In this document: in pieces, positions 1 to 64,000 of the stretch | How the letters are laid out: each line of letters begins with the position of its first letter | How positions within the stretch are numbered: the first letter of the stretch is position 1 | Source of the DNA: Fibrobacter sp. UWB4 | GTDB taxonomy: Bacteria; Fibrobacterota; Fibrobacteria; Fibrobacterales; Fibrobacteraceae | Assembly (NCBI RefSeq): GCF_002210345.1 | Contig: NZ_MWQI01000002.1 | Span: forward strand, 62,001 to 126,000 | Direction of reading: 5' to 3' | Length of the DNA: 64,000 nucleotides | Position numbers and translations under genes: made by a program | Notes under the pieces: model-generated | The model's database searches: none | The model's input: the letters and a program-made list of their open reading frames with translations, nothing else | Told to the model about the DNA's origin: nothing

Positions 1-194
1 TCCATGCAAATGTTGAGGGAATCGTTCTTTTCAACTTCAATCCATGTTTCAGGGCCTAAAGAATCTCGATGCAAGACAACATTTCTTTGAGCATTGTTCA
101 ACAAGTCTTCTGCACTCGGTTCTTTATCCGAGCAAGCAATGCTGAGGATTATTGCAGCAAGAAAAGCTATTTTCATTCCGACATGACTATTCAT
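1..194 (-). CDS. Partial secreted lipoprotein, paralogue of the next gene
   Basis: Only the N-terminal 64 residues are in the window; the gene runs off the left edge. It begins with a hydrophobic signal segment ending in a lipobox-like LSIAC, so an outer or inner membrane lipoprotein is likely. Just after it, the stretch TWIEVEKNDSLNICM resembles LWLEAEKAESIKICL of the neighbouring upstream gene, so the two are paralogues. Two in-frame ATGs occur (194 and 176), spaced exactly as in the neighbour. No function can be assigned from this fragment; by analogy the missing part may carry an FGE-like domain, which is inference. Confidence 0.7.
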   Translation of the reverse strand, partial: MNSHVGMKIAFLAAIILSIACSDKEPSAEDLLNNAQRNVVLHRDSLGPETWIEVEKNDSLNICM

Positions 195-201
195 ACGGCG
201 T

Positions 202-209
202 AATATACA
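202..209 (-). promoter_or_regulatory. Possible -10 element shared by the two left-edge paralogues
   Basis: On the minus strand TGTATATT lies seven bases before the first ATG of the partial lipoprotein gene. The same octamer, at the same spacing, precedes the neighbouring paralogue (1551-1558). It fits an extended -10 box and would place the RNA start close to the first ATG, suggesting either leaderless translation or use of the second ATG. No convincing Shine-Dalgarno sequence is visible. Confidence 0.35.
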
Positions 210-271
210 AAAAAAGGCAAAAATTTCTTGATTATAAAGGGTTCATTTTTTGTCAGAAAAAATTTATTTTT

Positions 272-1543
272 TCACTTTGATTCGGACTTGGCTTCAGTCC
301 ATTTGATGTTGTTGCCGATGTTGCGGACTAGGCGGCCTCCTCCAAAATACCCTCCCCAATTTGGCTGTGAAGAACCATAATTTAAATCCTTCCAATATGG
401 CTCAGCTGTTGCTTTACCTGCTGGATGTTCTTTTAATGAACGATTGTTGCCCCCTTTCATGCGAGAGGGATTCCCGTTTTGATCTGGAAATATATTAGAA
501 TTGTCCAAAAAAACATGTTCCCATACAAGTCCAAATATGTCATATAGGCCATACCCATTAGGTAATAATTGACCCACTGGTTCTGAATTCCAACCTTTTC
601 CTGTTACTAGTTTAGCGTATTTTTGTGCATTTTCGAGAGTTGCTGAACTGTAGTTGCCCCAAGGTGCTTCGTTTTTTTTGTCTCCACCACGAGCAAACAT
701 CATCCATTCATTGTAATAAGGAATTCTATAGCCATCTGAATATGTGTCAATTAAAACATAAATATCTCCATCTTCATGATCTGTAAAGTCTAGATAGCTG
801 ATGGAAAAATATTGGTTTTCTGATAAGGAACTCTGACTGGCTGTGGTGAAATGGTAATAAGGTTTAAGCCCTTCACGAATACTGCGTGCATTCGCGTATT
901 TCATTATTTGATATAAGAATAAGGTGTTTGCTGCAGAATCTTTAGTTGAGCAGTTTTCATTACGAATGCTTCTTTTTTTTCGGGAAATCCAATTGTTTGC
1001 AAATTCCTTTAATGTTGGGTTTAGTTTTGGAGTTGTATCGGGTATATCATCCCATAACAATTGTGTAATTTCGCAATTGGTTATGGGATATTTATCTACT
1101 AGATAAGTCCCTGTTACAGATACAAACCTTTCCGGATCTGTGTTTGTAAAATAATCAGATGTTGCTGCGATATCTTCAGGGTATTCATTATATCCAAGTA
1201 ATACTTTTTCGTTCTTGAAATCAAGATATCTCATCCCGACAGCTAGATTGATTTTATGGGAACTATCCGAGTTTGGGAAATACACGTTAAGAGTTTCAAC
1301 ACCAATAAGCGTCGGAGCTTGGAATGCTAGGCAGGAATCGTTGAGTTCCACCGTACTCAGCGAAGTTTTCCATTCGCGGACGGGCGTGTCCAAGCATATT
1401 TTGATGGATTCGGCCTTTTCGGCTTCAAGCCAAAGCTCGTTTTTTAGCGAATCACTCTTTATATTATATTGGCTAGCATTCGCCAAAGCAAGGCTGGCAG
1501 CAATTAAAAGAACGGCTTTTTTCATTCCGACGCGGCATTTCAT
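272..1543 (-). CDS. Secreted FGE-sulfatase (SUMF1)-fold protein
   Basis: The 423-residue protein has a signal peptide (MKKAVLLIAASLALANA after a short extension), a roughly 100-residue N-terminal region, then a formylglycine-generating-enzyme/SUMF1 fold. Visible family blocks are DKYPITNCEITQLLW (substitute for the usual P-V-T-x-x-x-F), GYRIPYYNEWMMFARGG, the Trp-Gly block APWGNYSS, GLYDIFGLVWEHV (family GNVWEWV) and GGGRLVRNI (family GFRLVR). The catalytic Cys pair of true FGE is not seen, so enzyme activity is doubtful; many relatives are structural or binding domains. It probably forms an operon with the partial paralogue downstream. Start is uncertain: a second in-frame ATG at 1525 would give a more typical signal peptide. 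Confidence 0.75.
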   Translation of the reverse strand: MKCRVGMKKAVLLIAASLALANASQYNIKSDSLKNELWLEAEKAESIKICLDTPVREWKTSLSTVELNDSCLAFQAPTLIGVETLNVYFPNSDSSHKINLAVGMRYLDFKNEKVLLGYNEYPEDIAATSDYFTNTDPERFVSVTGTYLVDKYPITNCEITQLLWDDIPDTTPKLNPTLKEFANNWISRKKRSIRNENCSTKDSAANTLFLYQIMKYANARSIREGLKPYYHFTTASQSSLSENQYFSISYLDFTDHEDGDIYVLIDTYSDGYRIPYYNEWMMFARGGDKKNEAPWGNYSSATLENAQKYAKLVTGKGWNSEPVGQLLPNGYGLYDIFGLVWEHVFLDNSNIFPDQNGNPSRMKGGNNRSLKEHPAGKATAEPYWKDLNYGSSQPNWGGYFGGGRLVRNIGNNIKWTEAKSESK

Positions 1544-1871
1544 ACAACTGAATATACAAAATTCATCAGTTTTAAAGATCCTTCGACTTCGCTCAGGATG
1601 ACACTAGAAGTGACTGAATCCTTCCTCCCTGACGGTCGAGGATGACTCAGGATCAATGACCGTAACTGGATCCTTCCTCCCTACGGTCGTCAGGATGACG
1701 CATTTGTACCACCACCGCACTCCCCTTCTAATGACCAATGACTAATGACCAACAGCCTTGTCCACTGCACATGCGAGCAATTACCTAAAATTCGCCAAAT
1801 TGCGCGTTTTATCGCCTTAAACGCCAAAAGTCATTTTCAAATAATGAAAAAAAACTAAATTTGGCTTCACT
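1544..1871. repeat. Gene-free stretch filled with short interspersed repeats
   Basis: No gene is seen. It holds an inverted copy of the GTCATCCTGAG...GAAGGATC repeat (1577-1603), a degenerate double copy of the same type (about 1618-1701), and a tract of TAATGACCAATGACTAATGA type (about 1726-1753). The last 100 bases are AT-rich and must hold the promoter of the activase gene that starts at 1872, but no clear boxes are visible. Confidence 0.6.
1551..1558 (-). promoter_or_regulatory. Possible -10 element
   Basis: TGTATATT on the minus strand, seven bases before the first ATG of the FGE-fold gene; identical in sequence and spacing to the element before its paralogue at 202-209. The duplicated arrangement suggests promoter and start were copied together with the gene. 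Confidence 0.35.
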
Positions 1872-4800
1872 ATGAATACTTCTATGAACGATTTATGGGT
1901 GGGTGTCGACGTAGGCTCCACCACTGTGAAAATTGCTGTAGTCGATCCCGAGACATCTAAGCTTTTACACTATACATATCAGCGTCATAACGCCATGCAG
2001 GCGAAAAAGGTCTACGAGGTCCTGCGCGAAGCCCATGCCCTTTTCCCGGGCAAGAACTTCAGGGTCACGTTCTGCGGTAGCGGCGGTCAGCCGTTCGCCG
2101 AGGCCACTCACGCCTTCTTTGTGCAAGAAGTAGTCGCAAACGCACTTGCGGTGCGTGCCACCTACCCCGATTCCAGGGTCGCCATCGAACTCGGCGGTCA
2201 GGATGCCAAGGTTGTGTTCTTCGAAAAGGACAAGACCACCGGTAAGCTCATCGCCTCTGACATGCGCATGAACGGTGTCTGCGCCGGCGGTACGGGTGCA
2301 TTTATCGACCAGGTCGCGGAACTCCTCCGCATCAAGACGGAAGTATTCGAAAGCTACGCCAAGCGTGGCCAAAAAGTCTATGAAATCTCGGGCCGTTGCG
2401 GCGTGTTCGCCAAGACGGACATCCAGCCGATGCTCAACAACGGCATCGCCAAAGAAGATATCGCCCTTTCGAGTTTCCACGCTATCGCAAAGCAGACCAT
2501 CGGTGGCCTTGCCCAAGGTATGGAAATCAAGCCGCCTGTCATTTTTGAAGGTGGTCCCTTAACGTTCAACCCGACTCTCGTGAAGGCTTTCAAGGAACGC
2601 TTGGGCATCTCCGATGAACAGGCGATTGTCCCGGAACATTCCGAAGTGCTCGTTGCCATGGGCGCCGCACTCGCTAACGGTTCCATGTTCGCGAACCAGG
2701 AATGCATGTACCGCGAAGAGGGTTCTCTCGACGCACTCGTTCACTTTAACGAAATCCGCCAGGCCGAGAACAAGGCCAAGGCAGCCTCCGACCTCTTCTT
2801 CCAGAGCGAAGCAGAATACAAGCTGTTCCTCGAAGAACACAAGATGGCGGACAACCATTACCCGCAGCCGCCTTCCGGCACGACCATCAACGCCTACTTG
2901 GGCATTGACGCAGGTTCTACCACCACGAAGTTCGTGCTCATCGACGAAAACGAAAAGGTCATCGACGGCTTCTACGCGAGTAACGACGGTGAACCGCTCG
3001 CCGTCTTGAAGCGCGCCATGGTGGACCTCGCCGACCGCTACGAAGAATACGGCGTGAAGCTCAACATCTTGGGCGTGGGTACAACCGGTTACGGCGAACA
3101 GCTCTTTGCAAAGGCCGTGCACGCCGACTACCACACGGTGGAAACGGTCGCCCACGCAAACGCGGCCCAGCGCCTCTGCCCCGACGTCTCGTTCATCTTG
3201 GACATCGGCGGTCAAGACATGAAGGCCATCTCCGTGCAAGACGGCGTCGTCACGGGCATCATCCTCAACGAAGCCTGCTCCTCGGGTTGCGGTTCATTCA
3301 TCGAAACGTACGCCCGCAGCCTCGGCATCCCGATGGAAAAGATTGCGGAACTCGCTTTCAACTCCAAGAGTCCGTCTCAACTCGGCAGCCGCTGCACCGT
3401 GTTCATGAACAGTTCCATCATCACGGAACAGCGCGATGGCAAGCAGCCCGAAGACATCATCGCGGGTATCTGCCGTTCCATCATCAACAACGTCTTTACG
3501 AAGGTCATCCGCATCCGCAACCTGAATACGCTCGGCAAGAAGGTCGTGGTGCAGGGCGGTACGTTCAAGAACAACGCCGTTCTCCGCGCCTTCGAACAGT
3601 ACACGGGCCTCAAGGCCATCCGTCCGGAACGCCCGGGCGAAATGGGCGCTATCGGTATCGCTCTCCTCACGAAGAAGTTCATGGAAGAAAAGCGTGCTGC
3701 CGACCCGAACGTGCAAAGTAAGTTTATCGGGCTTGAAGCCATGCGCACCTTCAGCTGGCACAACCAGCCGGGTCAGCTCTGCCAGTACTGCACCAACCAT
3801 TGCTCCCGCACCATCGTCACCTTCAGTGATGGCCAGAGCTTTGTGACAGGCAACCGCTGCGAACGCGGCGAAGTCACCGCCGACCCGAACGATCCGGCCA
3901 CAAAGAAGCTCATCGCCGAAATCAACAAGAAGATGCAGGCCGTGCCGGACATGATCAAGCGCACAAACCAGCTCCTGGTCAAGGACTACGCTCCGCAGAT
4001 TCTCTTGCCGCAGAACGGAAAGACCATCGGTATCCCGCGCGTACTCGAATTCTGGAACAGCCTCCCCTACTGGAAAGCATTCTTCACAGCCCTTGGTTAC
4101 ACCGTTGTCGTAAGCCGCCAGAGCGACTACAAGATGTTCGAAGCAGGTCTTCACAGTGTGCCTTCGGATACAGTCTGCTTCCCGGCCAAGCTCGTCCACG
4201 GCCATGTGCTGAGCCTCATCGAAAAGAAGGTCGACCGCATCTTCTTCCCGATGATGATTTCGCTCCCAAGCGACCACACCAAGTTTAACGCCACGACGGT
4301 CTGCCCGGTCGTGCAAGGTTACCCGAACATCTGCCAGAACACGGACGAACCCGAAAAGAATTACGGCATCCCGATGGACCAGCCGATTTTCCACTGGGCA
4401 AACACCAAGCTCCGCAGAAGCCAGACCATCGACTGGTTCCACGACAACTGGAACATTGACAAAAAGATTTTGGACAAGGCAGTCACGGAAGGCGAAAAGG
4501 CACTCAACAATTACCGCACCACACTCCTCGAAGAAGGCCAAAAGATTCTCGACGAAGTGAAGGCAAACGACAGCTTTGCCGTTGTGATTGCAGGCCGCCC
4601 CTACCATGCCGACTTGCTCATCAACCACAACATTGCAAGCCACTTTACCGCCATGGGCATTCCGGTGCTCACCACCGAATCGCTCCCGGGCGTTTATGAC
4701 CAGGATGTTCCGAGCCACACCCGCGTGGAAATCAAGAACACGTTCCACTTGCGCATGCTCGGCGCAACGATGATTGCTTCAAGAGACCCGCATGTTGAAC

Positions 4801-6329
4801 TTGCCCAGATCGTGAGCTTCGGTTGCGGACATGACTCCGTATTGACCGATGAAATGATGCGCATGATGCACCGCGATTCCAACAAGGAAATGCTCATGCT
4901 CAAGCTCGACGAAGGTGACGCAAGAGGCCCGGTGGGCATCCGCATCAAGAGCTTTATCGAAACCGTGAAGGCCCGCCGTGCGGCAAACCTCCCGGACAAG
5001 CCGATTTCGAACGAACCGCAGTTCCACACGCCGTACGTGGCGAGCGACAAGACCAAGCGTATCATCTTGACACCGAACCTCTCGCCTGCATTTGCCATTC
5101 TCGCAAGTTCCTACATCCAAGGCAAGGGTTACCTCTCGGATTACCTCCCGGTTGCAGACAAGCGCGCTATTGAACTCGGCAAGAAGTACGTGCACAACGA
5201 CATTTGCTTCCCGTGCCAGATCAACATTGGCGAATGCCTCAAGTGGCTCGAAGAACACCCGAACGTTCCGCAGACCGAAGTTTCAATGTGCCTTGCCAAG
5301 AACTGCGAAAACTGCCGCGCTGTGCAGTACTCCGTGCTTGGCCGTAAAGCTCTTGACGAAGCGGGTTACAAGGACGTTTCCATCATCACGACCGGCATCG
5401 ACTATAAAGGCATGCATCCGGGATTCCAGCTCGGGCTCGACTTCCGTCTCCACACGCTCTGGGGCCTTGCATTCATGGACGCCATCGAAACGGCTTACCG
5501 TGCACTCCGCCCCTACGAAATCCACAAGGGTGATTCCAAGAAGATTTACAGCAAGTGGATGCCGGAACTGATGAAGACCGCCGCCACCCTCAAGAAGACG
5601 GAACTCGGCTCTGCTAAGCGCCTTGTCGAAATGCTTCGCCAGTGCATCGACGAATTCAACAAGGTCGAAATCACGGAAGCCCGTCAGAAGGGCATCCGCA
5701 AGCCGCGCGTTGCCGTGCTCGGCGAAATCCTCATGAACTACCACCCGAGCGCAAACGGACATGTCGAAGACTACCTCATGGACAACGGTATGGAAGTTTA
5801 CCTCCCGGGCATGATGGACTTCTTCCGCGTTGACGAAGTTGTCCGCGCCGAAAAGATCAAGCGCGGATTCTCGGCAAACCCGATTGCAGACCGTATCGAA
5901 GGAAGCGTCACCGCAAAGCTCTTTGCACACGCCGCAGAAACAGCCAAGAAAGTCATGCAGTCGTTCAAGCTCTACGAACACCACGCCGACTGCTTCGAAC
6001 TCGTGAACTACATTGACGGCATTATCGACCCGACATACAACACGGGTGAAGGCTGGCTCATCCCGGCTGAAATCCTTTACAACTCGAAGCACGGCATCAA
6101 CAGCTTCATCATTGTGCAGCCGTTCGCCTGCCTCGCCAACCACATCAGTGGCCGTGGCCTCACGAAGGCTGTAAAGGAACGTTGCCCGCACGTGCAAATC
6201 CTGAGCTTGGACTACGATCCGGATACCAGCTTTGCCAACATCGAGAACCGCTTGCAGATGCTCATCATCAACGCTCGCGAACTCGAACGTGCGAATAAGG
6301 TGAACGGCCCTGCGGCCAGTAGGCAGTAG
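1872..6329 (+). CDS. Fused acyl-CoA dehydratase activase / 2-hydroxyglutaryl-CoA dehydratase-like protein
   Basis: A 1485-residue protein with two BadF/BadG/HgdC-type ATPase domains in tandem: the first opens with VGVDVGSTTVKIAVVD (about residue 10), the second with LGIDAGSTTTKFVLID (about 342). Each has the two cysteine signatures used by activases to hold a [4Fe-4S] cluster across the dimer (VCAGGTGAFID with GRCGVFAKTD; ACSSGCGSFIE with SRCTVFMNSS). The rest matches the DUF2229 / HgdB-like part (IGIPRVLEFWNSLPYWKAFF) with many Cys, including CFPCQINIGEC and CLAKNCENC. Characterised activases drive ATP-dependent one-electron reduction of 2-hydroxyacyl-CoA dehydratases or benzoyl-CoA reductase; the substrate of this large fused form is unknown. 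It stands alone with its own terminator. Confidence 0.88.
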   Translation: MNTSMNDLWVGVDVGSTTVKIAVVDPETSKLLHYTYQRHNAMQAKKVYEVLREAHALFPGKNFRVTFCGSGGQPFAEATHAFFVQEVVANALAVRATYPDSRVAIELGGQDAKVVFFEKDKTTGKLIASDMRMNGVCAGGTGAFIDQVAELLRIKTEVFESYAKRGQKVYEISGRCGVFAKTDIQPMLNNGIAKEDIALSSFHAIAKQTIGGLAQGMEIKPPVIFEGGPLTFNPTLVKAFKERLGISDEQAIVPEHSEVLVAMGAALANGSMFANQECMYREEGSLDALVHFNEIRQAENKAKAASDLFFQSEAEYKLFLEEHKMADNHYPQPPSGTTINAYLGIDAGSTTTKFVLIDENEKVIDGFYASNDGEPLAVLKRAMVDLADRYEEYGVKLNILGVGTTGYGEQLFAKAVHADYHTVETVAHANAAQRLCPDVSFILDIGGQDMKAISVQDGVVTGIILNEACSSGCGSFIETYARSLGIPMEKIAELAFNSKSPSQLGSRCTVFMNSSIITEQRDGKQPEDIIAGICRSIINNVFTKVIRIRNLNTLGKKVVVQGGTFKNNAVLRAFEQYTGLKAIRPERPGEMGAIGIALLTKKFMEEKRAADPNVQSKFIGLEAMRTFSWHNQPGQLCQYCTNHCSRTIVTFSDGQSFVTGNRCERGEVTADPNDPATKKLIAEINKKMQAVPDMIKRTNQLLVKDYAPQILLPQNGKTIGIPRVLEFWNSLPYWKAFFTALGYTVVVSRQSDYKMFEAGLHSVPSDTVCFPAKLVHGHVLSLIEKKVDRIFFPMMISLPSDHTKFNATTVCPVVQGYPNICQNTDEPEKNYGIPMDQPIFHWANTKLRRSQTIDWFHDNWNIDKKILDKAVTEGEKALNNYRTTLLEEGQKILDEVKANDSFAVVIAGRPYHADLLINHNIASHFTAMGIPVLTTESLPGVYDQDVPSHTRVEIKNTFHLRMLGATMIASRDPHVELAQIVSFGCGHDSVLTDEMMRMMHRDSNKEMLMLKLDEGDARGPVGIRIKSFIETVKARRAANLPDKPISNEPQFHTPYVASDKTKRIILTPNLSPAFAILASSYIQGKGYLSDYLPVADKRAIELGKKYVHNDICFPCQINIGECLKWLEEHPNVPQTEVSMCLAKNCENCRAVQYSVLGRKALDEAGYKDVSIITTGIDYKGMHPGFQLGLDFRLHTLWGLAFMDAIETAYRALRPYEIHKGDSKKIYSKWMPELMKTAATLKKTELGSAKRLVEMLRQCIDEFNKVEITEARQKGIRKPRVAVLGEILMNYHPSANGHVEDYLMDNGMEVYLPGMMDFFRVDEVVRAEKIKRGFSANPIADRIEGSVTAKLFAHAAETAKKVMQSFKLYEHHADCFELVNYIDGIIDPTYNTGEGWLIPAEILYNSKHGINSFIIVQPFACLANHISGRGLTKAVKERCPHVQILSLDYDPDTSFANIENRLQMLIINARELERANKVNGPAASRQ

Positions 6330-6375
6330 GAAGTAGACAGTAGACAGTGTCATCCTGAGTGAAGTCGAAGGATCT
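6316..6375 (+). repeat. Two interspersed repeats overlapping the activase stop
   Basis: A GTAGGCAGTAGGAAGTAGACAGTAGACAGT tract runs through the stop codon of the activase gene, so its last codons are repeat-derived. It is followed directly by a TGTCATCCTGAGTGAAGTCGAAGGATC element (6348-6374). Both types recur elsewhere in the window. Confidence 0.6.
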
Positions 6376-6386
6376 AAACATTAGAA

Positions 6387-6416
6387 AAGGAACCCCCGAC
6401 GGGGTTCCTTTTTTTT
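6387..6416 (+). terminator. Rho-independent terminator of the activase gene
   Basis: Stem GGAACCCC (6389-6396), loop CGAC, stem GGGGTTCC (6401-6408), then eight T. The stem is perfect and extends by flanking A/T pairs. It lies about 60 bases after the activase stop. Confidence 0.9.
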
Positions 6417-6586
6417 GCATCGTCATCCCACATTCTCGTCATCCTAACGCGAAGCGGAAGGATCCAGTTAAATCCAGCTTTCTCATTACAAGATTTAACT
6501 GGATGTTTACCCAAAGGGCATAACTCCACTAAGCTACTTAAGTAGCAAGTGTCGTATATCGGGACTTTGTCCCTCAACATGACGAT
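6417..6586. repeat. Repeat mosaic between two convergent genes
   Basis: No gene is seen. It contains a CGTCATCC...GAAGCGGAAGGATCC repeat (about 6436-6466), a perfect 13-bp inverted repeat ATCCAGTTAAATC (6462-6474) / GATTTAACTGGAT (6492-6504), and a palindrome CTACTTAAGTAG (about 6534-6545). It lies between the two terminators of convergent genes. Confidence 0.6.
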
Positions 6587-6616
6587 AAAAAAAGACTTCC
6601 TCTTTCGAGGAAGCCC
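6587..6616 (-). terminator. Rho-independent terminator of the poly-Ser module protein gene
   Basis: On the minus strand: stem CTTCCTC (6613-6607), loop GAAA, stem GAGGAAG (6602-6596), followed by a T run (6593-6587). It lies about 33 bases after the stop codon at 6649. Confidence 0.85.
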
Positions 6617-6648
6617 TTTTTCACAATTTGACTTAAATCGTTAACGAA

Positions 6649-8661
6649 TTAGCGGACTGCAACGCGCTTCGTAGCGAGGACCTTGCGGCCTTCGGAGAGG
6701 CGAACAATCACAGCACCCTTGCCAGCAAACTGAGCCATGTCAACGGTCTTTGCAGCACCGGAGAATGTTTCAGAGAGCAGCATGTCACCGCGAACACTAA
6801 AGATCTTCACGGACTTCACGCCGTTGGAGGTCGTTGCGATGTTCAAGGTGTTGTTCATGACAACCAAGCTAGCCTTCGCTGCAACTGCGGCAACGACATC
6901 GAGCGTACCGTTGTTACGGCCATTAGCCTTGGAAATAACCGGATCTGCCTTCGGCTTCACGACTTCAGGTTCACCGCAAGAGGTTTCGACCCACCACCAG
7001 GTCTGGGAGGCTTCTTCGTTAATCCACTGCGGAACACCTTCACGGACGCGGTCCGGATTCATGGTGTAGCACTTGCCAGCACCCATGTTTCTCAAACCAG
7101 AGTTGTAGCAATGCTGATCGTAGTCGCCCGTACCGTTCTTGAATTCGATGCAAGCAGAGACGACGATTTCGCTAGAGCTAGATTCAACAGAGCTGGAAGA
7201 TTCCACGCTAGAGCTGGATTCAGCAGAGCTGGAGGATTCTTCGCTGGAGCTGGATTCAACAGAGCTGGAAGATTCTTCGCTGGAGCTAGAAACGACTTCG
7301 CTAGAGCTAGAGACAACCGTACCACCGCACGGAGTTTCAACCCACCACCAAGTCTGGGTAGCAATTTCGTTGATCCAGAGCGGGTTTTCGTTCTTGCGGT
7401 CCGGGTTCATGGTATAGCACTTGCCCGGAGCCATTTCCTTAAGACCAGAGCTGTAGCAGTGGTCGCCGTAGTTGCCCGTACCGTTCTTGAACTCGATGCA
7501 AGCAGAGACGACGATTTCACTAGAGCTAGATTCAACAGAGCTGGAGGATTCTTCGCTGGAGCTGGATTCTTCGGAGCTAGAAGATTCTTCGCTAGAGCTG
7601 GATTCTTCGGAGCTAGAAGATTCTTCGCTGGAGCTGGATTCTTCGGAGCTAGAGGATTCTTCGCTAGAGCTGGATTCTTCAGAGCTAGAAGATTCTTCGC
7701 TGGAGCTGGATTCTTCGGAGCTAGAAGATTCTTCGCTAGAGCTGGATTCTTCGGAGCTGGAGCTTTCTTCGCTGGAGCTAGATTCTTCGGAGCTGGAGCT
7801 TTCTTCGCTAGAGCTGGAATCCGGATTATAGGAACTGGTAATTACAATATATTCTTCTTCGCTGGAGCTGGATTCAGCAGAGCTGGAGGATTCTTCGCTG
7901 GAGCTGGATTCAACAGAGCTGGAAGAGACTTCGCTAGAGCTAGATTCAACAGAGCTGGAGGATTCTTCGCTGGAGCTGGATACAACAGAGCTAGAAGATT
8001 CTTCACTAGAACTAGAGACGACAGAGCTGGAGCTTTCTGCGCTGGAGCTAGAAAGTTCAACACCGCACGGAGTTTCAACCCACCACCATGTCTGGGTGGC
8101 GATTTCGTTGATCCAGAGCGGGTTCTCGTTCTTGCGGTCCGGGTTCATGGTGTAGCACTTGCCCGGAGCCATTTCCTTAAGACCAGAACTGTAGCAGTGG
8201 TCGCCGTAGTTGCCCGTACCGTTCTTGAACTCGATGCAAGTAGAAACGATCGGTTCTACGCTGGAGCTAGAGACAACAGAGCTGGAGCTTTCTGCACTGG
8301 AGCTAGATTCCACGCTGGAGCTGGATTCTACAGAGCTGGAAGAGACTTCGCTAGAGCTAGAGACGACAGAACTGGAGCTTTCTGCGCTGGAGCTGGAAGC
8401 AGCTTCGATGCAAGGCGTTTCAGTCCACCACCAAGTCTGGGAAACCATCTGGTTAATCCACTGCGGGACGCCTTCCTTAATACGATCCGGGTTGATGGTA
8501 TAGCACTTGCCCGGAGCCATATCGAGAAGACCTGAATTATAACAATGCTTGTCATAATCGCCCGTTCCGTTTACAAACGGAATACAAGGAGAAGCTTCTT
8601 GAGCAAACACCATTGCTGATGCCAAGCCCAAGAATAAGGTTGTTTTTTTGGTTGTTTTCAT
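6649..8661 (-). CDS. Secreted protein with four Cys/Trp-rich modules on poly-Ser linkers
   Basis: The 670-residue protein has a signal peptide (about 1-21), four copies of a ~58-residue module, three long Ser-Ser-Ser-Ser-Glu-Glu type linkers, and a ~90-residue C-terminal tail. Each module runs from CI.F.NGTG through HCY.SGL, GKCYT.NPDR and WIN to QTWWW.ET.C, with four Cys (possible two disulfides) and a Trp triplet; I do not recognise the module family. Surface aromatic residues would suit carbohydrate binding, which is inference. Modules 2 and 3 are identical in protein. The tail (VKSVKIFSVRGDMLLSETFSG ...) resembles T9SS sorting domains, as does that of the neighbouring GH8 enzyme, so extracellular or surface location is likely. 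The linkers resemble those of Fibrobacter fibre-degrading enzymes. Start ATG follows AAAAAAGG at a suitable distance. Confidence 0.8.
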   Translation of the reverse strand: MKTTKKTTLFLGLASAMVFAQEASPCIPFVNGTGDYDKHCYNSGLLDMAPGKCYTINPDRIKEGVPQWINQMVSQTWWWTETPCIEAASSSSAESSSSVVSSSSEVSSSSVESSSSVESSSSAESSSSVVSSSSVEPIVSTCIEFKNGTGNYGDHCYSSGLKEMAPGKCYTMNPDRKNENPLWINEIATQTWWWVETPCGVELSSSSAESSSSVVSSSSEESSSSVVSSSSEESSSSVESSSSEVSSSSVESSSSEESSSSAESSSSEEEYIVITSSYNPDSSSSEESSSSEESSSSEESSSSEESSSSEESSSSEESSSSEESSSSEESSSSEESSSSEESSSSEESSSSEESSSSEESSSSEESSSSEESSSSVESSSSEIVVSACIEFKNGTGNYGDHCYSSGLKEMAPGKCYTMNPDRKNENPLWINEIATQTWWWVETPCGGTVVSSSSEVVSSSSEESSSSVESSSSEESSSSAESSSSVESSSSVESSSSEIVVSACIEFKNGTGDYDQHCYNSGLRNMGAGKCYTMNPDRVREGVPQWINEEASQTWWWVETSCGEPEVVKPKADPVISKANGRNNGTLDVVAAVAAKASLVVMNNTLNIATTSNGVKSVKIFSVRGDMLLSETFSGAAKTVDMAQFAGKGAVIVRLSEGRKVLATKRVAVR
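7540..7815 (-). repeat. Tandem repeat encoding about fifteen SSSSEE units
   Basis: An 18-bp unit (codons for Ser x4, Glu x2) is repeated about fifteen times; longer 36-bp periods are visible because GCTGGAG and GCTAGAA variants alternate. It forms the longest linker of the four-module protein. Such a tract can change in length by slippage while keeping frame. Shorter related tracts lie at about 7160-7310 and 7860-8060. Confidence 0.85.
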
Positions 8662-8968
8662 TTATTTGCCTTTTTTTAGTTTATTTTAAGGTCAAATAAA
8701 TTTAGTAAACAAATCATACAAAATAAGTTTAAGTATATAATATCTTTACAAGAAAGGCATAAATTGCTTAATTTTCAAGAATTTAGGCAAAAAAGCACAC
8801 CAAGTAACTTAATTTTTACAGAATTTAGCCGTAAATATTTCACTTGGACGATACAATATGTCTGTAAAAAAGCAAACAAACATTTACAAATAAAAAAAAT
8901 CCGAGAATCACAAATTCCCGGACTTTTGTCATTCAGGCTCAACCGAGCCAGAAAATTCATTTTATGAT
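8662..8968. other. AT-rich intergenic stretch with terminator and promoter
   Basis: No gene is supported; the short reading frames on both strands lack family resemblance. The right part holds the GH8 gene terminator (8892-8922) and a GGCTC/GAGCC hairpin (about 8935-8952). The left part is very AT-rich and contains TATAAT-like boxes on the minus strand near 8735-8745, a plausible promoter for the four-module protein gene. Confidence 0.5.
8892..8922 (-). terminator. Terminator of the GH8 gene
   Basis: On the minus strand TCCGGGAAT (8922-8914) pairs with ATTCTCGGA (8908-8900) with one mismatch, followed by eight T. It lies about 47 bases after the stop at 8969. Confidence 0.8.
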
Positions 8969-10408
8969 TTAATCCAACTTGATCTTCTTGAGGCTCGTGA
9001 CGCCTGCATTTTTCACGCGGACAACATAGAGACCGTTCGGGACTGCCTTTAGCGAAACATTCAACGAGCCTTTGGCCTGACGGTCAAAAGACTTCAACAC
9101 GCTGCCCGTCATAGAAATCAAATCTACACGGACATTGCCATTTGCTGCAATCTGGAGAGTCCTGCCGGAGAGAGTCATCTTCGGGGATTTCGCCATGATT
9201 GTCGGCAAAGCAATTGTACCTTCGCTAGAGCTGGACCCCGGATTCACAGAACTCGAAGAAGTCGGCTGAGACGGATTTGCAGCGGCAAGGTTCGGCATAT
9301 TACCCGAAACAAGCAAGCCATTCAAAAGCTTGAGGGACTGGTTGAAGTAGTTTTCGTCACCGAGAGCGACGGCTTCCTTCCAGTATTCATCGAGCTTGGC
9401 CTGGTACTTTGCATCAGAGATAAGCGAAGTCATGAGGGAAGTCACGAACGTGCTGTTGTGATCGTTGCCAAGGCTACCCGACTTTCTGAGCACAGGACCC
9501 TTCATGTCGGCTGCTTTGACGGTAGAAACAAATTCAGCCATTTTCTTGTCGAGTGCAAGTGCACGTTTATCGCCATGCCAGCAAACAGCCTTTGCGTTAC
9601 GCCACGGAGCGCGGGAAGCGTCGTAGCTGTAATAGTCGTCTTCGCTCTTGCCGTTCTTGTCGGTCCAGTCATCAATGAGGCCCGTCGAAACTTCAGCAGA
9701 GCTGGCTTCGTAAAGCTTCATGTTGGCATCGTATGCGGATTCGCTCCAGAAGCTCGCGTTTTCCGTATCGACCAAAGCAAAAAGCGGCATATAGGCCGGG
9801 TCAAAATAGCCCGGGTTCTTGCGGTTGTAGCCGGCATCGCCCCACTTGTCGCCCGGCAAGTGCAAACCGTTCGATTCAAACTCGAACTTTTTCATGGACT
9901 GGATGAGCTTCTTGGCATCTTCCTTGTACTTTTCATCGCCAAACTGGTAATAAGCCATCACGAGGGCTGCGGCGGCATCGATATCGCCATCAAGAGCAGC
10001 ACCCTTGTCATAAGCCTGGTTCAAGTTACCGACCTTCCAGACCATCAAGCCGTTTTCGTTCATCATCTTCTTGTAGAAGTTCCAAATCTTGTCGAATTGC
10101 AGCTGATAACTGGTCGTGTTGTCGCTAAAGTAAACCATCAAAAGCATACCGTAGCCGACACCTTCCGAGAAGTATTCGTTGGAACCCGGATCAGAACGCA
10201 CACCGGCGACATCACCGTCTTCGTTGTACATGGTCTTCATCCAATAGGCAAACTGGGATTTCAGTTCTTCGGAAGCTTTAGCCTTGTCGCTCAAAAGCGT
10301 CGCATTTCCACCGTAATCGGACATTTGCGGAAACGGGAAATTCACCTTGGCCTCGGCGAGTCCGAAAGCAAACAAGCCAGCAAGTCCCAACTTGACCAAA
10401 CGATTCAT
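8969..10408 (-). CDS. Glycoside hydrolase family 8 enzyme, secreted
   Basis: A 479-residue protein with signal peptide (to about AEA at 20), a GH8 (alpha/alpha)6 catalytic domain (about 25-375), a Ser-rich linker (PTSSSSVNPGSSSSE) and a C-terminal sorting tail. The family signature is clear: SEGVGYGM carries the catalytic acid Glu (about residue 82) and ALDGDIDAAAALVMAYYQF matches the GH8 Asp-rich signature. Known GH8 enzymes cleave beta-1,4 bonds of cellulose, mixed glucans, xylan or chitosan; the substrate here cannot be told. The tail (LDLISMTGSVLKSFDRQA-type) resembles T9SS sorting domains, implying export across the outer membrane. The ATG at 10408 follows AGGAG at six bases, better than the TTG six bases upstream. 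Confidence 0.92.
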   Translation of the reverse strand: MNRLVKLGLAGLFAFGLAEAKVNFPFPQMSDYGGNATLLSDKAKASEELKSQFAYWMKTMYNEDGDVAGVRSDPGSNEYFSEGVGYGMLLMVYFSDNTTSYQLQFDKIWNFYKKMMNENGLMVWKVGNLNQAYDKGAALDGDIDAAAALVMAYYQFGDEKYKEDAKKLIQSMKKFEFESNGLHLPGDKWGDAGYNRKNPGYFDPAYMPLFALVDTENASFWSESAYDANMKLYEASSAEVSTGLIDDWTDKNGKSEDDYYSYDASRAPWRNAKAVCWHGDKRALALDKKMAEFVSTVKAADMKGPVLRKSGSLGNDHNSTFVTSLMTSLISDAKYQAKLDEYWKEAVALGDENYFNQSLKLLNGLLVSGNMPNLAAANPSQPTSSSSVNPGSSSSEGTIALPTIMAKSPKMTLSGRTLQIAANGNVRVDLISMTGSVLKSFDRQAKGSLNVSLKAVPNGLYVVRVKNAGVTSLKKIKLD

Positions 10409-10463
10409 ACACAACTCCTATGCCCAAAGGGCCGTTAAATCTATCTAAAAATAAATTATTAGC

Positions 10464-10487
10464 GACTAAATTTAAGTTTTTTTAGTC
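10464..10487 (-). terminator. Weak hairpin after the membrane protein gene
   Basis: GACTAAA (10464-10470) and TTTAGTC (10481-10487) form a 7-bp AT-rich stem with a 10-base loop, just after the stop codon at 10495. There is no clean T run, so termination is uncertain; it may also be part of the GH8 promoter region. Confidence 0.35.
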
Positions 10488-10494
10488 TTACGTT

Positions 10495-11952
10495 TTAATG
10501 CGCTGTGCGATCCATCACGACAAAAAGAGAATCACGGTACGCAACGTGCCATTTTTCGCTAGAATCAAGGGTTCCAAGCAATTTATCCCACCTCGCATAA
10601 TAGCGCAAAGGAAGCACGACACGGTCGATATCCAGCGAATCGGCATCGTGGAGGAATGTTTGCGGGGACTCGGCGTACTGCAAATATTTTTCAAAAAATT
10701 CCGCCGTTTTCAAGATAAAACGTCCATCGATGAATGTCGAATCAGATGGATTCATAAACGCCAAATAGCCGCCGGCGCGATCATCGTTAAACAGCCTGCC
10801 CGAATGCGGATTTTCAAGCATCCACTGCGTCGCCGCCACAGGCACACGCTGGTACGCAACCATGGAACGGTCATAAAACGCAAGGGATTTCGCCCAAAGA
10901 CCAAGGGTAAAGGCGATAAGGAGAGTAGGAAGCAGGCGGTAGGCAGCAGGCGGTAGACGATTGGGCAAACGCGAAGGTCGAACATCGTGACTCTGCTTGC
11001 ATAGACATAACCGAGGCCAGCATTTGACGCCTACTGCGAAAAACACCGGCAAAAAGAGAACGAAATTGCGTTCGGCAACAAGAGCAAGAATCGCAGTTGT
11101 CAAAAGCCAAACCGATTCAGAACGGCGCAAATGACGAACCGACGCAACAATCCCCGCCAAAGAAAATACAACCATCAGCGCCGACTGCAAAACGTTCTCC
11201 CCAGCCTTCAAAAGCGTAATGGGCGAACGGTTCTCCGCAATTTCACTCGCAAAAAACGCTGCCGAAGGAGAAAGCCCTAGCAAACGGTCCAGCAAGCCAA
11301 ACGGATACAGGAACAAGTTCAGTCCATCGCGATGCAAGAGCGGCATTGCAAACAGCAATACGACAAACGCACCCCAGCGACGGCTCCACCCATTCGCCCA
11401 TAAAATCAAAAGTGCAAAAAGCGGGCCTAAAATATAAAGTCCCTGAAACCGGCACCACAACCATTGTATGGCTAGAATCAAGACCGCCGCCCCCGCTGTT
11501 TTCACGACATTATGCGGCTTGGCAACGCGATTCGCGCATAATCCGCGCATTTCATTTCGGGAACGGAACAACCACGGCAACACATTCCAATAAATCCCGA
11601 GAAACAACAAGCTAAAAAGCACTGGCCTAATTTCAAGCTGGTATCGGAAAATAAAGAGGATAACCACAGCAATCGCGGAAGACATCAAATTGCGGCATTT
11701 CACGCCACGCAAAAACAACGCAAATACAAGCCCCCACAATATCGCCTTGAACACGACTAAAAGCGGAGCACCGCCAACATCATAGACAATTGCCACCACC
11801 TGCTGAAAATACTCGTGTACATTCACAACAGGCTCACGCACAGGCGTCCAGGTCGTCACCCATTTGCGCGCACAGGCCAAGTGCCACCAGATATCGGTAT
11901 CCGTCAGTGGGAAAACTGCAAAAAGAACAACAGAAACGATTATCAAAAACAA
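10495..11952 (-). CDS. Polytopic membrane protein with C-terminal exported domain
   Basis: The 485-residue protein opens with a membrane segment followed by TDTDIWWHLACARKW, an Asp/Trp/His motif seen in large hypothetical membrane proteins of glycosyltransferase (GT39/oligosaccharyltransferase-like) type, then about nine further hydrophobic segments and a ~110-residue hydrophilic C-terminal domain (GRLFNDDRAGGYLAF ... FIDGRFI). A role in transferring a sugar or other group on the outer face of the membrane is possible but unproven. Start is TTG at 11952, supported by AGGG eight bases upstream; it lies 22 bases after the stop of the preceding lipoprotein gene, so the two are probably co-transcribed. 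Residues around 325-345 (RLPNRLPPAAYRLLPT) are encoded by an interspersed repeat. Confidence 0.65.
   Translation of the reverse strand: MFLIIVSVVLFAVFPLTDTDIWWHLACARKWVTTWTPVREPVVNVHEYFQQVVAIVYDVGGAPLLVVFKAILWGLVFALFLRGVKCRNLMSSAIAVVILFIFRYQLEIRPVLFSLLFLGIYWNVLPWLFRSRNEMRGLCANRVAKPHNVVKTAGAAVLILAIQWLWCRFQGLYILGPLFALLILWANGWSRRWGAFVVLLFAMPLLHRDGLNLFLYPFGLLDRLLGLSPSAAFFASEIAENRSPITLLKAGENVLQSALMVVFSLAGIVASVRHLRRSESVWLLTTAILALVAERNFVLFLPVFFAVGVKCWPRLCLCKQSHDVRPSRLPNRLPPAAYRLLPTLLIAFTLGLWAKSLAFYDRSMVAYQRVPVAATQWMLENPHSGRLFNDDRAGGYLAFMNPSDSTFIDGRFILKTAEFFEKYLQYAESPQTFLHDADSLDIDRVVLPLRYYARWDKLLGTLDSSEKWHVAYRDSLFVVMDRTAH
10919..10967. repeat. GTAGGAAGCAGGCGGTAG-type repeat inside the membrane protein gene
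   Basis: The tract GTAGGAAGCAGGCGGTAGGCAGC followed by AGGCGGTAGACGA is of the same type as tracts at 6316-6347 and about 26746-26776. Here it lies in frame in the coding sequence and encodes a Leu/Pro/Arg-rich insertion on the other strand. Confidence 0.65.
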
Positions 11953-11974
11953 GTTGCAAGCCCTAGAAAGTCAA

Positions 11975-14890
11975 TCACTTTGATTTTCGCAAAGACTTTA
12001 TCAGAGAATCGAGACGCGCAGAAAATTTTTCGGCACCAAACTTATTCAAATGATCATAATCATGAGCCATCGAACTTGGGTAATCGTGATCGCCCATTTT
12101 ATTTTCATCCATGAAAATAAAATTCGAATTTTCATCCTCCATTCGGCGCATTTCTTCAATCAATTTTTCTGCATGGCTACGCAGCATTCCATGACGCGAA
12201 TAGGAACCTGTTTTTTTATAATACGGACTTACAGGGAATGTAACCCCAACAACTGTGATATTTTGCATTTTCGCCAAACGGACAAGATCTTTCAGCTTTT
12301 CGTAATTACTAAAGAAATCCGAAAGGCATTCATTGAAAGGATGATAGGCCAAACACATATTCACATTCGAATCCGGCATGCAATTTTCTAAATGGTAAGT
12401 CGAACGACAGATTTCACTTCTATTGTCAATAACACATTCAGCATAATCTTTATCCACCAGGCAAGTACTCCACGTTGAATCTATATCAATTTCAGCCACG
12501 CCATTTTCATCAGTCCATCCACGTTTTTCCATACTCTCAAACCAGCCTTTACGGGCAACAAACTCTTCAGCATCAACAGGTGAATTAAGCTTTACCAAAT
12601 TGACAAACGAAGAATCAACCCCTTCTGGGTAAAACTCATGATTTACATCATATTCAAAGCCCAAAGAACCGCTCATATTCCTATCAACATCCGTATGCCC
12701 ATCATAATTGAACCACATATCAAAATCAAGACTTACAACAACATATTTCAATTTTGGACATTGATTTGAAACATAGTTTTTAAAAAGATAATGGATGCAA
12801 TGCATGTCGCAGGGAATTCCAGAAAAATTCAAGGAAGGAACACTCATATCAAGCGGATTAAAACCAGATCTCATACGAGAATTGCCAAGTCCAATCAATT
12901 CTATGGAATCCTTAAAAGTCCAGAAAGCAAGCATTTTACGGGATAATTCACTAGCAGACAGATTTTCCGCAGAAAGATACACGCCCACGCTGTCTTCGCT
13001 CCAACTAGTTTCACTCGTCGTTTTATCAAATGGTGTCCAGAAACAAGGGTGCCAAAGTTCATCGCCCTCAACAAGATTCGTTATAGAGCCTGTTTTTATA
13101 TTCACCAGCGCAATTTTCTGATGCGCACCATCAAAATTTGTAAGTGTAACCACCGCAAAATTGTCTTCATTCAGGACCCATTCGCTATGATCGAATGTAT
13201 AACCCTTTGGGGCAGCAACAGAAGTACGCAATTTTCCTTGCTCATCGGCAACAAGCAAACGTTCATGCACCTGATAGTTTTTTCCAACAAATTCGGTCCC
13301 AGTCTTTCCTGCAAAATCCAGAAAAAGCGTTTGTTTAGAATTCCTGTTCAATGAAGCGTTGCAAGCCTGATCGCTATTGAACCATACCGTATCGACAGCT
13401 TTGGATGTTACCGTAGACTTGTTCTTTGCAACACGGGCCCGCAATAGACGCGCCCCAGAGACAGAGAGCTTTTCATCATTGCTAATTCCCCCATGATAAG
13501 CGCCATCGAAAAGCTTAACAGGCTTGCCAAAGGCTCCCTTTGAAAAAGGAACCTGCCAAGTACTCTGCGAAAAGAAATCAGACTTTTCTTTATTGTTTCC
13601 AGCATCTGTAACATAGACAATTACCGTATCCCCATTTTCAAGGACGCGCCAACGCGGAATCGCAGCAGATTTGACATCCAGCTTAACAAGATTCGTTCCC
13701 ACTTCGTTCAGATCGCGAACATAGACCGTTGATTTACCGGCAATACCTTCCAGTCCAGTACAAAACGCCACATGCTTTCCGTCCGGTGAAATATCAGGAT
13801 GATAGACCTCTAGCGAATCCTTTATTTCAACAGCAACCGGAGATATCTTTGACAAATCGACATAAACCAAATTTCCAGAGACATCATTACGGAAAGCCAG
13901 TTTCAAACGGTTTGTCCCTAAAAGGGACGACAACATTTTCCTATTGGGCAAGACAAGGATATTCGAAGAAATGGCCTCCCCCGAAGCATCAAGCCAAACT
14001 GGTTTTGCGATTTTTCCATACGCTAGACGAAATCCCAAATAGTCCGAATAACTTGCACTCGTTACAGTATAGACATCGCCCCGCGAATAAAGATTTATTG
14101 TCGAAGGATCGCTCCTAAAGCTACCCCCCTTAATAACGCGTTCATCAAAGTTACCTCCATTCAAAGCACCCATATAATTTGAAATTACCGTATCCTGGAA
14201 ATTTCCAAGCCAGTCATTCACCCATTCAGCTACATTACCCGACAAGTCACAAAAGCCCTTTTTATCTTTCTTCAGGCATACTTCATGTGTCGCAAAATCA
14301 GAATTACTTGAATTCCAGCTATTCGTCGAATCAAATGAAAGACCCGACGCGAACACCCATTCAGCTTCTGTCGGCAAGCGGAACGCATCAACTTCAGGCT
14401 TAAACTTAAAGCCTTCAAGCAACACACAATGGCCGTTCTTGTCAAATTGCGCTGAAGAATAGGAATAAGCGGAATCAATCCCGTTTTTTTTGCTTTTCGC
14501 ATTGGCAAAGAGAACGGCATCATAATAAGTCACATTAGCCGCAGGCAGTGATTCATTGTCACAATCAAGCGTAAGGTGCCCCTTTTTCCCTCCCATAAGG
14601 TCGTTAAACTCTTTACAAGTGATTTCACTTTTGCCCAACAGAAAACTGTAATCAAAAGCAACTTCCATTTCAGGCCGTTCATTGCTTTTCGCTGATTTAA
14701 GAGCCGTACCTAGTACTACTGATTTTCCAGCAGATTTGATATAGATAAAATCATCCTTCAAATCAACATTTGAGCAATCAACATCCCATGCGAATCCATT
14801 TGTAGATTCCCCAGAACACGCCACAAGAAACAGCATTGCTACAGCTGCAATTAAAGTAAAAAAAGATCCTCTCGCATATACTCCATACAT
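11975..14890 (-). CDS. Lipoprotein with FGE-like, TolB-propeller and SGNH domains (copy 1)
   Basis: About 971 residues: signal with lipobox FLVACS, an FGE/SUMF1-like domain (about 45-295; GFRLAYGK at its end), a TolB/PD40-like beta-propeller (about 310-640; YHPDISPDGKHVAFCTG), and a C-terminal SGNH-hydrolase-like domain with GLGNSR as block I and YDHLNKFGAEKFSARL as block V. I recall this architecture as the Fibrobacter paralogous family TIGR02171, function unknown. This copy has a Cys-rich insertion in the C-terminal domain (CLVDKDYAEC, CRSTYHLENC and others) not present in the other three. The FGE part lacks the catalytic Cys. The ATG at 14890 follows GGGG at eight bases. Last of four tandem copies, directly before the membrane protein gene. 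Confidence 0.8.
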   Translation of the reverse strand: MYGVYARGSFFTLIAAVAMLFLVACSGESTNGFAWDVDCSNVDLKDDFIYIKSAGKSVVLGTALKSAKSNERPEMEVAFDYSFLLGKSEITCKEFNDLMGGKKGHLTLDCDNESLPAANVTYYDAVLFANAKSKKNGIDSAYSYSSAQFDKNGHCVLLEGFKFKPEVDAFRLPTEAEWVFASGLSFDSTNSWNSSNSDFATHEVCLKKDKKGFCDLSGNVAEWVNDWLGNFQDTVISNYMGALNGGNFDERVIKGGSFRSDPSTINLYSRGDVYTVTSASYSDYLGFRLAYGKIAKPVWLDASGEAISSNILVLPNRKMLSSLLGTNRLKLAFRNDVSGNLVYVDLSKISPVAVEIKDSLEVYHPDISPDGKHVAFCTGLEGIAGKSTVYVRDLNEVGTNLVKLDVKSAAIPRWRVLENGDTVIVYVTDAGNNKEKSDFFSQSTWQVPFSKGAFGKPVKLFDGAYHGGISNDEKLSVSGARLLRARVAKNKSTVTSKAVDTVWFNSDQACNASLNRNSKQTLFLDFAGKTGTEFVGKNYQVHERLLVADEQGKLRTSVAAPKGYTFDHSEWVLNEDNFAVVTLTNFDGAHQKIALVNIKTGSITNLVEGDELWHPCFWTPFDKTTSETSWSEDSVGVYLSAENLSASELSRKMLAFWTFKDSIELIGLGNSRMRSGFNPLDMSVPSLNFSGIPCDMHCIHYLFKNYVSNQCPKLKYVVVSLDFDMWFNYDGHTDVDRNMSGSLGFEYDVNHEFYPEGVDSSFVNLVKLNSPVDAEEFVARKGWFESMEKRGWTDENGVAEIDIDSTWSTCLVDKDYAECVIDNRSEICRSTYHLENCMPDSNVNMCLAYHPFNECLSDFFSNYEKLKDLVRLAKMQNITVVGVTFPVSPYYKKTGSYSRHGMLRSHAEKLIEEMRRMEDENSNFIFMDENKMGDHDYPSSMAHDYDHLNKFGAEKFSARLDSLIKSLRKSK

Positions 14891-15018
14891 ATCAAGTCCC
14901 CTTATTTTTACCATATATAGCTTTTTTAAGGAAACATCTTTAAAAGTGCGCCAAGACGCCGCGTAAATTTTGCAGCGTCAAGCGTACTTAAAAAGGATAT
15001 ATGCCAAAAGTTCATATT

Positions 15019-17811
15019 TTATTTAAGCGTTTTCAACAAGGAATCTATCCTCGCCGTTATAACTTTTGCACCCTCTAGCCCCAGATGATCTTCGTTGGAA
15101 AACTCACCTTCAGCATAGTCATGGTTACCATCCTTGTATTCATCAAGGACCTTGAAATTCGGATATTTATCAACAAGTTTCTGAACGGATTGCTTTATGA
15201 TTTCTACAGCATCACGAGTTGGTCCATAGCGTCCCCAAGATATTGTTTTTGTATAATTTGGAGATTGCGGATAGATAACGCCAACAACGTTGACTTCGAA
15301 ATTACGGGCAAACTCCAGTATTTCTAGAAGTTTTTGCAAGTTGTAGTTATAGCGTAATTTATCATAATCAAACCATAGCGGGTCATAATCAATAGGAGGC
15401 ACATCGCTACCCCAGCCTACTGTAGTCGATTTGTACATTCCACGATGATACCCGAATAATTCATATTCATATTCATTCGGATTCAATGCCGCCTGAGATG
15501 CAGCCACCATATCGCCAATAAAACCGTCCTGCCAGTAGTTATGGTTTTTATCGTATTCATATCCAGGAATATTGGAGAACCAATCAATCCAGTTTTCATC
15601 TTTAACATACCAGCGATCATAATCCAAAGCCAGAACTATCGTTTTCAACTTCGGCATCAAAGGCAAGATATAATTTTTAACAAAGAAATTCGTACTCATC
15701 AAATCTTGAGCGGAATAAGACATATTTATAGCAAATCCTGATTTGATAAATTCAGGATCCACGCCCGCGAACGATCTGGACGAACCGATAACAACGACCT
15801 CTGCGGAATCTTTATACTTCCAGAAATAATCCATTTTTACTTTCATGATTCGAGTATAAATATTCGTTTTTTCGGTCATATAAGCACAAGCACTATCAAG
15901 ATTAAGCTTGTCATCGCCACTAGGCGGGACTATCGTCTTAACCCATAAGCTCGGGTGCCAAAGTTCATCGCCTTCAGCAAGGTCAACAATGCTGCTATCA
16001 GACAAATTCACCAAAACAATTTTCCCATGAGCATAATCAGCATTTGTAAGCGTCGCAACAACAAGGTCGCTAGCACCAGAAACCCATTCCGTGTGATCAA
16101 ATGCATAACCGTTCGGAGCTTCTACAGACTGGATAAGCTTACCTGTAGAATCGGCAATCAACAGCCTCTTATGCGTTCCATAATTTTCGCCAACAAATTT
16201 CTGTCCAGTTTTTCCACCAAAATCAAGGAACAGCGTACGTTTGCTGCCATCCTTAGCAATAGAGACATTGCAAGCCTGCTCTGCTTCTTTGCCATTTTTA
16301 TACCATACCGTATCGACCGCTTTTCCAGAAAGATTCGAGCCTTTCGCTGCGATACGCGCACGCAATTGCTTCGAGCCAGAAACAGCAAGCCTGTCATCTT
16401 CGCTGATGCCCCCGTGATAAGCGCCATCAAACAATTTTTGGGGTTTCCCAAATTTTCCATTCGAGAACTTCACCTGCCAGGTAGAAGCCTTCTTGAAAGA
16501 CGATTCTTCCGTATTGTCATCTGCATCGGTCACATAGACGATAACCGTATCGCCATTTTCCAAGACTCGCCAACGCGGAATTTCAGCGCTTTCTACATCC
16601 AGCTTGACAAGGCCAGAACCAGATTCTTTCAAATCGCGCACATAAAGAGCAGAATAGGCTTTTGTACTCTTGTTATAACTCGAGACTCCTTCATATCTCG
16701 TGCAAAAAGCAACTTTTTGACCATCTGGCGAAATTTCAGGATGATAAGCATCAAGAGAATCTGAAATTTCATTCACTGAAAGCATCCCACTCGAATAATC
16801 GATAAATGCAATATTCCCCATAGGATTATTGCGGAAAGCAAGCTTCACATGGAAAGTTCCAGTCTTTGATCGCAATGCTGCTGAATTTGCAAGAGGCGAG
16901 ACACGGCTCGTAATAGCCTTGCAATCTTTTCCCATCCATTCTGCATCAGGAATCGAACCAAATGCTAGACGGAAACCAACATAGTCAGCCTTAGTCGCCG
17001 ATGTAACCATGTAAGTATCACCACGATTATAGAGCTTAATTACGTCCGCCTTGCTATGGTAGCTTCCTCCCTTCAAGACACGTTCGTCATTAGAACCACC
17101 ATCAGGAGGTCCAATAAAGTTCTTTACGGGCTGGTCACAGAAGTATCCGAGCCAGTCATTGACCCATTCCATTGCGTTTCCGACAATGTCACATACAGAT
17201 TGGCTCGAATCCGTCTTACTGCAGACTTCATGCAATTTAAAATCAGAATTTTCAGAAGTCCACGCTTCAGACGTTTTCCAATACTTTAAAGCAACAAGAG
17301 ACCATTCTGCTTCTGTCGGCAAACGATAGGCATCAACTTCTGGATGGAAGACGAAACCTTCTAAGTTTGTACAGCGCTTTTTCTCGTCAAACTCGGCACT
17401 AGTATAGGTATAGGCAGTATCTAAAAAGCCCTCAGCTTTACTACGTTCATTTGCATAAAGCACGGCATCATAAAATGTCAAATTCGTTGCCGGAATCTTA
17501 TCGCTAGAGCATTCCAATTCAAGCCCAGTCAGAGGCTTCATGAGGGAATTGAACTCGCCACAAGTAACCTCATGCTTCCCAATCGAAAAGTCATAATCCA
17601 TTGTGACTTTCATCTCGGGGCGTTCATTGACATTGGCCTTGGCATCGTTCGTTCCAAGACTGACGACCGAATTATCGGCATGGACAAGAAGCATTCCCGC
17701 AAGAGAATCATTCTCCGTCGTAATTTTATTGTTGGGAGAAGAAACGCCACCAGATTCCGAGCATGCAACTAGAAATAAAACAGAGAAGAAAAGAGATAAT
17801 TTTTTTATCAT
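15019..17811 (-). CDS. Lipoprotein with FGE-like, TolB-propeller and SGNH domains (copy 2)
   Basis: About 930 residues with the same plan as its three neighbours: lipobox FLVACS at about 18, FGE-like domain (YDFSIGKHEVTCGEFNSLM ... YVGFRLAFG), propeller with YHPEISPDGQKVAFCTR, and SGNH-like domain with VIGSSRSFAGVDPEF and NEDHLGLEGAKVITARI. GSSRS followed by G-V-D-P is typical of SGNH proteins that act on surface glycans or polymers, so an esterase or acyltransferase role is possible; no partner is proven. The ATG at 17811 (MIKKLSLFF) is preferred to a TTG nine bases upstream. Separated from copies 1 and 3 by about 130 and 70 bases. Confidence 0.8.
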   Translation of the reverse strand: MIKKLSLFFSVLFLVACSESGGVSSPNNKITTENDSLAGMLLVHADNSVVSLGTNDAKANVNERPEMKVTMDYDFSIGKHEVTCGEFNSLMKPLTGLELECSSDKIPATNLTFYDAVLYANERSKAEGFLDTAYTYTSAEFDEKKRCTNLEGFVFHPEVDAYRLPTEAEWSLVALKYWKTSEAWTSENSDFKLHEVCSKTDSSQSVCDIVGNAMEWVNDWLGYFCDQPVKNFIGPPDGGSNDERVLKGGSYHSKADVIKLYNRGDTYMVTSATKADYVGFRLAFGSIPDAEWMGKDCKAITSRVSPLANSAALRSKTGTFHVKLAFRNNPMGNIAFIDYSSGMLSVNEISDSLDAYHPEISPDGQKVAFCTRYEGVSSYNKSTKAYSALYVRDLKESGSGLVKLDVESAEIPRWRVLENGDTVIVYVTDADDNTEESSFKKASTWQVKFSNGKFGKPQKLFDGAYHGGISEDDRLAVSGSKQLRARIAAKGSNLSGKAVDTVWYKNGKEAEQACNVSIAKDGSKRTLFLDFGGKTGQKFVGENYGTHKRLLIADSTGKLIQSVEAPNGYAFDHTEWVSGASDLVVATLTNADYAHGKIVLVNLSDSSIVDLAEGDELWHPSLWVKTIVPPSGDDKLNLDSACAYMTEKTNIYTRIMKVKMDYFWKYKDSAEVVVIGSSRSFAGVDPEFIKSGFAINMSYSAQDLMSTNFFVKNYILPLMPKLKTIVLALDYDRWYVKDENWIDWFSNIPGYEYDKNHNYWQDGFIGDMVAASQAALNPNEYEYELFGYHRGMYKSTTVGWGSDVPPIDYDPLWFDYDKLRYNYNLQKLLEILEFARNFEVNVVGVIYPQSPNYTKTISWGRYGPTRDAVEIIKQSVQKLVDKYPNFKVLDEYKDGNHDYAEGEFSNEDHLGLEGAKVITARIDSLLKTLK

Positions 17812-17883
17812 AATAACCAAAATAGAAAAAATACTTTTCCAAAGCTAAAGAAATTAACTTAATTATTCCGTATTTTCACAAAC

Positions 17884-20607
17884 TCATTCCAAAGTCATTA
17901 GCAAAGAATCAAGTCTATGCGTAAACAGCTTTGCCCCCACACCGCTCAAGTGATCCGCATTGTAAGCCATATCATCCGTATAGTCGTGTTCACCAAATTT
18001 GTTTTCGTCAAACACAATGGCATCGAACTTTTTAGAAGCTTCAATAAGTTCCATGGCAATACTACGACGCGGTCCATAAATACCAAACGTTCCCGTTTTC
18101 GCATAACCCGGATTCTGCGGCAAGACGGCCAATACGACCTTTAGCCCTGCTTGACGGGCTTCAACTACAATTTCTTCAAGCAAATGCTCATTTTCGGCAA
18201 ATACAGGGGATTCATATGTAAGCACATTCGAATCCCTGATGCAAACGGCGGCAGCCCAGTTTCCGGTCGGCAATGAAAAATCTTCAAGTGTATAGAGAAG
18301 CTGCAAAGCGGATTCAGGACGAGGAGTTTCCTTTACGACATCCAAAAAATGTTCTGGCAGGCTATCCACCCAGAAATCATGATTTTCATCGTACATATAT
18401 CCAGGAACCTTATTGTAAATCACATCAATCCAGGTCGCATTTGCATCCGCCCAGAATAAATCTGGCGATAATTCCAAAACCAGGACCTTCAATTTTTTCA
18501 AATGTTTCAGAATATAATTTTTAAACAAGTAACTCGCACCTGCCATCTGTCCCGCAGAAAAAGCCATATTCAACATATTATGGGATTTCACCTCTTTATC
18601 GCGAAGAGCAAACATCATTCTCGACGAACCGAGCGCTACAGCGGTAATTTCATTTCGATTTTCCCAGAAGCGTTCCATCTTAACGCGAAGATCCAAAGCG
18701 CCACTAGACGCCGAAGTTAGATAATAGACCCCCGCACTGTCCGTATCAAGAGTTTTACCTTCGTAGCGATTTTTGGAATGCCATAGACACGGGTGCCAAA
18801 GTTCATCGCCTTCGACAAGAGTCTTGATTGAATCTGTAGACAGATCAACCAGAACAATTTTTTGATGGGCGCCATTCAGGTTCGTAAGCGTCGCAACCAC
18901 CAGATTCGAGCCGCCCAAGGCCCATTCCGTATGATCAAAGGTATAGCCTTGTGGCGCGGCCACACTATGAACAAGTTCTCCTTTCTCATTTGCAACTAGA
19001 AGCCTTTCATGGGTATTGTATGATTGACCTACATAATTAGCCCCAGTCTTGCCGCCAAAATCAAGGAATACCGTCCGGTTACTGCCATCATTAGCAAGAG
19101 AGACATTGCATGCCTGCTCTCCATTATACCAGACAGAATCTTTCCCAGACGACATTCGTACACGCAAAAGAGTAGATCCCGTAACCGCAAGCTTCTTATC
19201 AGAACTTACGCCTCCATGGAACGCCCCATCAAAAAGCTTTTGCGGTGTTCCAAATTTTCCTTTTGCAAACGGGACTTGCCATGTACTCATAGCCGCAAAG
19301 TCAGCATCCTCTTTATTATTTGCGGCACTTGAAACATAGACAATAGAGGTGTCGCCCTCATCCGTGACGCGCCATCTTGGAATCGCAGCGCTTTTGACAT
19401 TCAGCTTCACAAGTCCTGAACCCGAAGCATCTAAATTTCGGACATAAATACTTGAAGTCCCAGGAACCCCTTCGACGCCCGTACAAAATGCAACAAGTTT
19501 GCCATTTGGCGAAACATCGGGATGGTAAGCCTGAATTGTATCCTTGATTTCAACGACGGAGTTGATTCCGTTTCCATAGTCGATATACGCCAAGTTGCCC
19601 GTCAGATCATTGCGAAAAACAAGCTTTGACTGGAACGAACCCGTCATGTGCTTAGTCTCATAAATTCCTAACAGCGGAATCACAACGGACTCTTTAGCAG
19701 TACCATTTTCATCAAGCCAAATCGCATTAGGGATCGGTCCTATTGCAAGCCTGAATCCTAAATAATGGCCTTTTGTCGATGACGATACCGTATAAATATC
19801 ACCACGGCCATAGGTGTTTATCTGTGACGGGTCGTCCCGGAAACTACCTCCCTTGACAACGCGTTCCCCAAGACTTCCACCATCAGCGCCTCCCACAAAA
19901 TTCGTTACAGGACTACTGCTAAAAAAAGTAAGCCAGTCATTCACCCATTCTAGGGCATTCCCAGCCATATCGTAAACGCCAAGATCATTTGCTGGAGAAG
20001 TTGCTACGTCCTGAATTTCAAAATGAGAATTTTGATTATTCCATCCCTTTTCAGGATACCAACCTTGACTTGCGACATACACCCATTCAGCCTCAGTCGG
20101 TAAACGAAATCCATTTACTTTTTCATGAAAAACAAGCCCATCCAAATCAATACAGCTTCCCTTTGCATCGAAAGAAGCTTTCGTATAAGTATAGACGGTA
20201 TCCAAATTTTCAGCCTTGCTTTTTGCATTTGCGAAAAGAACCGCATCATAGTACGTCACATTTGTCACAGGACTCTTATCATTACACACACCACTACATT
20301 CGGCACCGGCATTTCGCCGCAAGGCACTGTACTCCGCACGGGAGACTTCATGTTCGCTTATATAAAAATTATAAGTAAAACTAGCATCCATTCTCGGATA
20401 TTCACTAGCACGTCCGCCTTCTCCATTTATTCCAAGCGATGTTTTTTGACCATTCGCATTAACATAGACAAAGCCATCAAAACTGAGCACCGGCGGAGAT
20501 TCAATGCCATACGGGAATTTATTTTCCTCAGTACATGAATTAAAAAAAACAAGGGAAAATAAAACAGCCGCAAGCAATCCAAAATTCATCTGAACGACAT
20601 TTTTCAT
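17884..20607 (-). CDS. Lipoprotein-like protein with FGE-like, TolB-propeller and SGNH domains (copy 3)
   Basis: 907 residues. The N-terminus is a hydrophobic signal with a poor lipobox (FFNSC), then an FGE-like domain (YNFYISEHEVSRAEYSALR ... YLGFRLAIGP), propeller (YHPDVSPNGKLVAFCTG) and SGNH-like domain (ALGSSRMMFAL; NADHLSGVGAKLFTHRL). Block V has Asn where copies 1 and 4 have Asp two positions before Asp-His, a possible difference in the catalytic set. Its ATG overlaps the TGA of copy 4 (ATGA), so the two are translationally coupled. The strong conservation of domain order beside divergence in sequence suggests old duplications with separate roles. Confidence 0.8.
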   Translation of the reverse strand: MKNVVQMNFGLLAAVLFSLVFFNSCTEENKFPYGIESPPVLSFDGFVYVNANGQKTSLGINGEGGRASEYPRMDASFTYNFYISEHEVSRAEYSALRRNAGAECSGVCNDKSPVTNVTYYDAVLFANAKSKAENLDTVYTYTKASFDAKGSCIDLDGLVFHEKVNGFRLPTEAEWVYVASQGWYPEKGWNNQNSHFEIQDVATSPANDLGVYDMAGNALEWVNDWLTFFSSSPVTNFVGGADGGSLGERVVKGGSFRDDPSQINTYGRGDIYTVSSSTKGHYLGFRLAIGPIPNAIWLDENGTAKESVVIPLLGIYETKHMTGSFQSKLVFRNDLTGNLAYIDYGNGINSVVEIKDTIQAYHPDVSPNGKLVAFCTGVEGVPGTSSIYVRNLDASGSGLVKLNVKSAAIPRWRVTDEGDTSIVYVSSAANNKEDADFAAMSTWQVPFAKGKFGTPQKLFDGAFHGGVSSDKKLAVTGSTLLRVRMSSGKDSVWYNGEQACNVSLANDGSNRTVFLDFGGKTGANYVGQSYNTHERLLVANEKGELVHSVAAPQGYTFDHTEWALGGSNLVVATLTNLNGAHQKIVLVDLSTDSIKTLVEGDELWHPCLWHSKNRYEGKTLDTDSAGVYYLTSASSGALDLRVKMERFWENRNEITAVALGSSRMMFALRDKEVKSHNMLNMAFSAGQMAGASYLFKNYILKHLKKLKVLVLELSPDLFWADANATWIDVIYNKVPGYMYDENHDFWVDSLPEHFLDVVKETPRPESALQLLYTLEDFSLPTGNWAAAVCIRDSNVLTYESPVFAENEHLLEEIVVEARQAGLKVVLAVLPQNPGYAKTGTFGIYGPRRSIAMELIEASKKFDAIVFDENKFGEHDYTDDMAYNADHLSGVGAKLFTHRLDSLLMTLE

Positions 20608-23453
20608 TTTTTTGACTCCAGAGACAGCAAAACGTCATTCAGCCGAGATGTAAGCCTCATAGCACCGGCATTGCACAAGTGGTCTTCATCAATCGCCATT
20701 TGTCCGTCATAATCATGCTTGCCCATTTTATTTTCATCCATCAACACAAAATTCGGATACTTTTTATTCAAAGCTTCTAATTCACTAATCATCTTTTGAG
20801 CAACGCTACGACGAAGGCCATAACGTCCAAAAGCACCTGTTTTCGCATACTCCGGACTCTGCGGGAAAATAAGGCCAATCACACGAACATCTCTCTTGGC
20901 GGCTTCTTTAACGATATCGATAAGCGCATTCTTGCTATCGTTATAAATGCCCTTATGTTGATCATAATAGGTGCTATCCATTTCAATTTCGGGCTTTTCT
21001 TTCCATTCCCACTGGCAATAAGCATTTGTATAGCGCCCACGATCGTTCATATAGTATTTTTCATCCGATGAACCTACAGAATTCTGTGTATATTCCAGCA
21101 AGCCTTCCGGAACACCGTCTTTCCAGTAATCATGATTTTTATCATACACATACCCTGGATAATTATCAAAAGTCGTATAGAATAAATTATCTCCATCAGG
21201 TCCATCAATTTTATACCAAAAATCAATATCTAGCGAAACAACAATATACTTCAGCTTTTTCAGATGGTTAAAGAGATAATGATTTAATAAATCCCTAGAC
21301 GTATAAATAGAATTTGGTGTATGGCCAAAATTCACAGCAAAAAATTTTTCATCCAATCTAGATGGGCTAACTCCATACATGGACCTCGAAGAACCCAATA
21401 TCGCCACATTAATAGAATCATGGTATTTCCAGAGAAGTTCCATTTTAAACCGCATGATAATAGAGGCCCACTCATCCGATGGATGCAAATAAACGCCAGC
21501 ACTGTCCGGATCAAGTTTAGATTTTTCAGGGGCATAATTTTTTGTTCGCCAAAGACATGGATGCCAAAGATCATCACCTTCCACCAAATCCAGGATTGAA
21601 CCATCCGCAACATTCACGAGAACAATTTTCAAATGGGCGCCATTTGCATTTACGACCGTAGCCACAATAAAGCCGCCATCCTTTTTAGCATCGGCATAAT
21701 TCAGCGCCCATTCCGTATGGTCAAATGTAAAGCCTTCAGGCGCAGGAATAGTCTTAATAAGCTTTCCTGTACTGTCAGCAATCAGCAAACGTTCGTGCGT
21801 TCTGTAACTTTTTCCAACAAACTCAGCTCCTGTTTTTCCACCAAAATCAAGGAACGCTACACGCTTGGATCCATCGTTTGCAAGGGAGGCATTGCAAGCC
21901 TGTTCACCGTTATACCACACGGTATCGCGACCATCCGAAAGCATTTTTCCCGGATTTGCAATACGCGCACGAAGCAGACGGGCGCCAGTAACAGCAAGTG
22001 TATTGTCGTCAGAAACACCTCCGTGATACGCCCCGCTAAAAAGCTTTTGAGGCGTTCCGAATCGACCTTTTGCATACTTCACTTGCCATGTACTCTTGGA
22101 TTTAAATTCCGAAGTTTCTTTATTGTTTCCCGCATCGGACACATAGACGATCACCGTATCGCCATTATCCAGAACTTTCCACCGTGGAATAGAAGCATTT
22201 CCCTTGATATTAAGCTTTATAGGTCTTGTTTTGGATAGACCCAAAGGGCGAATGTAAAGATCAGACTTTCCAGAAACGCCTTCTAGACCTGTACAAAATG
22301 CAATAAGCCTACCGTCTGGAGAAATATCTGGATGATAAGAATCTAGTGTATCTGTGATTTCAGAAACAGATAAAGTTCCATTAACGTAATCGACAAACGC
22401 CAAGTTTCCCGTTGCATCATTGCGAAAGGCAAGCTTAATATGATATGTATCAAAATTTTTTTTGATGACAGAAGCACTCGCTAACGGCATGATTCGGCTT
22501 TCACGAACTAAACCGTCATGTCCCATCCAAACCGCATTTGGGATCTTGCCGAATGCAATACGGAATCCCAAATAATCTGACTTTGCCGCCGAAGTCACAA
22601 TGTAGACATCGCCACGATTATAAAGCTTGATAGAAGACGGATCGTTGCGATAGCTACCGCCCTTAATGACCCGTTCCCCAAGAACTCCGCCATCTGGAGC
22701 ACCGACAAAGTTTGTAATGGTCGTATCTCTAAAATAGTTAAGCCAATCAGAAACCCATTCCTTCACATTTCCGCCCATGTCACAGAAATCACCGTGAAGG
22801 TGCGGATACGAACAAACATTTTTGGGTTCGAAATCTGAGTTCTGCGCATTCCATTCCGCAGACGGGTTCCAATCGCGATCGGCAGCCAGGATCCATTCCG
22901 CTTCCGTAGGCAAACGATATGCGTCTACTTCAGGATGAAAGACTAACCCTTCCATTGAAGTACAGTTTCCGATATCATCTATATTTGCAGATGAATACGT
23001 ATAGGCCGTATCGTAGCCTTCCCGTTTGCTGCGTTCATTGGCATAAAGGACGGCATCGTAATAAGTCACCTTTGTTACAGGCAACAGATCAGAATCCTTG
23101 CCTCGGCACCGTTCGTCAAAAGTTGTCCCCATAACACTTTTAAATTCAGCGCAAGTGACTTCATGCATGCCTAAGGAATAATCATAATTCAGGGCAACAC
23201 GCAACTGGGGCTGTTCATTTACTTTCGCGGAGGGCGCATAAGTACCAAGATAAGTCACCGAGCCGCCGCTTTTATGCTTTACATTCGAAGCTCTAACAAC
23301 CACAAGGCCGTCATGAACCTTATCCTCTTCTATCGGAGCATGGAGCCAGACATGATCCCCCAAAAAAGTTTCACATCCAGAAAGCACAAGAACGGCCGAT
23401 ACTAAAAAAAGTATCTCTTTAAAAAATTTAAAACAATTACGAGCTGTGGACAT
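20604..23453 (-). CDS. Lipoprotein with FGE-like, TolB-propeller and SGNH domains (copy 4)
   Basis: About 949 residues and first in order of the four copies. Lipobox VLSGC, FGE-like domain (YDYSLGMHEVTCAEFKSVM; CDMGGNVKEWVSDWL; YLGFRIAFGK), propeller (YHPDISPDGRLIAFCTG) and SGNH-like domain (AILGSSRSMYGVSPSRL; DEDHLCNAGAMRLTSRL). The nucleophile Ser in GSS and the Asp/His pair look intact. ATG at 23453 chosen because it begins a normal signal peptide; a TTG 39 bases upstream is the alternative. The closeness of GGGG to this ATG is unusual (two bases). Coupled to copy 3 by an ATGA overlap. Confidence 0.78.
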   Translation of the reverse strand: MSTARNCFKFFKEILFLVSAVLVLSGCETFLGDHVWLHAPIEEDKVHDGLVVVRASNVKHKSGGSVTYLGTYAPSAKVNEQPQLRVALNYDYSLGMHEVTCAEFKSVMGTTFDERCRGKDSDLLPVTKVTYYDAVLYANERSKREGYDTAYTYSSANIDDIGNCTSMEGLVFHPEVDAYRLPTEAEWILAADRDWNPSAEWNAQNSDFEPKNVCSYPHLHGDFCDMGGNVKEWVSDWLNYFRDTTITNFVGAPDGGVLGERVIKGGSYRNDPSSIKLYNRGDVYIVTSAAKSDYLGFRIAFGKIPNAVWMGHDGLVRESRIMPLASASVIKKNFDTYHIKLAFRNDATGNLAFVDYVNGTLSVSEITDTLDSYHPDISPDGRLIAFCTGLEGVSGKSDLYIRPLGLSKTRPIKLNIKGNASIPRWKVLDNGDTVIVYVSDAGNNKETSEFKSKSTWQVKYAKGRFGTPQKLFSGAYHGGVSDDNTLAVTGARLLRARIANPGKMLSDGRDTVWYNGEQACNASLANDGSKRVAFLDFGGKTGAEFVGKSYRTHERLLIADSTGKLIKTIPAPEGFTFDHTEWALNYADAKKDGGFIVATVVNANGAHLKIVLVNVADGSILDLVEGDDLWHPCLWRTKNYAPEKSKLDPDSAGVYLHPSDEWASIIMRFKMELLWKYHDSINVAILGSSRSMYGVSPSRLDEKFFAVNFGHTPNSIYTSRDLLNHYLFNHLKKLKYIVVSLDIDFWYKIDGPDGDNLFYTTFDNYPGYVYDKNHDYWKDGVPEGLLEYTQNSVGSSDEKYYMNDRGRYTNAYCQWEWKEKPEIEMDSTYYDQHKGIYNDSKNALIDIVKEAAKRDVRVIGLIFPQSPEYAKTGAFGRYGLRRSVAQKMISELEALNKKYPNFVLMDENKMGKHDYDGQMAIDEDHLCNAGAMRLTSRLNDVLLSLESKK

Positions 23454-23548
23454 TTCCCCATAAAAATAGCTTTTTACGTCTATCAAAACCAAGAACGCCC
23501 CGTTGGCATCCCTTTTAAATAAGCAGAAAAAACGTGAAATGCGCCGAG

Positions 23549-24358
23549 CTACAATAAATCCGGCAATCGGCTTTTTGCAACAGCCTGATTCACGCCAACA
23601 CCCGGATATTCAGGGAAAAATTCTTCGGCCATGCGGTACCACGTAAGCGCACGAGGAATGTCGTTTTCAAGATACAGATTGCCGATATCAAATGCGGCAA
23701 GCCCTATGAACTGTCGTGTTTCAAGAGGCTTAAATTCAAGACCGGTCCAGGGACCTTTTTGGTACTTTTCACGGTATTCTTCATCGGTGTAGGTAAAGCC
23801 GCGACGGTTCGGTTCCAGGTTCACAAAACTGTCCGAGGTGCCGTAACGCAAAAAGACGTGTCCCGGAAGGAGAATGGCGTCGAGAGGCAAACCGCGCACT
23901 TCGGCCACCATGAGCGCAAGCCACGATAGCCCCATGCAGCCGGACTTTCTGTTTACAAGAACGCGAAGCGGGAGCACGGATTCTTTTGCAACCGCAGCCT
24001 CGCCCGCCCCGGCAAATTCGATATTCCAAAATTGCCAAAGCAGATTTTTTAGGGATTGCAAAGTATCGTGATTCACTGCGACACTGCTATCAAAATAAGC
24101 AAGCCCCGCATGCCAATCGCTAACAGAATCAAGGCAACCCGGCGCACGTTCTTCAAAAACGCAAGCCATTTCGCGATAGCTCATGGACTCGTTCTTCCCG
24201 TTCCAAAGCAGAAACGGGAGTGCAATTACAAGCGTCGCGAGGAAAAGCAGCCAGAATAGTTTGGACGAGAGACGAAAGACGAGAGACGAAAGACCCTTCT
24301 CTAGTCTTTCGTCTGTAACGAGCTTCGCGAGCGTTCTTTCGTCTAGAAGCCGTCCCAT
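23549..24358 (-). CDS. Membrane-anchored transglutaminase-like (SirB1-type) protein
   Basis: 269 residues: one N-terminal membrane segment (KLFWLLFLATLVIALPFLLW), then a transglutaminase-like domain with Cys in SGCMGLSW, His in LLPGHVFLRYG and an acidic residue in VNLEPN, and a C-terminal TPR-like stretch (IPRALTWYRMAEEFFPEYPG). The family folds like papain-type proteases and transglutaminases; SirB1-type members are mostly of unknown function. It overlaps the end of the AlgX-like gene by 16 bases and precedes the lipoprotein array, so co-transcription is likely. The first ~33 residues are encoded by an interspersed repeat (24264-24346), and ATG 24358 is the only visible start, so the N-terminus seems to have been created or replaced by the repeat. 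Confidence 0.7.
   Translation of the reverse strand: MGRLLDERTLAKLVTDERLEKGLSSLVFRLSSKLFWLLFLATLVIALPFLLWNGKNESMSYREMACVFEERAPGCLDSVSDWHAGLAYFDSSVAVNHDTLQSLKNLLWQFWNIEFAGAGEAAVAKESVLPLRVLVNRKSGCMGLSWLALMVAEVRGLPLDAILLPGHVFLRYGTSDSFVNLEPNRRGFTYTDEEYREKYQKGPWTGLEFKPLETRQFIGLAAFDIGNLYLENDIPRALTWYRMAEEFFPEYPGVGVNQAVAKSRLPDLL
24264..24346. repeat. AGACGAAAGA-type repeat at a gene junction
   Basis: On the minus strand AGACGAAAGAACG, then a variable centre, then ACAGACGAAAGACTAGAG, and further direct copies of CGTCTTTCGTCTCTCGTC. It has the same framework as elements inside the radical SAM gene (29176-29219) and hrpB (54067-54110). It spans the stop of the AlgX-like gene and the first codons of the transglutaminase-like gene. 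Confidence 0.7.
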
Positions 24359-26304
24359 TCCATCGGGCTTTGCCAGTAGTCGCGAGCGGTCATCATGTAA
24401 ATCACGAGACGCTTGCTCAGCATGTCCTTTTTCATCTTCTTGAGGCGAGCGCGAACGCCAGGGCCACCGCCCCAGCTCGTAAGCACCTGCACATCAAGCC
24501 CCGTTGCATAAGCAAGCAGAGAACCCGGGCCACCGCTCTTCTGGTCCACAGATTCAAACACGCCCGTGAAAGAATCGCCCATCAAGAGGATCGGTGCATT
24601 TTTGCCGCCCTTGTAAGCCTTGTCGCCCTTGTAGATTTTCATGCCTGCAAGAGTATCGGCAGCATACTTGGACTTTTCCTTATCCGGCAAGTGAGCGACC
24701 AAGTCCCCTTCGCGCAGCACTACCGTATCCTTCATCACGAGGCTACCCGGTTGCGGATTCGCATCGGCATACCAGCTGTACTGCGTCACGCGAGAAGCAA
24801 GCTGTTCCATTGCAGCAAGCATGCCCGGCAGCGCCCAGTGCGTATCGTAGCGCTGGTAGCTGTAATGCGGAGCGTCATCGCCACTGCGGGCCGCCATCAG
24901 CGACGGGTAAAGGTCAAGTACGTCAATCCCAGCCGCAAGCATTTCACGGATAAATTCACGACCATTTACGTTCACGCACAAATCTGCAGGTGTTCCCTTT
25001 ACAAGCATGTCTGCATAAATTTCTTCTTTCACAGGAACCGGAACCACGAGAAGCTGAACATTCATGGAATCCAAGTACTGCTTGAGTTCAATCATTCTCG
25101 GAAGCGGATTGTGGAGGCTATCCTGACCGCTAATTTTATCTGCAACAAGATAGTTTGCATTGCGACGGAACCAAAGCATTCCGTTATCGGCCCAGGCATT
25201 CTGTTCCTTCGGGAGCTTCGAGAGTTTTTTCTTCAAGGCTTCGCGGAACTTCTTTGTCGCAGGCGTTGCAGGGCAGCTATTTTCCATAGCGGCAAGCGTT
25301 TCCAAACGAGCATAAGAACTCGTATCAAGGGTACGGTTCACAGGCACCACTTCGCCCGCAGCAGCAAGAGAATCAGCCACGGCAGCAGCACGGAGCTGTT
25401 CATCCGTCAAGCGGAACGCAGGAACTTCAAACGCCACCCACATAGGCTTACCCATCGGGTTTCCGCGCATCACTGCAAACGGACGATTAGCGCGGGAATT
25501 TTCCCAAATGGCACCTGGAGTATGTTGTTCCAAGTCCGTATTCAAAGTCGGATACCAGTAAGACGAGAGCGTACGCGCCCAGTTCATCGCCTCTTCACTG
25601 TTCATCTCGGCCGTCATGTAGTAGTTCAAGACTTCCGCAGACTCGCCGCCCGAAACAAACTTGAGTTTACCGTAAAATGGAGCACGGCCTGTCCAGACAG
25701 CAGGCATCACTTCGGCCCACCATTCAATTTTGCCCTGATTATCACCTGTTCCAGGCACTCCCCACAAACGACTTACAGTCTGGAAAGCGCGGAAAACATC
25801 AGGTTCATTCCACTTGACCGCCTCAACTTCATTCAAAGCCTTTGCAAGGGCATCATCGCCCGTCTGCGCATAGAGAATTTTCGCAAACGGTTCCCACGCA
25901 ATCGGAGCTACACCGGCAACAGCCTCCGGTTCGTATTCCGAAATCGAGTCGAGCATCGGGAAAGGGTATTCAGCAAGTTTTGCATTTGCCATTTTGCCCG
26001 TGTAATTTTCAGGCTTTTCATCCATACCCGCCATGCGAATCGGATTCGAAAAATACGCTGCAAAATCGAGAGCCGCAAGAGTTGGCTTCTCGACGACACG
26101 CACTTGCTTATCAAAATCAAGCACACGCATTTCAAAGACAGCGACTGGAGCAACAGGCATCGGAGGAATGTAATCCGGGGTCTTTGATTCAGCTGCTTGA
26201 ACGGAAGGATTGACAGACGGAGCTGCACAAGATGCAGCAAGGAACATACCCGCAGAAAGCCCTGCAAGGCACAAAAAAGAAGTCGATATTTTTTTCATTT
26301 TCAC
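24343..26304 (-). CDS. AlgX/AlgJ-like SGNH protein, exported
   Basis: 653 residues: signal with a weak lipobox (FLAASCAAP), an N-terminal half of ~330 residues I do not recognise, and a C-terminal AlgX/AlgJ-like SGNH domain. The second half shows LLMGDSFTGVFE (block I, Ser nucleophile) and YDTHWALPGM (Asp-x-His-Trp motif of AlgX/AlgJ), with the DTHW motif before the GDS motif as in that family. Characterised members O-acetylate alginate and other exopolysaccharides in the periplasm. First gene of the probable envelope operon leading into the transglutaminase-like protein and the four SGNH lipoproteins, which hints at shared work on a surface polymer. Start is ATG 26304; a second ATG six bases on is equally possible. 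Confidence 0.72.
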   Translation of the reverse strand: MKMKKISTSFLCLAGLSAGMFLAASCAAPSVNPSVQAAESKTPDYIPPMPVAPVAVFEMRVLDFDKQVRVVEKPTLAALDFAAYFSNPIRMAGMDEKPENYTGKMANAKLAEYPFPMLDSISEYEPEAVAGVAPIAWEPFAKILYAQTGDDALAKALNEVEAVKWNEPDVFRAFQTVSRLWGVPGTGDNQGKIEWWAEVMPAVWTGRAPFYGKLKFVSGGESAEVLNYYMTAEMNSEEAMNWARTLSSYWYPTLNTDLEQHTPGAIWENSRANRPFAVMRGNPMGKPMWVAFEVPAFRLTDEQLRAAAVADSLAAAGEVVPVNRTLDTSSYARLETLAAMENSCPATPATKKFREALKKKLSKLPKEQNAWADNGMLWFRRNANYLVADKISGQDSLHNPLPRMIELKQYLDSMNVQLLVVPVPVKEEIYADMLVKGTPADLCVNVNGREFIREMLAAGIDVLDLYPSLMAARSGDDAPHYSYQRYDTHWALPGMLAAMEQLASRVTQYSWYADANPQPGSLVMKDTVVLREGDLVAHLPDKEKSKYAADTLAGMKIYKGDKAYKGGKNAPILLMGDSFTGVFESVDQKSGGPGSLLAYATGLDVQVLTSWGGGPGVRARLKKMKKDMLSKRLVIYMMTARDYWQSPMEWDGF

Positions 26305-26340
26305 GAAAGGAATAATAATAAATGTTTAAGTAGATAGATA

Positions 26341-26405
26341 TGGTCATTAGTTATTAGTTGATGGTTATTGAATATTTCTAATGACTATGGACCATTGACT
26401 AGCGG
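26341..26405. repeat. TTAGTTATTAGTTGATGG-type tract
   Basis: Tract of short TTAGTTATTAG / CTAATGAC / ATTGACTAG units in both orientations, just before the TM2 gene and in the upstream region of the AlgX-like gene. The same kind of sequence occurs at about 1726-1753, 26646-26680 and 29456-29494. Confidence 0.55.
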
Positions 26406-26454
26406 CTATTCCGCACATTTTCTAAATTGTACTCGTAAAAAACAAGGAGCCTTT

Positions 26455-26646
26455 ATGCCTTCTACTGGTGAACACAACAAATGGATTGCCCTTGCCCTCT
26501 GTATTCTGCTCGGATACCTGGGTTTGCATCGCTTTTACGAAGGGAAGATCTGGACAGGAATCTTGTGGCTTTGCACCGCAGGACTCTTTGGCGTAGGCGT
26601 TGTCGTTGACGCCATCTTGATCGTCATGAAACCGGAACATTATTAA
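26455..26646 (+). CDS. TM2 domain membrane protein
   Basis: A 63-residue protein with two membrane segments (WIALALCILLGYLGLHRFY and GILWLCTAGLFGVGVVVDAILI) joined by a short loop. The first segment ends in GLHRFYEGK, the typical TM2 (PF05154) turn, and the second has the usual G-x-x-D-A. TM2 proteins are widespread small membrane proteins of unclear role. The ATG at 26455 follows AAGGAG at seven bases; a longer in-frame reading upstream lies in repeat sequence and is not supported. Confidence 0.85.
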   Translation: MPSTGEHNKWIALALCILLGYLGLHRFYEGKIWTGILWLCTAGLFGVGVVVDAILIVMKPEHY

Positions 26647-26776
26647 TTAGTTATTAGTCAATAGTCAGTAGTTATTAGACTTGTCATCCTGAGCGGAGCC
26701 TGTAAAGGCGTAGTCGAAGGATCCAGTCAAATTATTAATTAGTTTAGTAGACCGTAGGAAGTCGGAAGTAGACAGA
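26646..26776. repeat. Three adjacent interspersed repeats
   Basis: Directly after the TM2 stop: a TTAGTTATTAGTCAATAGTC tract, then a CTTGTCATCCTGAGCGGAGCC...GTAGTCGAAGGATCCAG element (26680-26724), then a GTAGACCGTAGGAAGTCGGAAGTAGACAG tract (26746-26776). The three types occur separately elsewhere in the window. Confidence 0.6.
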
Positions 26777-26782
26777 GAAAAA

Positions 26783-27409
26783 ATGAAACGTTTATTTGTT
26801 ATCGCGACCGGTAGTGCCGGAAAAATTAGAGACTTCGCTCACATCTTGGGCACAGACCATTACGAATTCAAGACCTTAAAAGACATCGGTTTTGACGAAG
26901 ACATCATCGAAGATGGGAATTCCTTTGCCGAAAACGCCATCATCAAGTCGAATACAACGGCTCAATGGCTCGCCAAGCGCAACATCGAAGCGACCGTTCT
27001 CGCCGATGATTCCGGCCTAGAAGTTTTCGCATTGAATGGCGAACCGGGCATCTACAGCGCCCGCTATTGCGGCAAGCACGGCGATGATGAAGCCAACAAT
27101 GTCAAGCTGATGCAAAAACTCGAAGGTATCGAAAACCGCAAGGCACGTTACTTCTGCGCACTCTCGTACCAGACTGTCACCAAGAACGATCAAGGTGAAT
27201 TTGTCATCAGCAAGCCGATCATTTTCGAAGGCGAATGCCGTGGCGAAATCAACCACACTCCAGTCGGCGACATGGGCTTTGGCTATGATCCGCTGTTTGT
27301 CCCGGATGGCGAAACAAGAACTTTCGCGCAGATGGAACTCGAAGAGAAAAAAATCATCAGCCATCGAGGAAATGCCATCAGAGCTTTGAAGAAAGCTCTC
27401 GGGAAGTAA
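26783..27409 (+). CDS. rdgB: XTP/dITP diphosphatase (RdgB/HAM1)
   Basis: 208 residues matching the HAM1 family along its length: TGSAGKIRDFAHIL (family T-x-N-x-x-K), EDGNSFAENAIIKS, VLADDSGLEVFALNGEPGIYSARY, GFGYDPLF and SHRGNAIRAL. The enzyme hydrolyses non-canonical purine nucleoside triphosphates (ITP, XTP) to monophosphates, keeping inosine and xanthosine out of DNA. The usual Asn of the first motif is Gly-Ser-Ala-Gly here. Followed at 68 bases by the dihydrouridine synthase gene. Confidence 0.93.
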   Translation: MKRLFVIATGSAGKIRDFAHILGTDHYEFKTLKDIGFDEDIIEDGNSFAENAIIKSNTTAQWLAKRNIEATVLADDSGLEVFALNGEPGIYSARYCGKHGDDEANNVKLMQKLEGIENRKARYFCALSYQTVTKNDQGEFVISKPIIFEGECRGEINHTPVGDMGFGYDPLFVPDGETRTFAQMELEEKKIISHRGNAIRALKKALGK

Positions 27410-27476
27410 CGAGAGTCGCCGGGTTCGCAGGAAATTAAAGGTCCGCAAGAAAATAAAGGTCCGCAAAAATCGCGCC

Positions 27477-28517
27477 ATGCTGAAAATTCTATTCGCACCG
27501 CTACAAGGTTACACGACGGGCATTTATCGAAAAGCCCACGCTGAAATCTTTGGCGGTGTTGACGCCTATTACACTCCATTCTTGCGGATTGAAAACGGTA
27601 AGCCGCGCGAAAAAGATTTGCGGGATTTAGAAATTGCGAATGCAGATTGCGCAAATGTAAGATGCGCGGGCATCGCGGAAGGAATTGCGCGCGACGGGAA
27701 TGCGCGCAAGGAGAACTGCGCGGGCTACAAAGTCGTTCCGCAGATTATTGCGAACAGCGTCGATGAATTTAAAATCCTTGCAGAAGCGCTAATCGCCAAA
27801 GGTTACACGGAAATCGACTTCAACATGGGTTGCCCCTTTCCAATGCAAGTCAACCGCCATCGCGGTGCCGGACTTTTAAGCGACATACAGGCCGTCCAAG
27901 AAATCATGGACGAAATCAGGAAATTGTCTAGCGTTACGAACGGAACCGCGCCGATAAAATTTTCCGTCAAGATGCGCCTTGGACAGGACTCCCCCAACGA
28001 GGCATTCGCACTTCTCCCGATTCTAAACGAAGCGCCACTCACGCATATCACGCTCCACCCAAGACTCGGCAAACAACAGTACAAAGGCGCAATCGACTTC
28101 AAATCGTTCGAAAAATTTTATGAGGAATGCCGTCATCCACTCGTTTACAACGGCGACATCACAAGCGTTTCGCAAATCTGTGAAATGGAACGACACTACC
28201 CGAAGCTCGCAGGCGTGATGATTGGCCGCGGACTTCTCGCGAAACCAAGTTTAGCAGCGGAATACAAGGGATTGCGCGATATAAATAGCGCCGCCACCAC
28301 GCAGGATTTTCTCGGCAAACTTTTTCAGATGCACCAGGTCATTTTCGACCACGCTTGCAAAACATACCAAGGCGACAGCCAGATTCTCTCGCACGTACAA
28401 AATTTCTGGGAATATCTCGAACCAAGCATTCCCAAAAAGATTTTCAAGAAAATCAAGAAAGCAGGCAAACTCAGCGAATACCAAGAAGCCATCATAGAGA
28501 TGAGGGGCCAGTCGTGA
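27477..28517 (+). CDS. tRNA-dihydrouridine synthase family protein
   Basis: 346 residues, FMN-dependent TIM barrel. It starts LKILFAPLQGYTTGIYRKAH (family L-A-P-M-x-G-x-T) and has IDFNMGCPFPMQV with the catalytic Cys, KFSVKMRLG, LTHITLHPRLGKQQY with the FMN-binding His region, LVYNGDI and GVMIGRGLL. It reduces uridines in the tRNA D-loop; the position modified cannot be told. Residues about 55-80 (IANADCANVRCAGIAEGIARDGNARKENCAG) form a Cys/Arg-rich insertion before the conserved VVPQII strand and may be foreign sequence. The final codons overlap the GTG start of the radical SAM gene (GTGA). No good Shine-Dalgarno precedes ATG 27477. Confidence 0.9.
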   Translation: MLKILFAPLQGYTTGIYRKAHAEIFGGVDAYYTPFLRIENGKPREKDLRDLEIANADCANVRCAGIAEGIARDGNARKENCAGYKVVPQIIANSVDEFKILAEALIAKGYTEIDFNMGCPFPMQVNRHRGAGLLSDIQAVQEIMDEIRKLSSVTNGTAPIKFSVKMRLGQDSPNEAFALLPILNEAPLTHITLHPRLGKQQYKGAIDFKSFEKFYEECRHPLVYNGDITSVSQICEMERHYPKLAGVMIGRGLLAKPSLAAEYKGLRDINSAATTQDFLGKLFQMHQVIFDHACKTYQGDSQILSHVQNFWEYLEPSIPKKIFKKIKKAGKLSEYQEAIIEMRGQS

Positions 28518-29452
28518 ACAGCGTCTACATCGAAATCACGAATGTTTGCAACTTGCATTGCAGTTTTTGCCCCTGCGGAACCGCCGCAGACAACGGATAT
28601 GCCGACAGCGGAATTGCGGAAGAAAATTCGTCAACGTCCACGAACCGCACGTTCATGGATTCCAAGCTGTTCGAAGCATGCATCACAGACGCTCAAGAAA
28701 TCGGAGCGACCAACGTCTACTTTCATGTTCTCGGTGAACCCACGCTCCATCCTGGTTTTGCACATTACGTCAAGAAATTAGAACAAACGCCATTAAAGCT
28801 CACGCTCACAACAAACGGCACAACGATTGAACGCACAGGCCGTCAAATTCTCGCGTCACCCGCCGTTCGCCAAGTCAACTTTTCGACACACGCCTACGCA
28901 GAACTCCCCCGCGAAACCGCTGAACGATATTTGCAAAATGTGCTGGATTTTTGCCGTCTCGCGATTGTCGAGCGCCCCGATCTCTACATCAATTTGCGAT
29001 TGTGGAATGTCGGCGCCGAAGATGCCTCCTCGTGGAACAGCTACATGCTTAAACGCATCCACGAGACTTTTGGCGTTGATATCACGCCCGGGCATTTCTG
29101 CAGTCGCCACAAGAGTTTCAACATCACCGGCCGCCTCTATTTGCACGAAGACACAAGATTTGAATGGCCAAGCATAGACGAAAGAACGGGCAAAGCCCTA
29201 CAGACGAGAGACGAAAGAATCGCAGGCACGTGCCGTGCGCTTGACACTCATATTGCAATACTCCACGATGGGCGCGTTGTCGCCTGCTGCCTTGACCACA
29301 GCGGACAAATTACGCTCGGTCACATCACCGAACAAAGCCTTGCCGAAATTTTAGAAAGCCCACTCGCGCAAAACATAAAAGAAGGGTTCGCGCAGCACGA
29401 ACTACGCCACCCTTTTTGCCAAACCTGCAGTTTTTGCAAACGGTTTAAATAA
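28514..29452 (+). CDS. Radical SAM / SPASM-type protein
   Basis: 312 residues. The N-terminus holds the radical SAM cluster motif CNLHCSFC (about residues 12-19), then YFHVLGEPTLHPG and LTTNGT, typical of the fold. The C-terminal part has a SPASM-like set of cysteines (GTCRALD, VACCLDHSG, FCQTCSFCKRF) for auxiliary clusters. Such enzymes modify peptides or small molecules, or mature other enzymes; the target is unknown. The GTG start overlaps the stop of the dihydrouridine synthase gene, so they are translationally coupled, a hint of a function in RNA modification. An interspersed repeat lies in frame at 29176-29219, giving DERTGKALQTRDER in the protein. Confidence 0.82.
   Translation: MNSVYIEITNVCNLHCSFCPCGTAADNGYADSGIAEENSSTSTNRTFMDSKLFEACITDAQEIGATNVYFHVLGEPTLHPGFAHYVKKLEQTPLKLTLTTNGTTIERTGRQILASPAVRQVNFSTHAYAELPRETAERYLQNVLDFCRLAIVERPDLYINLRLWNVGAEDASSWNSYMLKRIHETFGVDITPGHFCSRHKSFNITGRLYLHEDTRFEWPSIDERTGKALQTRDERIAGTCRALDTHIAILHDGRVVACCLDHSGQITLGHITEQSLAEILESPLAQNIKEGFAQHELRHPFCQTCSFCKRFK
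29176..29219 (+). repeat. AGACGAAAGAACGGGC repeat within the radical SAM gene
   Basis: The 36 bases 29183-29218 are identical to 54073-54108 in hrpB. Both are read in the same frame and give ERTGKALQTRDER. Between the two AGACGAAAGA-like ends lies GGGCAAAGCCC, a short palindrome. Confidence 0.85.
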
Positions 29453-29455
29453 ATT

Positions 29456-29494
29456 TTTAGTTATTGGTTATTAGTTATTAGTCATTAGAAATAA
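29456..29494. repeat. TTAGTTATTAGTCATTAG-type tract
   Basis: Tandem TTATTGGTTATTAGTTATTAG units between the convergent radical SAM and guanine deaminase genes; same type as at 26341-26405. Gene-flanking position in all four copies. Confidence 0.55.
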
Positions 29495-29501
29495 CGGGAA
29501 T

Positions 29502-29996
29502 CTAATAGCGCGTTTTGTCCGTCTTTGTCGCCCACTTTTTGAAAGCGACAAGCGCTTCGTTCCGCATAAAATGGTCGCACTTGATGGCACGTTTTTCGTA
29601 CGGCAAGTCGAGCTGATCATAAATAAAGGAATCGTCGAATTCAATTGCAGCAGCATCGGCCTTTGTATTCGCATAGCAAATGCGCTTGACACGAGCCCAG
29701 TACAGAGCGCTCAGGCACATCGGGCAAGGTTCGCAGCTCGTGTAAACGGTACAGCCGTCCAGCATGAACGTCCCGAGTTTTGCGCAAGCGTTTCGAATTG
29801 CAGTCACCTCGGCATGAGCCGTCGGATCATTATTCGGCACAACGCGATTTGCGCCCGTAGCCACAACCTCGCCATCCTTGACAATCACAGCGCCAAAAGG
29901 GCCACCGCCATTATCGACATTATCAACGGACAACTGAATCGCCATCTGCATAAAGCGTTTGTCTTCGTCCGTAATATTCTTCAATTCTGCTTGCAT
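29502..29996 (-). CDS. guaD: Guanine deaminase (cytidine deaminase-fold)
   Basis: 164 residues with the zinc-binding signature HAEVTAIRNAC and CEPCPMCLSALYWA: His and two Cys bind zinc, Glu is the proton shuttle. The C-terminus AFKKWATKTDKTRY resembles the Bacillus-type guanine deaminase tail that closes the active site of the partner subunit, which favours GuaD over tRNA adenosine deaminase TadA. It converts guanine to xanthine in purine salvage. Start MQAELKNITDEDKRFMQMAI follows an AAGGAG-like site (CAAGGAGTTTTTATG). Confidence 0.85.
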   Translation of the reverse strand: MQAELKNITDEDKRFMQMAIQLSVDNVDNGGGPFGAVIVKDGEVVATGANRVVPNNDPTAHAEVTAIRNACAKLGTFMLDGCTVYTSCEPCPMCLSALYWARVKRICYANTKADAAAIEFDDSFIYDQLDLPYEKRAIKCDHFMRNEALVAFKKWATKTDKTRY

Positions 29997-30088
29997 AAAA
30001 ACTCCTTGACCACACTAAGATAATCAAAAACTCAACGAAAAACAATAAAAAGCGCTCGTTCCAACCCCATCTTAGCTATTTTTGAATC

Positions 30089-30955
30089 ATGATGATCACG
30101 GTTCAAGATTTCACGGGCGTTTACGCCGAGCAACCCTTTATGCAAGAACTGCGCGCCACCGCAGAAATAAGCAAGGACGTTCGCTGGCTCGACTGCACGA
30201 AAATCGTAGGAACCGACTGCTACTGTGACGACGACGCCATCAAGGAAATCAATGCGTTAATTGACAGCGCCGAAAAACACAGCAAGAGTGAATGCAGCAT
30301 TATCGAGAATCGCGGCAACTCCACAAGCACCCCGGACATCCACTTCTTTGACAATGGCAATTATCATTACATGAGCAAACTCTGGACCGACAGAGTTCAA
30401 GAACCATTTACGCTCATCGTATTCGACCACCATCCCGACATGCAACCACCCCGCTTTGGCGGGATTTTAAGTTGTGGCGGTTGGGTCAAAGAAGTTCTCG
30501 ACAACAACAAGTTTATTCAAAACGCAATCATCATCGGAGTCAAGAACGAACTCGTCGAAACCATCCGCGAAGAGCTTTCGCAATCCGGAGAAGCAAGTAT
30601 TTTAGAGAAAGTTACGTTCATCAAAGAAAGTGAACTAAGCATTCTCTCGTCTCTAATCTGCAGCGATTTTGTGAACGTCCTCTCGCCTAATCTCTACATT
30701 TCCATTGACAAGGACGCACTCTCGCCATCCTATGCTGTAACCAATTGGGACCAAAGCTCGCTTACACTTGACGCCCTCAAAAATTGCATCACAGCCCTTA
30801 CCACAAATCGCAAAATTCTCGGTATAGACATCTGCGGCGAGCGCGCTCACGATTTCGAAGGCGATGAGCACCACACCATCCAAGAAGCGGATACACTCAA
30901 TAGCGAGCTAAATCGAAAACTTGTTGAGTTTTTGCAGAAAATCAAGGTATCTTGA
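30089..30955 (+). CDS. Arginase/agmatinase family protein
   Basis: 288 residues of the ureohydrolase fold. Metal ligands are visible in FDHHPDMQ (Asp-His-x-x-Asp type) and ISIDKDALSPSYA (family D-x-D), and ILGIDICGE ends the core. The N-terminal His ligand motif of arginases (G-G-D-H) is not clear. Members hydrolyse guanidino compounds such as arginine, agmatine or formiminoglutamate; the substrate here is open. Two adjacent ATGs at 30089 and 30092 could start it. Its 3' end overlaps the convergent small gene by 14 bases. Confidence 0.75.
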   Translation: MMITVQDFTGVYAEQPFMQELRATAEISKDVRWLDCTKIVGTDCYCDDDAIKEINALIDSAEKHSKSECSIIENRGNSTSTPDIHFFDNGNYHYMSKLWTDRVQEPFTLIVFDHHPDMQPPRFGGILSCGGWVKEVLDNNKFIQNAIIIGVKNELVETIREELSQSGEASILEKVTFIKESELSILSSLICSDFVNVLSPNLYISIDKDALSPSYAVTNWDQSSLTLDALKNCITALTTNRKILGIDICGERAHDFEGDEHHTIQEADTLNSELNRKLVEFLQKIKVS

Positions 30956-31133
30956 ACTGCAGAATTTCTTCAGCAGTCAATTCATCAAATTCCTTACCCA
31001 CACGCTCGGCGTACTTTCCCAATTCATAGATATTCAACTTGCTTTTCGGCGGATTTTTATACGGATTAGGCGGAGCCAAATACTCTTCCATGGAATCCGC
31101 CAAAATGACGGCAGGCTTTCTAATTCCACTCAT
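30942..31133 (-). CDS. Small protein paired with a GNAT-like gene
   Basis: 63 residues, MSGIRKPAVILADSMEEYL then KLNIYELGKYAERVGKEFDELTAEEILQFKI, charged and probably helical. I do not recognise a named family. The ATG at 31133 lies inside the end of the GNAT-like gene (14-base overlap), so translation is probably coupled. A small charged partner encoded directly after an acetyltransferase-like gene is a layout seen in some toxin-antitoxin pairs, though order and family here do not match a pair I can name. The 3' end overlaps the convergent arginase-family gene. Confidence 0.6.
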   Translation of the reverse strand: MSGIRKPAVILADSMEEYLAPPNPYKNPPKSKLNIYELGKYAERVGKEFDELTAEEILQFKIP

Positions 31134-31677
31134 ATGTATAAACCTCCAGGAGTTTTCGAGACGCTTCTGTTTTAACAGCAAATTGATATGGATGCAACAC
31201 ACCCAAATAAGTCGCTCCTAATGCTTCAATATAGTGATTTAAAATCTTTTTGTTAAGGGCGAAGCCATAAATAAATCCATCATAGCCCAAAGCAAAAGAA
31301 CGGTCAGCTGCAATAGCAAAAAGGTGACCTCCAATACCAACATATTTTTGAACTTTTGCCAAATCTTTGTTATTGTGCGGAGCAGTACAAGCCCAATGGA
31401 TATACGCAGCCCGAGCATCAACATCATTTCGAACTCCAACAAGCCCCTGGATTTCATTATTTTCCTTCAGCGCAAGAGCAAAGACTTCAACTTCTTTGGG
31501 TATTTTAATCCAATTAATTCCCCACCCGTTCTTTTCACTGAATTTTTTCAGGAAAGACCGACTTTCAATCCTGAACACAACAGTTTCTTTGATTTCCCCA
31601 GTTTCAGTATCTTTAAGGCAAGGTACAATTTCGTCAAGCCAAATACCGATACAACCGACATTTACGCATTTCTTCAT
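31120..31677 (-). CDS. GNAT-like acetyltransferase domain protein
   Basis: 185 residues. It starts MKKCVNVGCIGIWLDEIVPCL and continues with features of a GNAT fold: VEVFALALKENNEIQGLVGVRND as beta strands 2-4, AYIHWACTAPHNN, YVGIGGHLFAIAADRSFALGYDGFIYG as the acetyl-CoA binding region (G-x-G-G-x-L in place of Q-x-x-G-x-G/A), and a C-terminal HYIEALGATY. Substrate unknown. The ATG at 31677 follows AAGGAG at six bases; longer readings upstream are not supported. Overlaps the downstream small gene by 14 bases, suggesting that the two work together. Confidence 0.7.
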   Translation of the reverse strand: MKKCVNVGCIGIWLDEIVPCLKDTETGEIKETVVFRIESRSFLKKFSEKNGWGINWIKIPKEVEVFALALKENNEIQGLVGVRNDVDARAAYIHWACTAPHNNKDLAKVQKYVGIGGHLFAIAADRSFALGYDGFIYGFALNKKILNHYIEALGATYLGVLHPYQFAVKTEASRKLLEVYTYEWN

Positions 31678-31858
31678 ATTTTTCTCCTTCCCTGCAGACA
31701 AGCTGAAACAGCGGGGCTTAATTGTTTGTCGCCCAAAGCATACAAGTACACATTTGAACACTAACAAATATAAATTACTAGATGGCGATAGTCAAGAGGT
31801 TTTCCACTTTTTTGTCATTTCTCTCATTTAGCAACCCATGGTTGCTATTTTGCAATTT

Positions 31859-31890
31859 CAAAAAGAGCAGGCATTGCCTGCTCTTTTTTT
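31859..31890 (-). terminator. Terminator of the hsdMSR operon
   Basis: Perfect stem GAGCAGGC (31865-31872) / GCCTGCTC (31876-31883), loop ATT, with an A run on the left and a T run on the right, so it can act in both directions. On the minus strand it follows the hsdR stop by about 35 bases. Confidence 0.9.
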
Positions 31891-31924
31891 GCAAGCAGAA
31901 CTTGCACAAACTACTTAACCTTCC

Positions 31925-34897
31925 CTATCCGACAGTCGCTCTCACCATTGTTCTTGCAGCAGAAATGACCCGTTCCACGAGGAAATTTTGAAATTCCTGA
32001 TTATTAAGGAATATGCGGAAGAGTTCCGAGCGAGCAGCCATATTCTTGACGATGATTTGCTGTAAAGCGTCGTTGCCTTCGATTTGCACGGTCGATTCAT
32101 CGGCATGCAAAACGGCATTGGCGAAGCTTTCATTTTCGGCAAGTTCCTTGGGCAATTCGTCAATATCCTTCTTAACTTTATCGGGATATTCCCATTCCAC
32201 ACCGCCATAGCGTTGATTGAATTCCTCCAGAATATCACTCAACTTGACGAGTTCCGGTTCCTTTTTGCCAACAGCTCCATTACCTGTCGGCACGGGCGCG
32301 ATTTCGGCATTCTCGTTTTCGAGAGAAATCTTTGCCGCTTCTTGCTCCACAATTCGTAATTGGTCAAAGTCAATAGAATCTAACAAGCCTTCTGTAAAGT
32401 CGTCATCTTTTAACTTTGGCAATTTCGTCACAAGAAACTTGTAGAACGTCCAGCGTTTTTCCCAATCCTTACTACCGAACGGCATAATGGCAGCAAGGAA
32501 GGTATAGATGCGCACGAAATTCTTCATAGCGCTCTTGCAGGCAATCTGCTGTTCTTCTTGCAAGTCATTCTTGAATCGTTCTACGCACGTATCAATAATC
32601 GGGTCCAGTTCTTCGCGCGGGGATGAACCCAGATATTTTCTGCAATACAAATCTATCTCGGCTTGCGTGTAGATATTGTATTCATCCAACTCAAAAATCA
32701 AGTCGTTCAGTTTATTCGGATCGGTTTCGCCAGCAAGCGTCGTCATCTTGTAATAGCGTTGGAACGACGCCTTGATATTTTCAGGCTCATTCGCGAAATC
32801 GAGAATGAAGGTATCTTTCTTTTTCGGATGACAGCGATTTAAGCGGCTAAGAGTCTGCACAGCCTTGATATCTGTTAAGCCCTTATCAACATACATCGTA
32901 TGCAGCAGCGGTTCATCGTAACCCGTCTGGAACTTGTCGGCAACAACAAGAATACGGTACGGATCCACCTTCATGTTCTTTTCAATATCAGCAGACGGGA
33001 ACTTGTTAATGCTGGCTTCGGTTTCTTCCTTGCCATGATACACCTTTTTTCCGCTGAACGCAACGACAGCCTTATACGGGCTCCGCATATCTTGCAGCTG
33101 TTTTGAAATGGCGTAATAATAGTCAATCGCCCTTTCAATTCCGGCGGTCACCACCATCGCACGGGCCTGTCCACCCACCTTATTTTTGTTGATAACATTA
33201 TTGATAAAATGATTTACAATAATGGCAGCCTTTTTCTCGACCGTTTCAGGGCGACTTTCCACATACCAACGGATTTTCTTTTGAGCTTGGTCTCGATCAA
33301 ATTCGGGGTCTTCCTTTTGCTTGCGAATGAGTTCCGATTCAACAACCTTGTAATAGCTCTGATACGGCGTGTAATTTTTCAGCACATCCAAGATAAAGCC
33401 TTCTTGGATAGCCTGACGCATTGTGTAATTGTGGTGAGGCTCAAATTTCGGTTTTCCATCGGGCTGTGGAATCTTTTTACCGAACATTTCAAGAGTCTTG
33501 TTCTTTGGGGTCGCGGTAAAGGCATAATAATTCGCATTCTTCACCATCTTACGACCTTCTATAGTCTTGTTCAAGATGTCTTCGAAATCTTCCTCACTCT
33601 CAGCATCAACACCGGAAATTGCCATATTCATTTTAGCCGAAAGCGAGCCGTTTTGACTACTATGAGCTTCGTCAATGATAATTGCAAAACGACGGTTTGC
33701 AAGCGTCGTGCCTATTTCCTTGAGAATAAAAGGGAATTTGTGAACAATCGTGATGATAATTCGCTTGCCAGCAGTGAGTTCATTGCGCAGCGTTTCCGAA
33801 GAATCCGCCCAACCAACAATATTACCAAGTTGGTTATAGGCTTTAATATTATTACGAATTTGCTTGTCAAGATTCACACGGTCAGTTACAACAATGATGG
33901 AATCCATCAGTTTCTCTGTACCACGCAATTGCTGAGCAAGCATAAAGGCGAGCCACGTAATCGTATTCGATTTACCCGAACCCGCACTATGCTGAATCAG
34001 GAATTTTTGCCCTAATTCATGCGACTTGGTTTCTTGCACCAGATAACGGACGGCATCAAGCTGGTGGTAACGAGGCCACACAACAGATTCTTTAACAAGC
34101 CTTCCTTTTTCATCTGTAAATCTAGCCACTTGTGCCAAATTTTCAATAATGTACGAGAGCGTAGGCTTTGTAAGCACGTAATCCCATAAGTAGGCCGTTC
34201 GCGGACCATTCGGATTCAACGGATTGCCAGCACCTCCATCAACACCCTTGTCAAACGGCAGAAACCACGATTCCTTACCCTTCAATTCCGTACACATACG
34301 AATATTATCGTCATCTACGGCGAAATGGACTGCGCAACGCTTGGGTTGCAGCAGAAATTCCTTGGGATTGCGTTCATTCGGATTTGAATACTGTGTAACA
34401 GCATTCAAGAGAGTCTGACCTGTATAATGATTCTTGAGTTCAATGGTGATGATGGGCATACCGTTAATAAAAATCACCATGTCGATAGACAAGTCTGGAT
34501 TCGCTACGCTAAAGTGGACTTGTCGCGTGACAGAAAAAATATTTTTATTGTAAAAGACATGTCCCGATTCGCTTAACTCAGAAGGGAGTGGGTAATACAT
34601 ATCAAAATGCGTGGTATTGTAATTATAGCCCTTGCGGATTACATCGATGACACCACGCTTGGTAATTTCATTTTTGAGTCGTTCGAAGAATGAATGTCGC
34701 GAGTGTTCATTACTGAAATCTACAGCATTTCGAACTTTATCCTGTTGCGTATCACAAAGGAACGTTTCGACCTTATTGCAATCTAAAGCATAATCGGTGC
34801 TGTAATCGGACGATATTCCCCTAGAGTAAGCATTCTGCTCAAGAAGGTATTTTTCAATGAGAGTTTCGAGACCTTTTTCTGAAGTATCCGTCGGCAT
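31925..34897 (-). CDS. hsdR: Type I restriction enzyme, R (translocase/nuclease) subunit
   Basis: 990 residues. The N-terminal nuclease region has INGMPIITIELKN, the Glu-x-Lys of the PD-(D/E)xK site. Helicase motor motifs follow: QHSAGSGKSNTITWLA (Walker A), IIIDEAHSSQNG (DEAH box), YYAFTATPKN (motif III), DKFQTGYDEPLLHTMYVDK and QTLSRLNRCHPKK (motif VI). The C-terminal ~200 residues are helical and probably contact the methylase. It cleaves unmethylated DNA after ATP-driven translocation. Third gene of an hsdM-hsdS-hsdR operon, 14 bases after hsdS. All motifs look intact, so the system is probably active. Confidence 0.96.
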   Translation of the reverse strand: MPTDTSEKGLETLIEKYLLEQNAYSRGISSDYSTDYALDCNKVETFLCDTQQDKVRNAVDFSNEHSRHSFFERLKNEITKRGVIDVIRKGYNYNTTHFDMYYPLPSELSESGHVFYNKNIFSVTRQVHFSVANPDLSIDMVIFINGMPIITIELKNHYTGQTLLNAVTQYSNPNERNPKEFLLQPKRCAVHFAVDDDNIRMCTELKGKESWFLPFDKGVDGGAGNPLNPNGPRTAYLWDYVLTKPTLSYIIENLAQVARFTDEKGRLVKESVVWPRYHQLDAVRYLVQETKSHELGQKFLIQHSAGSGKSNTITWLAFMLAQQLRGTEKLMDSIIVVTDRVNLDKQIRNNIKAYNQLGNIVGWADSSETLRNELTAGKRIIITIVHKFPFILKEIGTTLANRRFAIIIDEAHSSQNGSLSAKMNMAISGVDAESEEDFEDILNKTIEGRKMVKNANYYAFTATPKNKTLEMFGKKIPQPDGKPKFEPHHNYTMRQAIQEGFILDVLKNYTPYQSYYKVVESELIRKQKEDPEFDRDQAQKKIRWYVESRPETVEKKAAIIVNHFINNVINKNKVGGQARAMVVTAGIERAIDYYYAISKQLQDMRSPYKAVVAFSGKKVYHGKEETEASINKFPSADIEKNMKVDPYRILVVADKFQTGYDEPLLHTMYVDKGLTDIKAVQTLSRLNRCHPKKKDTFILDFANEPENIKASFQRYYKMTTLAGETDPNKLNDLIFELDEYNIYTQAEIDLYCRKYLGSSPREELDPIIDTCVERFKNDLQEEQQIACKSAMKNFVRIYTFLAAIMPFGSKDWEKRWTFYKFLVTKLPKLKDDDFTEGLLDSIDFDQLRIVEQEAAKISLENENAEIAPVPTGNGAVGKKEPELVKLSDILEEFNQRYGGVEWEYPDKVKKDIDELPKELAENESFANAVLHADESTVQIEGNDALQQIIVKNMAARSELFRIFLNNQEFQNFLVERVISAARTMVRATVG

Positions 34898-34911
34898 GAT
34901 TATACCTCGCT

Positions 34912-36231
34912 TTAACAGACTTTCACTTTTCCTGTCACAACATCGCTAATTAAGCTTTGTTTATACTCGTTCAAATTCGCAATCTGATTTTCGATGGACG
35001 CAATTTGAGAATCAATAGAAGCAACCTTCTTTTCGATATATGCAACAATTTCTTTTTGTTCAGAAAGAGGTGGAACAAAAACTGGCATTCGTTTCAATTT
35101 ATTCCAAACTAAATTTCGTTGAATTGATCCAACACCTTTTGAGCAAATACAATACATAGCAACCATAGAACGATCTCTCAACAAATAATTGGCAAAGTTT
35201 CGTTCTAGTTTCTCAGACATCTTCAAAATCACATATGCAGGACTTACAATCCCTCTAAAGAAGGACACACCAACAGAACCACGCCAAGCCTGTTGATTGT
35301 TTAACACAAAATCACCCACTTCAACGAGTTGATATTTGGACAAATCTTCACTAGTTGCGTTCGCTCTTTTCTCACCACCATCAGAAAAACGAATAACCCC
35401 TTTATCCAAATACACCGATAAAAGTTCTTCGTCACAATGTCCACATTGAGATTTTTGCTCAAATAAAGCACCAAAAGGTAGTTTTTCCCAATTCTCTGGA
35501 ATTTTTCCAATCCAGCTGATGCCGGAGTCTTTCATTCGGCAATTTTTATTCAATTTGCCTGTGACAGCATTAGCGATAACAGACTGTTTGTACTCCTTCA
35601 AAAGTTCAATCTGTTTTTGCTTTGCCGAAACAAGTTCATTGATTTGCGCCGTCTTTTTGTCCAAGTATTCCGCAATCGCCTTTTGTTCAGAGAGAGGAGG
35701 AAGTAGCAATTTACAACGCTTCAAATGAGCTCTTGTAACACTATAAACTTTTACGCCGTTTACACGAGTTCTAATTTGAGATCTCCAAATATCAGATTGA
35801 AAAAGATAAGCAAAGAATGGTCCGTTTTCTTCTTTATTTGTAAACGCAATTATTGTATGATAGCCTGCAAAAATCTTTCTCGTTTCCGTATTTAAAACAC
35901 AATTACCACAACCATCTAAATCTTCTGAAGTATCGGCAAATACAATATCATTTTTCCGCAATAAAGATTGCGGATTTGAATCAAGCCATGAAGATTCAAC
36001 AAATCTCAACAAATTTCTTTTTAAAACAGTTCCTTCATTTTCCTTAGAATGAATTTGCCCATAACTGACAACAGGGACTCCATTAATTTCATCATTAATA
36101 AGGTTATCCTTTGTAATCGGCAAGCCCTTTCCCAAAGAGAATTCAGACCTAAAAGGAACAACATCCCAATGCTCCGGCACATTTCCTATCCAAGAGATTC
36201 CTGAATCTTTATATCGCGCATACTTTCTCAT
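34912..36231 (-). CDS. hsdS: Type I restriction enzyme, S (specificity) subunit
   Basis: 439 residues with two target recognition domains, each opening with a KDSGISWIG.(V/I)PE.W block (near residue 5 and again near 235) and each followed by a conserved coiled-coil spacer starting PPLSEQK (VSAKQKQIELLKEYKQSVIANAVTGKL and SIENQIANLNEYKQSLISDVVTGKV). Each domain reads one half of a bipartite DNA target; the target cannot be predicted. The ATG at 36231 follows AAAGGA at ten bases; upstream in-frame sequence lies in a repeat element. It gives sequence specificity to both methylation and restriction. Confidence 0.95.
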   Translation of the reverse strand: MRKYARYKDSGISWIGNVPEHWDVVPFRSEFSLGKGLPITKDNLINDEINGVPVVSYGQIHSKENEGTVLKRNLLRFVESSWLDSNPQSLLRKNDIVFADTSEDLDGCGNCVLNTETRKIFAGYHTIIAFTNKEENGPFFAYLFQSDIWRSQIRTRVNGVKVYSVTRAHLKRCKLLLPPLSEQKAIAEYLDKKTAQINELVSAKQKQIELLKEYKQSVIANAVTGKLNKNCRMKDSGISWIGKIPENWEKLPFGALFEQKSQCGHCDEELLSVYLDKGVIRFSDGGEKRANATSEDLSKYQLVEVGDFVLNNQQAWRGSVGVSFFRGIVSPAYVILKMSEKLERNFANYLLRDRSMVAMYCICSKGVGSIQRNLVWNKLKRMPVFVPPLSEQKEIVAYIEKKVASIDSQIASIENQIANLNEYKQSLISDVVTGKVKVC

Positions 36232-36248
36232 ATAGACAAATTCCTTTA

Positions 36249-36331
36249 GATTCTTCGACTCCACTTCGTTCCGCTCAGAATGACACTCGAATAAGAGATT
36301 GCTTCGTCACAACGTTCCTCGCAATGACGTG
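36249..36331. repeat. Two repeat elements between hsdM and hsdS
   Basis: One copy of the GATTCTTCGACT...CGCTCAGAATGACA type (about 36249-36286), inverted relative to 26680-26724, followed by GATTGCTTCGTCACAACGTTCCTCGCAATGACG (36297-36329), a different element of the form CGTCATTGCGAGG...GAAGCAATC. They fill most of the 107-base gap inside the operon. Confidence 0.7.
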
Positions 36332-36338
36332 TTCATCC

Positions 36339-38177
36339 TTACTCTTCCAGAATCTCCGCCAAGGCACCTTCGGTTTGCCGTTCCAGTTTCATGATGTCGT
36401 TCTTGATGTCTTTCAGGCTGCGGAGTTCAACGGGCTTGTAGAAATACTTGGTAAAGCTCAATTCGTAGCCTACGGTGGGTTCGCCGAAAATCACGTCGGG
36501 TGTATAGGGTTTGACTTCGTTCTCGTAGAAGCCTTCAATCCCGCCCGGATAGTTCATCGGAATCTGTTCCGTTTCGTTACGATTCGCCTTGTATTTTACA
36601 TTGCCCTTCTTGTCCTTGACCGGTTTGCCATTCTCGTCCAATACGGGCTTCATCAGCGGCACAGACCAGTAACCGAATTCAGAATTGTCGAAAATCTTGC
36701 TCTGTTCCGTTTCCTTGAAATCCATCAGGAGTTTCAAAATCTTTGCTCGATCCGCCTCGTTCGTTTCGCAATTTTTTTCACCCAAGTTTTTGCGGAGCGG
36801 AGTCTTGATGGCAGTCGCGTCAATCAACTGCACCTTGCCCTTGCGGCGTTTTTCCTTACGGTTCGTGACAATCCAGATGTAGGTGCCTATACCCGTGTTG
36901 TAAAAGTCCTTTTCGGGCATGGCGACAATCGCTTCGAGCATGTCGTTTTCAATAATATACTTGCGCAAGTTGCTGTTGCCCGAGCCTGCATCGCCCGTAA
37001 AGAGCGAACTTCCGTTGTGCACTTCCACAATGCGGGTGCCAAGTTCTGTATCTTTCATACGGCTGACATTGTTCGCCAAAAAAAGCATCTGCGGATCACC
37101 AATGTCGGGAACAAAGTTTACATCGTCCGAAAGAACAAAACGACTGTCGGTGATATCCTTCTTGTCCGTAATTCCCCAGTTCTTGAGGTCTTCTTTCCAT
37201 GCAGTACCGAAAGGCGGATTCGAAATGCAGAAGTCGTATGTTTCGCCAATGTGGCCATCTTGCGAGATGGTTGAACCAAACGCTATGTAATCACGCTGTT
37301 GTTTGTTCAATGAATAGTTAAAACTTTTAATTTGACCCGAAATCATGATGTCAGCCTTGCAGGTCGCATATGTATCCGGCATCAGTTCCTGGCCGAAAAT
37401 GTGAATTTTGATTTTCTTGTCGCGTTCTTTTGCCATGTCAAGGATCTTGTCCTTGGCAACCGACAAGATGCCACCCGTACCGCAGGCACCATCGTAAATG
37501 GTGTATGTTGAGTTTTCAAGTTTATCCGCAATCGGTAGAATCGTCAAGTCGGCAAGCAACTTGACCATATCACGCGGAGTAAAATGACGACCGGCGCTAG
37601 TCACTGCGTATGCTTCATTGAAACGACGGAGCAGTTCCTCAAATACTGTTCCCATCATGTGGTTATCGACACCGGGCAAAGCTTCTTTGCCGCTAGCGTC
37701 CTTCACAGGTAGGATTCCCAAGTTGATGGACTTGTCCGTAAACTTTTCGATGATGGAACCCAAACGGTTGCTTTCGGTGAGTTTGTCGATGGTCGGCAAC
37801 AGTTCGAACTTCTTGACGATATCCTGAACATCCTTGCTGTAACCGTCGATGTATTCCAAGAAGTTCATTTTGAGGCGGGAAGGATTCGTCTCTGCCGTCA
37901 GCGTGCGCATTGTGAACTTCGAAACATTCACGAAGGGGTACTTGGTAATGGCGGTCAGCACAGGCTCGTAATTCACTATTTTCTGTTTGTCCAGTTCAGC
38001 CTTCTGTTTGAGAACAGCCTCTTTCGTGGGCTCCAGCAAAACGTCAATACGGCGGAGCACCATCATCGGAAGAATAACCTTCTTATAATCGACCTGTTCA
38101 AAAACATCTACCAGCACATCGTTGGCGATATTCCACATAAAACTGACCAGCTTGTTGAACTGCTGCGTATTACCCAT
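36339..38177 (-). CDS. hsdM: Type I restriction enzyme, M (DNA methyltransferase) subunit
   Basis: 612 residues. An N-terminal helical domain (HsdM_N; WNIANDVLVDVFEQVDYKKVILPMMVLRRID) precedes an N6-adenine methyltransferase domain with IYDGACGTGGILS for S-adenosylmethionine binding and the catalytic NPPF in DFCISNPPFGTAW. It methylates adenine in the target of the partner S subunit. The ATG at 38177 follows GAGG at six bases. First gene of the operon; a long hairpin sequence lies 70-215 bases upstream on the same strand. Confidence 0.96.
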   Translation of the reverse strand: MGNTQQFNKLVSFMWNIANDVLVDVFEQVDYKKVILPMMVLRRIDVLLEPTKEAVLKQKAELDKQKIVNYEPVLTAITKYPFVNVSKFTMRTLTAETNPSRLKMNFLEYIDGYSKDVQDIVKKFELLPTIDKLTESNRLGSIIEKFTDKSINLGILPVKDASGKEALPGVDNHMMGTVFEELLRRFNEAYAVTSAGRHFTPRDMVKLLADLTILPIADKLENSTYTIYDGACGTGGILSVAKDKILDMAKERDKKIKIHIFGQELMPDTYATCKADIMISGQIKSFNYSLNKQQRDYIAFGSTISQDGHIGETYDFCISNPPFGTAWKEDLKNWGITDKKDITDSRFVLSDDVNFVPDIGDPQMLFLANNVSRMKDTELGTRIVEVHNGSSLFTGDAGSGNSNLRKYIIENDMLEAIVAMPEKDFYNTGIGTYIWIVTNRKEKRRKGKVQLIDATAIKTPLRKNLGEKNCETNEADRAKILKLLMDFKETEQSKIFDNSEFGYWSVPLMKPVLDENGKPVKDKKGNVKYKANRNETEQIPMNYPGGIEGFYENEVKPYTPDVIFGEPTVGYELSFTKYFYKPVELRSLKDIKNDIMKLERQTEGALAEILEE

Positions 38178-38247
38178 AAGAACCTCAATTGTAAGCCCTT
38201 ATGCAAGCACAATCAACAATCGCTCTAGATGACGTTTATGACAACAA

Positions 38248-38400
38248 AAAAGGCGTGGAATCGAATGCACCTACCGCCTCAGGTAACGACCAAGTAACCC
38301 AGTATCAGATAAGCACAAACGACCCACGCACAGGGTGCGTGAGTGTCTGCCTTACTCTCTGATACTTGAAATTTTGGTCGTTTTCGAGGCGAGAATAAGA
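38248..38400 (-). ncRNA. Candidate structured RNA: long interrupted hairpin upstream of hsdM
   Basis: Nested inverted repeats at 38275-38391: CGCCTC (38275-38280) with GAGGCG (38386-38391); AACGACCAA (38285-38293) with TTGGTCGTT (38374-38382); AGTATCAGA (38301-38309) with TCTGATACT (38358-38366); TAAG with CTTA; and an apical CACGCAC / GTGCGTG stem (38325-38331 / 38335-38341). Opposed unpaired stretches form internal bubbles. On the minus strand it is followed by a GGCG...CGCC stem and six T (about 38275-38248), a possible terminator, so minus-strand transcription is favoured. The rod with bubbles recalls 6S RNA, but no family is recognised. It could also be a leader of hsdMSR. The 38178-38587 gap has no protein gene. 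Confidence 0.5.
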
Positions 38401-38476
38401 GCTATAACTCAAATTTCTATGCGCCCTACATCTTGCGATGCAAGGCTATGTCACAAATAATATAGATTATTCAGAA

Positions 38477-38572
38477 AAGAAAGGAGATTCCCCGCCTTCG
38501 CGGGAATAACAAAAAGCGGTCACTATGGCATAAAAAGGAGATGCCGGAACTAATCCGGCATGACAATGCAAA
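38477..38572. repeat. Two palindromic repeats after the pectate lyase gene
   Basis: AAAGGAGATTCCCCGCCTTCGCGGGAATAAC (about 38479-38509) and AAAGGAGATGCCGGAACTAATCCGGCATGACAA (about 38535-38567). Both have the form AGGAGAT-stem-loop-stem-ATGACAA. On the minus strand each is a stem followed by CTCCTTT, and the second lies just after the pectate lyase stop, where it could act as terminator. Confidence 0.7.
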
Positions 38573-38587
38573 ACAAAACGCATCAAT

Positions 38588-40276
38588 CTACTTCACGGCA
38601 ATAAACTTGCTGCGTTCCACGCCGGGTGCTGAAACCCGCATCACATATAGGCCAGCAGGCAGCCCGCGAGTCATCCATGCAACATCACCGACTTTTGCAG
38701 ATTCAACATTCATGCGACGCACCAAAGCGCCCTTCGTATCAAAAATGCTAACGCGATAGACGCTCGGCGCGACCATAGCAAACGACTTTGAACGAATCGA
38801 CGTCGGCTTTTCCGTCGTATCTTTTTCCGCGGACTTCACAAGCGTTACATCAAACTGGTCGATGTTCGGGCCATCATTACCGCCAACGGTTGCAAACTTC
38901 ACTGCATTTTCGCCTGCGGCAAGATTTACCAAGACTTCAGCCGTTTCCCAGACGGTCCAGCCACCCGTTGTCTTGAAAGATGTCGTTGCCGTATCTAAAC
39001 CAGCAGAAATCGCAAGAGAGCGTGCTTCACTGGAGCCATTTGCAAAATCGATATCAAAGCGATATTGGCCAGCCGTATCGACTTTCACGTTCACGACGAC
39101 ATCGCCGCCCTTATCGAAATTCACATAACCATCGCCGTGGTAGCCGCCATTGCTACTTTCAGAAACGCCACCTGTAATCGTACCCGTTTCGGCCTGGTAC
39201 TGTTTATCAGGTGTCGGTGGTTCCGGTTCCACATAATTGGCATCACATTCCGTCGGACTCTTGAGCGTAGCGCCCGCATTTGCCTTCACGGCAGCTTCGA
39301 CTTCGCTCGCCTTGAGCATAAAGCTCGTGTATTCATAAGGCGGCGTAAAAGAAGTCCCTGTTCCCTTTGTATTGCCCGAGCAATTCGTAAAGATGTTATC
39401 AATAACTTCGTTCACGCCAGTGCCGTTCGCATTGCCCGTATAAATCGGGTTTGCTTCGTTGATAAATACATTGCGTTCCGTACGCACTTTGCACATGTGG
39501 CCAGCCGAAACGCCAAGCACATCGGTTCCGTTTGTGATGCTAGCATTGCCCGTAAGCAAGTTATTCACCACATGAACGTTTCCGTAACGGCAGCGTGGCT
39601 TGCGCTGGTTTGCCGCCTGCCACCAGTTGAACATGTAAGTCACATTCAGCTTGCCTTCGCTTTCGGGTTCATTGTCAGAACTGCCGATGAGATTCGAAAG
39701 GTTGTGCGAACTCTTTTTCTTGTAGCCAAAAATGCACCACGTAAACGTTACGTTATCTGCTCCTTTTACCACATCGGCATTGCCATCCTGACCATCCCAG
39801 AATTCACAGTGGTCAATCCATATATTTTTGGAACCGTTATTTTCAATGGTGAGATTGTCCCAAGCCTGCTCAGCATTACTGCCCGGTCCTTGAATCACGA
39901 TATTGCGAACGATGATGTTAGACGCCTTGCTAATGTGAATTGGCGCTTTAAGCACTGTTCCCGGCTTAAGTCCGATGATGGTCTTGTTGGAACCCGTGAT
40001 ATTCAAGCGGTCCCCCGTTCGCCCGCTCCAGCCATCGCCAAGCGTACCATCAATGTAAATCACACGCGGAGAAGAATCCTTCGCGTACTTTTGCAAATCG
40101 GCAAAAGTCGTCACTGTAATGGGAGTCGCATTTCCGCCACCGGTCACATTAAACTCGGTCGAAGTACGGCCCGAACGAGTCGCCCAGCCAATCGGCTTGC
40201 ACTGATCCACAGCAGCGGATGCAGAAACAGCAAACGCGCATAACACAGTCAAAAATCTGCTAGGAACCTTAAACAT
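38588..40276 (-). CDS. Secreted pectate lyase (PL1) with CBM and sorting tail
   Basis: 562 residues: signal peptide (to about AVSASA, 21), a right-handed beta-helix pectate lyase of PL1 type (about 25-340) with the signature IWIDHCEFWDGQDGNADVVKGADNVTFTWCIF and the Arg-containing RKPRCRYGNVHVVNN strand, a beta-sandwich CBM6/35-like domain (about 360-490; YQAETGTITGGVSESSNGGYHGDGYVNF), and a C-terminal T9SS-like sorting tail (VYRVSIFDTKGALVRRMNVE). It cleaves polygalacturonate by beta-elimination, using calcium in known members. Fits the plant cell-wall lifestyle together with the GH8 enzyme. Confidence 0.9.
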   Translation of the reverse strand: MFKVPSRFLTVLCAFAVSASAAVDQCKPIGWATRSGRTSTEFNVTGGGNATPITVTTFADLQKYAKDSSPRVIYIDGTLGDGWSGRTGDRLNITGSNKTIIGLKPGTVLKAPIHISKASNIIVRNIVIQGPGSNAEQAWDNLTIENNGSKNIWIDHCEFWDGQDGNADVVKGADNVTFTWCIFGYKKKSSHNLSNLIGSSDNEPESEGKLNVTYMFNWWQAANQRKPRCRYGNVHVVNNLLTGNASITNGTDVLGVSAGHMCKVRTERNVFINEANPIYTGNANGTGVNEVIDNIFTNCSGNTKGTGTSFTPPYEYTSFMLKASEVEAAVKANAGATLKSPTECDANYVEPEPPTPDKQYQAETGTITGGVSESSNGGYHGDGYVNFDKGGDVVVNVKVDTAGQYRFDIDFANGSSEARSLAISAGLDTATTSFKTTGGWTVWETAEVLVNLAAGENAVKFATVGGNDGPNIDQFDVTLVKSAEKDTTEKPTSIRSKSFAMVAPSVYRVSIFDTKGALVRRMNVESAKVGDVAWMTRGLPAGLYVMRVSAPGVERSKFIAVK

Positions 40277-40514
40277 CTCACATCTCCTGACTCACCAAAA
40301 GTTTTTCATCTATTTTCACGAAACATTCGTAGAATTATACCCTAGTGAAATCTATATTCTTAAGCGAAACATGCAACACTCTGGCAAAGCATTTTTCTAG
40401 ACATTTTGTCAAAGAATACAATAACCCTTTCGCCATCATACTTTTTTCTGCTTTTTGAGATAGCCACCTTGATGAAATAGGCAAAAGAAATATCTTTCAA
40501 TCGAGGAAACGGCC

Positions 40515-40781
40515 ATGAAAAAATTCTTTATTTCCCTGCGGGAACAAATCGTAAAAAGACTGCAAAGTTTATCATTCAGAACCGGCGTCATCGTCCTTTC
40601 GCTTTGCATTCCCTTTTACATCTTGTCGTTTGCGCAAATGGCACTCCCCATTTCGGCCGAAGCCAAGGGGATTCTTTGGGTAGTGCTGTTCGGGCTTGCC
40701 AAAACATTTCAGTACGGCGGACTTTCTATCATCGGCGTTGAAGGAGTCAAAAGACTAAAAGGCTTTTTCAAGAAAGCGTAA
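40515..40781 (+). CDS. Small two-helix membrane protein
   Basis: 88 residues with a basic N-terminus (MKKFFISLREQIVKRLQ), two hydrophobic segments (TGVIVLSLCIPFYILSFAQMALP and KGILWVVLFGLAKTFQYGGLSIIG) and a basic C-terminus (GVKRLKGFFKKA). I think it resembles small proteins annotated as transporter suffix domains, but am not sure. GAGG eight bases before ATG 40515 supports the start. Convergent with the next gene, two bases apart from its stop. Confidence 0.65.
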   Translation: MKKFFISLREQIVKRLQSLSFRTGVIVLSLCIPFYILSFAQMALPISAEAKGILWVVLFGLAKTFQYGGLSIIGVEGVKRLKGFFKKA

Positions 40782-40783
40782 AA

Positions 40784-41287
40784 CTATTCATCAGCACAAA
40801 GCTTATTGTCATAATAAATAGCATATTCGATAAAATCTCTTGCTGTTTTATTTTCACATAATAATTTTTTGTCTATTCGATATTTCTTCTTCATTTTTTC
40901 GTTCACCAACATTCGTCCCGCATTTTTAAGCCATACATTTTTATTCTCAACCAAATATTTCAAGTTAGCGGGCGACAAGAAAAACACGGAATCAGGAACA
41001 AAAGTCATCCACAATAAATGATGTAGATTGAAATCGTACTTTTCCTTTTTTACAATGGAATCAAGAACGCAATTCATACCCCGATTCCCTAACGGCAAAA
41101 GAATATCAGCATCATCAGTTTCATATTGACCATTAATGTATTTTTCATATTTGTCAAAAGCTTGACTCAGCTTTGCGTTCCACTTACAACAAGACTTCTG
41201 CGTGCAACTAGAAAATGCAAAAAGCGGCGTTTTGCAGAATAATACAAGAACGAAAACTATTAAGAAAGGCAGATGACTGTACTTCAT
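40784..41287 (-). CDS. Hypothetical exported protein
   Basis: 167 residues. N-terminal signal peptide (LPFLIVFVLVLFCKTPLFAF), then a Cys-rich start of the mature part (SSCTQKSCCKW), and a helical rest with no family I recognise (YEKYINGQYETDDADILLPLGNRGMNCVLDSIV resembles annotation-free gut-bacterial proteins). Low GC compared with its neighbours may point to recent transfer. Function unknown. Confidence 0.55.
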   Translation of the reverse strand: MKYSHLPFLIVFVLVLFCKTPLFAFSSCTQKSCCKWNAKLSQAFDKYEKYINGQYETDDADILLPLGNRGMNCVLDSIVKKEKYDFNLHHLLWMTFVPDSVFFLSPANLKYLVENKNVWLKNAGRMLVNEKMKKKYRIDKKLLCENKTARDFIEYAIYYDNKLCADE

Positions 41288-41360
41288 ATTTCTAACCTAA
41301 TATAAAAAATTGCTATTATTCCTTACGGATTACAAATCTACAGGATCCATCGATGAATTA

Positions 41361-41392
41361 AGGAGATTCCCGCCTTCGCGGGAATGACAAGT
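41361..41392. repeat. Palindromic AGGAGATTCCCGC...GCGGGAATGACAA repeat
   Basis: AAGGAGATTCCCGCCTTCGCGGGAATGACAAG between the divergent hypothetical gene and hisC. Same form as the copies at 38477-38572 and inside hrpB at 54480-54512. Confidence 0.75.
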
Positions 41393-41439
41393 TCAGAACG
41401 AATCCTAAACGTAAATCATTAACCACTGATTACTGCAAA

Positions 41440-42549
41440 ATGGATATTAACGAACTCGCACAACAGCATATTTTGAAGCAGCCGCTCTACGTGACCGGCA
41501 AACCCATCGCCTACACCGCTCGTGAATTCGGTCTCGACCCGAAAGACATCGACAAGCTCGCCAGCAACGAAAACCCGTTTGGCCCGAGCCCGAAGGGCAT
41601 GGCCGAAGCTCGCAAGGCTTTGGAAGAAGTGAACCTCTATCCGGATGGCGGTTCTTATGATCTCATCGGAAAGATTGCTGAATTCCGCGGCGTGAACCGC
41701 GACCAGATTGCTGTGGGTAACGGCAGTAACGAAATTTTGGACATGATTGCCCAGGTGTTCCTCGGCCCCGGCACGGAAGCCGTCATGGGCAACCACAGCT
41801 TCGCTGTCTATAAGCTCGCTACGATGGCCATGAACGCCAAGATTGTTGAAGTTGACATGCCCGCTCCGGGATACAACTACAACCTCAAGGCCATGCGCGA
41901 CGCAGTGAACGAAAAGACCCGCATCGTGTTCCTCGCTAACCCGAACAATCCGACCGGTTCTGACCTCACCGCCAAGGAAATTTTGGACTTCGCCGACAGC
42001 CTCCCAGAAACTTGCATTCTCGTGATGGACGAAGCCTACACCGAATTTATCGAAGACACGCCGGAACTCGTTCCGGATTTCAACAGCCGCATCGCCGCCG
42101 GCAAGAACATCATCTGCTGCCGTACATTCAGCAAGATCTACGGTCTCGCAGGCCTCCGCGTGGGCTACTGCATCACCCGCCCGGAAATCGTCGCCCTCAT
42201 CAACCGCGTGCGTGAACCGTTCAACGTGAACAGCATCGCTCAGGCAGCTGCCATCGGCGCTATCGACGACCAGGAATACGTGAACAAGGTTCGCGAACTC
42301 AACAAGAAGGGTCTCGAACAGCTCAAGGCTGGTTTCAAGGAACTCGGCCTCGCCTACGTTGACAGCCACGCAAACTTCATCGCCGTCAGCGGATTCAAGG
42401 ATCCGATGGACGCCTTCAAGTTCTTGCAGGCCAAGGGCACCATCATCCGTCCGCAGCCGGCTATGGGTGACGTGCTCCGCATTACCGTCGGTACCGAAGC
42501 TCAGAACAAGAAATGCCTCGAAAACATCAAGGCATATCTCGGCAAGTAA
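41440..42549 (+). CDS. hisC: Histidinol-phosphate aminotransferase
   Basis: 369 residues, fold-type I PLP enzyme. Visible motifs: LASNENPFGPSP (substrate arm), VGNGSNEILDMI, FLANPNNPTG, MDEAYTEF and TFSKIYGLAGLRVGYC with the Schiff-base Lys in S-x-x-K. It makes histidinol phosphate from imidazole acetol phosphate and glutamate in histidine synthesis; such enzymes can also transaminate phenylalanine and tyrosine precursors, of interest given the aromatic genes nearby. The codon use is strongly biased like a highly expressed gene. The next gene may start inside its 3' end. Confidence 0.93.
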   Translation: MDINELAQQHILKQPLYVTGKPIAYTAREFGLDPKDIDKLASNENPFGPSPKGMAEARKALEEVNLYPDGGSYDLIGKIAEFRGVNRDQIAVGNGSNEILDMIAQVFLGPGTEAVMGNHSFAVYKLATMAMNAKIVEVDMPAPGYNYNLKAMRDAVNEKTRIVFLANPNNPTGSDLTAKEILDFADSLPETCILVMDEAYTEFIEDTPELVPDFNSRIAAGKNIICCRTFSKIYGLAGLRVGYCITRPEIVALINRVREPFNVNSIAQAAAIGAIDDQEYVNKVRELNKKGLEQLKAGFKELGLAYVDSHANFIAVSGFKDPMDAFKFLQAKGTIIRPQPAMGDVLRITVGTEAQNKKCLENIKAYLGK

Positions 42550-43421
42550 ACCGAGAAAGAGACTGCGCGAAGCCCGCGCCTAGCGCCAAAGCTCACGGCG
42601 TTGCCCGTGTGATTTCTAAGCGCGGTTTTTGCAGCAGAAGCCAAGCAGAAAACCTGGTCCGCGAGGGCCGGGTTTCTTTGCGTGGTAAAATCGTCCGCGA
42701 TCCGGACACTCCCGCTCGCGAAAATGATGAAATTTGCGTTGACGGAAAGCATGTAAAAGCAAGCGAGTTCGTTTACTTTATGATGAACAAGCCGCGTGGC
42801 TACGTCACTACGGCAAGCGACGAGAAAGGGCGCGCAACCGTCATGGACCTTTTCCGCGAGCAATACGCCAAGATGTTCCCCGGCAAGCCCGTGCCACACA
42901 TATCGCCCGTTGGCAGACTCGATGCAGCCAGCGAAGGGCTATTGTTATTTACAAATGACACGCAATGGGCAGACGCTTTGCTGAATCCGCAAGAGTCGCG
43001 CGATTCAAAGGCAGGAATGACAAGCGCAAGCGTCATCCTGAGTCCCGGAACGGAGTCCGGGATAAACTACGCGAAGTATCCAGTAAAGATCCAGCATACA
43101 AAAATCTACCGGGTGCAGGTCGCAGGAAAGCCAACTGCGGCGGAACTTTCGCAAATGGAAGCGGGTTTCAATGTTCCGCCACGCGTCTTTGGCGAACCCG
43201 AAGAATTCATGCACGCCGTCAGCGCCAAGCTCTACAGCGCAGGCGAAAAGAACTGCTGGCTCGAAATCACTTTGGACGAAGGCAAAAATCGTGAAATCCG
43301 CCGAATGCTCGCGAAGCTCGGCTACGAGGTTTTACGCCTTGTGCGCATAAAGTTCAGCAATTACGAATTGGGCGATTTAAAGCAAGGCTGCATCAAAAAA
43401 ATTGACGCCCCGCAGCATTAA
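42513..43421 (+). CDS. RluB/RsuA-type pseudouridine synthase
   Basis: 302 residues. An N-terminal S4 RNA-binding domain (RVISKRGFCSRSQAENLVREGRVSLRG) precedes the synthase domain with the catalytic Asp in HISPVGRLDAASEGLLLFTND, and later KIYRVQV, LDEGKNREIRRMLAKLGYEVLRLVRI. It isomerises uridine in rRNA. Between LLNPQESRD and KYPVKIQHTKIYRVQV lies an insertion of ~25 residues encoded by a GTCATCCTGAG-type repeat. The start is uncertain: ATG 42513 is the only ATG in frame and overlaps hisC by 37 bases; a GTG at about 42609 (V-I-S-K) is the alternative, but would trim the S4 domain. Confidence 0.85.
   Translation: MPRKHQGISRQVNRERDCAKPAPSAKAHGVARVISKRGFCSRSQAENLVREGRVSLRGKIVRDPDTPARENDEICVDGKHVKASEFVYFMMNKPRGYVTTASDEKGRATVMDLFREQYAKMFPGKPVPHISPVGRLDAASEGLLLFTNDTQWADALLNPQESRDSKAGMTSASVILSPGTESGINYAKYPVKIQHTKIYRVQVAGKPTAAELSQMEAGFNVPPRVFGEPEEFMHAVSAKLYSAGEKNCWLEITLDEGKNREIRRMLAKLGYEVLRLVRIKFSNYELGDLKQGCIKKIDAPQH
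43012..43094 (+). repeat. Repeat element in frame inside the pseudouridine synthase gene
   Basis: GGAATGACAAGC, then GCGTCATCCTGAGTCCCGGAACGG and a closing GGGATAAACTACGCGAAGTATCCAGT. CCCGGA / TCCGGG forms a stem. It has the GTCATCCTGAG...GAAG-ATCC framework of the intergenic repeats and adds SASVILSPGTESGINYA to the protein. Confidence 0.7.
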
Positions 43422-44302
43422 GCAGAACGCGGCTTCCCCGTCCAGCCAAGCTTTTCGCGAAGAGCGCCCACAAATCCCGTGTGACGCATACGAATAAACG
43501 TCGTCACAAGCTTACTTTCAGACAACATCACGTATTCATCTTGCTTCATTTCAAGCGTGATGCGCCCGTCAAAAACGAGATCGAGCGAGCAATTCACCGC
43601 CGAAGCCATTCGCAATTTTTTATCCGTAAGAGAAAGCACAAGCGGACGCACCGAGAGGCTGCTCGGAGCCACAGGCGTGAGCACCACCGCAGGCGTCGAA
43701 GGATGAATAATCGGGCCGCCAGCCGCCAAATTGTAAGCCGTTGACCCCGTCGGCGTCGAAACGAGAATCGAATCCGCCCAGTATTCCGTCAGGCAAGTAT
43801 CGTTATAAGCCACGTTCACGTTCACCATGCGTTCCGGAGCATGCGCACGCACGTGGACTTCGTTCAGCACAGTCTGTTTTGCTATACACTTTCTGCCGTG
43901 GTAAACAGCCGCCTCAATCATCATGCGTTCACGAGTCGAGAAGTCGCCAGCAAGCAAGCTATCGAGCGTCTTGGTCAAGCCCTCCACACGCGATTCCGCC
44001 AAGAATCCCACGCGTCCGGCATTCACACCAAGAATCGGGATGTTATGACCAAGCGCCATGTGCGCAGCCGTCAGCACAGTTCCGTCACCGCCAATCGCAA
44101 GCAGCAAATCCGTCTTCTGCAACGCGGATTCTTTCACCACGCGAATCGGCTTTTTCACGAGTTCCTTGAGGGAATCGAGCGCGTAAAATTTCACCTGCGG
44201 GTGTTCAAGCGCCCAAGAAGTAATCTGCTTCAAGGCACATGCCAAATCGGCACTTTTGTCCTTGAATCCGACAATTCCAATGCTGCTGAAAGACTTGTTC
44301 AT
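43418..44302 (-). CDS. nadK: NAD kinase
   Basis: 294 residues of the ATP-NAD kinase fold. It has LLLAIGGDGTVLTAAHMA (G-G-D-G motif), ILGVNAGRVGFLAE, LNEVHVRAHAPERM (N-E motif), TPTGSTAYNLAAGGPIIHP and a C-terminal PLVLSLTDKKLRM. It phosphorylates NAD to NADP. Its stop overlaps the convergent pseudouridine synthase stop by a few bases. Confidence 0.95.
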   Translation of the reverse strand: MNKSFSSIGIVGFKDKSADLACALKQITSWALEHPQVKFYALDSLKELVKKPIRVVKESALQKTDLLLAIGGDGTVLTAAHMALGHNIPILGVNAGRVGFLAESRVEGLTKTLDSLLAGDFSTRERMMIEAAVYHGRKCIAKQTVLNEVHVRAHAPERMVNVNVAYNDTCLTEYWADSILVSTPTGSTAYNLAAGGPIIHPSTPAVVLTPVAPSSLSVRPLVLSLTDKKLRMASAVNCSLDLVFDGRITLEMKQDEYVMLSESKLVTTFIRMRHTGFVGALREKLGWTGKPRSA

Positions 44303-44339
44303 TTATAAATCCTACCACTGCGGTTTTATTTGCTAGCCA

Positions 44340-44375
44340 AGAAGGCGATTCCGGCACGGAGGCCGGAATGACAGA
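44340..44375. repeat. Palindromic repeat between nadK and the EPSP-synthase homologue
   Basis: GATTCCGGCACGGAGGCCGGAATGACA, with TTCCGGC / GCCGGAA stem. Same class as the AGGAGAT...ATGACAA elements; on the minus strand it lies after the aromatic operon. Confidence 0.6.
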
Positions 44376-44410
44376 TCGGGCAATAGCATTCTATCATTCA
44401 GCCTAACCAC

Positions 44411-45778
44411 CTATTCCTTCTTCTCGGCGTTTTCAGCGACAAGCACATTCGCGAGCTTTTCGACAACGCCTGGGAACATCGCTTCGACCTTGTCCATATT
44501 TTCGACAGGTTCATCGTTCTGGAGCGCAAGCGACAACACGCTCAAGGCAAGCCCCATCTGCGCCGAATCGCCACCGTCAAAATCGCTACCGTTCACAATC
44601 GTTTCAAGGCCGCGAATCACAAGGCCATCGTCATACACGCCAACTTCGGCACCCGTCTTGCGCAAGTTCACCGCCAAAAATTCATTCTTGGGGCGCATTT
44701 CCTTGCGGACTTCCTTGGGCACGCGCAAAATCGTTTCGCCTTCGCCATAGCAAGCCGCCACAGCCAACAGCGGGTATTCTTCGAGCGCCGTCGCAATCAC
44801 GTCTTCGCTAAAGCGGCGGCCTTGCAAACGCTTGCCGGAAGCAAGCGGCTTGATTTCGACATCGCCAAAAACGTCACCGTACTTTTCACGACGGCTCACC
44901 GTTTCGACGTTTGCGCCCATACGCTTGAGGCATGTGAGTGCACCTGCACGGCTGCTATTCAAGTCCACGTTCAAAAGCTTGATGACGTTATCCTTCGGCA
45001 TGTTCCCGACAGTCGCGAGTACCGCAAATGCAGTCGCTTCCGTCGTATCACCCGGCACATAGTATTCACGCGCGGTAATCACCTTCGTCTCCGAAAGTTC
45101 CGTAAACTGCGTACGTTCAATCTTCTTGCCCTGAGCAATCATCAAACGGCGTTCAAATTCACTCAACTGTTCCATGCCACGGCCTTCATATTTCACAGCC
45201 GCGCCAAAGTAGATGAGCATTTTCGTCCACTGGTCATGCACCGTAGACTTTTCTTCAAAATTCAAATAGTCATTGCGGATAAGCGCACGGAGCAAAAGCC
45301 TGTTGCGCATCACAGACGAAACGTTCCCGAGAGAATCCTTCTTGACGTTCAGTTCATCGCGCAAAAAGTTAAAGACAAACTTTGCCGGTTCATCCTTTTG
45401 CACCTTGATCTTGAAATACTTCTGGAGCGTTTCCTTCGCCGTATTCACGCGGGCAATGCCGGCATCATCAACTTCTGCGGCAAACGTGTAAAGCAGTTCA
45501 TCGTCCTTGCTTGCGAGCGTCCAAAGCATCACATTATCGGCTTCGCCAAACTTGAACGGAAGCATGGTCGGAATAGAGTACTGGAACCCCTTGCCATTCA
45601 AGACAAGCTGATGCCCTTGCAATTCGTAAGTGAGACCAAAATCTTTCAGCGCCTCGGCATACTTTTCACTACCACTTGCCCACGCAAAATTTTCCAAAAC
45701 GGTGCGGCCATTCACCAAAAGCGCCATCACCAACGTCAAATTCATCCGTTCACGGTCGGGATTCATCAAGAATTCCAT
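44411..45778 (-). CDS. Divergent EPSP-synthase (AroA) family protein
   Basis: 455 residues with the EPSP-synthase fold recognisable throughout: YVPGDTTEATAFAVLATV (family V-P-G-D-x-S-x-A-A-F), LLNVDLNSSRAGALTCLKRMGANV, EEYPLLAVAACYGEGETILR, NEFLAVNLRKTGAEV and GDSAQMGLALSVLSLAL. Active-site blocks are altered: the N-terminal D-K-S-x-x-x-R motif reads DRERMNL, so the Lys and Arg that bind both substrates are lost, the G-N-A-G-T block is absent, and the catalytic Asp position reads Glu. It may be a non-catalytic homologue or have a changed reaction. It follows tyrA by 19 bases in the aroQ-tyrA operon. Start at 45778 or ATG 45766. Confidence 0.7.
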   Translation of the reverse strand: MEFLMNPDRERMNLTLVMALLVNGRTVLENFAWASGSEKYAEALKDFGLTYELQGHQLVLNGKGFQYSIPTMLPFKFGEADNVMLWTLASKDDELLYTFAAEVDDAGIARVNTAKETLQKYFKIKVQKDEPAKFVFNFLRDELNVKKDSLGNVSSVMRNRLLLRALIRNDYLNFEEKSTVHDQWTKMLIYFGAAVKYEGRGMEQLSEFERRLMIAQGKKIERTQFTELSETKVITAREYYVPGDTTEATAFAVLATVGNMPKDNVIKLLNVDLNSSRAGALTCLKRMGANVETVSRREKYGDVFGDVEIKPLASGKRLQGRRFSEDVIATALEEYPLLAVAACYGEGETILRVPKEVRKEMRPKNEFLAVNLRKTGAEVGVYDDGLVIRGLETIVNGSDFDGGDSAQMGLALSVLSLALQNDEPVENMDKVEAMFPGVVEKLANVLVAENAEKKE

Positions 45779-45797
45779 CGTCTATTCCTTAAGCAAA

Positions 45798-46982
45798 TTA
45801 ACGTCTTTCTTTAACTTCGTATTCCAAATATTGCAGCGTCTTCACGGCACGGGCCGCTTCTTCTTGAGTCTTGAACGCAAGCAAAAGCGTACCCGCCACA
45901 TTTTCGCGGACCTTCATGAGTTCTATGTCGCGAATGTTAATACCCTCTTCGGCAAGCGGCTGCATCACGCTCAACAGAGCGCCCGGCTTATCCTTAAGCT
46001 GGACCGTAATTTCGTAGAACGAGTTGGTGTTATTGCGACCCGGAGCAAACAAGCTCGCACGGCCATCGTTACCCGCCTTGAAAATATCGGCAAGCGCCTG
46101 CGAATTATCGGCTATCACGCTACGCTCGTCATTTTCAAAATCACCCGAAGCAGGCTTACCGTCTTTCACGACGTTGAGTCCGTTCATCGCCGCAATCGTC
46201 TTGTCGAGACCATCGCGGACTTCGCAAAGGGCGCGAGTCGTCTCGTCGCGATTCGTCACGGCGATATCGTGCCACATTCCCCAGCCCGAGGCGGCAATAC
46301 GCGTCATATCGCGGAAAGCGCGGCCTGCAAAATGCTGATAGTTGTGCTTGAGCAAGCGTTCCGGCAAATTCCCAGCAAGAGTCGAGCTCAGCATCTGCGG
46401 CATGTGACTCACCCACGCCATCGTGCGGTCGTGATGTTCCGGCGGGAACACGACAGGATTTGCGCCCACAAAGCGGATAATTTCCAGAAGCGGGGCGTAA
46501 ACAGATTCAGGAGTTCCATCCGGCGGACAGACAAACCAGTACGCATTTTCAAAAATCGCAGGATCGTTGTATTCGCAAGTGCGCTTTTCGGAACCCGCCA
46601 TCGGGTGGCTGCCGACAAAGCGGAACGGAGCGGGCAAGCGAACGCCCGCCTTGCAAATTTCAACTTTCGTCGAACCGATATCGCTCACCAAGATTTCTCG
46701 GCCAGCATCAGCACCAGCCCACGAAACTTTACCGAGAGCGTCAATCATTTTAAGAATGTGGAGGATCGGCGCACAGAGCAAAATCAGGTCGCTATTCTTC
46801 GCCCACTTTTCGGTTTCATCGTATTCAAAAAATTCATCGGCAAGTTCAAGTTCACGAGCGCGCTTGAGCGTTGCAGGTGAACTCACAGCACGAATCTTCG
46901 TCGGAAGCTTAGCCTGTTTGATGGCAGCAGCAATCGAGCTTGCCAAGAGGCCAAACCCCACCATAGTAATGCGGGCAACCAT
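45798..46982 (-). CDS. tyrA: Prephenate dehydrogenase with C-terminal ACT domain
   Basis: 394 residues. N-terminal Rossmann fold (ITMVGFGLLASSIAAAIKQ), LLCAPILHILKMI, VSDIGSTKVEIC and the catalytic region GSHPMAGSEKRTCEYNDPAIFENAYW, then a helical dimerisation domain and a C-terminal ACT domain (SFYEITVQLKDKPGALLSVMQPLAEEGINIRDIELMKV) that usually gives feedback control by tyrosine. It oxidatively decarboxylates prephenate in tyrosine synthesis. The start overlaps the chorismate mutase stop by a base, which fits stepwise flow chorismate to prephenate to 4-hydroxyphenylpyruvate. Confidence 0.92.
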   Translation of the reverse strand: MVARITMVGFGLLASSIAAAIKQAKLPTKIRAVSSPATLKRARELELADEFFEYDETEKWAKNSDLILLCAPILHILKMIDALGKVSWAGADAGREILVSDIGSTKVEICKAGVRLPAPFRFVGSHPMAGSEKRTCEYNDPAIFENAYWFVCPPDGTPESVYAPLLEIIRFVGANPVVFPPEHHDRTMAWVSHMPQMLSSTLAGNLPERLLKHNYQHFAGRAFRDMTRIAASGWGMWHDIAVTNRDETTRALCEVRDGLDKTIAAMNGLNVVKDGKPASGDFENDERSVIADNSQALADIFKAGNDGRASLFAPGRNNTNSFYEITVQLKDKPGALLSVMQPLAEEGINIRDIELMKVRENVAGTLLLAFKTQEEAARAVKTLQYLEYEVKERR

Positions 46983-47245
46983 TATTCTTCCACCTTGCGA
47001 GTTTCTTCCATGATGACACGGAAAATATTCTGGAACGATTCCGGAGAAAGCGGGCCACCGGCCTTTGCGGCCTTCTCGGCGACCAAATTCAAGACAGACT
47101 GTTCGCGACCTTCATCAAAAACGGGCAAACCTTTCTGCTTCTTGATTTTCCCAATTTCAGCAGCGTATGTAGCCCTCTTGTTGAGGAGCGACATCAGTTC
47201 ATCATTAAGTTCGTCAATGCGAATGCGCCATTCATTAATATCCAT
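46982..47245 (-). CDS. aroQ: Chorismate mutase, AroQ type
   Basis: 87 residues, all helical, with MDINEWRIRIDELNDELMSLLNKRATYAAEIGKIKKQKGLPVFDEGREQ: the first helix Arg, the R-x-x-x-x-x-I-x-x-x-K block and V-x-D-x-x-R-E of AroQ mutases. It converts chorismate to prephenate. Single-domain form, not fused to prephenate dehydratase or dehydrogenase. First gene of the small aromatic operon, directly coupled to tyrA. Confidence 0.92.
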   Translation of the reverse strand: MDINEWRIRIDELNDELMSLLNKRATYAAEIGKIKKQKGLPVFDEGREQSVLNLVAEKAAKAGGPLSPESFQNIFRVIMEETRKVEE

Positions 47246-47266
47246 ATTGACGAATGTAGAAAAAAA

Positions 47267-48430
47267 TTACGGCACACGGTTCGCGTACTGGTACAGCGAA
47301 AGCCCAAATTCCGGGAGCGATGCAATCAGAAAATCAAAAATATCGGACTGGATATTTTCGTATTCGATCCATTCCACCGTATTGGCAAATGCATAGATTT
47401 CAAGCGGGAGTCCCGTCGGCGTTGGCGCAAGCTGGCGCGTCATGAGCGTCATGTCTTGAGCAATCGTCTTACGGCTGCGGAGATATGCCGTGCAGTAAGC
47501 CCTGAACGTTCCGATGTTTGTCAAATGGCGACCATTCAGTTTTGTAACCGTGACATTTTCCGACACACCCGAACCTTCACCGATTTCACTTAACTTTTGT
47601 TCCAAGTACGGGCGCAGTACATCAATCTTCATGAACTTTTCAATTTCTTCAGGCGTCAAAAAGCGGATGCTCTGCTGGTCAATGAAAAGCGAACGCTTGA
47701 TGCGGCGACCGCCCGATTCCTGCATACCGCGCCAGTTGCGGAAAGAATTGGTTATCAAGTCGTACGCCGGAATCACCGAAACTGTATTATCCCAGTTACG
47801 CACTTTCACAGATGTAAGCGTAATGTCAATGACCGAGCCATCGGCATGGTGGCGTTCAATTTCAATCCAGTCGCCCTTGCGCAAGAGGTCCGACAAGTTT
47901 ATCTGGATTCCAGAGACCAAGCCAAGAATCGAGTCCCTGAAAACCAACAACAAGACCGTTGCCATGGCACCCAAAGTCGACAAAATAATCACCGGACTTT
48001 TATTCACAATCTGTGACGCCACAAGGATGGTCGCCACGCAGAACATCGCAAGTTTTATGGCCTGGAAAATGCCACGCATCGGGCGTAGCTTCATTTTCAC
48101 ATTGCGTTCATTCAAACTTTCAATGACATCAAGCACAGCACTTGCAAGCAGGAACGCCGCCACCGTAAACAAAATATTTCCGATATGTTCACAAAATTCA
48201 TAAAGCCAGTGTCCCTTCGCAAGCACATACGGGAACGACTGCACCAGAATTATCACCGGCACAAAAAAGAGCGCTCGCGAAATCACTTTCTTTTTCACAA
48301 GCAAGTCATCAAACTTGTTCGGAGTCTTTATGGCAATCCATTTCGCAAGCGGATGCACCACTAGATACAAAAACGCATAAACAGCAGCTACGACAGCAGA
48401 AAGTATCGCAAATTGGTAATAATCGTTCAT
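47267..48430 (-). CDS. MscS-family mechanosensitive channel, YbdG-like
   Basis: 387 residues with about five membrane segments, the last being the pore helix region (VIILSTLGAMATVLLLVFRDSILGLVSGIQINLSDLLRKGDWIEI), then the beta domain (GSVIDITLTSVKVRNWDNTVSVIPAYDLITNSFRNW) typical of MscS. The DNT.SVIPAYDL.. block and the length match the YbdG branch. It opens on membrane tension and releases solutes on osmotic downshift. Lies 21 bases downstream of nothing on its strand; the chorismate mutase gene starts just after its stop. Confidence 0.9.
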   Translation of the reverse strand: MNDYYQFAILSAVVAAVYAFLYLVVHPLAKWIAIKTPNKFDDLLVKKKVISRALFFVPVIILVQSFPYVLAKGHWLYEFCEHIGNILFTVAAFLLASAVLDVIESLNERNVKMKLRPMRGIFQAIKLAMFCVATILVASQIVNKSPVIILSTLGAMATVLLLVFRDSILGLVSGIQINLSDLLRKGDWIEIERHHADGSVIDITLTSVKVRNWDNTVSVIPAYDLITNSFRNWRGMQESGGRRIKRSLFIDQQSIRFLTPEEIEKFMKIDVLRPYLEQKLSEIGEGSGVSENVTVTKLNGRHLTNIGTFRAYCTAYLRSRKTIAQDMTLMTRQLAPTPTGLPLEIYAFANTVEWIEYENIQSDIFDFLIASLPEFGLSLYQYANRVP

Positions 48431-48487
48431 GCCTACAATCTAAAAATTTCGTATATTATGCACCGAACTTTTATCATTGGAGCAATC

Positions 48488-49504
48488 ATGAAAATAGCCG
48501 TTATGGGTGGCGCAGGATACATCGGAAGCCACACCATCATCGAACTCTACAAAGCAGGTCATTCCGTTGTCGTCGTCGATAACCTCGTAAACTCAAGCGA
48601 TGAATCGCTCCGCCGCGTAGCAGAGCTTGTCGGCTCCCCCATTCCATTTGTGAAAGCAGACGTCCGTGACGCCGCCGCAATGGACAAGATTTTCAGCGAA
48701 AATAAGTTCGACGCCTGCATCCACTTTGCAGGGCTCAAGGCCGTCGGCGAATCCGTCGCAAAGCCGCTCGAATACTACGAAAACAACATGAACGCTACAT
48801 TCGTGTTGCTCCATACCATGCGTAATCACGGCTGCAAGAACCTCATTTTCAGTTCTTCGGCAACCGTTTACGGCAACCCGGCACAAATCCCTATTACAGA
48901 AGCTTGCCCTAAAGGCCAATGCACCAACCCCTACGGACAGACAAAATCCATGCTCGAAGAAGTTCTCCGTGATGTGCAAAAAGCAGACCCGGAATGGAAT
49001 ATTGTTTTGCTCCGTTACTTCAACCCGATTGGCGCACACCCGAGCGGACGCATCGGCGAAGACCCAAACGGTATTCCAAACAACCTAATGCCATACATCA
49101 CGCAGACCGCAGTCGGTCTCCGCAAGGAACTCGGCGTGTTTGGCAATGACTACGACACCCCGGACGGCACTGGCGTCCGCGACTACATCCACGTCTGCGA
49201 CCTCGCCTCTGGTCACGTGAGCGCCCTCAAGGCTATTGAACGCAAGTGCGGACTCGCCATTTACAACTTGGGCACAGGTCACGGCTACTCCGTGCTCGAC
49301 GTCGTAAAAGCATTCGAAAAAGTCAACAACGTCAAGATTCCATATAGCATCAAGCCACGTCGCGCAGGCGACATTGCCACCTGCTACTGCAACCCGCAAA
49401 AAGCATTCGACGAACTCGGCTGGAAGGCTCAGTATGGCATTGAAGAAATGTGCCGCGACGCCTGGAACTGGCAAAAAAACAACCCCAAGGGTTACAAAGG
49501 ATAA
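48488..49504 (+). CDS. galE: UDP-glucose 4-epimerase
   Basis: 338 residues of the extended short-chain dehydrogenase family: MGGAGYIGSHTIIELYKAGH for NAD binding, HFAGLKAVGESVAKPLEYYENN, the catalytic Ser in FSSSATVYG, and YGQTK (Tyr-x-x-x-Lys). It interconverts UDP-glucose and UDP-galactose for glycans. The ATG at 48488 follows GGAG at five bases and begins the conserved beta strand; the longer reading upstream is unlikely. Followed by a clear terminator. Confidence 0.95.
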   Translation: MKIAVMGGAGYIGSHTIIELYKAGHSVVVVDNLVNSSDESLRRVAELVGSPIPFVKADVRDAAAMDKIFSENKFDACIHFAGLKAVGESVAKPLEYYENNMNATFVLLHTMRNHGCKNLIFSSSATVYGNPAQIPITEACPKGQCTNPYGQTKSMLEEVLRDVQKADPEWNIVLLRYFNPIGAHPSGRIGEDPNGIPNNLMPYITQTAVGLRKELGVFGNDYDTPDGTGVRDYIHVCDLASGHVSALKAIERKCGLAIYNLGTGHGYSVLDVVKAFEKVNNVKIPYSIKPRRAGDIATCYCNPQKAFDELGWKAQYGIEEMCRDAWNWQKNNPKGYKG

Positions 49505-49510
49505 AAATTT

Positions 49511-49539
49511 AGCCTCCCGCCTTAAGCGAGAGGCTTTTT
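49511..49539 (+). terminator. Terminator of galE, possibly bidirectional
   Basis: AGCCTCCCGC (49511-49520) pairs with GCGAGAGGCT (49526-49535) with one mismatch, loop CTTAA, then TTTTT. It lies seven bases after the galE stop, and may also serve the convergent small gene. Confidence 0.88.
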
Positions 49540-49580
49540 AATTTCAGCAAACGAACTCACGCTCGCCATCACGCCACAAT

Positions 49581-50006
49581 TTAGCGATCATGGTGGTGAT
49601 GGTGCCTGCGACCAGAATCGCGATACAAATCTTCGCATTCACCAATGCTGCGAGCAGAGAAGAATCTGCCACGACGCGGATCCTTGCAATCAATATGATC
49701 AGGACGATCGCGACGGTAATCAATCTGCATCCAGACATCACCGTTGCTGCAGTAAAAGTCAAATCTGCGTTCCTTGTCACCACGATAGCATTCACCGCGG
49801 CTGTACATTTTCTGGTCATTTCCATAACGCTCGACATGAATCCTGTCATGACGGTCACACCTCGGTTCTGCATATCGACAACTTACAGACGGAGGATCCA
49901 TACGAGAATTATCCCCTTTCTTGGGAGCAAGATTAATCGAGAACGCCATAGCCGAAGTACTAAGCATCATTAACGACATGGCACAGGTAAGCACAAGCTT
50001 ATTCAT
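49581..50006 (-). CDS. Small exported basic protein, His-rich C-terminus
   Basis: 141 residues: signal peptide (MNKLVLTCAMSLMMLSTSAMA), then a domain with six Cys (SCRYAEPRCDRHDRIH, MYSRGECYRG, DFYCSNGDVWMQIDYRRDRPDHIDC, IGECEDLY), probably disulfide bonded, and a tail ending RRHHHHHDR. I do not recognise the family. The His run could bind metal, which is inference. Confidence 0.6.
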   Translation of the reverse strand: MNKLVLTCAMSLMMLSTSAMAFSINLAPKKGDNSRMDPPSVSCRYAEPRCDRHDRIHVERYGNDQKMYSRGECYRGDKERRFDFYCSNGDVWMQIDYRRDRPDHIDCKDPRRGRFFSARSIGECEDLYRDSGRRHHHHHDR

Positions 50007-50082
50007 ATGACCTCATTATACTTTGAGTGTTACAACAAAGATAATATATTAAATATTTTGAAACAAAACCAAGTCTTTTTAC

Positions 50083-50116
50083 AAAAAAATCCTGCCACTA
50101 AGGACAAGATTTTTTT
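50083..50116 (-). terminator. Hairpin with A/T runs after the pyrophosphatase gene
   Basis: On the minus strand AATCTTGTC pairs, with two G-U pairs, with GGCAGGATT, loop CTTAGT, and a T run follows. It is the second hairpin after the pyrophosphatase gene, about 130 bases from its stop. Confidence 0.45.
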
Positions 50117-50141
50117 GAAAATTTTCAAGCAAACGGTCTCA

Positions 50142-50233
50142 CGCGACTCTCGCCTTTAGATTAATAAAAAAACAACTCCGTCGTTTTTTCTAGATATTGC
50201 GCCTCGGTCATAAAAACGAGCAAGCTCGTTTTT
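50142..50233 (-). terminator. Pyrophosphatase terminator within a repeat-like segment
   Basis: AAAAACGAGC (50212-50221) and GCTCGTTTTT (50224-50233) form a perfect hairpin 12 bases after the pyrophosphatase stop, with T runs on either strand. The segment also shares CGCGACTCTCG (50142-50152) and a CTCGGTCAT word with the region after hrpB (55617-55690), so both may be copies of one element. Confidence 0.7.
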
Positions 50234-50245
50234 GCAACACTCGGC

Positions 50246-50836
50246 TTATATCAACTCCTCAGCAGTTATTTTGTCATCGTGTTCGGGTTCCTGGTAGCAG
50301 GATTCCGGCACCTGGACCTGGTTCTGAAAATAAGCCTTATGCGCAGCAATCACCTTTTCACGGGCAAACGCAGCATCCTTCCATTCACCAATTTGTACGT
50401 CCTTGCCTTCCAGTTCCTTGTAGTTCTGGAAGAAATTCTTCGTAATGCGGAGGAACATCTGGTCTACGTCTGTAATGTCGCAGAACGGACGCGGATTAAA
50501 TATAGGTACGCCCAAAACCTTGTAGTCCTTCTTGCCACCATCGGTCATATCAAGAGCGCCAATGACGCGGCACGTGCAAACCGTACCCGTAATCATGGAT
50601 GCCGGGCTATAAATGAGCATATCCAAAGCATCGCCATCATCAGCCTTGGTGCTCGGGATAAAACCATATGTGCAGGGGTAACTCATGGAGCTCAAAAGGC
50701 AACGGTCAAGACGGAACACATGCAGGCGTTCGTCGTATTCATACTTCAAGTTCGTGTCTTTGCCGATTTCCACGACGCAATCCACTTCATAAGGATACTT
50801 GCGTCCAATAGGAAGATCTAGATAATTAATAGCCAT
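50246..50836 (-). CDS. ppa: Inorganic pyrophosphatase, family I
   Basis: 196 residues. It shows VVEIGKDTNLKYEYDE (substrate Lys and Tyr), YPCTYGFIPSTKADDGDALDMLI with the metal-binding D-x-D-x-x-D set, and CRVIGALDMTDGGKKDYKVLGV. It hydrolyses pyrophosphate to phosphate in the cytoplasm, pulling biosynthetic reactions forward. The acidic signature reads DGDALD instead of the usual D-G-D-P-x-D. Confidence 0.94.
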   Translation of the reverse strand: MAINYLDLPIGRKYPYEVDCVVEIGKDTNLKYEYDERLHVFRLDRCLLSSMSYPCTYGFIPSTKADDGDALDMLIYSPASMITGTVCTCRVIGALDMTDGGKKDYKVLGVPIFNPRPFCDITDVDQMFLRITKNFFQNYKELEGKDVQIGEWKDAAFAREKVIAAHKAYFQNQVQVPESCYQEPEHDDKITAEELI

Positions 50837-50969
50837 TTACTCTCCGTAGGCCCACATTGAGCCTCATTATCTTTTTATTACAAATATAATCCCTAATTTA
50901 GTATTTATTCAGAAACTGTAAAGTCTTTTTTTACCAAAGAGTCTTCAATTCCTAAATCCTAACTCCGAA

Positions 50970-52250
50970 TTACCGACTCCGCCAGCGAGCCGAAGTCACC
51001 TTGTCGAAAAGTCCAAAATAGAACACCGGCTCACCGTGATCAGGACTGTACCCCACCTCAAAGCGGATTCGGTCCAGCGCAGGAATCACGATATGCAGTC
51101 CGCCATAAACAGCGCCTTCATAATTTTTCCAACCAGGAGCCCCCTTGTCCCAAAGCACACTTGCATCAAGACCCGCCACCAATTGGATTCCGTAAAAGAA
51201 ATTGATTCCCCAAATCGAGGCCGGACGGCGTTCACGCAACACAAAACGCTCTTCCAAAGTCAATAGCATTTCGTGCACCCCTAAATGCAATGAATCCGAC
51301 TCATGACCTCGGAACGTATTTGCACCGCCGTGATAGTAATAATCATATCTTTGTACTTTGCCTGGACGCAAACGGACAAGCGCCGTAGCCCCAGAGACAA
51401 ATCGACCAATCGTATAATAGGCTCTCGCATCTTCCAGGAACTCGACAAAGTTTTCGCCCCGCTTTCCGCCAACGCCCACATGCGTTACCATGCTTTCAAA
51501 ATATATTCCCTCGCGTGAATCAAGTTCGCTATCACGATAGTCAAATGCGACGCCGAGTCCAAATTCCGGCAAAACACCCGGTCCCTTTTCGAGATAGCGG
51601 TACACCGTTTTTCCAAGAATCGAGAAATGCGAAAGCAATTTCCAGTCTACATCTAAACTAAGCAACCATGTGGCATCCTGGAATCCACGAAGGTCATCCC
51701 AGCTGTCCGTCCGCAAGAATTCAAAATTCCAGCCCAGCGGAAGGTCAAACAAATACGGTGAACTGGCATAAAAAGCGTACTCATTATTTTCGAAGAACGG
51801 GTCTACTGCCGTACGGAACTGGACTTCCGCACGGATGTCTTCGCCAAGCACATTCAAGTTCGCAAGGGCAAGCCCAAGCATGAGGCCATCGCGGTCAGTC
51901 TTTTTGCCAGCCGGCGAGGGGATCCAGCGGAAGATTTCTTTAAAATTATAAACTACATTCCCATTTTTACAGGATACAGAAATATCCGTAAAGAGGTCCA
52001 GGTCTTGCAGGCGAAGCTTCTCGGATTCAAACGTCTTCTGCGAAAAAACATCCCCAACCTTATGCGAGAGTTCGCGCCACACCACACGCGGCTTCGTATG
52101 CTCCAAGCCTTCAATTTCAATCGATTCAATTTTTGCACCATCGCTACACTGGTCAGAATCCACACGCAGCGAATCCGACTCTGCAGCGTTTGCAGATACA
52201 AAAGCGGAAACAAGCCCCGCCAGCAAAAAAGTCTTCACAAAAAAATTCAC
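50970..52250 (-). CDS. Omp85-family outer membrane protein with one POTRA-like domain
   Basis: 426 residues: signal peptide (to about SANA), one POTRA-like domain (about 40-110; KIESIEIEGLEHTKPRVVWRELSHKVGDVF and LRLQDLDLFTDISVSCKNGNVVYNFKE), then a beta-barrel of the BamA/TamA surface antigen type ending in GLFDKVTSARWRS. The barrel contains YYHGGANTFRGHESD, matching the Arg-Gly-x loop 6 motif (V/I-R-G-Y/F) of Omp85 proteins. Shorter than BamA and with fewer POTRA domains, closer to TamA-like or patatin-barrel groups. Role in inserting or exporting outer membrane proteins is likely. Confidence 0.85.
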   Translation of the reverse strand: MNFFVKTFLLAGLVSAFVSANAAESDSLRVDSDQCSDGAKIESIEIEGLEHTKPRVVWRELSHKVGDVFSQKTFESEKLRLQDLDLFTDISVSCKNGNVVYNFKEIFRWIPSPAGKKTDRDGLMLGLALANLNVLGEDIRAEVQFRTAVDPFFENNEYAFYASSPYLFDLPLGWNFEFLRTDSWDDLRGFQDATWLLSLDVDWKLLSHFSILGKTVYRYLEKGPGVLPEFGLGVAFDYRDSELDSREGIYFESMVTHVGVGGKRGENFVEFLEDARAYYTIGRFVSGATALVRLRPGKVQRYDYYYHGGANTFRGHESDSLHLGVHEMLLTLEERFVLRERRPASIWGINFFYGIQLVAGLDASVLWDKGAPGWKNYEGAVYGGLHIVIPALDRIRFEVGYSPDHGEPVFYFGLFDKVTSARWRSR

Positions 52251-52338
52251 GAATCAAAGATACAAAAGGCTATCCCCCTGCATTTTCGCAATACTCCAAA
52301 AAATTGCTATATTAGGGATACTCAAAATTGAGGTGATT

Positions 52339-52803
52339 ATGTTAGACTTTTTAGCAAACAACTGGCCCTACCTGGTTATCCTGGTCGTGGTCGTCGCTTT
52401 ATTTTTTATTATCCGTGGTGCACTCAAGGGTCTGAAAGCCAGAAGCCCGTTCAACATGGAAAACATTCGCAAGAGCACCGAACCGAACTTCCTCGCCCTC
52501 CAGCAGAAGTCCAAGGCTTTGCTTGCCGATGCCGACATGGTCTGCGAAATCAAGCCGGGTAGCGATCAGGTCATCCCGAAAAAGGAAGATGTCAAGTTTT
52601 TCCGTCGTGCTGTTTCACAGAAGTTTAAGCTCGCCGTGTTTCAGGTTCCTGGTACAAACAAGGTCGTTTTCTTCTTCTGCAAGACCGAAGCCGGCATCAA
52701 GAGGAGACTCCAGAACCTGGTCATCAACCAGAAGTTCCGCGAAGGTAAGCCTCCTTACATCGACGCTGCTACTGGTGAAAAGCTGAGATACCCGAAGGCT
52801 TAG
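52339..52803 (+). CDS. Single-span membrane protein of unknown function
   Basis: 154 residues. One N-terminal membrane segment (WPYLVILVVVVALFFIIRG) followed by a basic soluble part (FRRAVSQKFKLAVFQVPGTNKVVFFFCKTEAGIKRRLQNL) without a recognised family. GAGG five bases before ATG 52339 sets the start. Strong codon bias suggests good expression. It is followed by a repeat and a terminator. Confidence 0.7.
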   Translation: MLDFLANNWPYLVILVVVVALFFIIRGALKGLKARSPFNMENIRKSTEPNFLALQQKSKALLADADMVCEIKPGSDQVIPKKEDVKFFRRAVSQKFKLAVFQVPGTNKVVFFFCKTEAGIKRRLQNLVINQKFREGKPPYIDAATGEKLRYPKA

Positions 52804-52804
52804 T

Positions 52805-52852
52805 CAGACAAAAGACCGCTTCGCTCACAGACTAGAGACGAGAGAAGCGAAA
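52805..52852 (+). repeat. Intergenic AGACGAGAGA-type repeat
   Basis: AAAAGACCGCTTCGCTCACAGACTAGAGACGAGAGAAGCG: AAAGA...ACAGAC-TAGAGACGAGAG follows the framework of the copies in the radical SAM gene, in hrpB and at 24264-24346. This copy lies between genes. Confidence 0.6.
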
Positions 52853-52867
52853 AGATTTAATTTATAT

Positions 52868-52899
52868 ACCCCGGTCATTGTGCCGGGGTCAACTTTTTT
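52868..52899 (+). terminator. Terminator before hrpB
   Basis: ACCCCGG (52868-52874) and CCGGGGT (52883-52889), loop TCATTGTG, then CAAC and six T. It ends the transcript of the single-span membrane protein. Confidence 0.85.
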
Positions 52900-52926
52900 A
52901 AAGAGACTCAAAGAGAACCATCTACA

Positions 52927-55554
52927 ATGCGCACGTACAAAGATCTAGCCATTGCCGAAGAAGAACAAAAGCTCATAGACGCTGTAAACAGGACGAACAA
53001 CTTGCTCGTCGAAGCGCCCACCGGTAGCGGTAAGTCGTTGTACATTCCGTGGTTCTTGAGCAATCACTTTAGCGGTCGCATTGTCGTCTTGCAGCCAAGA
53101 CGCATCGCAGCACTTGCACTTGCACAGTACTCTGCAAAACTTCACAACGAGCCTTGCGGAAAAACAGTCGGTTATCAGTTCCGCCAGGACAGCTGCAAGT
53201 CCAGCGCTACGCGAATCTTGTTCCAGACGTACGGTAACTTTTTGCAGGAACTTTTGCACGGCAAGATGGACGCTGAATGGGTCATCTTCGATGAATACCA
53301 CGAACGCAAGGCCGACATGGACTTGCTCTTTGCGTATCTGCTAAAATTGCAAGAATCAAGCCGCGCATTAGAAAGTAAAAACATCAAAGCGCCGAGAATC
53401 GCCGTCATGAGCGCAAAGCTCAACCGCGAAGAAATGGAGCAGGCGCTCGGCGTCAAATGTCTGGAACTCGGGCATCCGCTTTATCCCGTACAAATTCTTT
53501 ACCAGAAGCCCGCCGCAGGCACAAACATTAGCGCAGGCCAGGGAATCGAAAGCGAAGTAGTTCGCGCATTGCGCACTTTATACCGCAATAACATTTGGCA
53601 GACAACGCTCGTATTCTTGCCAGGCAAAGCAGAAATCGCAAGATGCCACACCGCCGCAAGCGAAGCTCTTGGCGCAAACGTCGCCGAGTTCCTTGAACTC
53701 TACGGCGGTCAGGACCGAGAAACGCAAGACCGCATCTTTGAAGAAACGGAACGCCCGCGCGTCATCTTTACAACCAACATTGCAGAAACGTCTATCACCG
53801 TGCCAAACGTCACAGGCGTTGTCGATAGCGGCATCGAGCGCGTAAACGAATATGACGACAGCAAGAAAGTGAACGTACTGCGCACTCTCCCGATTTCGCT
53901 GCAAAATGCAATCCAACGCAGTGGCCGTAGCGGCCGTACGCAAAACGGTTGCGCCATCCGCCTCTGGACCGAAGAAGCCGAGAAGCACATGCCGCAAGGC
54001 ATCGTGCCCGAAGTCCTGCAAATCGAACCGTCGGAACTTTTATTGCAAAAAGCCGCACTTGAAGAAGATGAGAGAACGGGCAAAGCCCTACAGACGAGAG
54101 ACGAAAGAGGCGAGTGTGCTAGAATAAAACTGCCCACGGCAATTCCAGAAGTGCGCGAAAAAATCGCTACAGCGATGCTCGAAAAATTCGGCATGCTGCA
54201 AGACAGCCGCATCACTGAACTCGGCAAGCGAGCCATTCAAACACCGATTTCAAGCATTCCGCTCGCATTGATTTTAGCAAAAGCAACAAGCGCCGCAGAC
54301 CTCCCCGACTTGCTCCTCGCCGCCATGGCATGGATCCATTCCGGAACTGAATTTATCCAGAAATCTAAAAACACGCTCAACTTGCTCACGCTTGCAAGCG
54401 ATACACTATCAAAAGCCATCAGCGCTCCGCGAGAAGTTTCGTTCACACTAAAGCAACTGCGAGATTTTCGCGACTCATTAAAGGAGATGCCCGTTCAAGA
54501 CGGGCATGACAACCAACGTCATTGCGAACCCCAAAGGGGTGTGGCAATCCATGAAGTTGTCATTCGCAACTTACTAAACGCATTCCCAGACGCACTCGCG
54601 ACACCAAGCGGTAATGTCTACAAGTTGAGCAACGGCAACACCATTCGATTGCAAGTCGCAGAGCCGCCTTATGCATTGCTCGCGCTCTCCATGCTCCGCA
54701 CCGAAGCAGGCGCCAAATCAGAAATGCGCGTGAACCTTTACGCTCCAGTGCCCAAAGAATTGCTCGATGGAGAAAGCGAAATCATCCGCTATGAACTGCT
54801 TTGGCGGAGCGGTCAAGAACGCTTCATCGGCGTCGAGATTCACAAATGCGAAAGCCCCAACGGCGACATTCGCGAAACTAGCCGCAAAGAAATTCTCCCG
54901 CAAGAAGCTTCGCCAAAAGTTCTCGAAAAGCTCAAGGAACTCACCGCCGATGCCTGGCGCGACAAGCTCGAAAAAGAAAACTGGACCGGCCGTTACCTCA
55001 CCGAAAACATCCAGACGCTCCTCATCAAGATGCGCCTTGCCGCAAAGCTTTACCCGGAATACAGCCTCCCGGAATTTAACGAAGAGGACATGGATCTTAT
55101 CCTGAACGAGCTTACAGACGGCATATTCCTATTGCGCGACATCAACGAAGACCGTTACCGCAACATTGTCGAAGACTACTTCGGCAAATCCATGTTAGCA
55201 TGGCTGCAAAAGACGTTCCCCGATCATTATGTACTGCCAAACGGCAAGCGCGCCCGCTATAGCTATCAAGAAGTCGCCACCGCCGATGAACAAGGCAACG
55301 GCAAAATTGTTCAAAGCGCGGACGGCGTACTCGTCGAGATTTCGGCGCGAATCGAAGACTTTATGCAGCTCCGTGGCGAGCACAAAATTGCTGACGGCAA
55401 ACTCAAAGTGCGTTACGACATTCTAGCGCCGAACTTCCGCACGATTCAAAAGACATGGGATCTCACGAGCTTCTGGCAGAACACCTACGCCGAAGTCCGC
55501 AAAGAATTACGAGGAAGATACCCAAAGCACCCGTGGCCTGAAAAAATCATGTAA
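52927..55554 (+). CDS. hrpB: ATP-dependent RNA helicase HrpB
   Basis: 875 residues, DEAH-box family. Motifs: VEAPTGSGKSLYIPWFL (Walker A), VIFDEYHERKADMDLLFAYL (DExH, here DEYH), VMSAKL, LVFLPGKAEIARC, VIFTTNIAETSITVPNVTGVVDSG and QRSGRSGRTQNGCAIRLW (motif VI), then an HA2-like region and a C-terminal HrpB domain (PNGKRARYSYQEV ... RYDILAPNFRTIQKTWDLTSFWQNTYAEVRKELRGRYPKHPWPE). Two repeat-derived insertions interrupt it: EEDERTGKALQTRDERGEC (about residue 380) and EMPVQDGHDNQRHCEPQRGV (about residue 520). Both keep the frame and lie outside the conserved motifs, so the protein may remain functional. Confidence 0.92.
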   Translation: MRTYKDLAIAEEEQKLIDAVNRTNNLLVEAPTGSGKSLYIPWFLSNHFSGRIVVLQPRRIAALALAQYSAKLHNEPCGKTVGYQFRQDSCKSSATRILFQTYGNFLQELLHGKMDAEWVIFDEYHERKADMDLLFAYLLKLQESSRALESKNIKAPRIAVMSAKLNREEMEQALGVKCLELGHPLYPVQILYQKPAAGTNISAGQGIESEVVRALRTLYRNNIWQTTLVFLPGKAEIARCHTAASEALGANVAEFLELYGGQDRETQDRIFEETERPRVIFTTNIAETSITVPNVTGVVDSGIERVNEYDDSKKVNVLRTLPISLQNAIQRSGRSGRTQNGCAIRLWTEEAEKHMPQGIVPEVLQIEPSELLLQKAALEEDERTGKALQTRDERGECARIKLPTAIPEVREKIATAMLEKFGMLQDSRITELGKRAIQTPISSIPLALILAKATSAADLPDLLLAAMAWIHSGTEFIQKSKNTLNLLTLASDTLSKAISAPREVSFTLKQLRDFRDSLKEMPVQDGHDNQRHCEPQRGVAIHEVVIRNLLNAFPDALATPSGNVYKLSNGNTIRLQVAEPPYALLALSMLRTEAGAKSEMRVNLYAPVPKELLDGESEIIRYELLWRSGQERFIGVEIHKCESPNGDIRETSRKEILPQEASPKVLEKLKELTADAWRDKLEKENWTGRYLTENIQTLLIKMRLAAKLYPEYSLPEFNEEDMDLILNELTDGIFLLRDINEDRYRNIVEDYFGKSMLAWLQKTFPDHYVLPNGKRARYSYQEVATADEQGNGKIVQSADGVLVEISARIEDFMQLRGEHKIADGKLKVRYDILAPNFRTIQKTWDLTSFWQNTYAEVRKELRGRYPKHPWPEKIM
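54067..54110 (+). repeat. AGAACGGGC repeat in frame in hrpB
   Basis: Bases 54073-54108 are identical to 29183-29218 in the radical SAM gene. It adds ERTGKALQTRDER after an acidic stretch, in a loop region between the helicase core and the HA2-like part. Confidence 0.85.
54480..54556 (+). repeat. Two fused repeat elements in frame in hrpB
   Basis: AAGGAGATGCCCGTTCAAGACGGGCATGACAA (54480-54511), of the palindromic family, followed by CGTCATTGCGAACCCCAAAGGGGTGTGGCAATCC (about 54518-54551), the second family also seen at 36297-36329. Together they add about 25 residues to the helicase. Confidence 0.8.
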
Positions 55555-55559
55555 TTTCA

Positions 55560-55690
55560 TTACATGAAAAAAAAGTTTTTTTGAAAAGCATGCGGGCGGG
55601 GCCCCAGCTCAGAGTTGACGCCTACGGCGTCAGCGGCTTCACTCGGTCATGAACGCCTGCTAGCAGTCGTTCGCGACTCTCGTTTTGCAC
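55560..55690. repeat. Repeat-like segment after hrpB
   Basis: No gene is seen. It contains GGGGCCCC, a GACGCC/GGCGTC hairpin (55617-55631), CTCGGTCATGAACGCC and CGCGACTCTCG (55672-55682); the last two words recur in the region after the pyrophosphatase gene. It is a possible mobile or extragenic repeat unit. Confidence 0.5.
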
Positions 55691-55792
55691 GCTACTGCGA
55701 AGAAAATACCTTGGCCGACGCTTTTTGTAATACAAGACGCTAATCTATTTAATAATATTAAAGCACCTAAAATTTACTGTAACACTAAGAAG

Positions 55793-57370
55793 TTACTTCA
55801 CGCTATATACAGCGAGTGTCTTGCTGTACTCGTAGCCCACAACTAAAAGCGGCTCGCCATTCGGGCTTTTTTCAGCAGGGATAAACAGGATGCCCTCTGG
55901 ACCGCGATCTTTCGGGTCTAAATAGAGATCGACAATCTTCGGAGTATTTCCGTTTTCAATTCCCGAAATATCCAATACGGCAACACCGCTCGTGCGTTCC
56001 AGCCCGACAAAAGCATAACGTTTATCGCCTACAACGCCAGTCGTCACGTTTTCCGGTTCGCAGCCCTTGTCTTCGCTGCGGGCATCCATCTTGACTTTGC
56101 CCTTCTTGGAATTCCAGTTAAAGTAATCCGGCGCCATCTGGGCCATCGTCTGTTCAAACGCGTCGCCAGAATCCCACATCAAGTGCCCTGTTTCGCCATC
56201 AAAAATGCTAATCGAACGCGTTCCAAAGCTGTACATGTATGGACACTTGCCATTTTCAGTCTTATCCGGCGCCACATTGCAGCGTTCCAGATTGCTCACA
56301 GAAATGTTCTTCACATTTTCAAGGACTTCAGCCGTAAACATGTCCGGGTCCAAAACGCCATTTTGCATAAGCATCATCGGAGTGGTCACATCCGTCCATG
56401 CCTTGTAATCGTTCACCGGAGAGCCTTCGTTAGCCGTGAGCACAAACGTCTTGCCACCTGCGGTAAACGCCGAAATCCCATCCGGCTGGCGCAGGCCGCG
56501 CAACGGATAATTCTTGATTTCAATTTTCTTGTTCTTCTTGATGTCCAGACCAAATCCAGGCTTGGAATGGTCCACATAACCAAGCGGGAACACATCCAAG
56601 ATCTTTTTCGCTTCGACATCGAACTTCACAAGCGCATTATTTTCTTGCAAGCTCACCCAAGCAGTCCTGGAATCTTTAGATACCGTAATGTATTCAGGTT
56701 CAAGCGACTGTACAAAACCTTTCACGCCCGTCTTGCGGACACCTTTAGCCATCAACGCAATCGAATCAAGCCCGCCAAAACCGACAACCGTCTTCTGAGG
56801 CTTTTTCCAAGCTCTTGCCAAATCAGCAGCACTCGATGCATTCACGCCTGCAATCGACAAAACACCAAGGCCGCCTTCCGGGTCTTCCGTGAAATTTTCA
56901 TCCGGGGAGCCTTCACATGCGATAAGCAAATTCGCGCCATCCGGAGTAAACGTGATCATGTCGGGCATGTAGCACAGTTCGTGCTTTCCAAGAACTTCGA
57001 GTTTCTTGCCGTAGCGCATCACCTGCACATGCCCCATTTTCCATTCGGGGTTGTTCAAAAGGCTTACCGCCACAAGGTCGCCATGGACGGTCACACTAGA
57101 GGCGCCCCCCGGCAATTTCACCTCGCTCACCTTTTTCGGATTTGCGGGGTCAGCCATATCGACGACTTCAAGGACATTCTCGCCGCCAACGACGAACAGC
57201 ACTTTCTTTTCGGGCATGTACGCCGAAATTTCTGCCGTCGTCATAGGGATAGAAGCCATTTGCTTGAGCGTCGATCCCCAATGGAACGGACCTGTCGGCA
57301 CATCCGACTTTTTAGCAAACGAAAAGCCCGTGCACATAAGCAGGCTCATGACAAAAGCGGTTCTTTTCAT
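55793..57370 (-). CDS. Exported beta-propeller protein (choice-of-anchor I type)
   Basis: 525 residues with a signal peptide (MKRTAFVMSLLMCTGFSFA). The mature part has repeating propeller strands, e.g. VLFVVGGENVLEVVDMADPANPKKV, SVTVHGDLVAVSLL, PDMITFTPDGANLLIACEGSPDENF, EPEYITVSKDSRTAWVSLQENNALVKFDV and GPEGILFIPAEKSPNGEPLLVVGYEYSKTLAVYSV. These match the family annotated as choice-of-anchor I or alkaline-phosphatase-like surface proteins. Role unknown; a binding or esterase-like function has been proposed for relatives. The ATG at 57370 follows GGGAG at six bases, so an Arg-rich longer reading is not supported. Four Cys near residues 390-450 may form disulfides. Confidence 0.78.
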   Translation of the reverse strand: MKRTAFVMSLLMCTGFSFAKKSDVPTGPFHWGSTLKQMASIPMTTAEISAYMPEKKVLFVVGGENVLEVVDMADPANPKKVSEVKLPGGASSVTVHGDLVAVSLLNNPEWKMGHVQVMRYGKKLEVLGKHELCYMPDMITFTPDGANLLIACEGSPDENFTEDPEGGLGVLSIAGVNASSAADLARAWKKPQKTVVGFGGLDSIALMAKGVRKTGVKGFVQSLEPEYITVSKDSRTAWVSLQENNALVKFDVEAKKILDVFPLGYVDHSKPGFGLDIKKNKKIEIKNYPLRGLRQPDGISAFTAGGKTFVLTANEGSPVNDYKAWTDVTTPMMLMQNGVLDPDMFTAEVLENVKNISVSNLERCNVAPDKTENGKCPYMYSFGTRSISIFDGETGHLMWDSGDAFEQTMAQMAPDYFNWNSKKGKVKMDARSEDKGCEPENVTTGVVGDKRYAFVGLERTSGVAVLDISGIENGNTPKIVDLYLDPKDRGPEGILFIPAEKSPNGEPLLVVGYEYSKTLAVYSVK

Positions 57371-57406
57371 TTTCAACTCCCTGCGGCGGCGCCGCAACTT
57401 AATGAA

Positions 57407-57877
57407 TTAATCCAGAATCAGCCACATGATAAGCATACCAAGTCCAAAGCTAGCCGCCATAGACGCCGTTTGCACGACCATGTCCTTTTTCTCTTCTTTC
57501 TTTATCTTTTCGTCTTTGGCTTTTTGCTTTTCAGCCTGTTCCTGAGAAGCCTGTACCGCAATACTCAAAGCCTTGGCGCAAGTCTCATTGTTCTTCTTGA
57601 GCATATTGTAACTCTGTTCCCAATTTTCGCATTTGGCCGTCTCGATTTCGAGATCAGAACGGAGAGCTTTCTTTTCAGCGATGCAGACACTGTCGTGAAT
57701 CGCCATCACGCTATCGCGCACGGCAATTTCAGCGACAAGTTCAGCCTTCTCGGCGTCATTATCAGCAACACTTCCAGTCGCTTTCGATTCCGCAGCATTC
57801 ACTGCTCCGGCAAAAGCAAGCACAAGCAAAGAGCACAAAGCACATGATTTCAAAAAAGAACGAGCAAGAGAAACCAT
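57407..57877 (-). CDS. Exported coiled-coil protein with C-terminal membrane anchor
   Basis: 156 residues: signal peptide (CALCSLLVLAFAGAVNA), a charged helical middle with heptad-like spacing (DNDAEKAELVAEIAVRDSVMAIHDSV ... QASQEQAEKQKAKDEKIKKEEKK), and a C-terminal hydrophobic segment (MAASFGLGMLIMWLILD). No family recognised. It lies 10 bases after the PfkB kinase gene, so they may share a transcript. Confidence 0.6.
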   Translation of the reverse strand: MVSLARSFLKSCALCSLLVLAFAGAVNAAESKATGSVADNDAEKAELVAEIAVRDSVMAIHDSVCIAEKKALRSDLEIETAKCENWEQSYNMLKKNNETCAKALSIAVQASQEQAEKQKAKDEKIKKEEKKDMVVQTASMAASFGLGMLIMWLILD

Positions 57878-57887
57878 ATTCCCTCGA

Positions 57888-58847
57888 TTACATCTGGGCG
57901 TAAATGCGCTGCCAGCCTTCTTCAGGAATCTGGGCGCCCATCACCTGGACCACTTCGTTCGAGACAATGCTGCCGAGATTACCCGAGCGCTCCATATCCC
58001 AGCCGTTCATGTAGCCGTACAGGAATCCCGATGCCCAGAGGTCGCCTGCGCCCGTCGTATCGATAGCCTTTGCAGCCCCTGCAGATACGCGAGTCACCAC
58101 GCCGTCCTTAGCGATCAAGGCACCGCGCTTGCCGATCTTCACGACTGCAACCTTAGCCTTCTTGGCCAAGACTTCGAGAGCCGCTTCTTCCTTGACGCCG
58201 GCATAGGCAAAAGCTTCGTCTTCATTTGCGATGATGATATCGATCATCTTTTCTTCGAAGAGTTCGTCGAACAGCTTGCGGCAAGCTTCAACCACGCCAA
58301 ACGAGCTAAAGTCGAGAGCGGTCTCGACACCGAGACTGCGCGCAAGCGTAAACGACTTCTTGAAGCATTCGCCATTAAAAGCGCGGTAGCCTTCAGCATA
58401 AAGAAGGCCTACATCGTCATAGAGAGCCGGAGTAAAGTCATCCGAACCGAGGAAATCCGAAGCGCCAAGGTAAGTCCACATGGAGCGCTGGGCATCCGGA
58501 GTCACGGCAGAGAACACGCAGCCCGTAGCGACATCGCTCATCCCGAGCTTCGATTCCACACCGTTATTCTTCAAGTGTTCCTGGAAAAGCTTGCCAAGTT
58601 CGTCATCGCCAATCTTGCTGATAAAAGCAGCCTTGCCATGCAAGCGGGAAAGACCCACCATGGTATTGCAAGTCGAGCCACCCGGTACGCGAATCGGATT
58701 TTCGAGAGCACCGAGGAACTTTTCCATCTGCGGCCAATCAACCATGTTCATGCCGCCCTTCTGGACGCCCTGTGCAGCAATCCATTCGTCGCTCACATTA
58801 GCCAAAATATCAACAAGGGCAGCGCCCATACCAAGAACTTTCTTCAT
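57888..58847 (-). CDS. PfkB-family sugar or adenosine kinase
   Basis: 319 residues, ribokinase fold. It has GGSTCNTMVGLSRLHGKAAFISKIGDDELGKLF (first PfkB signature region), and DTTGAGDLWASGFLYGYMNG with the anion-hole G-A-G-D and catalytic Asp. The layout resembles adenosine kinase-like members, but substrate cannot be fixed from sequence alone. The stop of the rhomboid-gene neighbour and its start share base 58847, so the two are tightly coupled. Confidence 0.88.
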   Translation of the reverse strand: MKKVLGMGAALVDILANVSDEWIAAQGVQKGGMNMVDWPQMEKFLGALENPIRVPGGSTCNTMVGLSRLHGKAAFISKIGDDELGKLFQEHLKNNGVESKLGMSDVATGCVFSAVTPDAQRSMWTYLGASDFLGSDDFTPALYDDVGLLYAEGYRAFNGECFKKSFTLARSLGVETALDFSSFGVVEACRKLFDELFEEKMIDIIIANEDEAFAYAGVKEEAALEVLAKKAKVAVVKIGKRGALIAKDGVVTRVSAGAAKAIDTTGAGDLWASGFLYGYMNGWDMERSGNLGSIVSNEVVQVMGAQIPEEGWQRIYAQM

Positions 58848-59740
58848 TAGAATCCTCCGCGACGGCGACGCAACTTGTCACCCGCTTTCAATAAAAATTC
58901 ACGTTCCGATTCCGTCAAGGACTGGATGCCACTGCGTTCCACCTTCTTGAGGATCTCGTCCATGCGTTTCTGTTCATCTACGTAGAACACTTCACCTTCG
59001 AGAACTTCCGGTTCCTCAGAATCGCGCGAGTAAGAGCGCGACCCCGAACGGCGGTCTCGACTATACTTTTCTGGATTGCCCGAAAACAAGCGGAAAATAG
59101 CCGAAAGCGGAGAATGGTAAAGCACCTTCGGACCATTCTGGAAAACGGCCATGTAAATAAACCCGGCAACGACACCGCCCAAGTGGGCAAAATGCGCTAT
59201 CATGTCGCCCGAATTTGCAAAGAGAATGTCAAGCGCAATCATCACCCACATAGCATGCTTGATTCGCATCGGGATGACAAAGAACATGAGAATCATGCGT
59301 TCCGGGAAGAACTTGTAATACGCGACAAAGACGCCCATCAGGGCGCCAGACGCACCGATAATCGGATTGTTCGTGAGCCCGAGCAAGCACATGAAAAAGC
59401 TGAACAGCGCAGCAAAAATGCCACAGAAAAAGTACATCGAAATAAAATGACGCGCCCCCATCCATTCTGCCACTTCGGAGCCGAACATCCAGAGCATCAA
59501 CATGTTGAAGAAGAAATGCATGAAGTCGAAATGGATGAACATGTACGTCACGTAACGCCAAAGTTCCAGCGGGACCCGAGGCATAAAAGCGCCATAGTAA
59601 CTGATGTAATCCGTCAAGGTTCCGTATCCAGCCCCCAGATTAACTTCTAGTCCACGCCCAAGAAAAGCGATAATAAATACAGCAGCATTCGCAAGCAACA
59701 GCGTCTGCAAAGCTTTGGGCAAATATTTAAACGGTTTCAT
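58847..59740 (-). CDS. Rhomboid-family intramembrane serine protease
   Basis: 297 residues with six membrane segments. The catalytic dyad is visible as GASGALMGVF (Ser) and AHFAHLGGVVAGF (His), along with the conserved HFDFMHFFFNMLMLWMFG block. The C-terminal ~75 residues are cytoplasmic, basic and end in SLTESEREFLLKAGDKLRRRRG, a feature of small rhomboids of this group. It cleaves membrane proteins within the bilayer; substrates are unknown. The start overlaps the end of coaD by 14 bases. Confidence 0.93.
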   Translation of the reverse strand: MKPFKYLPKALQTLLLANAAVFIIAFLGRGLEVNLGAGYGTLTDYISYYGAFMPRVPLELWRYVTYMFIHFDFMHFFFNMLMLWMFGSEVAEWMGARHFISMYFFCGIFAALFSFFMCLLGLTNNPIIGASGALMGVFVAYYKFFPERMILMFFVIPMRIKHAMWVMIALDILFANSGDMIAHFAHLGGVVAGFIYMAVFQNGPKVLYHSPLSAIFRLFSGNPEKYSRDRRSGSRSYSRDSEEPEVLEGEVFYVDEQKRMDEILKKVERSGIQSLTESEREFLLKAGDKLRRRRGGF

Positions 59741-60308
59741 AAACCTTCCTATACTCTTTTAAAAGCATTGACACCATATTCTTCGGCACGTATTTAGAGA
59801 TAAGACTCTTCTGTTCGGTTGCGCTTCGGTTCGCACCGCACTTGAGAAGTTCACGCACCAAGGTACTGCTCACAACGAGATGTTCCTGCGCGCTAAGCAG
59901 AAGCACCGTCTCGACTCCGTTCCCGCCATAAATGACCTTGTTATTCCAGGCTGCCGCCTGTTCCGCTTCCAAGTCTGCGGAATTGCGAATCCCGCGTACC
60001 AGGTAATGCGCCCCCACCGACTTCATAAAATCGACAGTCAGCCCACTGTGGACTTTGACCGAGACATTCGAGAATCCAGAGACAGCAGCCTCCACCATCG
60101 CCTTGCGGGTTTCGGCATCAAAAAAGTTTTTCTTGCTTGCATTCTGGGCAACGAGTACAATCAGAGAATCAAAGATGCCCGCGGCACGCTTTACAAGATC
60201 CAAGTGCCCCACAGTAAACGGATCGAAAGAACCTGCAAAAACCGCCACGCGGCGTTCGCGCCCTTCCTCCACAATCGATTTTTTCTGTGCTTTAGAATTC
60301 CACACCAT
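59727..60308 (-). CDS. coaD: Phosphopantetheine adenylyltransferase
   Basis: The conserved body runs from VAVFAGSFDPFTVGHLDLVKRAAGIFD (T/H-x-G-H nucleotidyltransferase motif) through KVHSGLTVDFMKSVGAHYLVRGIRNSADLEAE to TVLLLSAQEHLVVSSTLVRELLKCG. It joins phosphopantetheine and ATP to dephospho-CoA. The start is open: ATG 60308 adds about 20 polar residues not normal for CoaD; GTG 60248, directly before the first strand, gives 173 residues and lies 12 bases after a GGAGGAAGGG site. Sequence beyond 60308 is repeat-derived and not coding. Confidence 0.92.
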   Translation of the reverse strand: MVWNSKAQKKSIVEEGRERRVAVFAGSFDPFTVGHLDLVKRAAGIFDSLIVLVAQNASKKNFFDAETRKAMVEAAVSGFSNVSVKVHSGLTVDFMKSVGAHYLVRGIRNSADLEAEQAAAWNNKVIYGGNGVETVLLLSAQEHLVVSSTLVRELLKCGANRSATEQKSLISKYVPKNMVSMLLKEYRKVYETV

Positions 60309-60342
60309 GTGGTATAATTTACAAAATTGCGACCAAAAAATG

Positions 60343-60440
60343 TAAGCTATGAGGTATGGGTACGGCACTTCGAGCCTTTGAGCTATGGGATATAAACAAT
60401 CGCCCAAAGCGAAGCGAGCCCAAAGGGGCTTTAGCCCCGA
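60343..60440. repeat. GCTATGAGGTATGGG-type repeat and Rho-like hairpin
   Basis: GCTATGAGGTATGGGTACGGCACTTCGAGCC then TTTGAGCTATGGGATAT, with the word GCTATG(A)GG..ATGGG twice, and further a CCAAAGGGGCTTTAGCCCC stem (about 60419-60440). It fills the gap between rsmD and coaD. Confidence 0.5.
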
Positions 60441-60450
60441 GCTGACAAGC

Positions 60451-60993
60451 TCACTTTCTTATAATAATCAGCGATGACTCGCCATAGCGGCGAACTTGCC
60501 CCTGAAAATCGTCACCTTTAGCCCATTCAGGCAACTTGCGGCTCGGAGCCTCGAAAACGGCCACGCCGCCAGGGTTCAGCCACTCGATAAATGGGCGCAA
60601 GTCCGGGTATTCCATGTCCTTGAACGGCGGGTCCGCATAAATCAAGTCAAAACCGCCATCGGCACAGACAATTTCCTTTTTCAGCGTAAGCACACTCGTT
60701 TCCAGGAGCTTGAGCCTAGAATCCATGCCGACCGACTTGTAAGAGCGTTCGATCATCTTCGCCTGCGGGCGAGCAAGTTCCACCGCAGTAACGCTTGCAG
60801 CCCCACGGCTCAGCGCCTCAAGCCCCATGATGCCACTACCGGCAAAAAGGTCCAGCACACGGAAACCATCGACGCCCTGCAAAATGTTAAAGAGAGCTTC
60901 CCTCGTGCGAGAAGCTGTCGGACGCGTCTTCATGGTATCCGGGGACTCGATGTTGCGCCCCCGCAACGAACCGCCTGTAATACGAATCGGCAT
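60451..60993 (-). CDS. rsmD: 16S rRNA (guanine966-N2)-methyltransferase
   Basis: About 180 residues: MPIRITGGSLRGRNIESP, then TRPTASRTREALFNIL, VLDLFAGSGIMGLEALSRGA for S-adenosylmethionine, and LIYADPPFKDM as the catalytic D-P-P-F. It methylates G966 of 16S rRNA during 30S assembly. The ATG at 60993 matches the family start and lies one base after the stop of the PilN/O-like gene. The rsmD-coaD order is common in many bacteria and here is kept with repeat sequence in between. Confidence 0.94.
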   Translation of the reverse strand: MPIRITGGSLRGRNIESPDTMKTRPTASRTREALFNILQGVDGFRVLDLFAGSGIMGLEALSRGAASVTAVELARPQAKMIERSYKSVGMDSRLKLLETSVLTLKKEIVCADGGFDLIYADPPFKDMEYPDLRPFIEWLNPGGVAVFEAPSRKLPEWAKGDDFQGQVRRYGESSLIIIRK

Positions 60994-60994
60994 A

Positions 60995-61984
60995 CTAGCG
61001 AAGCACAAGCATTTCGATACGCATGCTCGTAACTAGATACTTCTTAGCAAATCTAAGATCGGTCTTCGAGACACCCATGCGAATCGGAGAATTAGCAAAT
61101 GCATTCAGGAAGTTCAACAAGTCGGCAAAGTCCGCTGTCGAAGTCACCTGATAGGCATAACGCTTGTACACGCCGAAGTCCTCAACAATCGGCTTTTCAG
61201 TTCCCTTCAGCTGCACTTTGTGCGTAGAGGCAAGCGTCTTGAGAGCCTTGATTTCGGCCCCCACTTCAGAAGCAGGAACAAAGCCGCGCACGGCATCGAG
61301 GCGCACCTGCGGAACAGAGAACTGCCCAAATGCAGCCACTTCAGTTGCAGCTTCCGAAGCAATCGGAGACTGGAAGGACTTGCTCACCGCCTTAAGCCTA
61401 TCCATAAGCGTATGCTGAGAAGAAGCCTTCATTGCGATACCGCGAAGGTAATAGTAGTTCGGAGCCTGGAACACGCATTCAGAGAATCCAATATCGTCCG
61501 GTGCGGCCGTGTTGAGGAACGACAGGAACTGAGCCAGAGCCGTTTTCTGGAACGAAATCTTTTCTAGTGGGAGATAGCTATTGTAGCTCGTTCGTTTGTT
61601 ATTAAACAAAGCCTGGGGCTTGATTTCCTTTACGATTTCCCTAACAGGCATTGCGGCACGAGCCTTCGCCAAAGCCTTCTGCTGTTCTGCAATCTCTTCG
61701 GCGGTCGGACCAGCAGGGGCCGTCTTAGTCGGAGTACTCCCCTTCGCGCCAATCAAGTTGAGGTAAGATTCCGGGAAAACGCCATCCAGCGCCGCCGGAA
61801 CCCCGTTCATGCTCAAGTAACCGCTTAAGCCAAGCACGGCAACGACAACAACAGCAGCAACAGTCAAATACTTTTTCTTGTAGCGGCGTTCCACATCCGC
61901 CACATTCGTCACATGCAAATGCTGCGAAACACTACCGATGGTGGAATTCTTTTCCGCCACCGCAATAAGGTTCATGTGAATCAT
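60995..61984 (-). CDS. PilN/PilO-like inner membrane protein
   Basis: 329 residues: short cytoplasmic N-terminus (MIHMNLIAVAEKNSTIGSVSQHLHVTNVADVERRYKKKY), one membrane segment (LTVAAVVVVAVLGLSGYLSM), a helical linker and a periplasmic ferredoxin-like region (ISFQKTALAQFLSFLNTAAPDDIGFSECVFQAPNYYYLRGIAM ... YQVTSTADFADLLNFLNAFANS). This resembles PilN/PilO or GspL/GspM C-terminal parts, in line with the PilM-like gene just upstream. ATG 61984 overlaps that gene's TGA and has GGAGGG at eight bases. Known homologues link the cytoplasmic PilM ring to the secretin of type IV pili. Confidence 0.7.
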   Translation of the reverse strand: MIHMNLIAVAEKNSTIGSVSQHLHVTNVADVERRYKKKYLTVAAVVVVAVLGLSGYLSMNGVPAALDGVFPESYLNLIGAKGSTPTKTAPAGPTAEEIAEQQKALAKARAAMPVREIVKEIKPQALFNNKRTSYNSYLPLEKISFQKTALAQFLSFLNTAAPDDIGFSECVFQAPNYYYLRGIAMKASSQHTLMDRLKAVSKSFQSPIASEAATEVAAFGQFSVPQVRLDAVRGFVPASEVGAEIKALKTLASTHKVQLKGTEKPIVEDFGVYKRYAYQVTSTADFADLLNFLNAFANSPIRMGVSKTDLRFAKKYLVTSMRIEMLVLR

Positions 61985-62892
61985 ACACCCTCCATCTGAT
62001 TGAGTGCAGCACCAACAGCGCCGACACAGCAAATCATGTCAACGGGGTTCACGCTTTCGTCACACGGGAGCTGCGACAAGTTTGTCATCAGCGACACCTT
62101 GTAATCGCTCAACTTATCCATGAGAATATTCACGAACTGCTCGTTCGAAGCCATCTCGCCGCACAAGCGCACATCGGTCACACCGTTGACGGAATTCTCA
62201 GACTGGACAAGCTTCATCTGTTCAACAATTTCGTTTGCAAGAATCGGGTACGCCATTTCTTCGGTCTTTCCGACCATCGAAAGCGTCGAAACGCAACGCA
62301 AGGCAAGGAGTTCATCGCGACGCATCCAGGCAAGCGTCACGCCAGTAAAGTCAGCCTTCACAACGCAAACAGCATCCTTGATCTTTTCGCCAACATCCAT
62401 TACATTCATGAGCGAGAGCACATCGACTTCCATAGACTTCGGCGAGAGCACACGGGAGCGGAAGCCCTTGCGCAAAGCATCGACCCATTCCTTGCGGACA
62501 GCCATGATCAGTTCATTATACCCGAGAGTATCGTCACCGCTCAACGTGATGGAATCGACAACATAAGCGCTCACATCGGCGTTGGTGAAAAGTTCCATAT
62601 ACCATTTCAAATACTGAGACTTACTTGCAACAGCCTCTTGCGGCACATAGACCTTGCGGATAATAGACATCGTCGCAGGCATCGTCACCGAAGTCGCTTC
62701 GATATCCTTGATCTGGTTTTCGTCCACCCACTGCTGGAGCATGCTCTCAAAAAGGAAAATATCGTAAATGGGATTGGTTTCAGCAGGGAGGACCGCAGCC
62801 TTGACCACCATCTTTGCAGTAGCGTCCACAAGGGCGACCTTCATGGAGGTGTCACCAACTTCAATACCTAGATATAACTTCGTATCGCTCAT
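61981..62892 (-). CDS. PilM/GspL-like actin-fold protein
   Basis: 303 residues of the actin-like ATPase fold seen in PilM and FtsA: LYLGIEVGDTSMKVALVDA at the N-terminus, KVYVPQEAVASKSQYLKWYMELF, VDVLSLMNVMDVGEKIKDAVCVVKADFTGVTLAWMRRDELLALRCVS (phosphate 2 loop region) and VDMICCVGAVGAALNQ at the end. With the PilN/O-like partner it forms the inner-membrane part of a type IV pilus or type II secretion machine. Other parts of such a machine are not in the window. Confidence 0.78.
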   Translation of the reverse strand: MSDTKLYLGIEVGDTSMKVALVDATAKMVVKAAVLPAETNPIYDIFLFESMLQQWVDENQIKDIEATSVTMPATMSIIRKVYVPQEAVASKSQYLKWYMELFTNADVSAYVVDSITLSGDDTLGYNELIMAVRKEWVDALRKGFRSRVLSPKSMEVDVLSLMNVMDVGEKIKDAVCVVKADFTGVTLAWMRRDELLALRCVSTLSMVGKTEEMAYPILANEIVEQMKLVQSENSVNGVTDVRLCGEMASNEQFVNILMDKLSDYKVSLMTNLSQLPCDESVNPVDMICCVGAVGAALNQMEGV

Positions 62893-62925
62893 ATATATGC
62901 TTATGTAAAGTTTTATATCCTAAAA

Positions 62926-63444
62926 CTAATCAAAAATTATCGATTGTAACATGTTTTCGAGCTTTTTCTTTCCAATTCCGTGCACTTTTTTGAGGTCAGA
63001 AGGCCCTTTGAACGGCCCTGCGGCATTTCTGCGCTCGATAATTTTGTCAGCAAGCTTTGGCCCCACCCCCTTTATGGCGCACAAATCGTCGGCACTCGCC
63101 GTATTGATATTCAGCGGGAACGAGACCTTTTTCTTTGCCTTACGGTGACGCTCCGTCGATTTCGGGCCGGGATCCGCAAGGGGTATTACTTTGTCGGTAT
63201 CGTAAGCCTGGACTGTACTAGCATCTGCAACCGGGACTGCATCAGAAAACGCACCCGGTGATGCGTCAGGAGTACCCCCCGGTGATGCATTTGCAACAAC
63301 TATAGCGTCTCCGACTTCGAATGTCTCGATAGACGGGAGTCCCCACGGGAGGTAGCGGACGGTTAAGCCAATGATAAAGAGGATGATTGCGAGTTTGAGA
63401 ATTCTTTTTTCAGATGCGTTCATAGCCTTTTCTGAGAGGTTCAT
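62926..63444 (-). CDS. ComEA-like protein with helix-hairpin-helix domain
   Basis: 172 residues: a membrane segment (ILKLAIILFIIGLTVRYLPW), a variable Ala/Asp-rich linker, a basic patch (RHRKAKKKVSFP) and two helix-hairpin-helix motifs (LNINTASADDLCAIKGVGPKLADKIIERR and DLKKVHGIGKKKLENML), the ComEA DNA-binding unit. ComEA-type proteins bind incoming DNA in transformation. It overlaps the end of the kdsB gene: by 35 bases with ATG 63444, or 14 with ATG 63423, which begins MNASEKR. Confidence 0.85.
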   Translation of the reverse strand: MNLSEKAMNASEKRILKLAIILFIIGLTVRYLPWGLPSIETFEVGDAIVVANASPGGTPDASPGAFSDAVPVADASTVQAYDTDKVIPLADPGPKSTERHRKAKKKVSFPLNINTASADDLCAIKGVGPKLADKIIERRNAAGPFKGPSDLKKVHGIGKKKLENMLQSIIFD

Positions 63445-64000
63445 CTAGCAAAGGATTTAGCAAACGATCTAGCAAAATATTCTCGACGTGGGTCGCGTCC
63501 GACGGGACGTCCACGGAAATGCTCGGGTAAGCGCTCTGGACAATGCGGATCGGGCGGCGCCCCAAAATTCGCATCTGTTCTAGCGAGCGTTCCAGCTCAA
63601 TTTTACTCTGCGGGAGCGATGCAAACTCGTCGCGGGCTTCGCGGGAGTAAGCGTAAATGCCCTGGTGCTGGAACCATAGGCTCGCTTCTGCAGGCGGCAC
63701 GGACCTTGTAAAGTCAACCGCCACACCGTCGCGCACGAGCACTTTCACGACGGTCTTGAGTTCAGCTTCTGCGGGGTTCAACGGGCATGCGACCGTCACC
63801 CAGCAGTCGGGGTGTTCCGAGAGGTCTTTCGCGACATCGCGGAGCACGGAAGGTTCAACGAGAGGTTCGTCGCCCTGGAGATTCACGACCAGGTCAAGGC
63901 CAAGCTTTTGGGCGGCCTCCGCCACGCGGTCGGAACCGGTTGCACATTCGCCAGTCATCACGCAGTCAAAGCCAGCCGCCTCAACCACCGCTTCGATTTC
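63410..64000 (-). CDS. kdsB: 3-deoxy-manno-octulosonate cytidylyltransferase (partial)
   Basis: The C-terminal 196 residues are present; the N-terminus with its nucleotide-binding P-A-R motif lies beyond the right edge. Family blocks are TGECATGSDRVAEAA, VVNLQGDEPLVEPSVLRDV, WFQHQGIYAYSREARDEFASLPQSKIELERSLEQMRILGRRPIRIV and VDVPSDATHVENIL. It activates Kdo with CTP for lipopolysaccharide, showing that the cell has an outer membrane with Kdo-type core. Confidence 0.93.
   Translation of the reverse strand, partial: EIEAVVEAAGFDCVMTGECATGSDRVAEAAQKLGLDLVVNLQGDEPLVEPSVLRDVAKDLSEHPDCWVTVACPLNPAEAELKTVVKVLVRDGVAVDFTRSVPPAEASLWFQHQGIYAYSREARDEFASLPQSKIELERSLEQMRILGRRPIRIVQSAYPSISVDVPSDATHVENILLDRLLNPLLDEPLRKGYERI

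Follow-up and report, generated by a model that had tools for sequence, protein, structure and literature searches.

Alginate O-acetylation in Pseudomonas relies on AlgI–AlgJ–AlgX, an MBOAT acting with two permuted SGNH proteins; in AlgJ and AlgX the DxH motif lies ahead of GDS (PMC4148444). PatA–PatB and DltB–DltX–DltD likewise combine an FXYXXF acyl-shuttle tail with an extracytoplasmic SGNH partner; in PatA the motif's tyrosine bears the acyl group, and the motif is common to other bacterial MBOAT–SGNH systems (PMC12148441). MBOAT and SGNH genes are usually adjacent in such systems; in Fibrobacter sp. UWB4 the pair is unlinked, yet an FXYXXF MBOAT is present.

The system described here resembles AlgI–AlgJ–AlgX in having an MBOAT with an FXYXXF-type tail and two permuted SGNH proteins, P1 and a second AlgX-like protein, both with DxH ahead of GDS. 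Unlike AlgI–AlgJ–AlgX, it was seen without alginate genes, its P1 carries an N-terminal region of ~390 residues of no known family, its genes are scattered over the genome in Fibrobacter, and Fibrobacterota add a GT-C protein, a transglutaminase-like protein, and TIGR02171 lipoproteins. PatA–PatB and DltB–DltX–DltD differ from it in having neither two AlgX-like partners nor the extra lipoproteins with canonical SGNH domains. MBOAT–AlgX systems and GT-C enzymes are known; their association with multi-copy FGE–propeller–SGNH lipoproteins is undescribed in the literature searched. We consider it probable that these seven genes belong to a split system for O-acylation and glycosylation in the envelope of Fibrobacterota, in which TIGR02171 proteins serve as surface SGNH acyltransferases or esterases.

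Gene Order and Conservation

The window (64,000 nucleotides; C2:62001–126000) contains seven ORFs on the minus strand at window positions 10495–26304. In 5′ to 3′ order these encode P1 (24343–26304), an AlgX/AlgJ-type (permuted) SGNH lipoprotein of 653 aa; P2 (23549–24358), a membrane-anchored transglutaminase-like protein of 269 aa; four TIGR02171 lipoproteins with FGE-like, propeller, and SGNH-like regions, P3 (20604–23492), P4 (17884–20607), P5 (15019–17820), and P6 (11975–14914); and P7 (10495–11952), a polytopic protein of 485 aa with a C-terminal α/β domain. Intergenic gaps from P1 to P7 are −16, 56, −4 (an ATGA overlap of P3 and P4), 63, 104, and 22 bp, in agreement with an earlier note that had described seven same-strand genes with small gaps or ATGA overlaps. 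The start of P3 is likely an internal ATG at residue 14 of its ORF.

A shared strand and small gaps are weak evidence by themselves; the recurrence of the gene order across Fibrobacter strengthens the case for a unit. The earlier note had suggested tracing the block across Fibrobacterota, and P1–P2–(n TIGR02171)–P7, with n from 1 to 5, recurs in Fibrobacter genomes. The spacing between the end of a TIGR02171 gene and the P7 start is −16 to 36 bp at 37 of the 47 P7 loci retrieved. Pairwise identity among P3–P6 is 44–49%, which marks them as old duplicates. The order P3–P4–P5–P6 is largely conserved in close relatives, each position being ~51–75% identical to its counterpart.

Scans of the locus for promoter- and terminator-like sites gave results at chance level, and no RNA element reached its gathering score. 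Phage origin was considered and rejected: matches to phage records were limited to two, both weak and partial.

P1, P2, and a Probable Genome-Wide MBOAT System

P1 matches PF16822 ALGX (1.8e-18; 67.6 bits against a cut-off of 26.5) and carries D487-T-H489-W followed by G576-D-S578; of 40 orthologues from across Fibrobacterota, at least 97% retain its catalytic residues D487, H489, and S578. A sequence-profile search of P1 against solved structures returned no match. P2 matches PF13369 Transglut_core2 (3e-9) and has C141, H167, N180, and E182, which at least 95% of the 42 orthologues compared share. These assignments uphold the AlgX/AlgJ-like and transglutaminase-like proteins that the earlier note had placed ahead of the lipoprotein copies.

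Orthologues of P1 and P7 are present in other families and classes of Fibrobacterota. Distant members carry a contiguous run of MBOAT, second AlgX-like protein, P1, P2, P7, and a PD40 propeller (loci L134–L140 and L143–L147), sometimes without P2 or P7. Genes for nucleotide sugars and polyprenyl-phospho-sugars often accompany the run: an NAD-epimerase and a GT2 often lie upstream, with a UDP-xylose-synthase-like gene in some. UWB4 encodes members of the same two families: an AlgI-type MBOAT at C1:1144704–1146119, and a TM-anchored second AlgX-like protein at C2:55783–57504, ~15 kb downstream of the operon. The MBOAT C terminus reads FLYFQF in 14 of 14 proteins read, the UWB4 protein (genome G000) included. 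In Fibrobacter both genes are unlinked to the P1–P7 operon, whereas in distant Fibrobacterota they adjoin P1; their partnership with P1 therefore rests on relatives and on co-occurrence.

We scored MBOAT, second AlgX, P1, P7, and full-length TIGR02171 in 168 genomes with hand-set E-value thresholds. All five were found in 87 of 168 genomes and none in 60, counts that ignore phylogeny; outside the genus Fibrobacter, 27 genomes had all five and 47 had none. Fisher p-values computed on the counts take no account of phylogeny either and are no measure of significance. Pairwise tallies against MBOAT were as follows: with P1, both in 96, MBOAT only in 8, P1 only in 0, and neither in 64; with P7, 97, 7, 1, and 63, respectively; and with TIGR02171, scored on four candidates per genome so that some absences may be false, 96, 8, 4, and 60. 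The four genomes with TIGR02171 and no detected MBOAT are G058, G065, G132, and G150, of which G058 is only 74% complete. Fifteen Fibrobacter genomes lack MBOAT; P1, P7, and the second AlgX are missing from these same 15, and full-length TIGR02171 from 13 of them. These 15 may represent one clade.

The earlier note had read the locus as a surface-polymer modification system akin to AlgX/AlgJ. That reading gains strong comparative support from the position of P1 beside an FLYFQF MBOAT and a second AlgX in distant Fibrobacterota and from the joint presence or absence of the components across the 168 genomes; acetyl as the group, and the polymer, are putative.

P7 as a GT-C Protein

P7, noted earlier as a polytopic membrane protein following the lipoprotein copies, can now be specified as GT-C type by its predicted fold. 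It has no Pfam or NCBIfam match, and its sequence-profile search against solved structures returned none. Its predicted model (45 sequences; pLDDT 88.9) aligns with STT3, AglB, and PglB over 404–448 residues, the whole length of the protein, at Z 11–15, with DPY19 at ~13, and with ArnT at 10.7–11.4; taken together, the alignments to the oligosaccharyltransferases and to ArnT cover 396–448 residues. Foldseek agrees with the GT-C assignment. Helical models can score high Z by chance in this kind of fold comparison, but here GT-C enzymes fill almost all of the 39 top rows, unrelated proteins come in only from Z ~5.5 down, and the C-terminal domain alone matches its AglB counterpart (Z 8.7 over 112 residues). 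The assignment of P7 as a GT-C glycosyltransferase-type protein is therefore firm at the level of predicted fold.

In GT-C enzymes a catalytic acidic motif follows the first helix. Residues D18, D20, H24, H46, E240, and R295 of P7 are invariant in 45 sequences, and D18 and D20, which follow its first helix, presumably occupy the place of that motif, judged by position.

The resemblance to oligosaccharyltransferases raises the alternative that the system glycosylates proteins: P7 would be a true oligosaccharyltransferase acting on exported proteins, the AlgX-like proteins and MBOAT would acylate the glycan, and TIGR02171 proteins would be acceptors or glycan-editing lipoproteins. The closest folds, STT3, AglB, and PglB, match over the full length and the C-terminal domain matches that of AglB, as this alternative would have it. 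Fold, however, cannot separate an oligosaccharyltransferase from a single-sugar GT-C enzyme, since Z values of 8–11 are also reached by ArnT, ALG9, and arabinosyltransferases; the C-terminal domain of P7 is far shorter than that of STT3; and no acceptor was identified. We regard protein glycosylation as unlikely.

TIGR02171 Lipoproteins as Candidate SGNH Enzymes

All four lipoproteins exceed the TIGR02171 (NCBIfam) cut-off of 544 bits more than twofold (P3, 1179; P4, 1298; P5, 1199; P6, 1111). Their membership in this family, which the earlier note had described as specific to Fibrobacter, thus holds; the restriction does not, as full-length members are spread through the phylum Fibrobacterota. 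Against the stated length of ~930–970 aa, the copies span 907–979 aa, P4 being shorter at 907 aa. No paper naming the family was found in the literature searched, and the main text of two S85 proteome papers mentions no TIGR02171 protein by name or by neighboring locus tag.

The proposed domain order, FGE-like then TolB/PD40 propeller, was borne out by profile and predicted structure. Pfam FGE-sulfatase matches P3–P6 at 1e-23 to 1e-27; PD40 gives a weak match, in P3 only among the four. In the predicted P4 model (98-sequence alignment; pLDDT 91), residues 40–293 form an FGE fold, best matched by Treponema TvpA (Z 28.7), and residues 310–612 a TolB-like propeller (Z 22). A search of a viral fold library returned generic propeller and FGE matches only. 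P4 shares its FGE fold with FGE, TvpA, and PorK but, unlike true FGE, has no cysteine pair: Only 5 of 98 copies carry a Cys in the equivalent region, at a single position, and formylglycine-generating activity was rejected as a candidate function.

In P4, the predicted strand–helix order of residues 635–904 is that of SGNH hydrolases: S662 comes directly after the first strand and H886 ahead of the last helix. Every one of the 98 copies has S662 (of GxS), N680, and H886, and 97 have D or N at position 883 of (D/N)xxH. The blocks that the earlier note had called intact are so in P3 (GSSR, N, DEDHL), P5 (GSSR, N, NEDHL), and P6 (GNSR, N, DYDHL), the last with an extra insertion within the domain, and GxS, N, and (D/N)xxH are kept in all nine TIGR02171 copies of the UWB4 genome. 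Distant copies keep GxS and mostly keep (D/N)xxHL.

This order (S...N...DxxH) is canonical, whereas that of AlgX/AlgJ and P1 is permuted, with DxH coming ahead of GDS. Profile comparison found no similarity between the TIGR02171 C-terminal domain and P1, consistent with the two SGNH types. The best sequence-profile matches of the domain are weak: one member to Lipase_GDSL_2 (0.0034), and the phylum-wide profile to PAF acetylhydrolase (2.7e-4). In the PDB fold search with whole P4, FGE and propeller domains take all places among the matches listed, leaving none for the SGNH region. Motifs and predicted secondary structure together suggest that the C-terminal domain is of SGNH hydrolase type.

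Intact canonical SGNH residues in lipoproteins that occur in several copies in a gut fiber degrader could also point to fiber degradation: TIGR02171 proteins would then be SGNH esterases at the surface, removing acetyl groups from plant cell-wall polysaccharides, and their FGE-like domain and propeller would bind carbohydrates or partners. A GH8 endoglucanase with a type IX sorting tail lies immediately downstream of the seven genes, and GH8 genes adjoin P7 in two further loci (L038 and L040). Across the genus, however, what follows P7 differs between loci (a PD40 propeller gene, GH8, or others); linkage and co-occurrence point to genes of envelope biosynthesis (MBOAT, AlgX, GT-C), not to glycoside hydrolases; and TIGR02171 spans the whole phylum. 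We find a fiber-degradation locus improbable.

A purely structural role, with TIGR02171 proteins as PorK/GldK-like scaffold lipoproteins, for instance in type IX secretion, and a noncatalytic SGNH domain, would fit the likeness of the FGE domain to PorK/GldK in sequence and fold and the sorting tail of the adjacent enzyme, but is very improbable: FGE folds of other functions match P4 equally or better (TvpA as above, PvdO at Z 24.7, FGE at 23, against 22.6 for PorK), and a scaffold would have no need of the invariant SGNH Ser and His.

A Putative Acylation and Glycosylation Pathway

Under the preferred reading of a split O-acylation and glycosylation system, the MBOAT would charge its FLYFQF tyrosine, on the outer side of the inner membrane, with an acyl group that is probably acetyl. 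Passing this group on to an exported glycan would fall to P1 and the second AlgX-like protein, in the way that AlgJ and AlgX serve alginate, and P7, of the oligosaccharyltransferase/ArnT class, may attach a polyprenyl-linked sugar or glycan to the same glycan acceptor. TIGR02171 proteins would act as lipid-anchored envelope proteins whose FGE-like domain and propeller bind substrate or partners and whose canonical SGNH domain acts in acyl transfer or removal. P2 may be an accessory cysteine hydrolase or transferase. What the analysis shows directly is the gene order, the joint occurrence of the components, the catalytic motifs, and the predicted GT-C fold of P7. The acyl relay is a putative one, drawn from family knowledge and co-occurrence; we also infer the identity of the acyl group, its acceptor, the direction of the TIGR02171 reaction, the role of P2, and a physical MBOAT–P1 partnership. 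No polymer synthase or acceptor was identified, which counts against this reading.

More tentatively, Fibrobacterota may possess an envelope pathway of their own, in which an unnamed family of GT-C (oligosaccharyltransferase-like) proteins is coupled to an MBOAT–AlgX acyl relay and multi-copy TIGR02171 surface acyltransferases or esterases build and edit an acylated surface glycan or glycoprotein coat. What is new for TIGR02171 is the assignment of its domains and its connection, across genomes, to an MBOAT–AlgX system, and the link to MBOAT–AlgX and GT-C proteins offers the family its first testable role. Surface glycans matter in Fibrobacter: Cells must attach to plant fiber for its degradation. 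The 15 Fibrobacter genomes without the set provide natural comparison strains.

Diverged TIGR02171 copies might serve different sites or polymers. Five of the nine UWB4 copies lie outside the operon, and the neighborhoods of solitary copies fit a role on envelope polysaccharides. One copy lies two genes from a UDP-xylose-synthase-like gene, followed by a polyprenyl-phospho-sugar-synthase-like GT2; a second is a few kb from a PF02397 sugar transferase and an epimerase; and a third is flanked by a Wzz/kinase gene and by CotH, flippase, and GT2 genes within a few kb. UDP-xylose-synthase-like and GT2 genes also accompany the MBOAT cluster in distant loci L138 and L141, as does a GT2 gene in L144 and L145.

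A second MBOAT in the genome

The UWB4 genome encodes a second MBOAT of 616 aa, which ends in FIYFQF and whose gene is preceded by those of two large secreted proteins (fetched locus L034:2935-8485); together they perhaps constitute a separate acylation system. In genomes without the MBOAT studied here (contig C1:1144704-1146119), one weaker MBOAT match (~1e-50) remains, possibly the counterpart of this second protein.

Other genes of the window

Directly downstream of P7, a minus-strand gene encodes a GH8 endoglucanase with a Por_Secre_tail-like C-terminus (8969-10414); this neighbor varies by species, being GH8, a PD40 propeller, or others. The minus-strand gene at 6649-8661 encodes a protein of repeated modules with cysteine and tryptophan, connected by long SSSSE/SSSSV linkers; its C-terminal stretch resembles a type IX sorting domain, and a Pfam search of the protein returned no match. 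FGE-like proteins lie in a row (272-1543, minus strand, and fetched locus L027:16097-19999) that starts at the left end of the window and heads toward the second AlgX-like gene outside it (contig C2:55783-57504). Also on the minus strand are the type I restriction-modification genes HsdR, HsdS, and HsdM (31925-38177) and a pectate lyase with a CBM6/CBM35-like module (38588-40276).

Follow-up and report, generated by a model that had tools for sequence, protein, structure and literature searches.

Two unrelated genes in the window (the whole 64-kb stretch of Fibrobacter DNA analyzed here) share a short piece of sequence. The original prediction named a 36-bp identity between 29183-29218, in a radical SAM gene, and 54073-54108, in hrpB. 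This is borne out, as is the claim that both segments are read in the same frame to give ERTGKALQTRDER. The repeat unit is longer than the 36 bp noted, however. It measures about 45 bp, with AGACGAR heptads flanking a short stem-loop on both sides. The two host genes and their copies are as follows.

28514..29452, + strand: host gene 1, radical SAM/SPASM protein of 312 aa (Pfam Radical_SAM 6-148, SPASM 240-305; genus orthologues)
29175..29218, + strand: repeat copy 1, TAGACGAAAGAACG-GGCAAAGCC-CTACAGACGAGAGACGAAAGA, translated DERTGKALQTRDER (sequence, family consensus)
29188..29198, + strand: stem-loop of copy 1, GGGC-AAA-GCCC (fold and family-wide stem covariation)
52927..55554, + strand: host gene 2, ATP-dependent helicase HrpB of 875 aa (TIGR01970, 2e-98; Pfam HrpB_C)
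54066..54108, + strand: repeat copy 2, in the HrpB loop after LLLQKAALE, translated DERTGKALQTRDER (sequence, orthologue alignment)
54078..54088, + strand: stem-loop of copy 2, GGGC-AAA-GCCC (fold)

The insert of the first host falls between the radical SAM and SPASM domains of the protein. The low-confidence stretches of the AlphaFold models coincide with the insert sites (approximately 215-244 in the radical SAM protein; 385-397 and 521-538 in HrpB, whose model is moderate overall, with a mean pLDDT of 65). The probability that a 36-bp identity arises by chance within 64 kb is of the order of 1e-12, so small that chance can be dismissed as its source. The same genome has a third copy, nearly identical to these two, at another place (G000:C3:105976, L005). 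An assembly artefact or a chance origin of the repeat is ruled out by the presence of copies in dozens of genomes.

The window holds more such sequence, with AGACGARAG occurring 13 times against 1.05 expected by chance. Relatives had been predicted at a gene junction (24264-24346) and between genes (52805-52852). The first is a real family member, reading TAGACGAAAGAACG-CTCGCGAAGCTCG-TTACAGACGAAAGACTAGAGA on the minus strand and then running into inverted heptads; the second, at 52804-52850, is a decayed one. Repeats of other families are also present.

24264..24345, - strand: gene-junction member of the family, with inverted heptads (sequence, fold)
52804..52850, + strand: decayed family member, adjoining the stop codon of gene 52333-52803
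54483..54551, + strand: two other-family repeats in the second hypervariable loop of HrpB, GGAGATGCCCG..CGGGCATGACA and CGTCATTGCGAACCCC..GGGGTGTGGCAATCC (sequence)
43005..43064, + strand: other-family repeats (..GGCAGGAATGAC, GTCATCCTGAGT, CCCGGAACGGAGTCCGGGAT), in frame in the RluA-type pseudouridine synthase gene 42609-43421

The gene at 24343-26304 takes its stop codon from the junction repeat, whose TAG occupies 24343-24345. On the same strand as that repeat, the first 32 or so codons (MGRLLDERTLAKLVTDERLEKGLSSLVFRLSS) of a transglutaminase-like open reading frame (23549-24358) are apparently made of the repeat and its inverted heptads; the frame overlaps the end of the preceding gene, and its true start may be further inside. 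In HrpB, the two repeats at 54483-54551 stand in frame, back to back, and are translated ..RHCEPQRGVAIHE... The in-frame repeats of the pseudouridine synthase gene are of the GTCATCCTGAG and GGAATGAC types.

How widespread is the repeat? Searching the whole genome revealed a dispersed family, with 18 matches to the strict hairpin pattern (reversed-pattern control, 0) and about 80 places that match the 16-mer AGACGAGAGACGAAAG with at most one mismatch. The pattern AGAACG-n-CTACAGACGAGAG, scanned against one genome per species in approximately 85,000 species, returned at least 80 matches; among the matches listed, all were from Fibrobacter save one, which was from Fibrobacterales. A sample of 120 loci carrying 123 copies, drawn from among the matches listed in a scan, was studied through pattern searches and extracted sequence stretches, with genes called by our own codon-usage gene finder. 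The genomes compared are one per species, many of them drafts, and related species are non-independent samples. Strict copies number from 0 to 27 per sampled Fibrobacter genome, with zero in many complete genomes. Viral contigs gave no matches, and a phage origin was rejected on that ground.

The aligned copies have the consensus TTAGACGARAGAACG-stem-loop-CTACAGACGAGAGACGARAGA. What stays constant are the flanks, namely, the AGACGAR heptads, AACG 5' of the stem, and CTAC 3' of it. The stem of 4 to 5 bp varies freely in sequence among copies while its complementarity is kept. The middle part of nongenic copies is typically 11 nt long and comprises three free pairs, a near-constant C-G pair, and a TNY loop, all within a constant outer G-C pair. 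The three free pairs of 42 distinct 11-nt hairpins give 126 cells, of which 119 are Watson-Crick. Shuffled data average 50 and never exceed 69, and a slid register gives 35. The hairpin structure is thus conserved and its stem sequence free. Reading the stem as a UNCG tetraloop was rejected, as base 9 misfits; the apex is C(TNY)G. With regard to the terminal inverted repeats that mark a MITE, some copies span TTAGACGA to TCGTCTAA, although most do not. A second class (CTCGCAAGCTCG and kin) lacks the same simple stem. Inverted heptads lie within 165 bp of 37 of the 123 copies (control, 2), many of them at the 3' end of a convergent gene. Near position 1500 of one locus (L033), heptads, inverted heptads, and a T run can form a hairpin resembling an intrinsic terminator (AGACGAGA..TCTCGTCTTTTT). 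The Rfam covariance models gave no match to the repeat; the only Rfam match among the loci is a TPP riboswitch (RF00059; L102:3326-3429), away from the repeat.

Seventeen of the 123 copies lie inside genes, and a count of frame and orientation came out one-sided, with 17/17 in sense and only two frames in use, x-TA-G (LDERT..LQTRDER) and xx-T-AG (RREN..ATDERRE). In the third sense frame the leading TAG would read as a stop. Length follows a rule as well. The hairpin is divisible by 3 (9 or 12 nt) in 16/17 genic copies, compared with 13/106 nongenic ones (Fisher p = 2.2e-11), and the rule holds after near-duplicates are dropped (16/17 versus 12/97). Of 24 heptad matches in genes, 3 are antisense, and none of the genic hairpin copies uses the reverse strand. 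That strand also offers open frames, and the hydrophobic peptides it would encode are a plausible reason for the lack of antisense genic hairpins. The 17 copies represent some 13 distinct sites in at least nine gene families, with frames open throughout; as orthologous copies are non-independent, the number of sites is the fairer count. The hosts are CoaBC, RsgA, RlmL, an RluA-family synthase, HrpA (two loops), HrpB (two loops), CobA-HemD, an aminotransferase (two loops), the radical SAM protein, and a TolQ-like protein whose N terminus is possibly mis-started.

What lies at these positions in other species? The HrpB loop that follows LLLQKAALE, compared across 35 Fibrobacter proteins, ranges from 7 to 83 residues. 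Depending on the species it contains the window's repeat, a GTCATTGCGAGC..GCAATC repeat (..VIASEAKQSQ..), GATCCCCGCCTGCGCGGGGATGACA (..EIPACAGMT..), CCATGGACCCTATCAGTCG..GACTCCTTCCAGGG, TTCGACAAGCTCACCAACC, or mixtures of these. Repeats of all families are always in frame, and the repeat class has changed at least 14 times on a 32-species tree. The radical SAM loop (8 to 72 residues) and the linker of the essential CoaBC likewise hold different, unrelated repeat families in frame. That several such families occupy the same loops had gone unseen in the original prediction. Comparing orthologues with and without the insert thus finds HrpB filled differently or with a 7-residue loop, and presence or absence is clean at the 3' end of hisG (described below). 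From species to species, then, a given site may hold the repeat, hold something else, or be empty.

Could the peptide instead be an ancestral shared motif, the case against insertion that the original prediction itself had raised, or a selected protein tag? The HrpB codons that carry the window's repeat in the window's genome (G000) carry a GTCATTGCGA repeat in G001 and G013, the two closest to it on the tree (clade support, 99%), and this comparison refutes an ancestral shared peptide in HrpB. The radical SAM insert is older, given that heptad remnants occur at the site in many species and the same peptide is present in G001 and G005 and, altered, in G028; the DER-type sequence found there in many species is what an ancestral motif or tag has in its favor. 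Against it, the identity between unrelated genes reaches the level of codons and extends to intergenic copies, and in other species the same loop contains unrelated repeats or nothing. Taken as a whole, this explanation is almost certainly wrong.

Most copies are found elsewhere. The 106 of 123 that lie outside genes mostly adjoin a stop codon on its 3' side, in sense orientation. Of the intergenic copies, 97 are distinct. Sixty of these begin no more than 60 nt past the end of a gene on their own strand, and 4 are found where a gene on the other strand ends; in 23, the element's own TAG serves as the stop codon of the gene. Fixed distances to the stop codon, of 5 or 10 nt, are seen. In the window's genome, our gene caller places 3 of the 18 strict copies within genes (one at a predicted N terminus), and 11 of the remaining 15 lie at most 14 nt past a stop codon on the same strand. 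At the 3' end of hisG, the element sits directly at the stop codon in five species, with four different hairpins; in most other species the next gene starts 2 to 4 nt past the stop and there is no element. Neither a target-site duplication at the hisG site nor a clean right boundary of the element could be fixed, which weighs against the mobile-element reading given below.

Such positions raise the possibility of a functional RNA element of 3' untranslated regions, in which a stem of free sequence presents two single-stranded GACGARAG arms. The arms would serve a protein or the stability of the mRNA 3' end, and the genic copies would be rare escapes. The preference for sense gene ends (60 versus 4), the fixed stop-codon spacing, and a stem that covaries while the unpaired flanks stay constant all fit such a role, and an intrinsic terminator-like hairpin often comes next (L038, L041, and L156). 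The distribution fits it less well, being patchy, with no strict copies in many complete Fibrobacter genomes, a hisG 3' end that is mostly empty, a burst of copies in one lineage, and no Rfam match. A 3' role alone also leaves the entry of copies into open reading frames unexplained. We regard it as possible but doubtful as the full account; it is compatible with a mobile element, and the two are not exclusive.

The reading that we prefer, and that is very probably correct, is that the 36-bp segment belongs to a short hairpin repeat, dispersed in Fibrobacter, that behaves like a nonautonomous mobile element. The element would insert as a complete unit at many places, probably beside a TAG-like target, which would account for the stop-codon position, the orientation, and the two genic frames. 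Inside genes, purifying selection would spare insertions that are in frame, encode a hydrophilic peptide, and lie within a disordered loop or a linker between domains. If only these survive, such loops would come to gather and exchange several repeat families. The inserted peptide is probably functionless in itself. As a wider and much more tentative picture, the genus Fibrobacter may have shared “landing loops” in which unrelated palindromic repeats interchange in frame, one of them a stop-codon-seeking sense hairpin with a sequence-free stem that is copied by an undescribed mechanism.

How might the element move? The least certain step of the scheme is hairpin-guided single-strand transposition or copying, carried out by a putative enzyme acting in trans. 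Movement could also be a matter of recombination or gene conversion between heptad arrays, together with slippage, rather than transposition. The heptads do give homology on two sides, and the length of the arrays varies. Where different species carry the element at the 3' end of the same gene (L090/L142, L016/L091, and L100/L139), the flanks agree and the hairpin core is wholly different, which suggests either that the stem is swapped as a cassette or that insertion has occurred repeatedly. Recombination cannot, however, seed sites free of heptads, such as the hisG stop codon and the 7-residue HrpB loops. It may therefore explain turnover rather than first arrival, and as the whole of the movement we think it unlikely.

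Returning to a transposed element, is there a transposase to go with it? None tied to the element was found in the 38 and then 9 genomes searched for Y1 and RAYT (REP-associated tyrosine transposase) proteins. Y1 transposases occur in 11/38 genomes and are of the short IS200 type, and the element is absent beside Y1 genes in the loci examined. In a comparison of copy number by presence of a Y1 transposase the means are 11.0 and 5.7 (p = 0.047), yet several of the richest genomes, including the copy-rich G012, G018, G060, and G005, have none. A Y1/RAYT transposase was accordingly rejected as the mover, being of the IS200 type only, unflanked by the repeat, and not consistently linked to copy number.

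The same search bears on whether the repeat is a GTAG-type REP moved by a RAYT. In its reverse complement, a short hairpin stands on a GTAG foot. In the GTAG REPs of Pseudomonas, stems likewise vary with their complementarity kept. The GTAG/CGTC REP families and REPINs are hairpins of 20 to 40 bp that lie mostly 3' of genes, and GTAG REPs are described as supplying a TAG stop codon and as occurring within genes (Di Nocera et al. 2013, PMC3733652). The GTAG foot (CTAC 3' of the stem on the sense strand), the position 3' of genes, the TAG stop codons, and some intragenic copies are common ground. REPs also form inverted pairs, and here inverted partners lie within 165 bp in 37/123 copies (control, 2), many of them at the 3' end of a convergent gene. 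The Fibrobacter repeat differs in its strong sense orientation, its CGTCTYT heptads on both sides, and the lack of a RAYT in the genomes searched, for the Y1 proteins are only short IS200-type ones in 11/38 genomes with no adjoining element and the genomes richest in copies do without them. We consider this origin improbable. Fibrobacter is not mentioned in the GTAG REP survey (PMC3733652).

The original prediction likened the segment to a Rickettsia palindromic element (RPE). That likeness stands for the behavior in frame and at sites; mobility is inferred from the distribution, and the repeat is RPE-like without being an RPE. As reviewed in PMC10969869 and PMC3733652, RPEs are elements of about 100 to 150 bp with a conserved encoded peptide (Ogata et al. 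2000, 2002), and their hosts are obligate intracellular Alphaproteobacteria (PMC10969869). Both kinds of repeat are short dispersed palindromes of several families that use few frames and sit in frame in unrelated metabolic or housekeeping genes with insert-free orthologues (here HrpB, radical SAM, and CoaBC). The Fibrobacter repeat is set apart by its described length and structure (about 45 bp per unit, heptad arms, and a free stem), by lying mostly behind stop codons in sense, by its free-living gut host, and by a difference in hairpin length modulo 3 between genic and intergenic copies. It works like the RPEs, yet its sequence family and its anatomy are distinct from theirs. The STRR repeats of heterocystous cyanobacteria are tandem 7-bp units dispersed in intergenic DNA; the unit length is shared, but the heptads of Fibrobacter flank a stem-loop and occur in reading frames. 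A literature search, with subscription papers mostly outside its coverage, found no such repeat described for Fibrobacter.

In-frame repeat insertion has been regarded as a peculiarity of Rickettsia that goes with relaxed selection as an intracellular genome shrinks, and outside that genus intragenic REPs have been scattered cases. Here it is widespread in free-living gut bacteria with genomes of approximately 3.5 Mb, and essential enzymes are included. The value of the system is 3-fold. (i) With tens of related genomes available, each insertion can be dated on a tree. (ii) The length rule (a multiple of three in genes, 11 nt outside) is a natural experiment on selection after insertion. (iii) The shared loops illustrate a route from noncoding repeat to protein sequence.

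The burst of copies mentioned above was found in another genus of the family (G133). Its loci L324-L353 carry 57 copies with two dominant stems (GCACTACGTGC and GGCCTTTGGCC), and the two congeners sampled carry none, so that the burst looks recent. The contig ends of this genome were considered as a possible insertion sequence carrying the repeat and dismissed, the adjoining DNA being a mosaic of other short repeats. The G133 copies themselves sit within mosaics that include at least four further kinds of short repeat.
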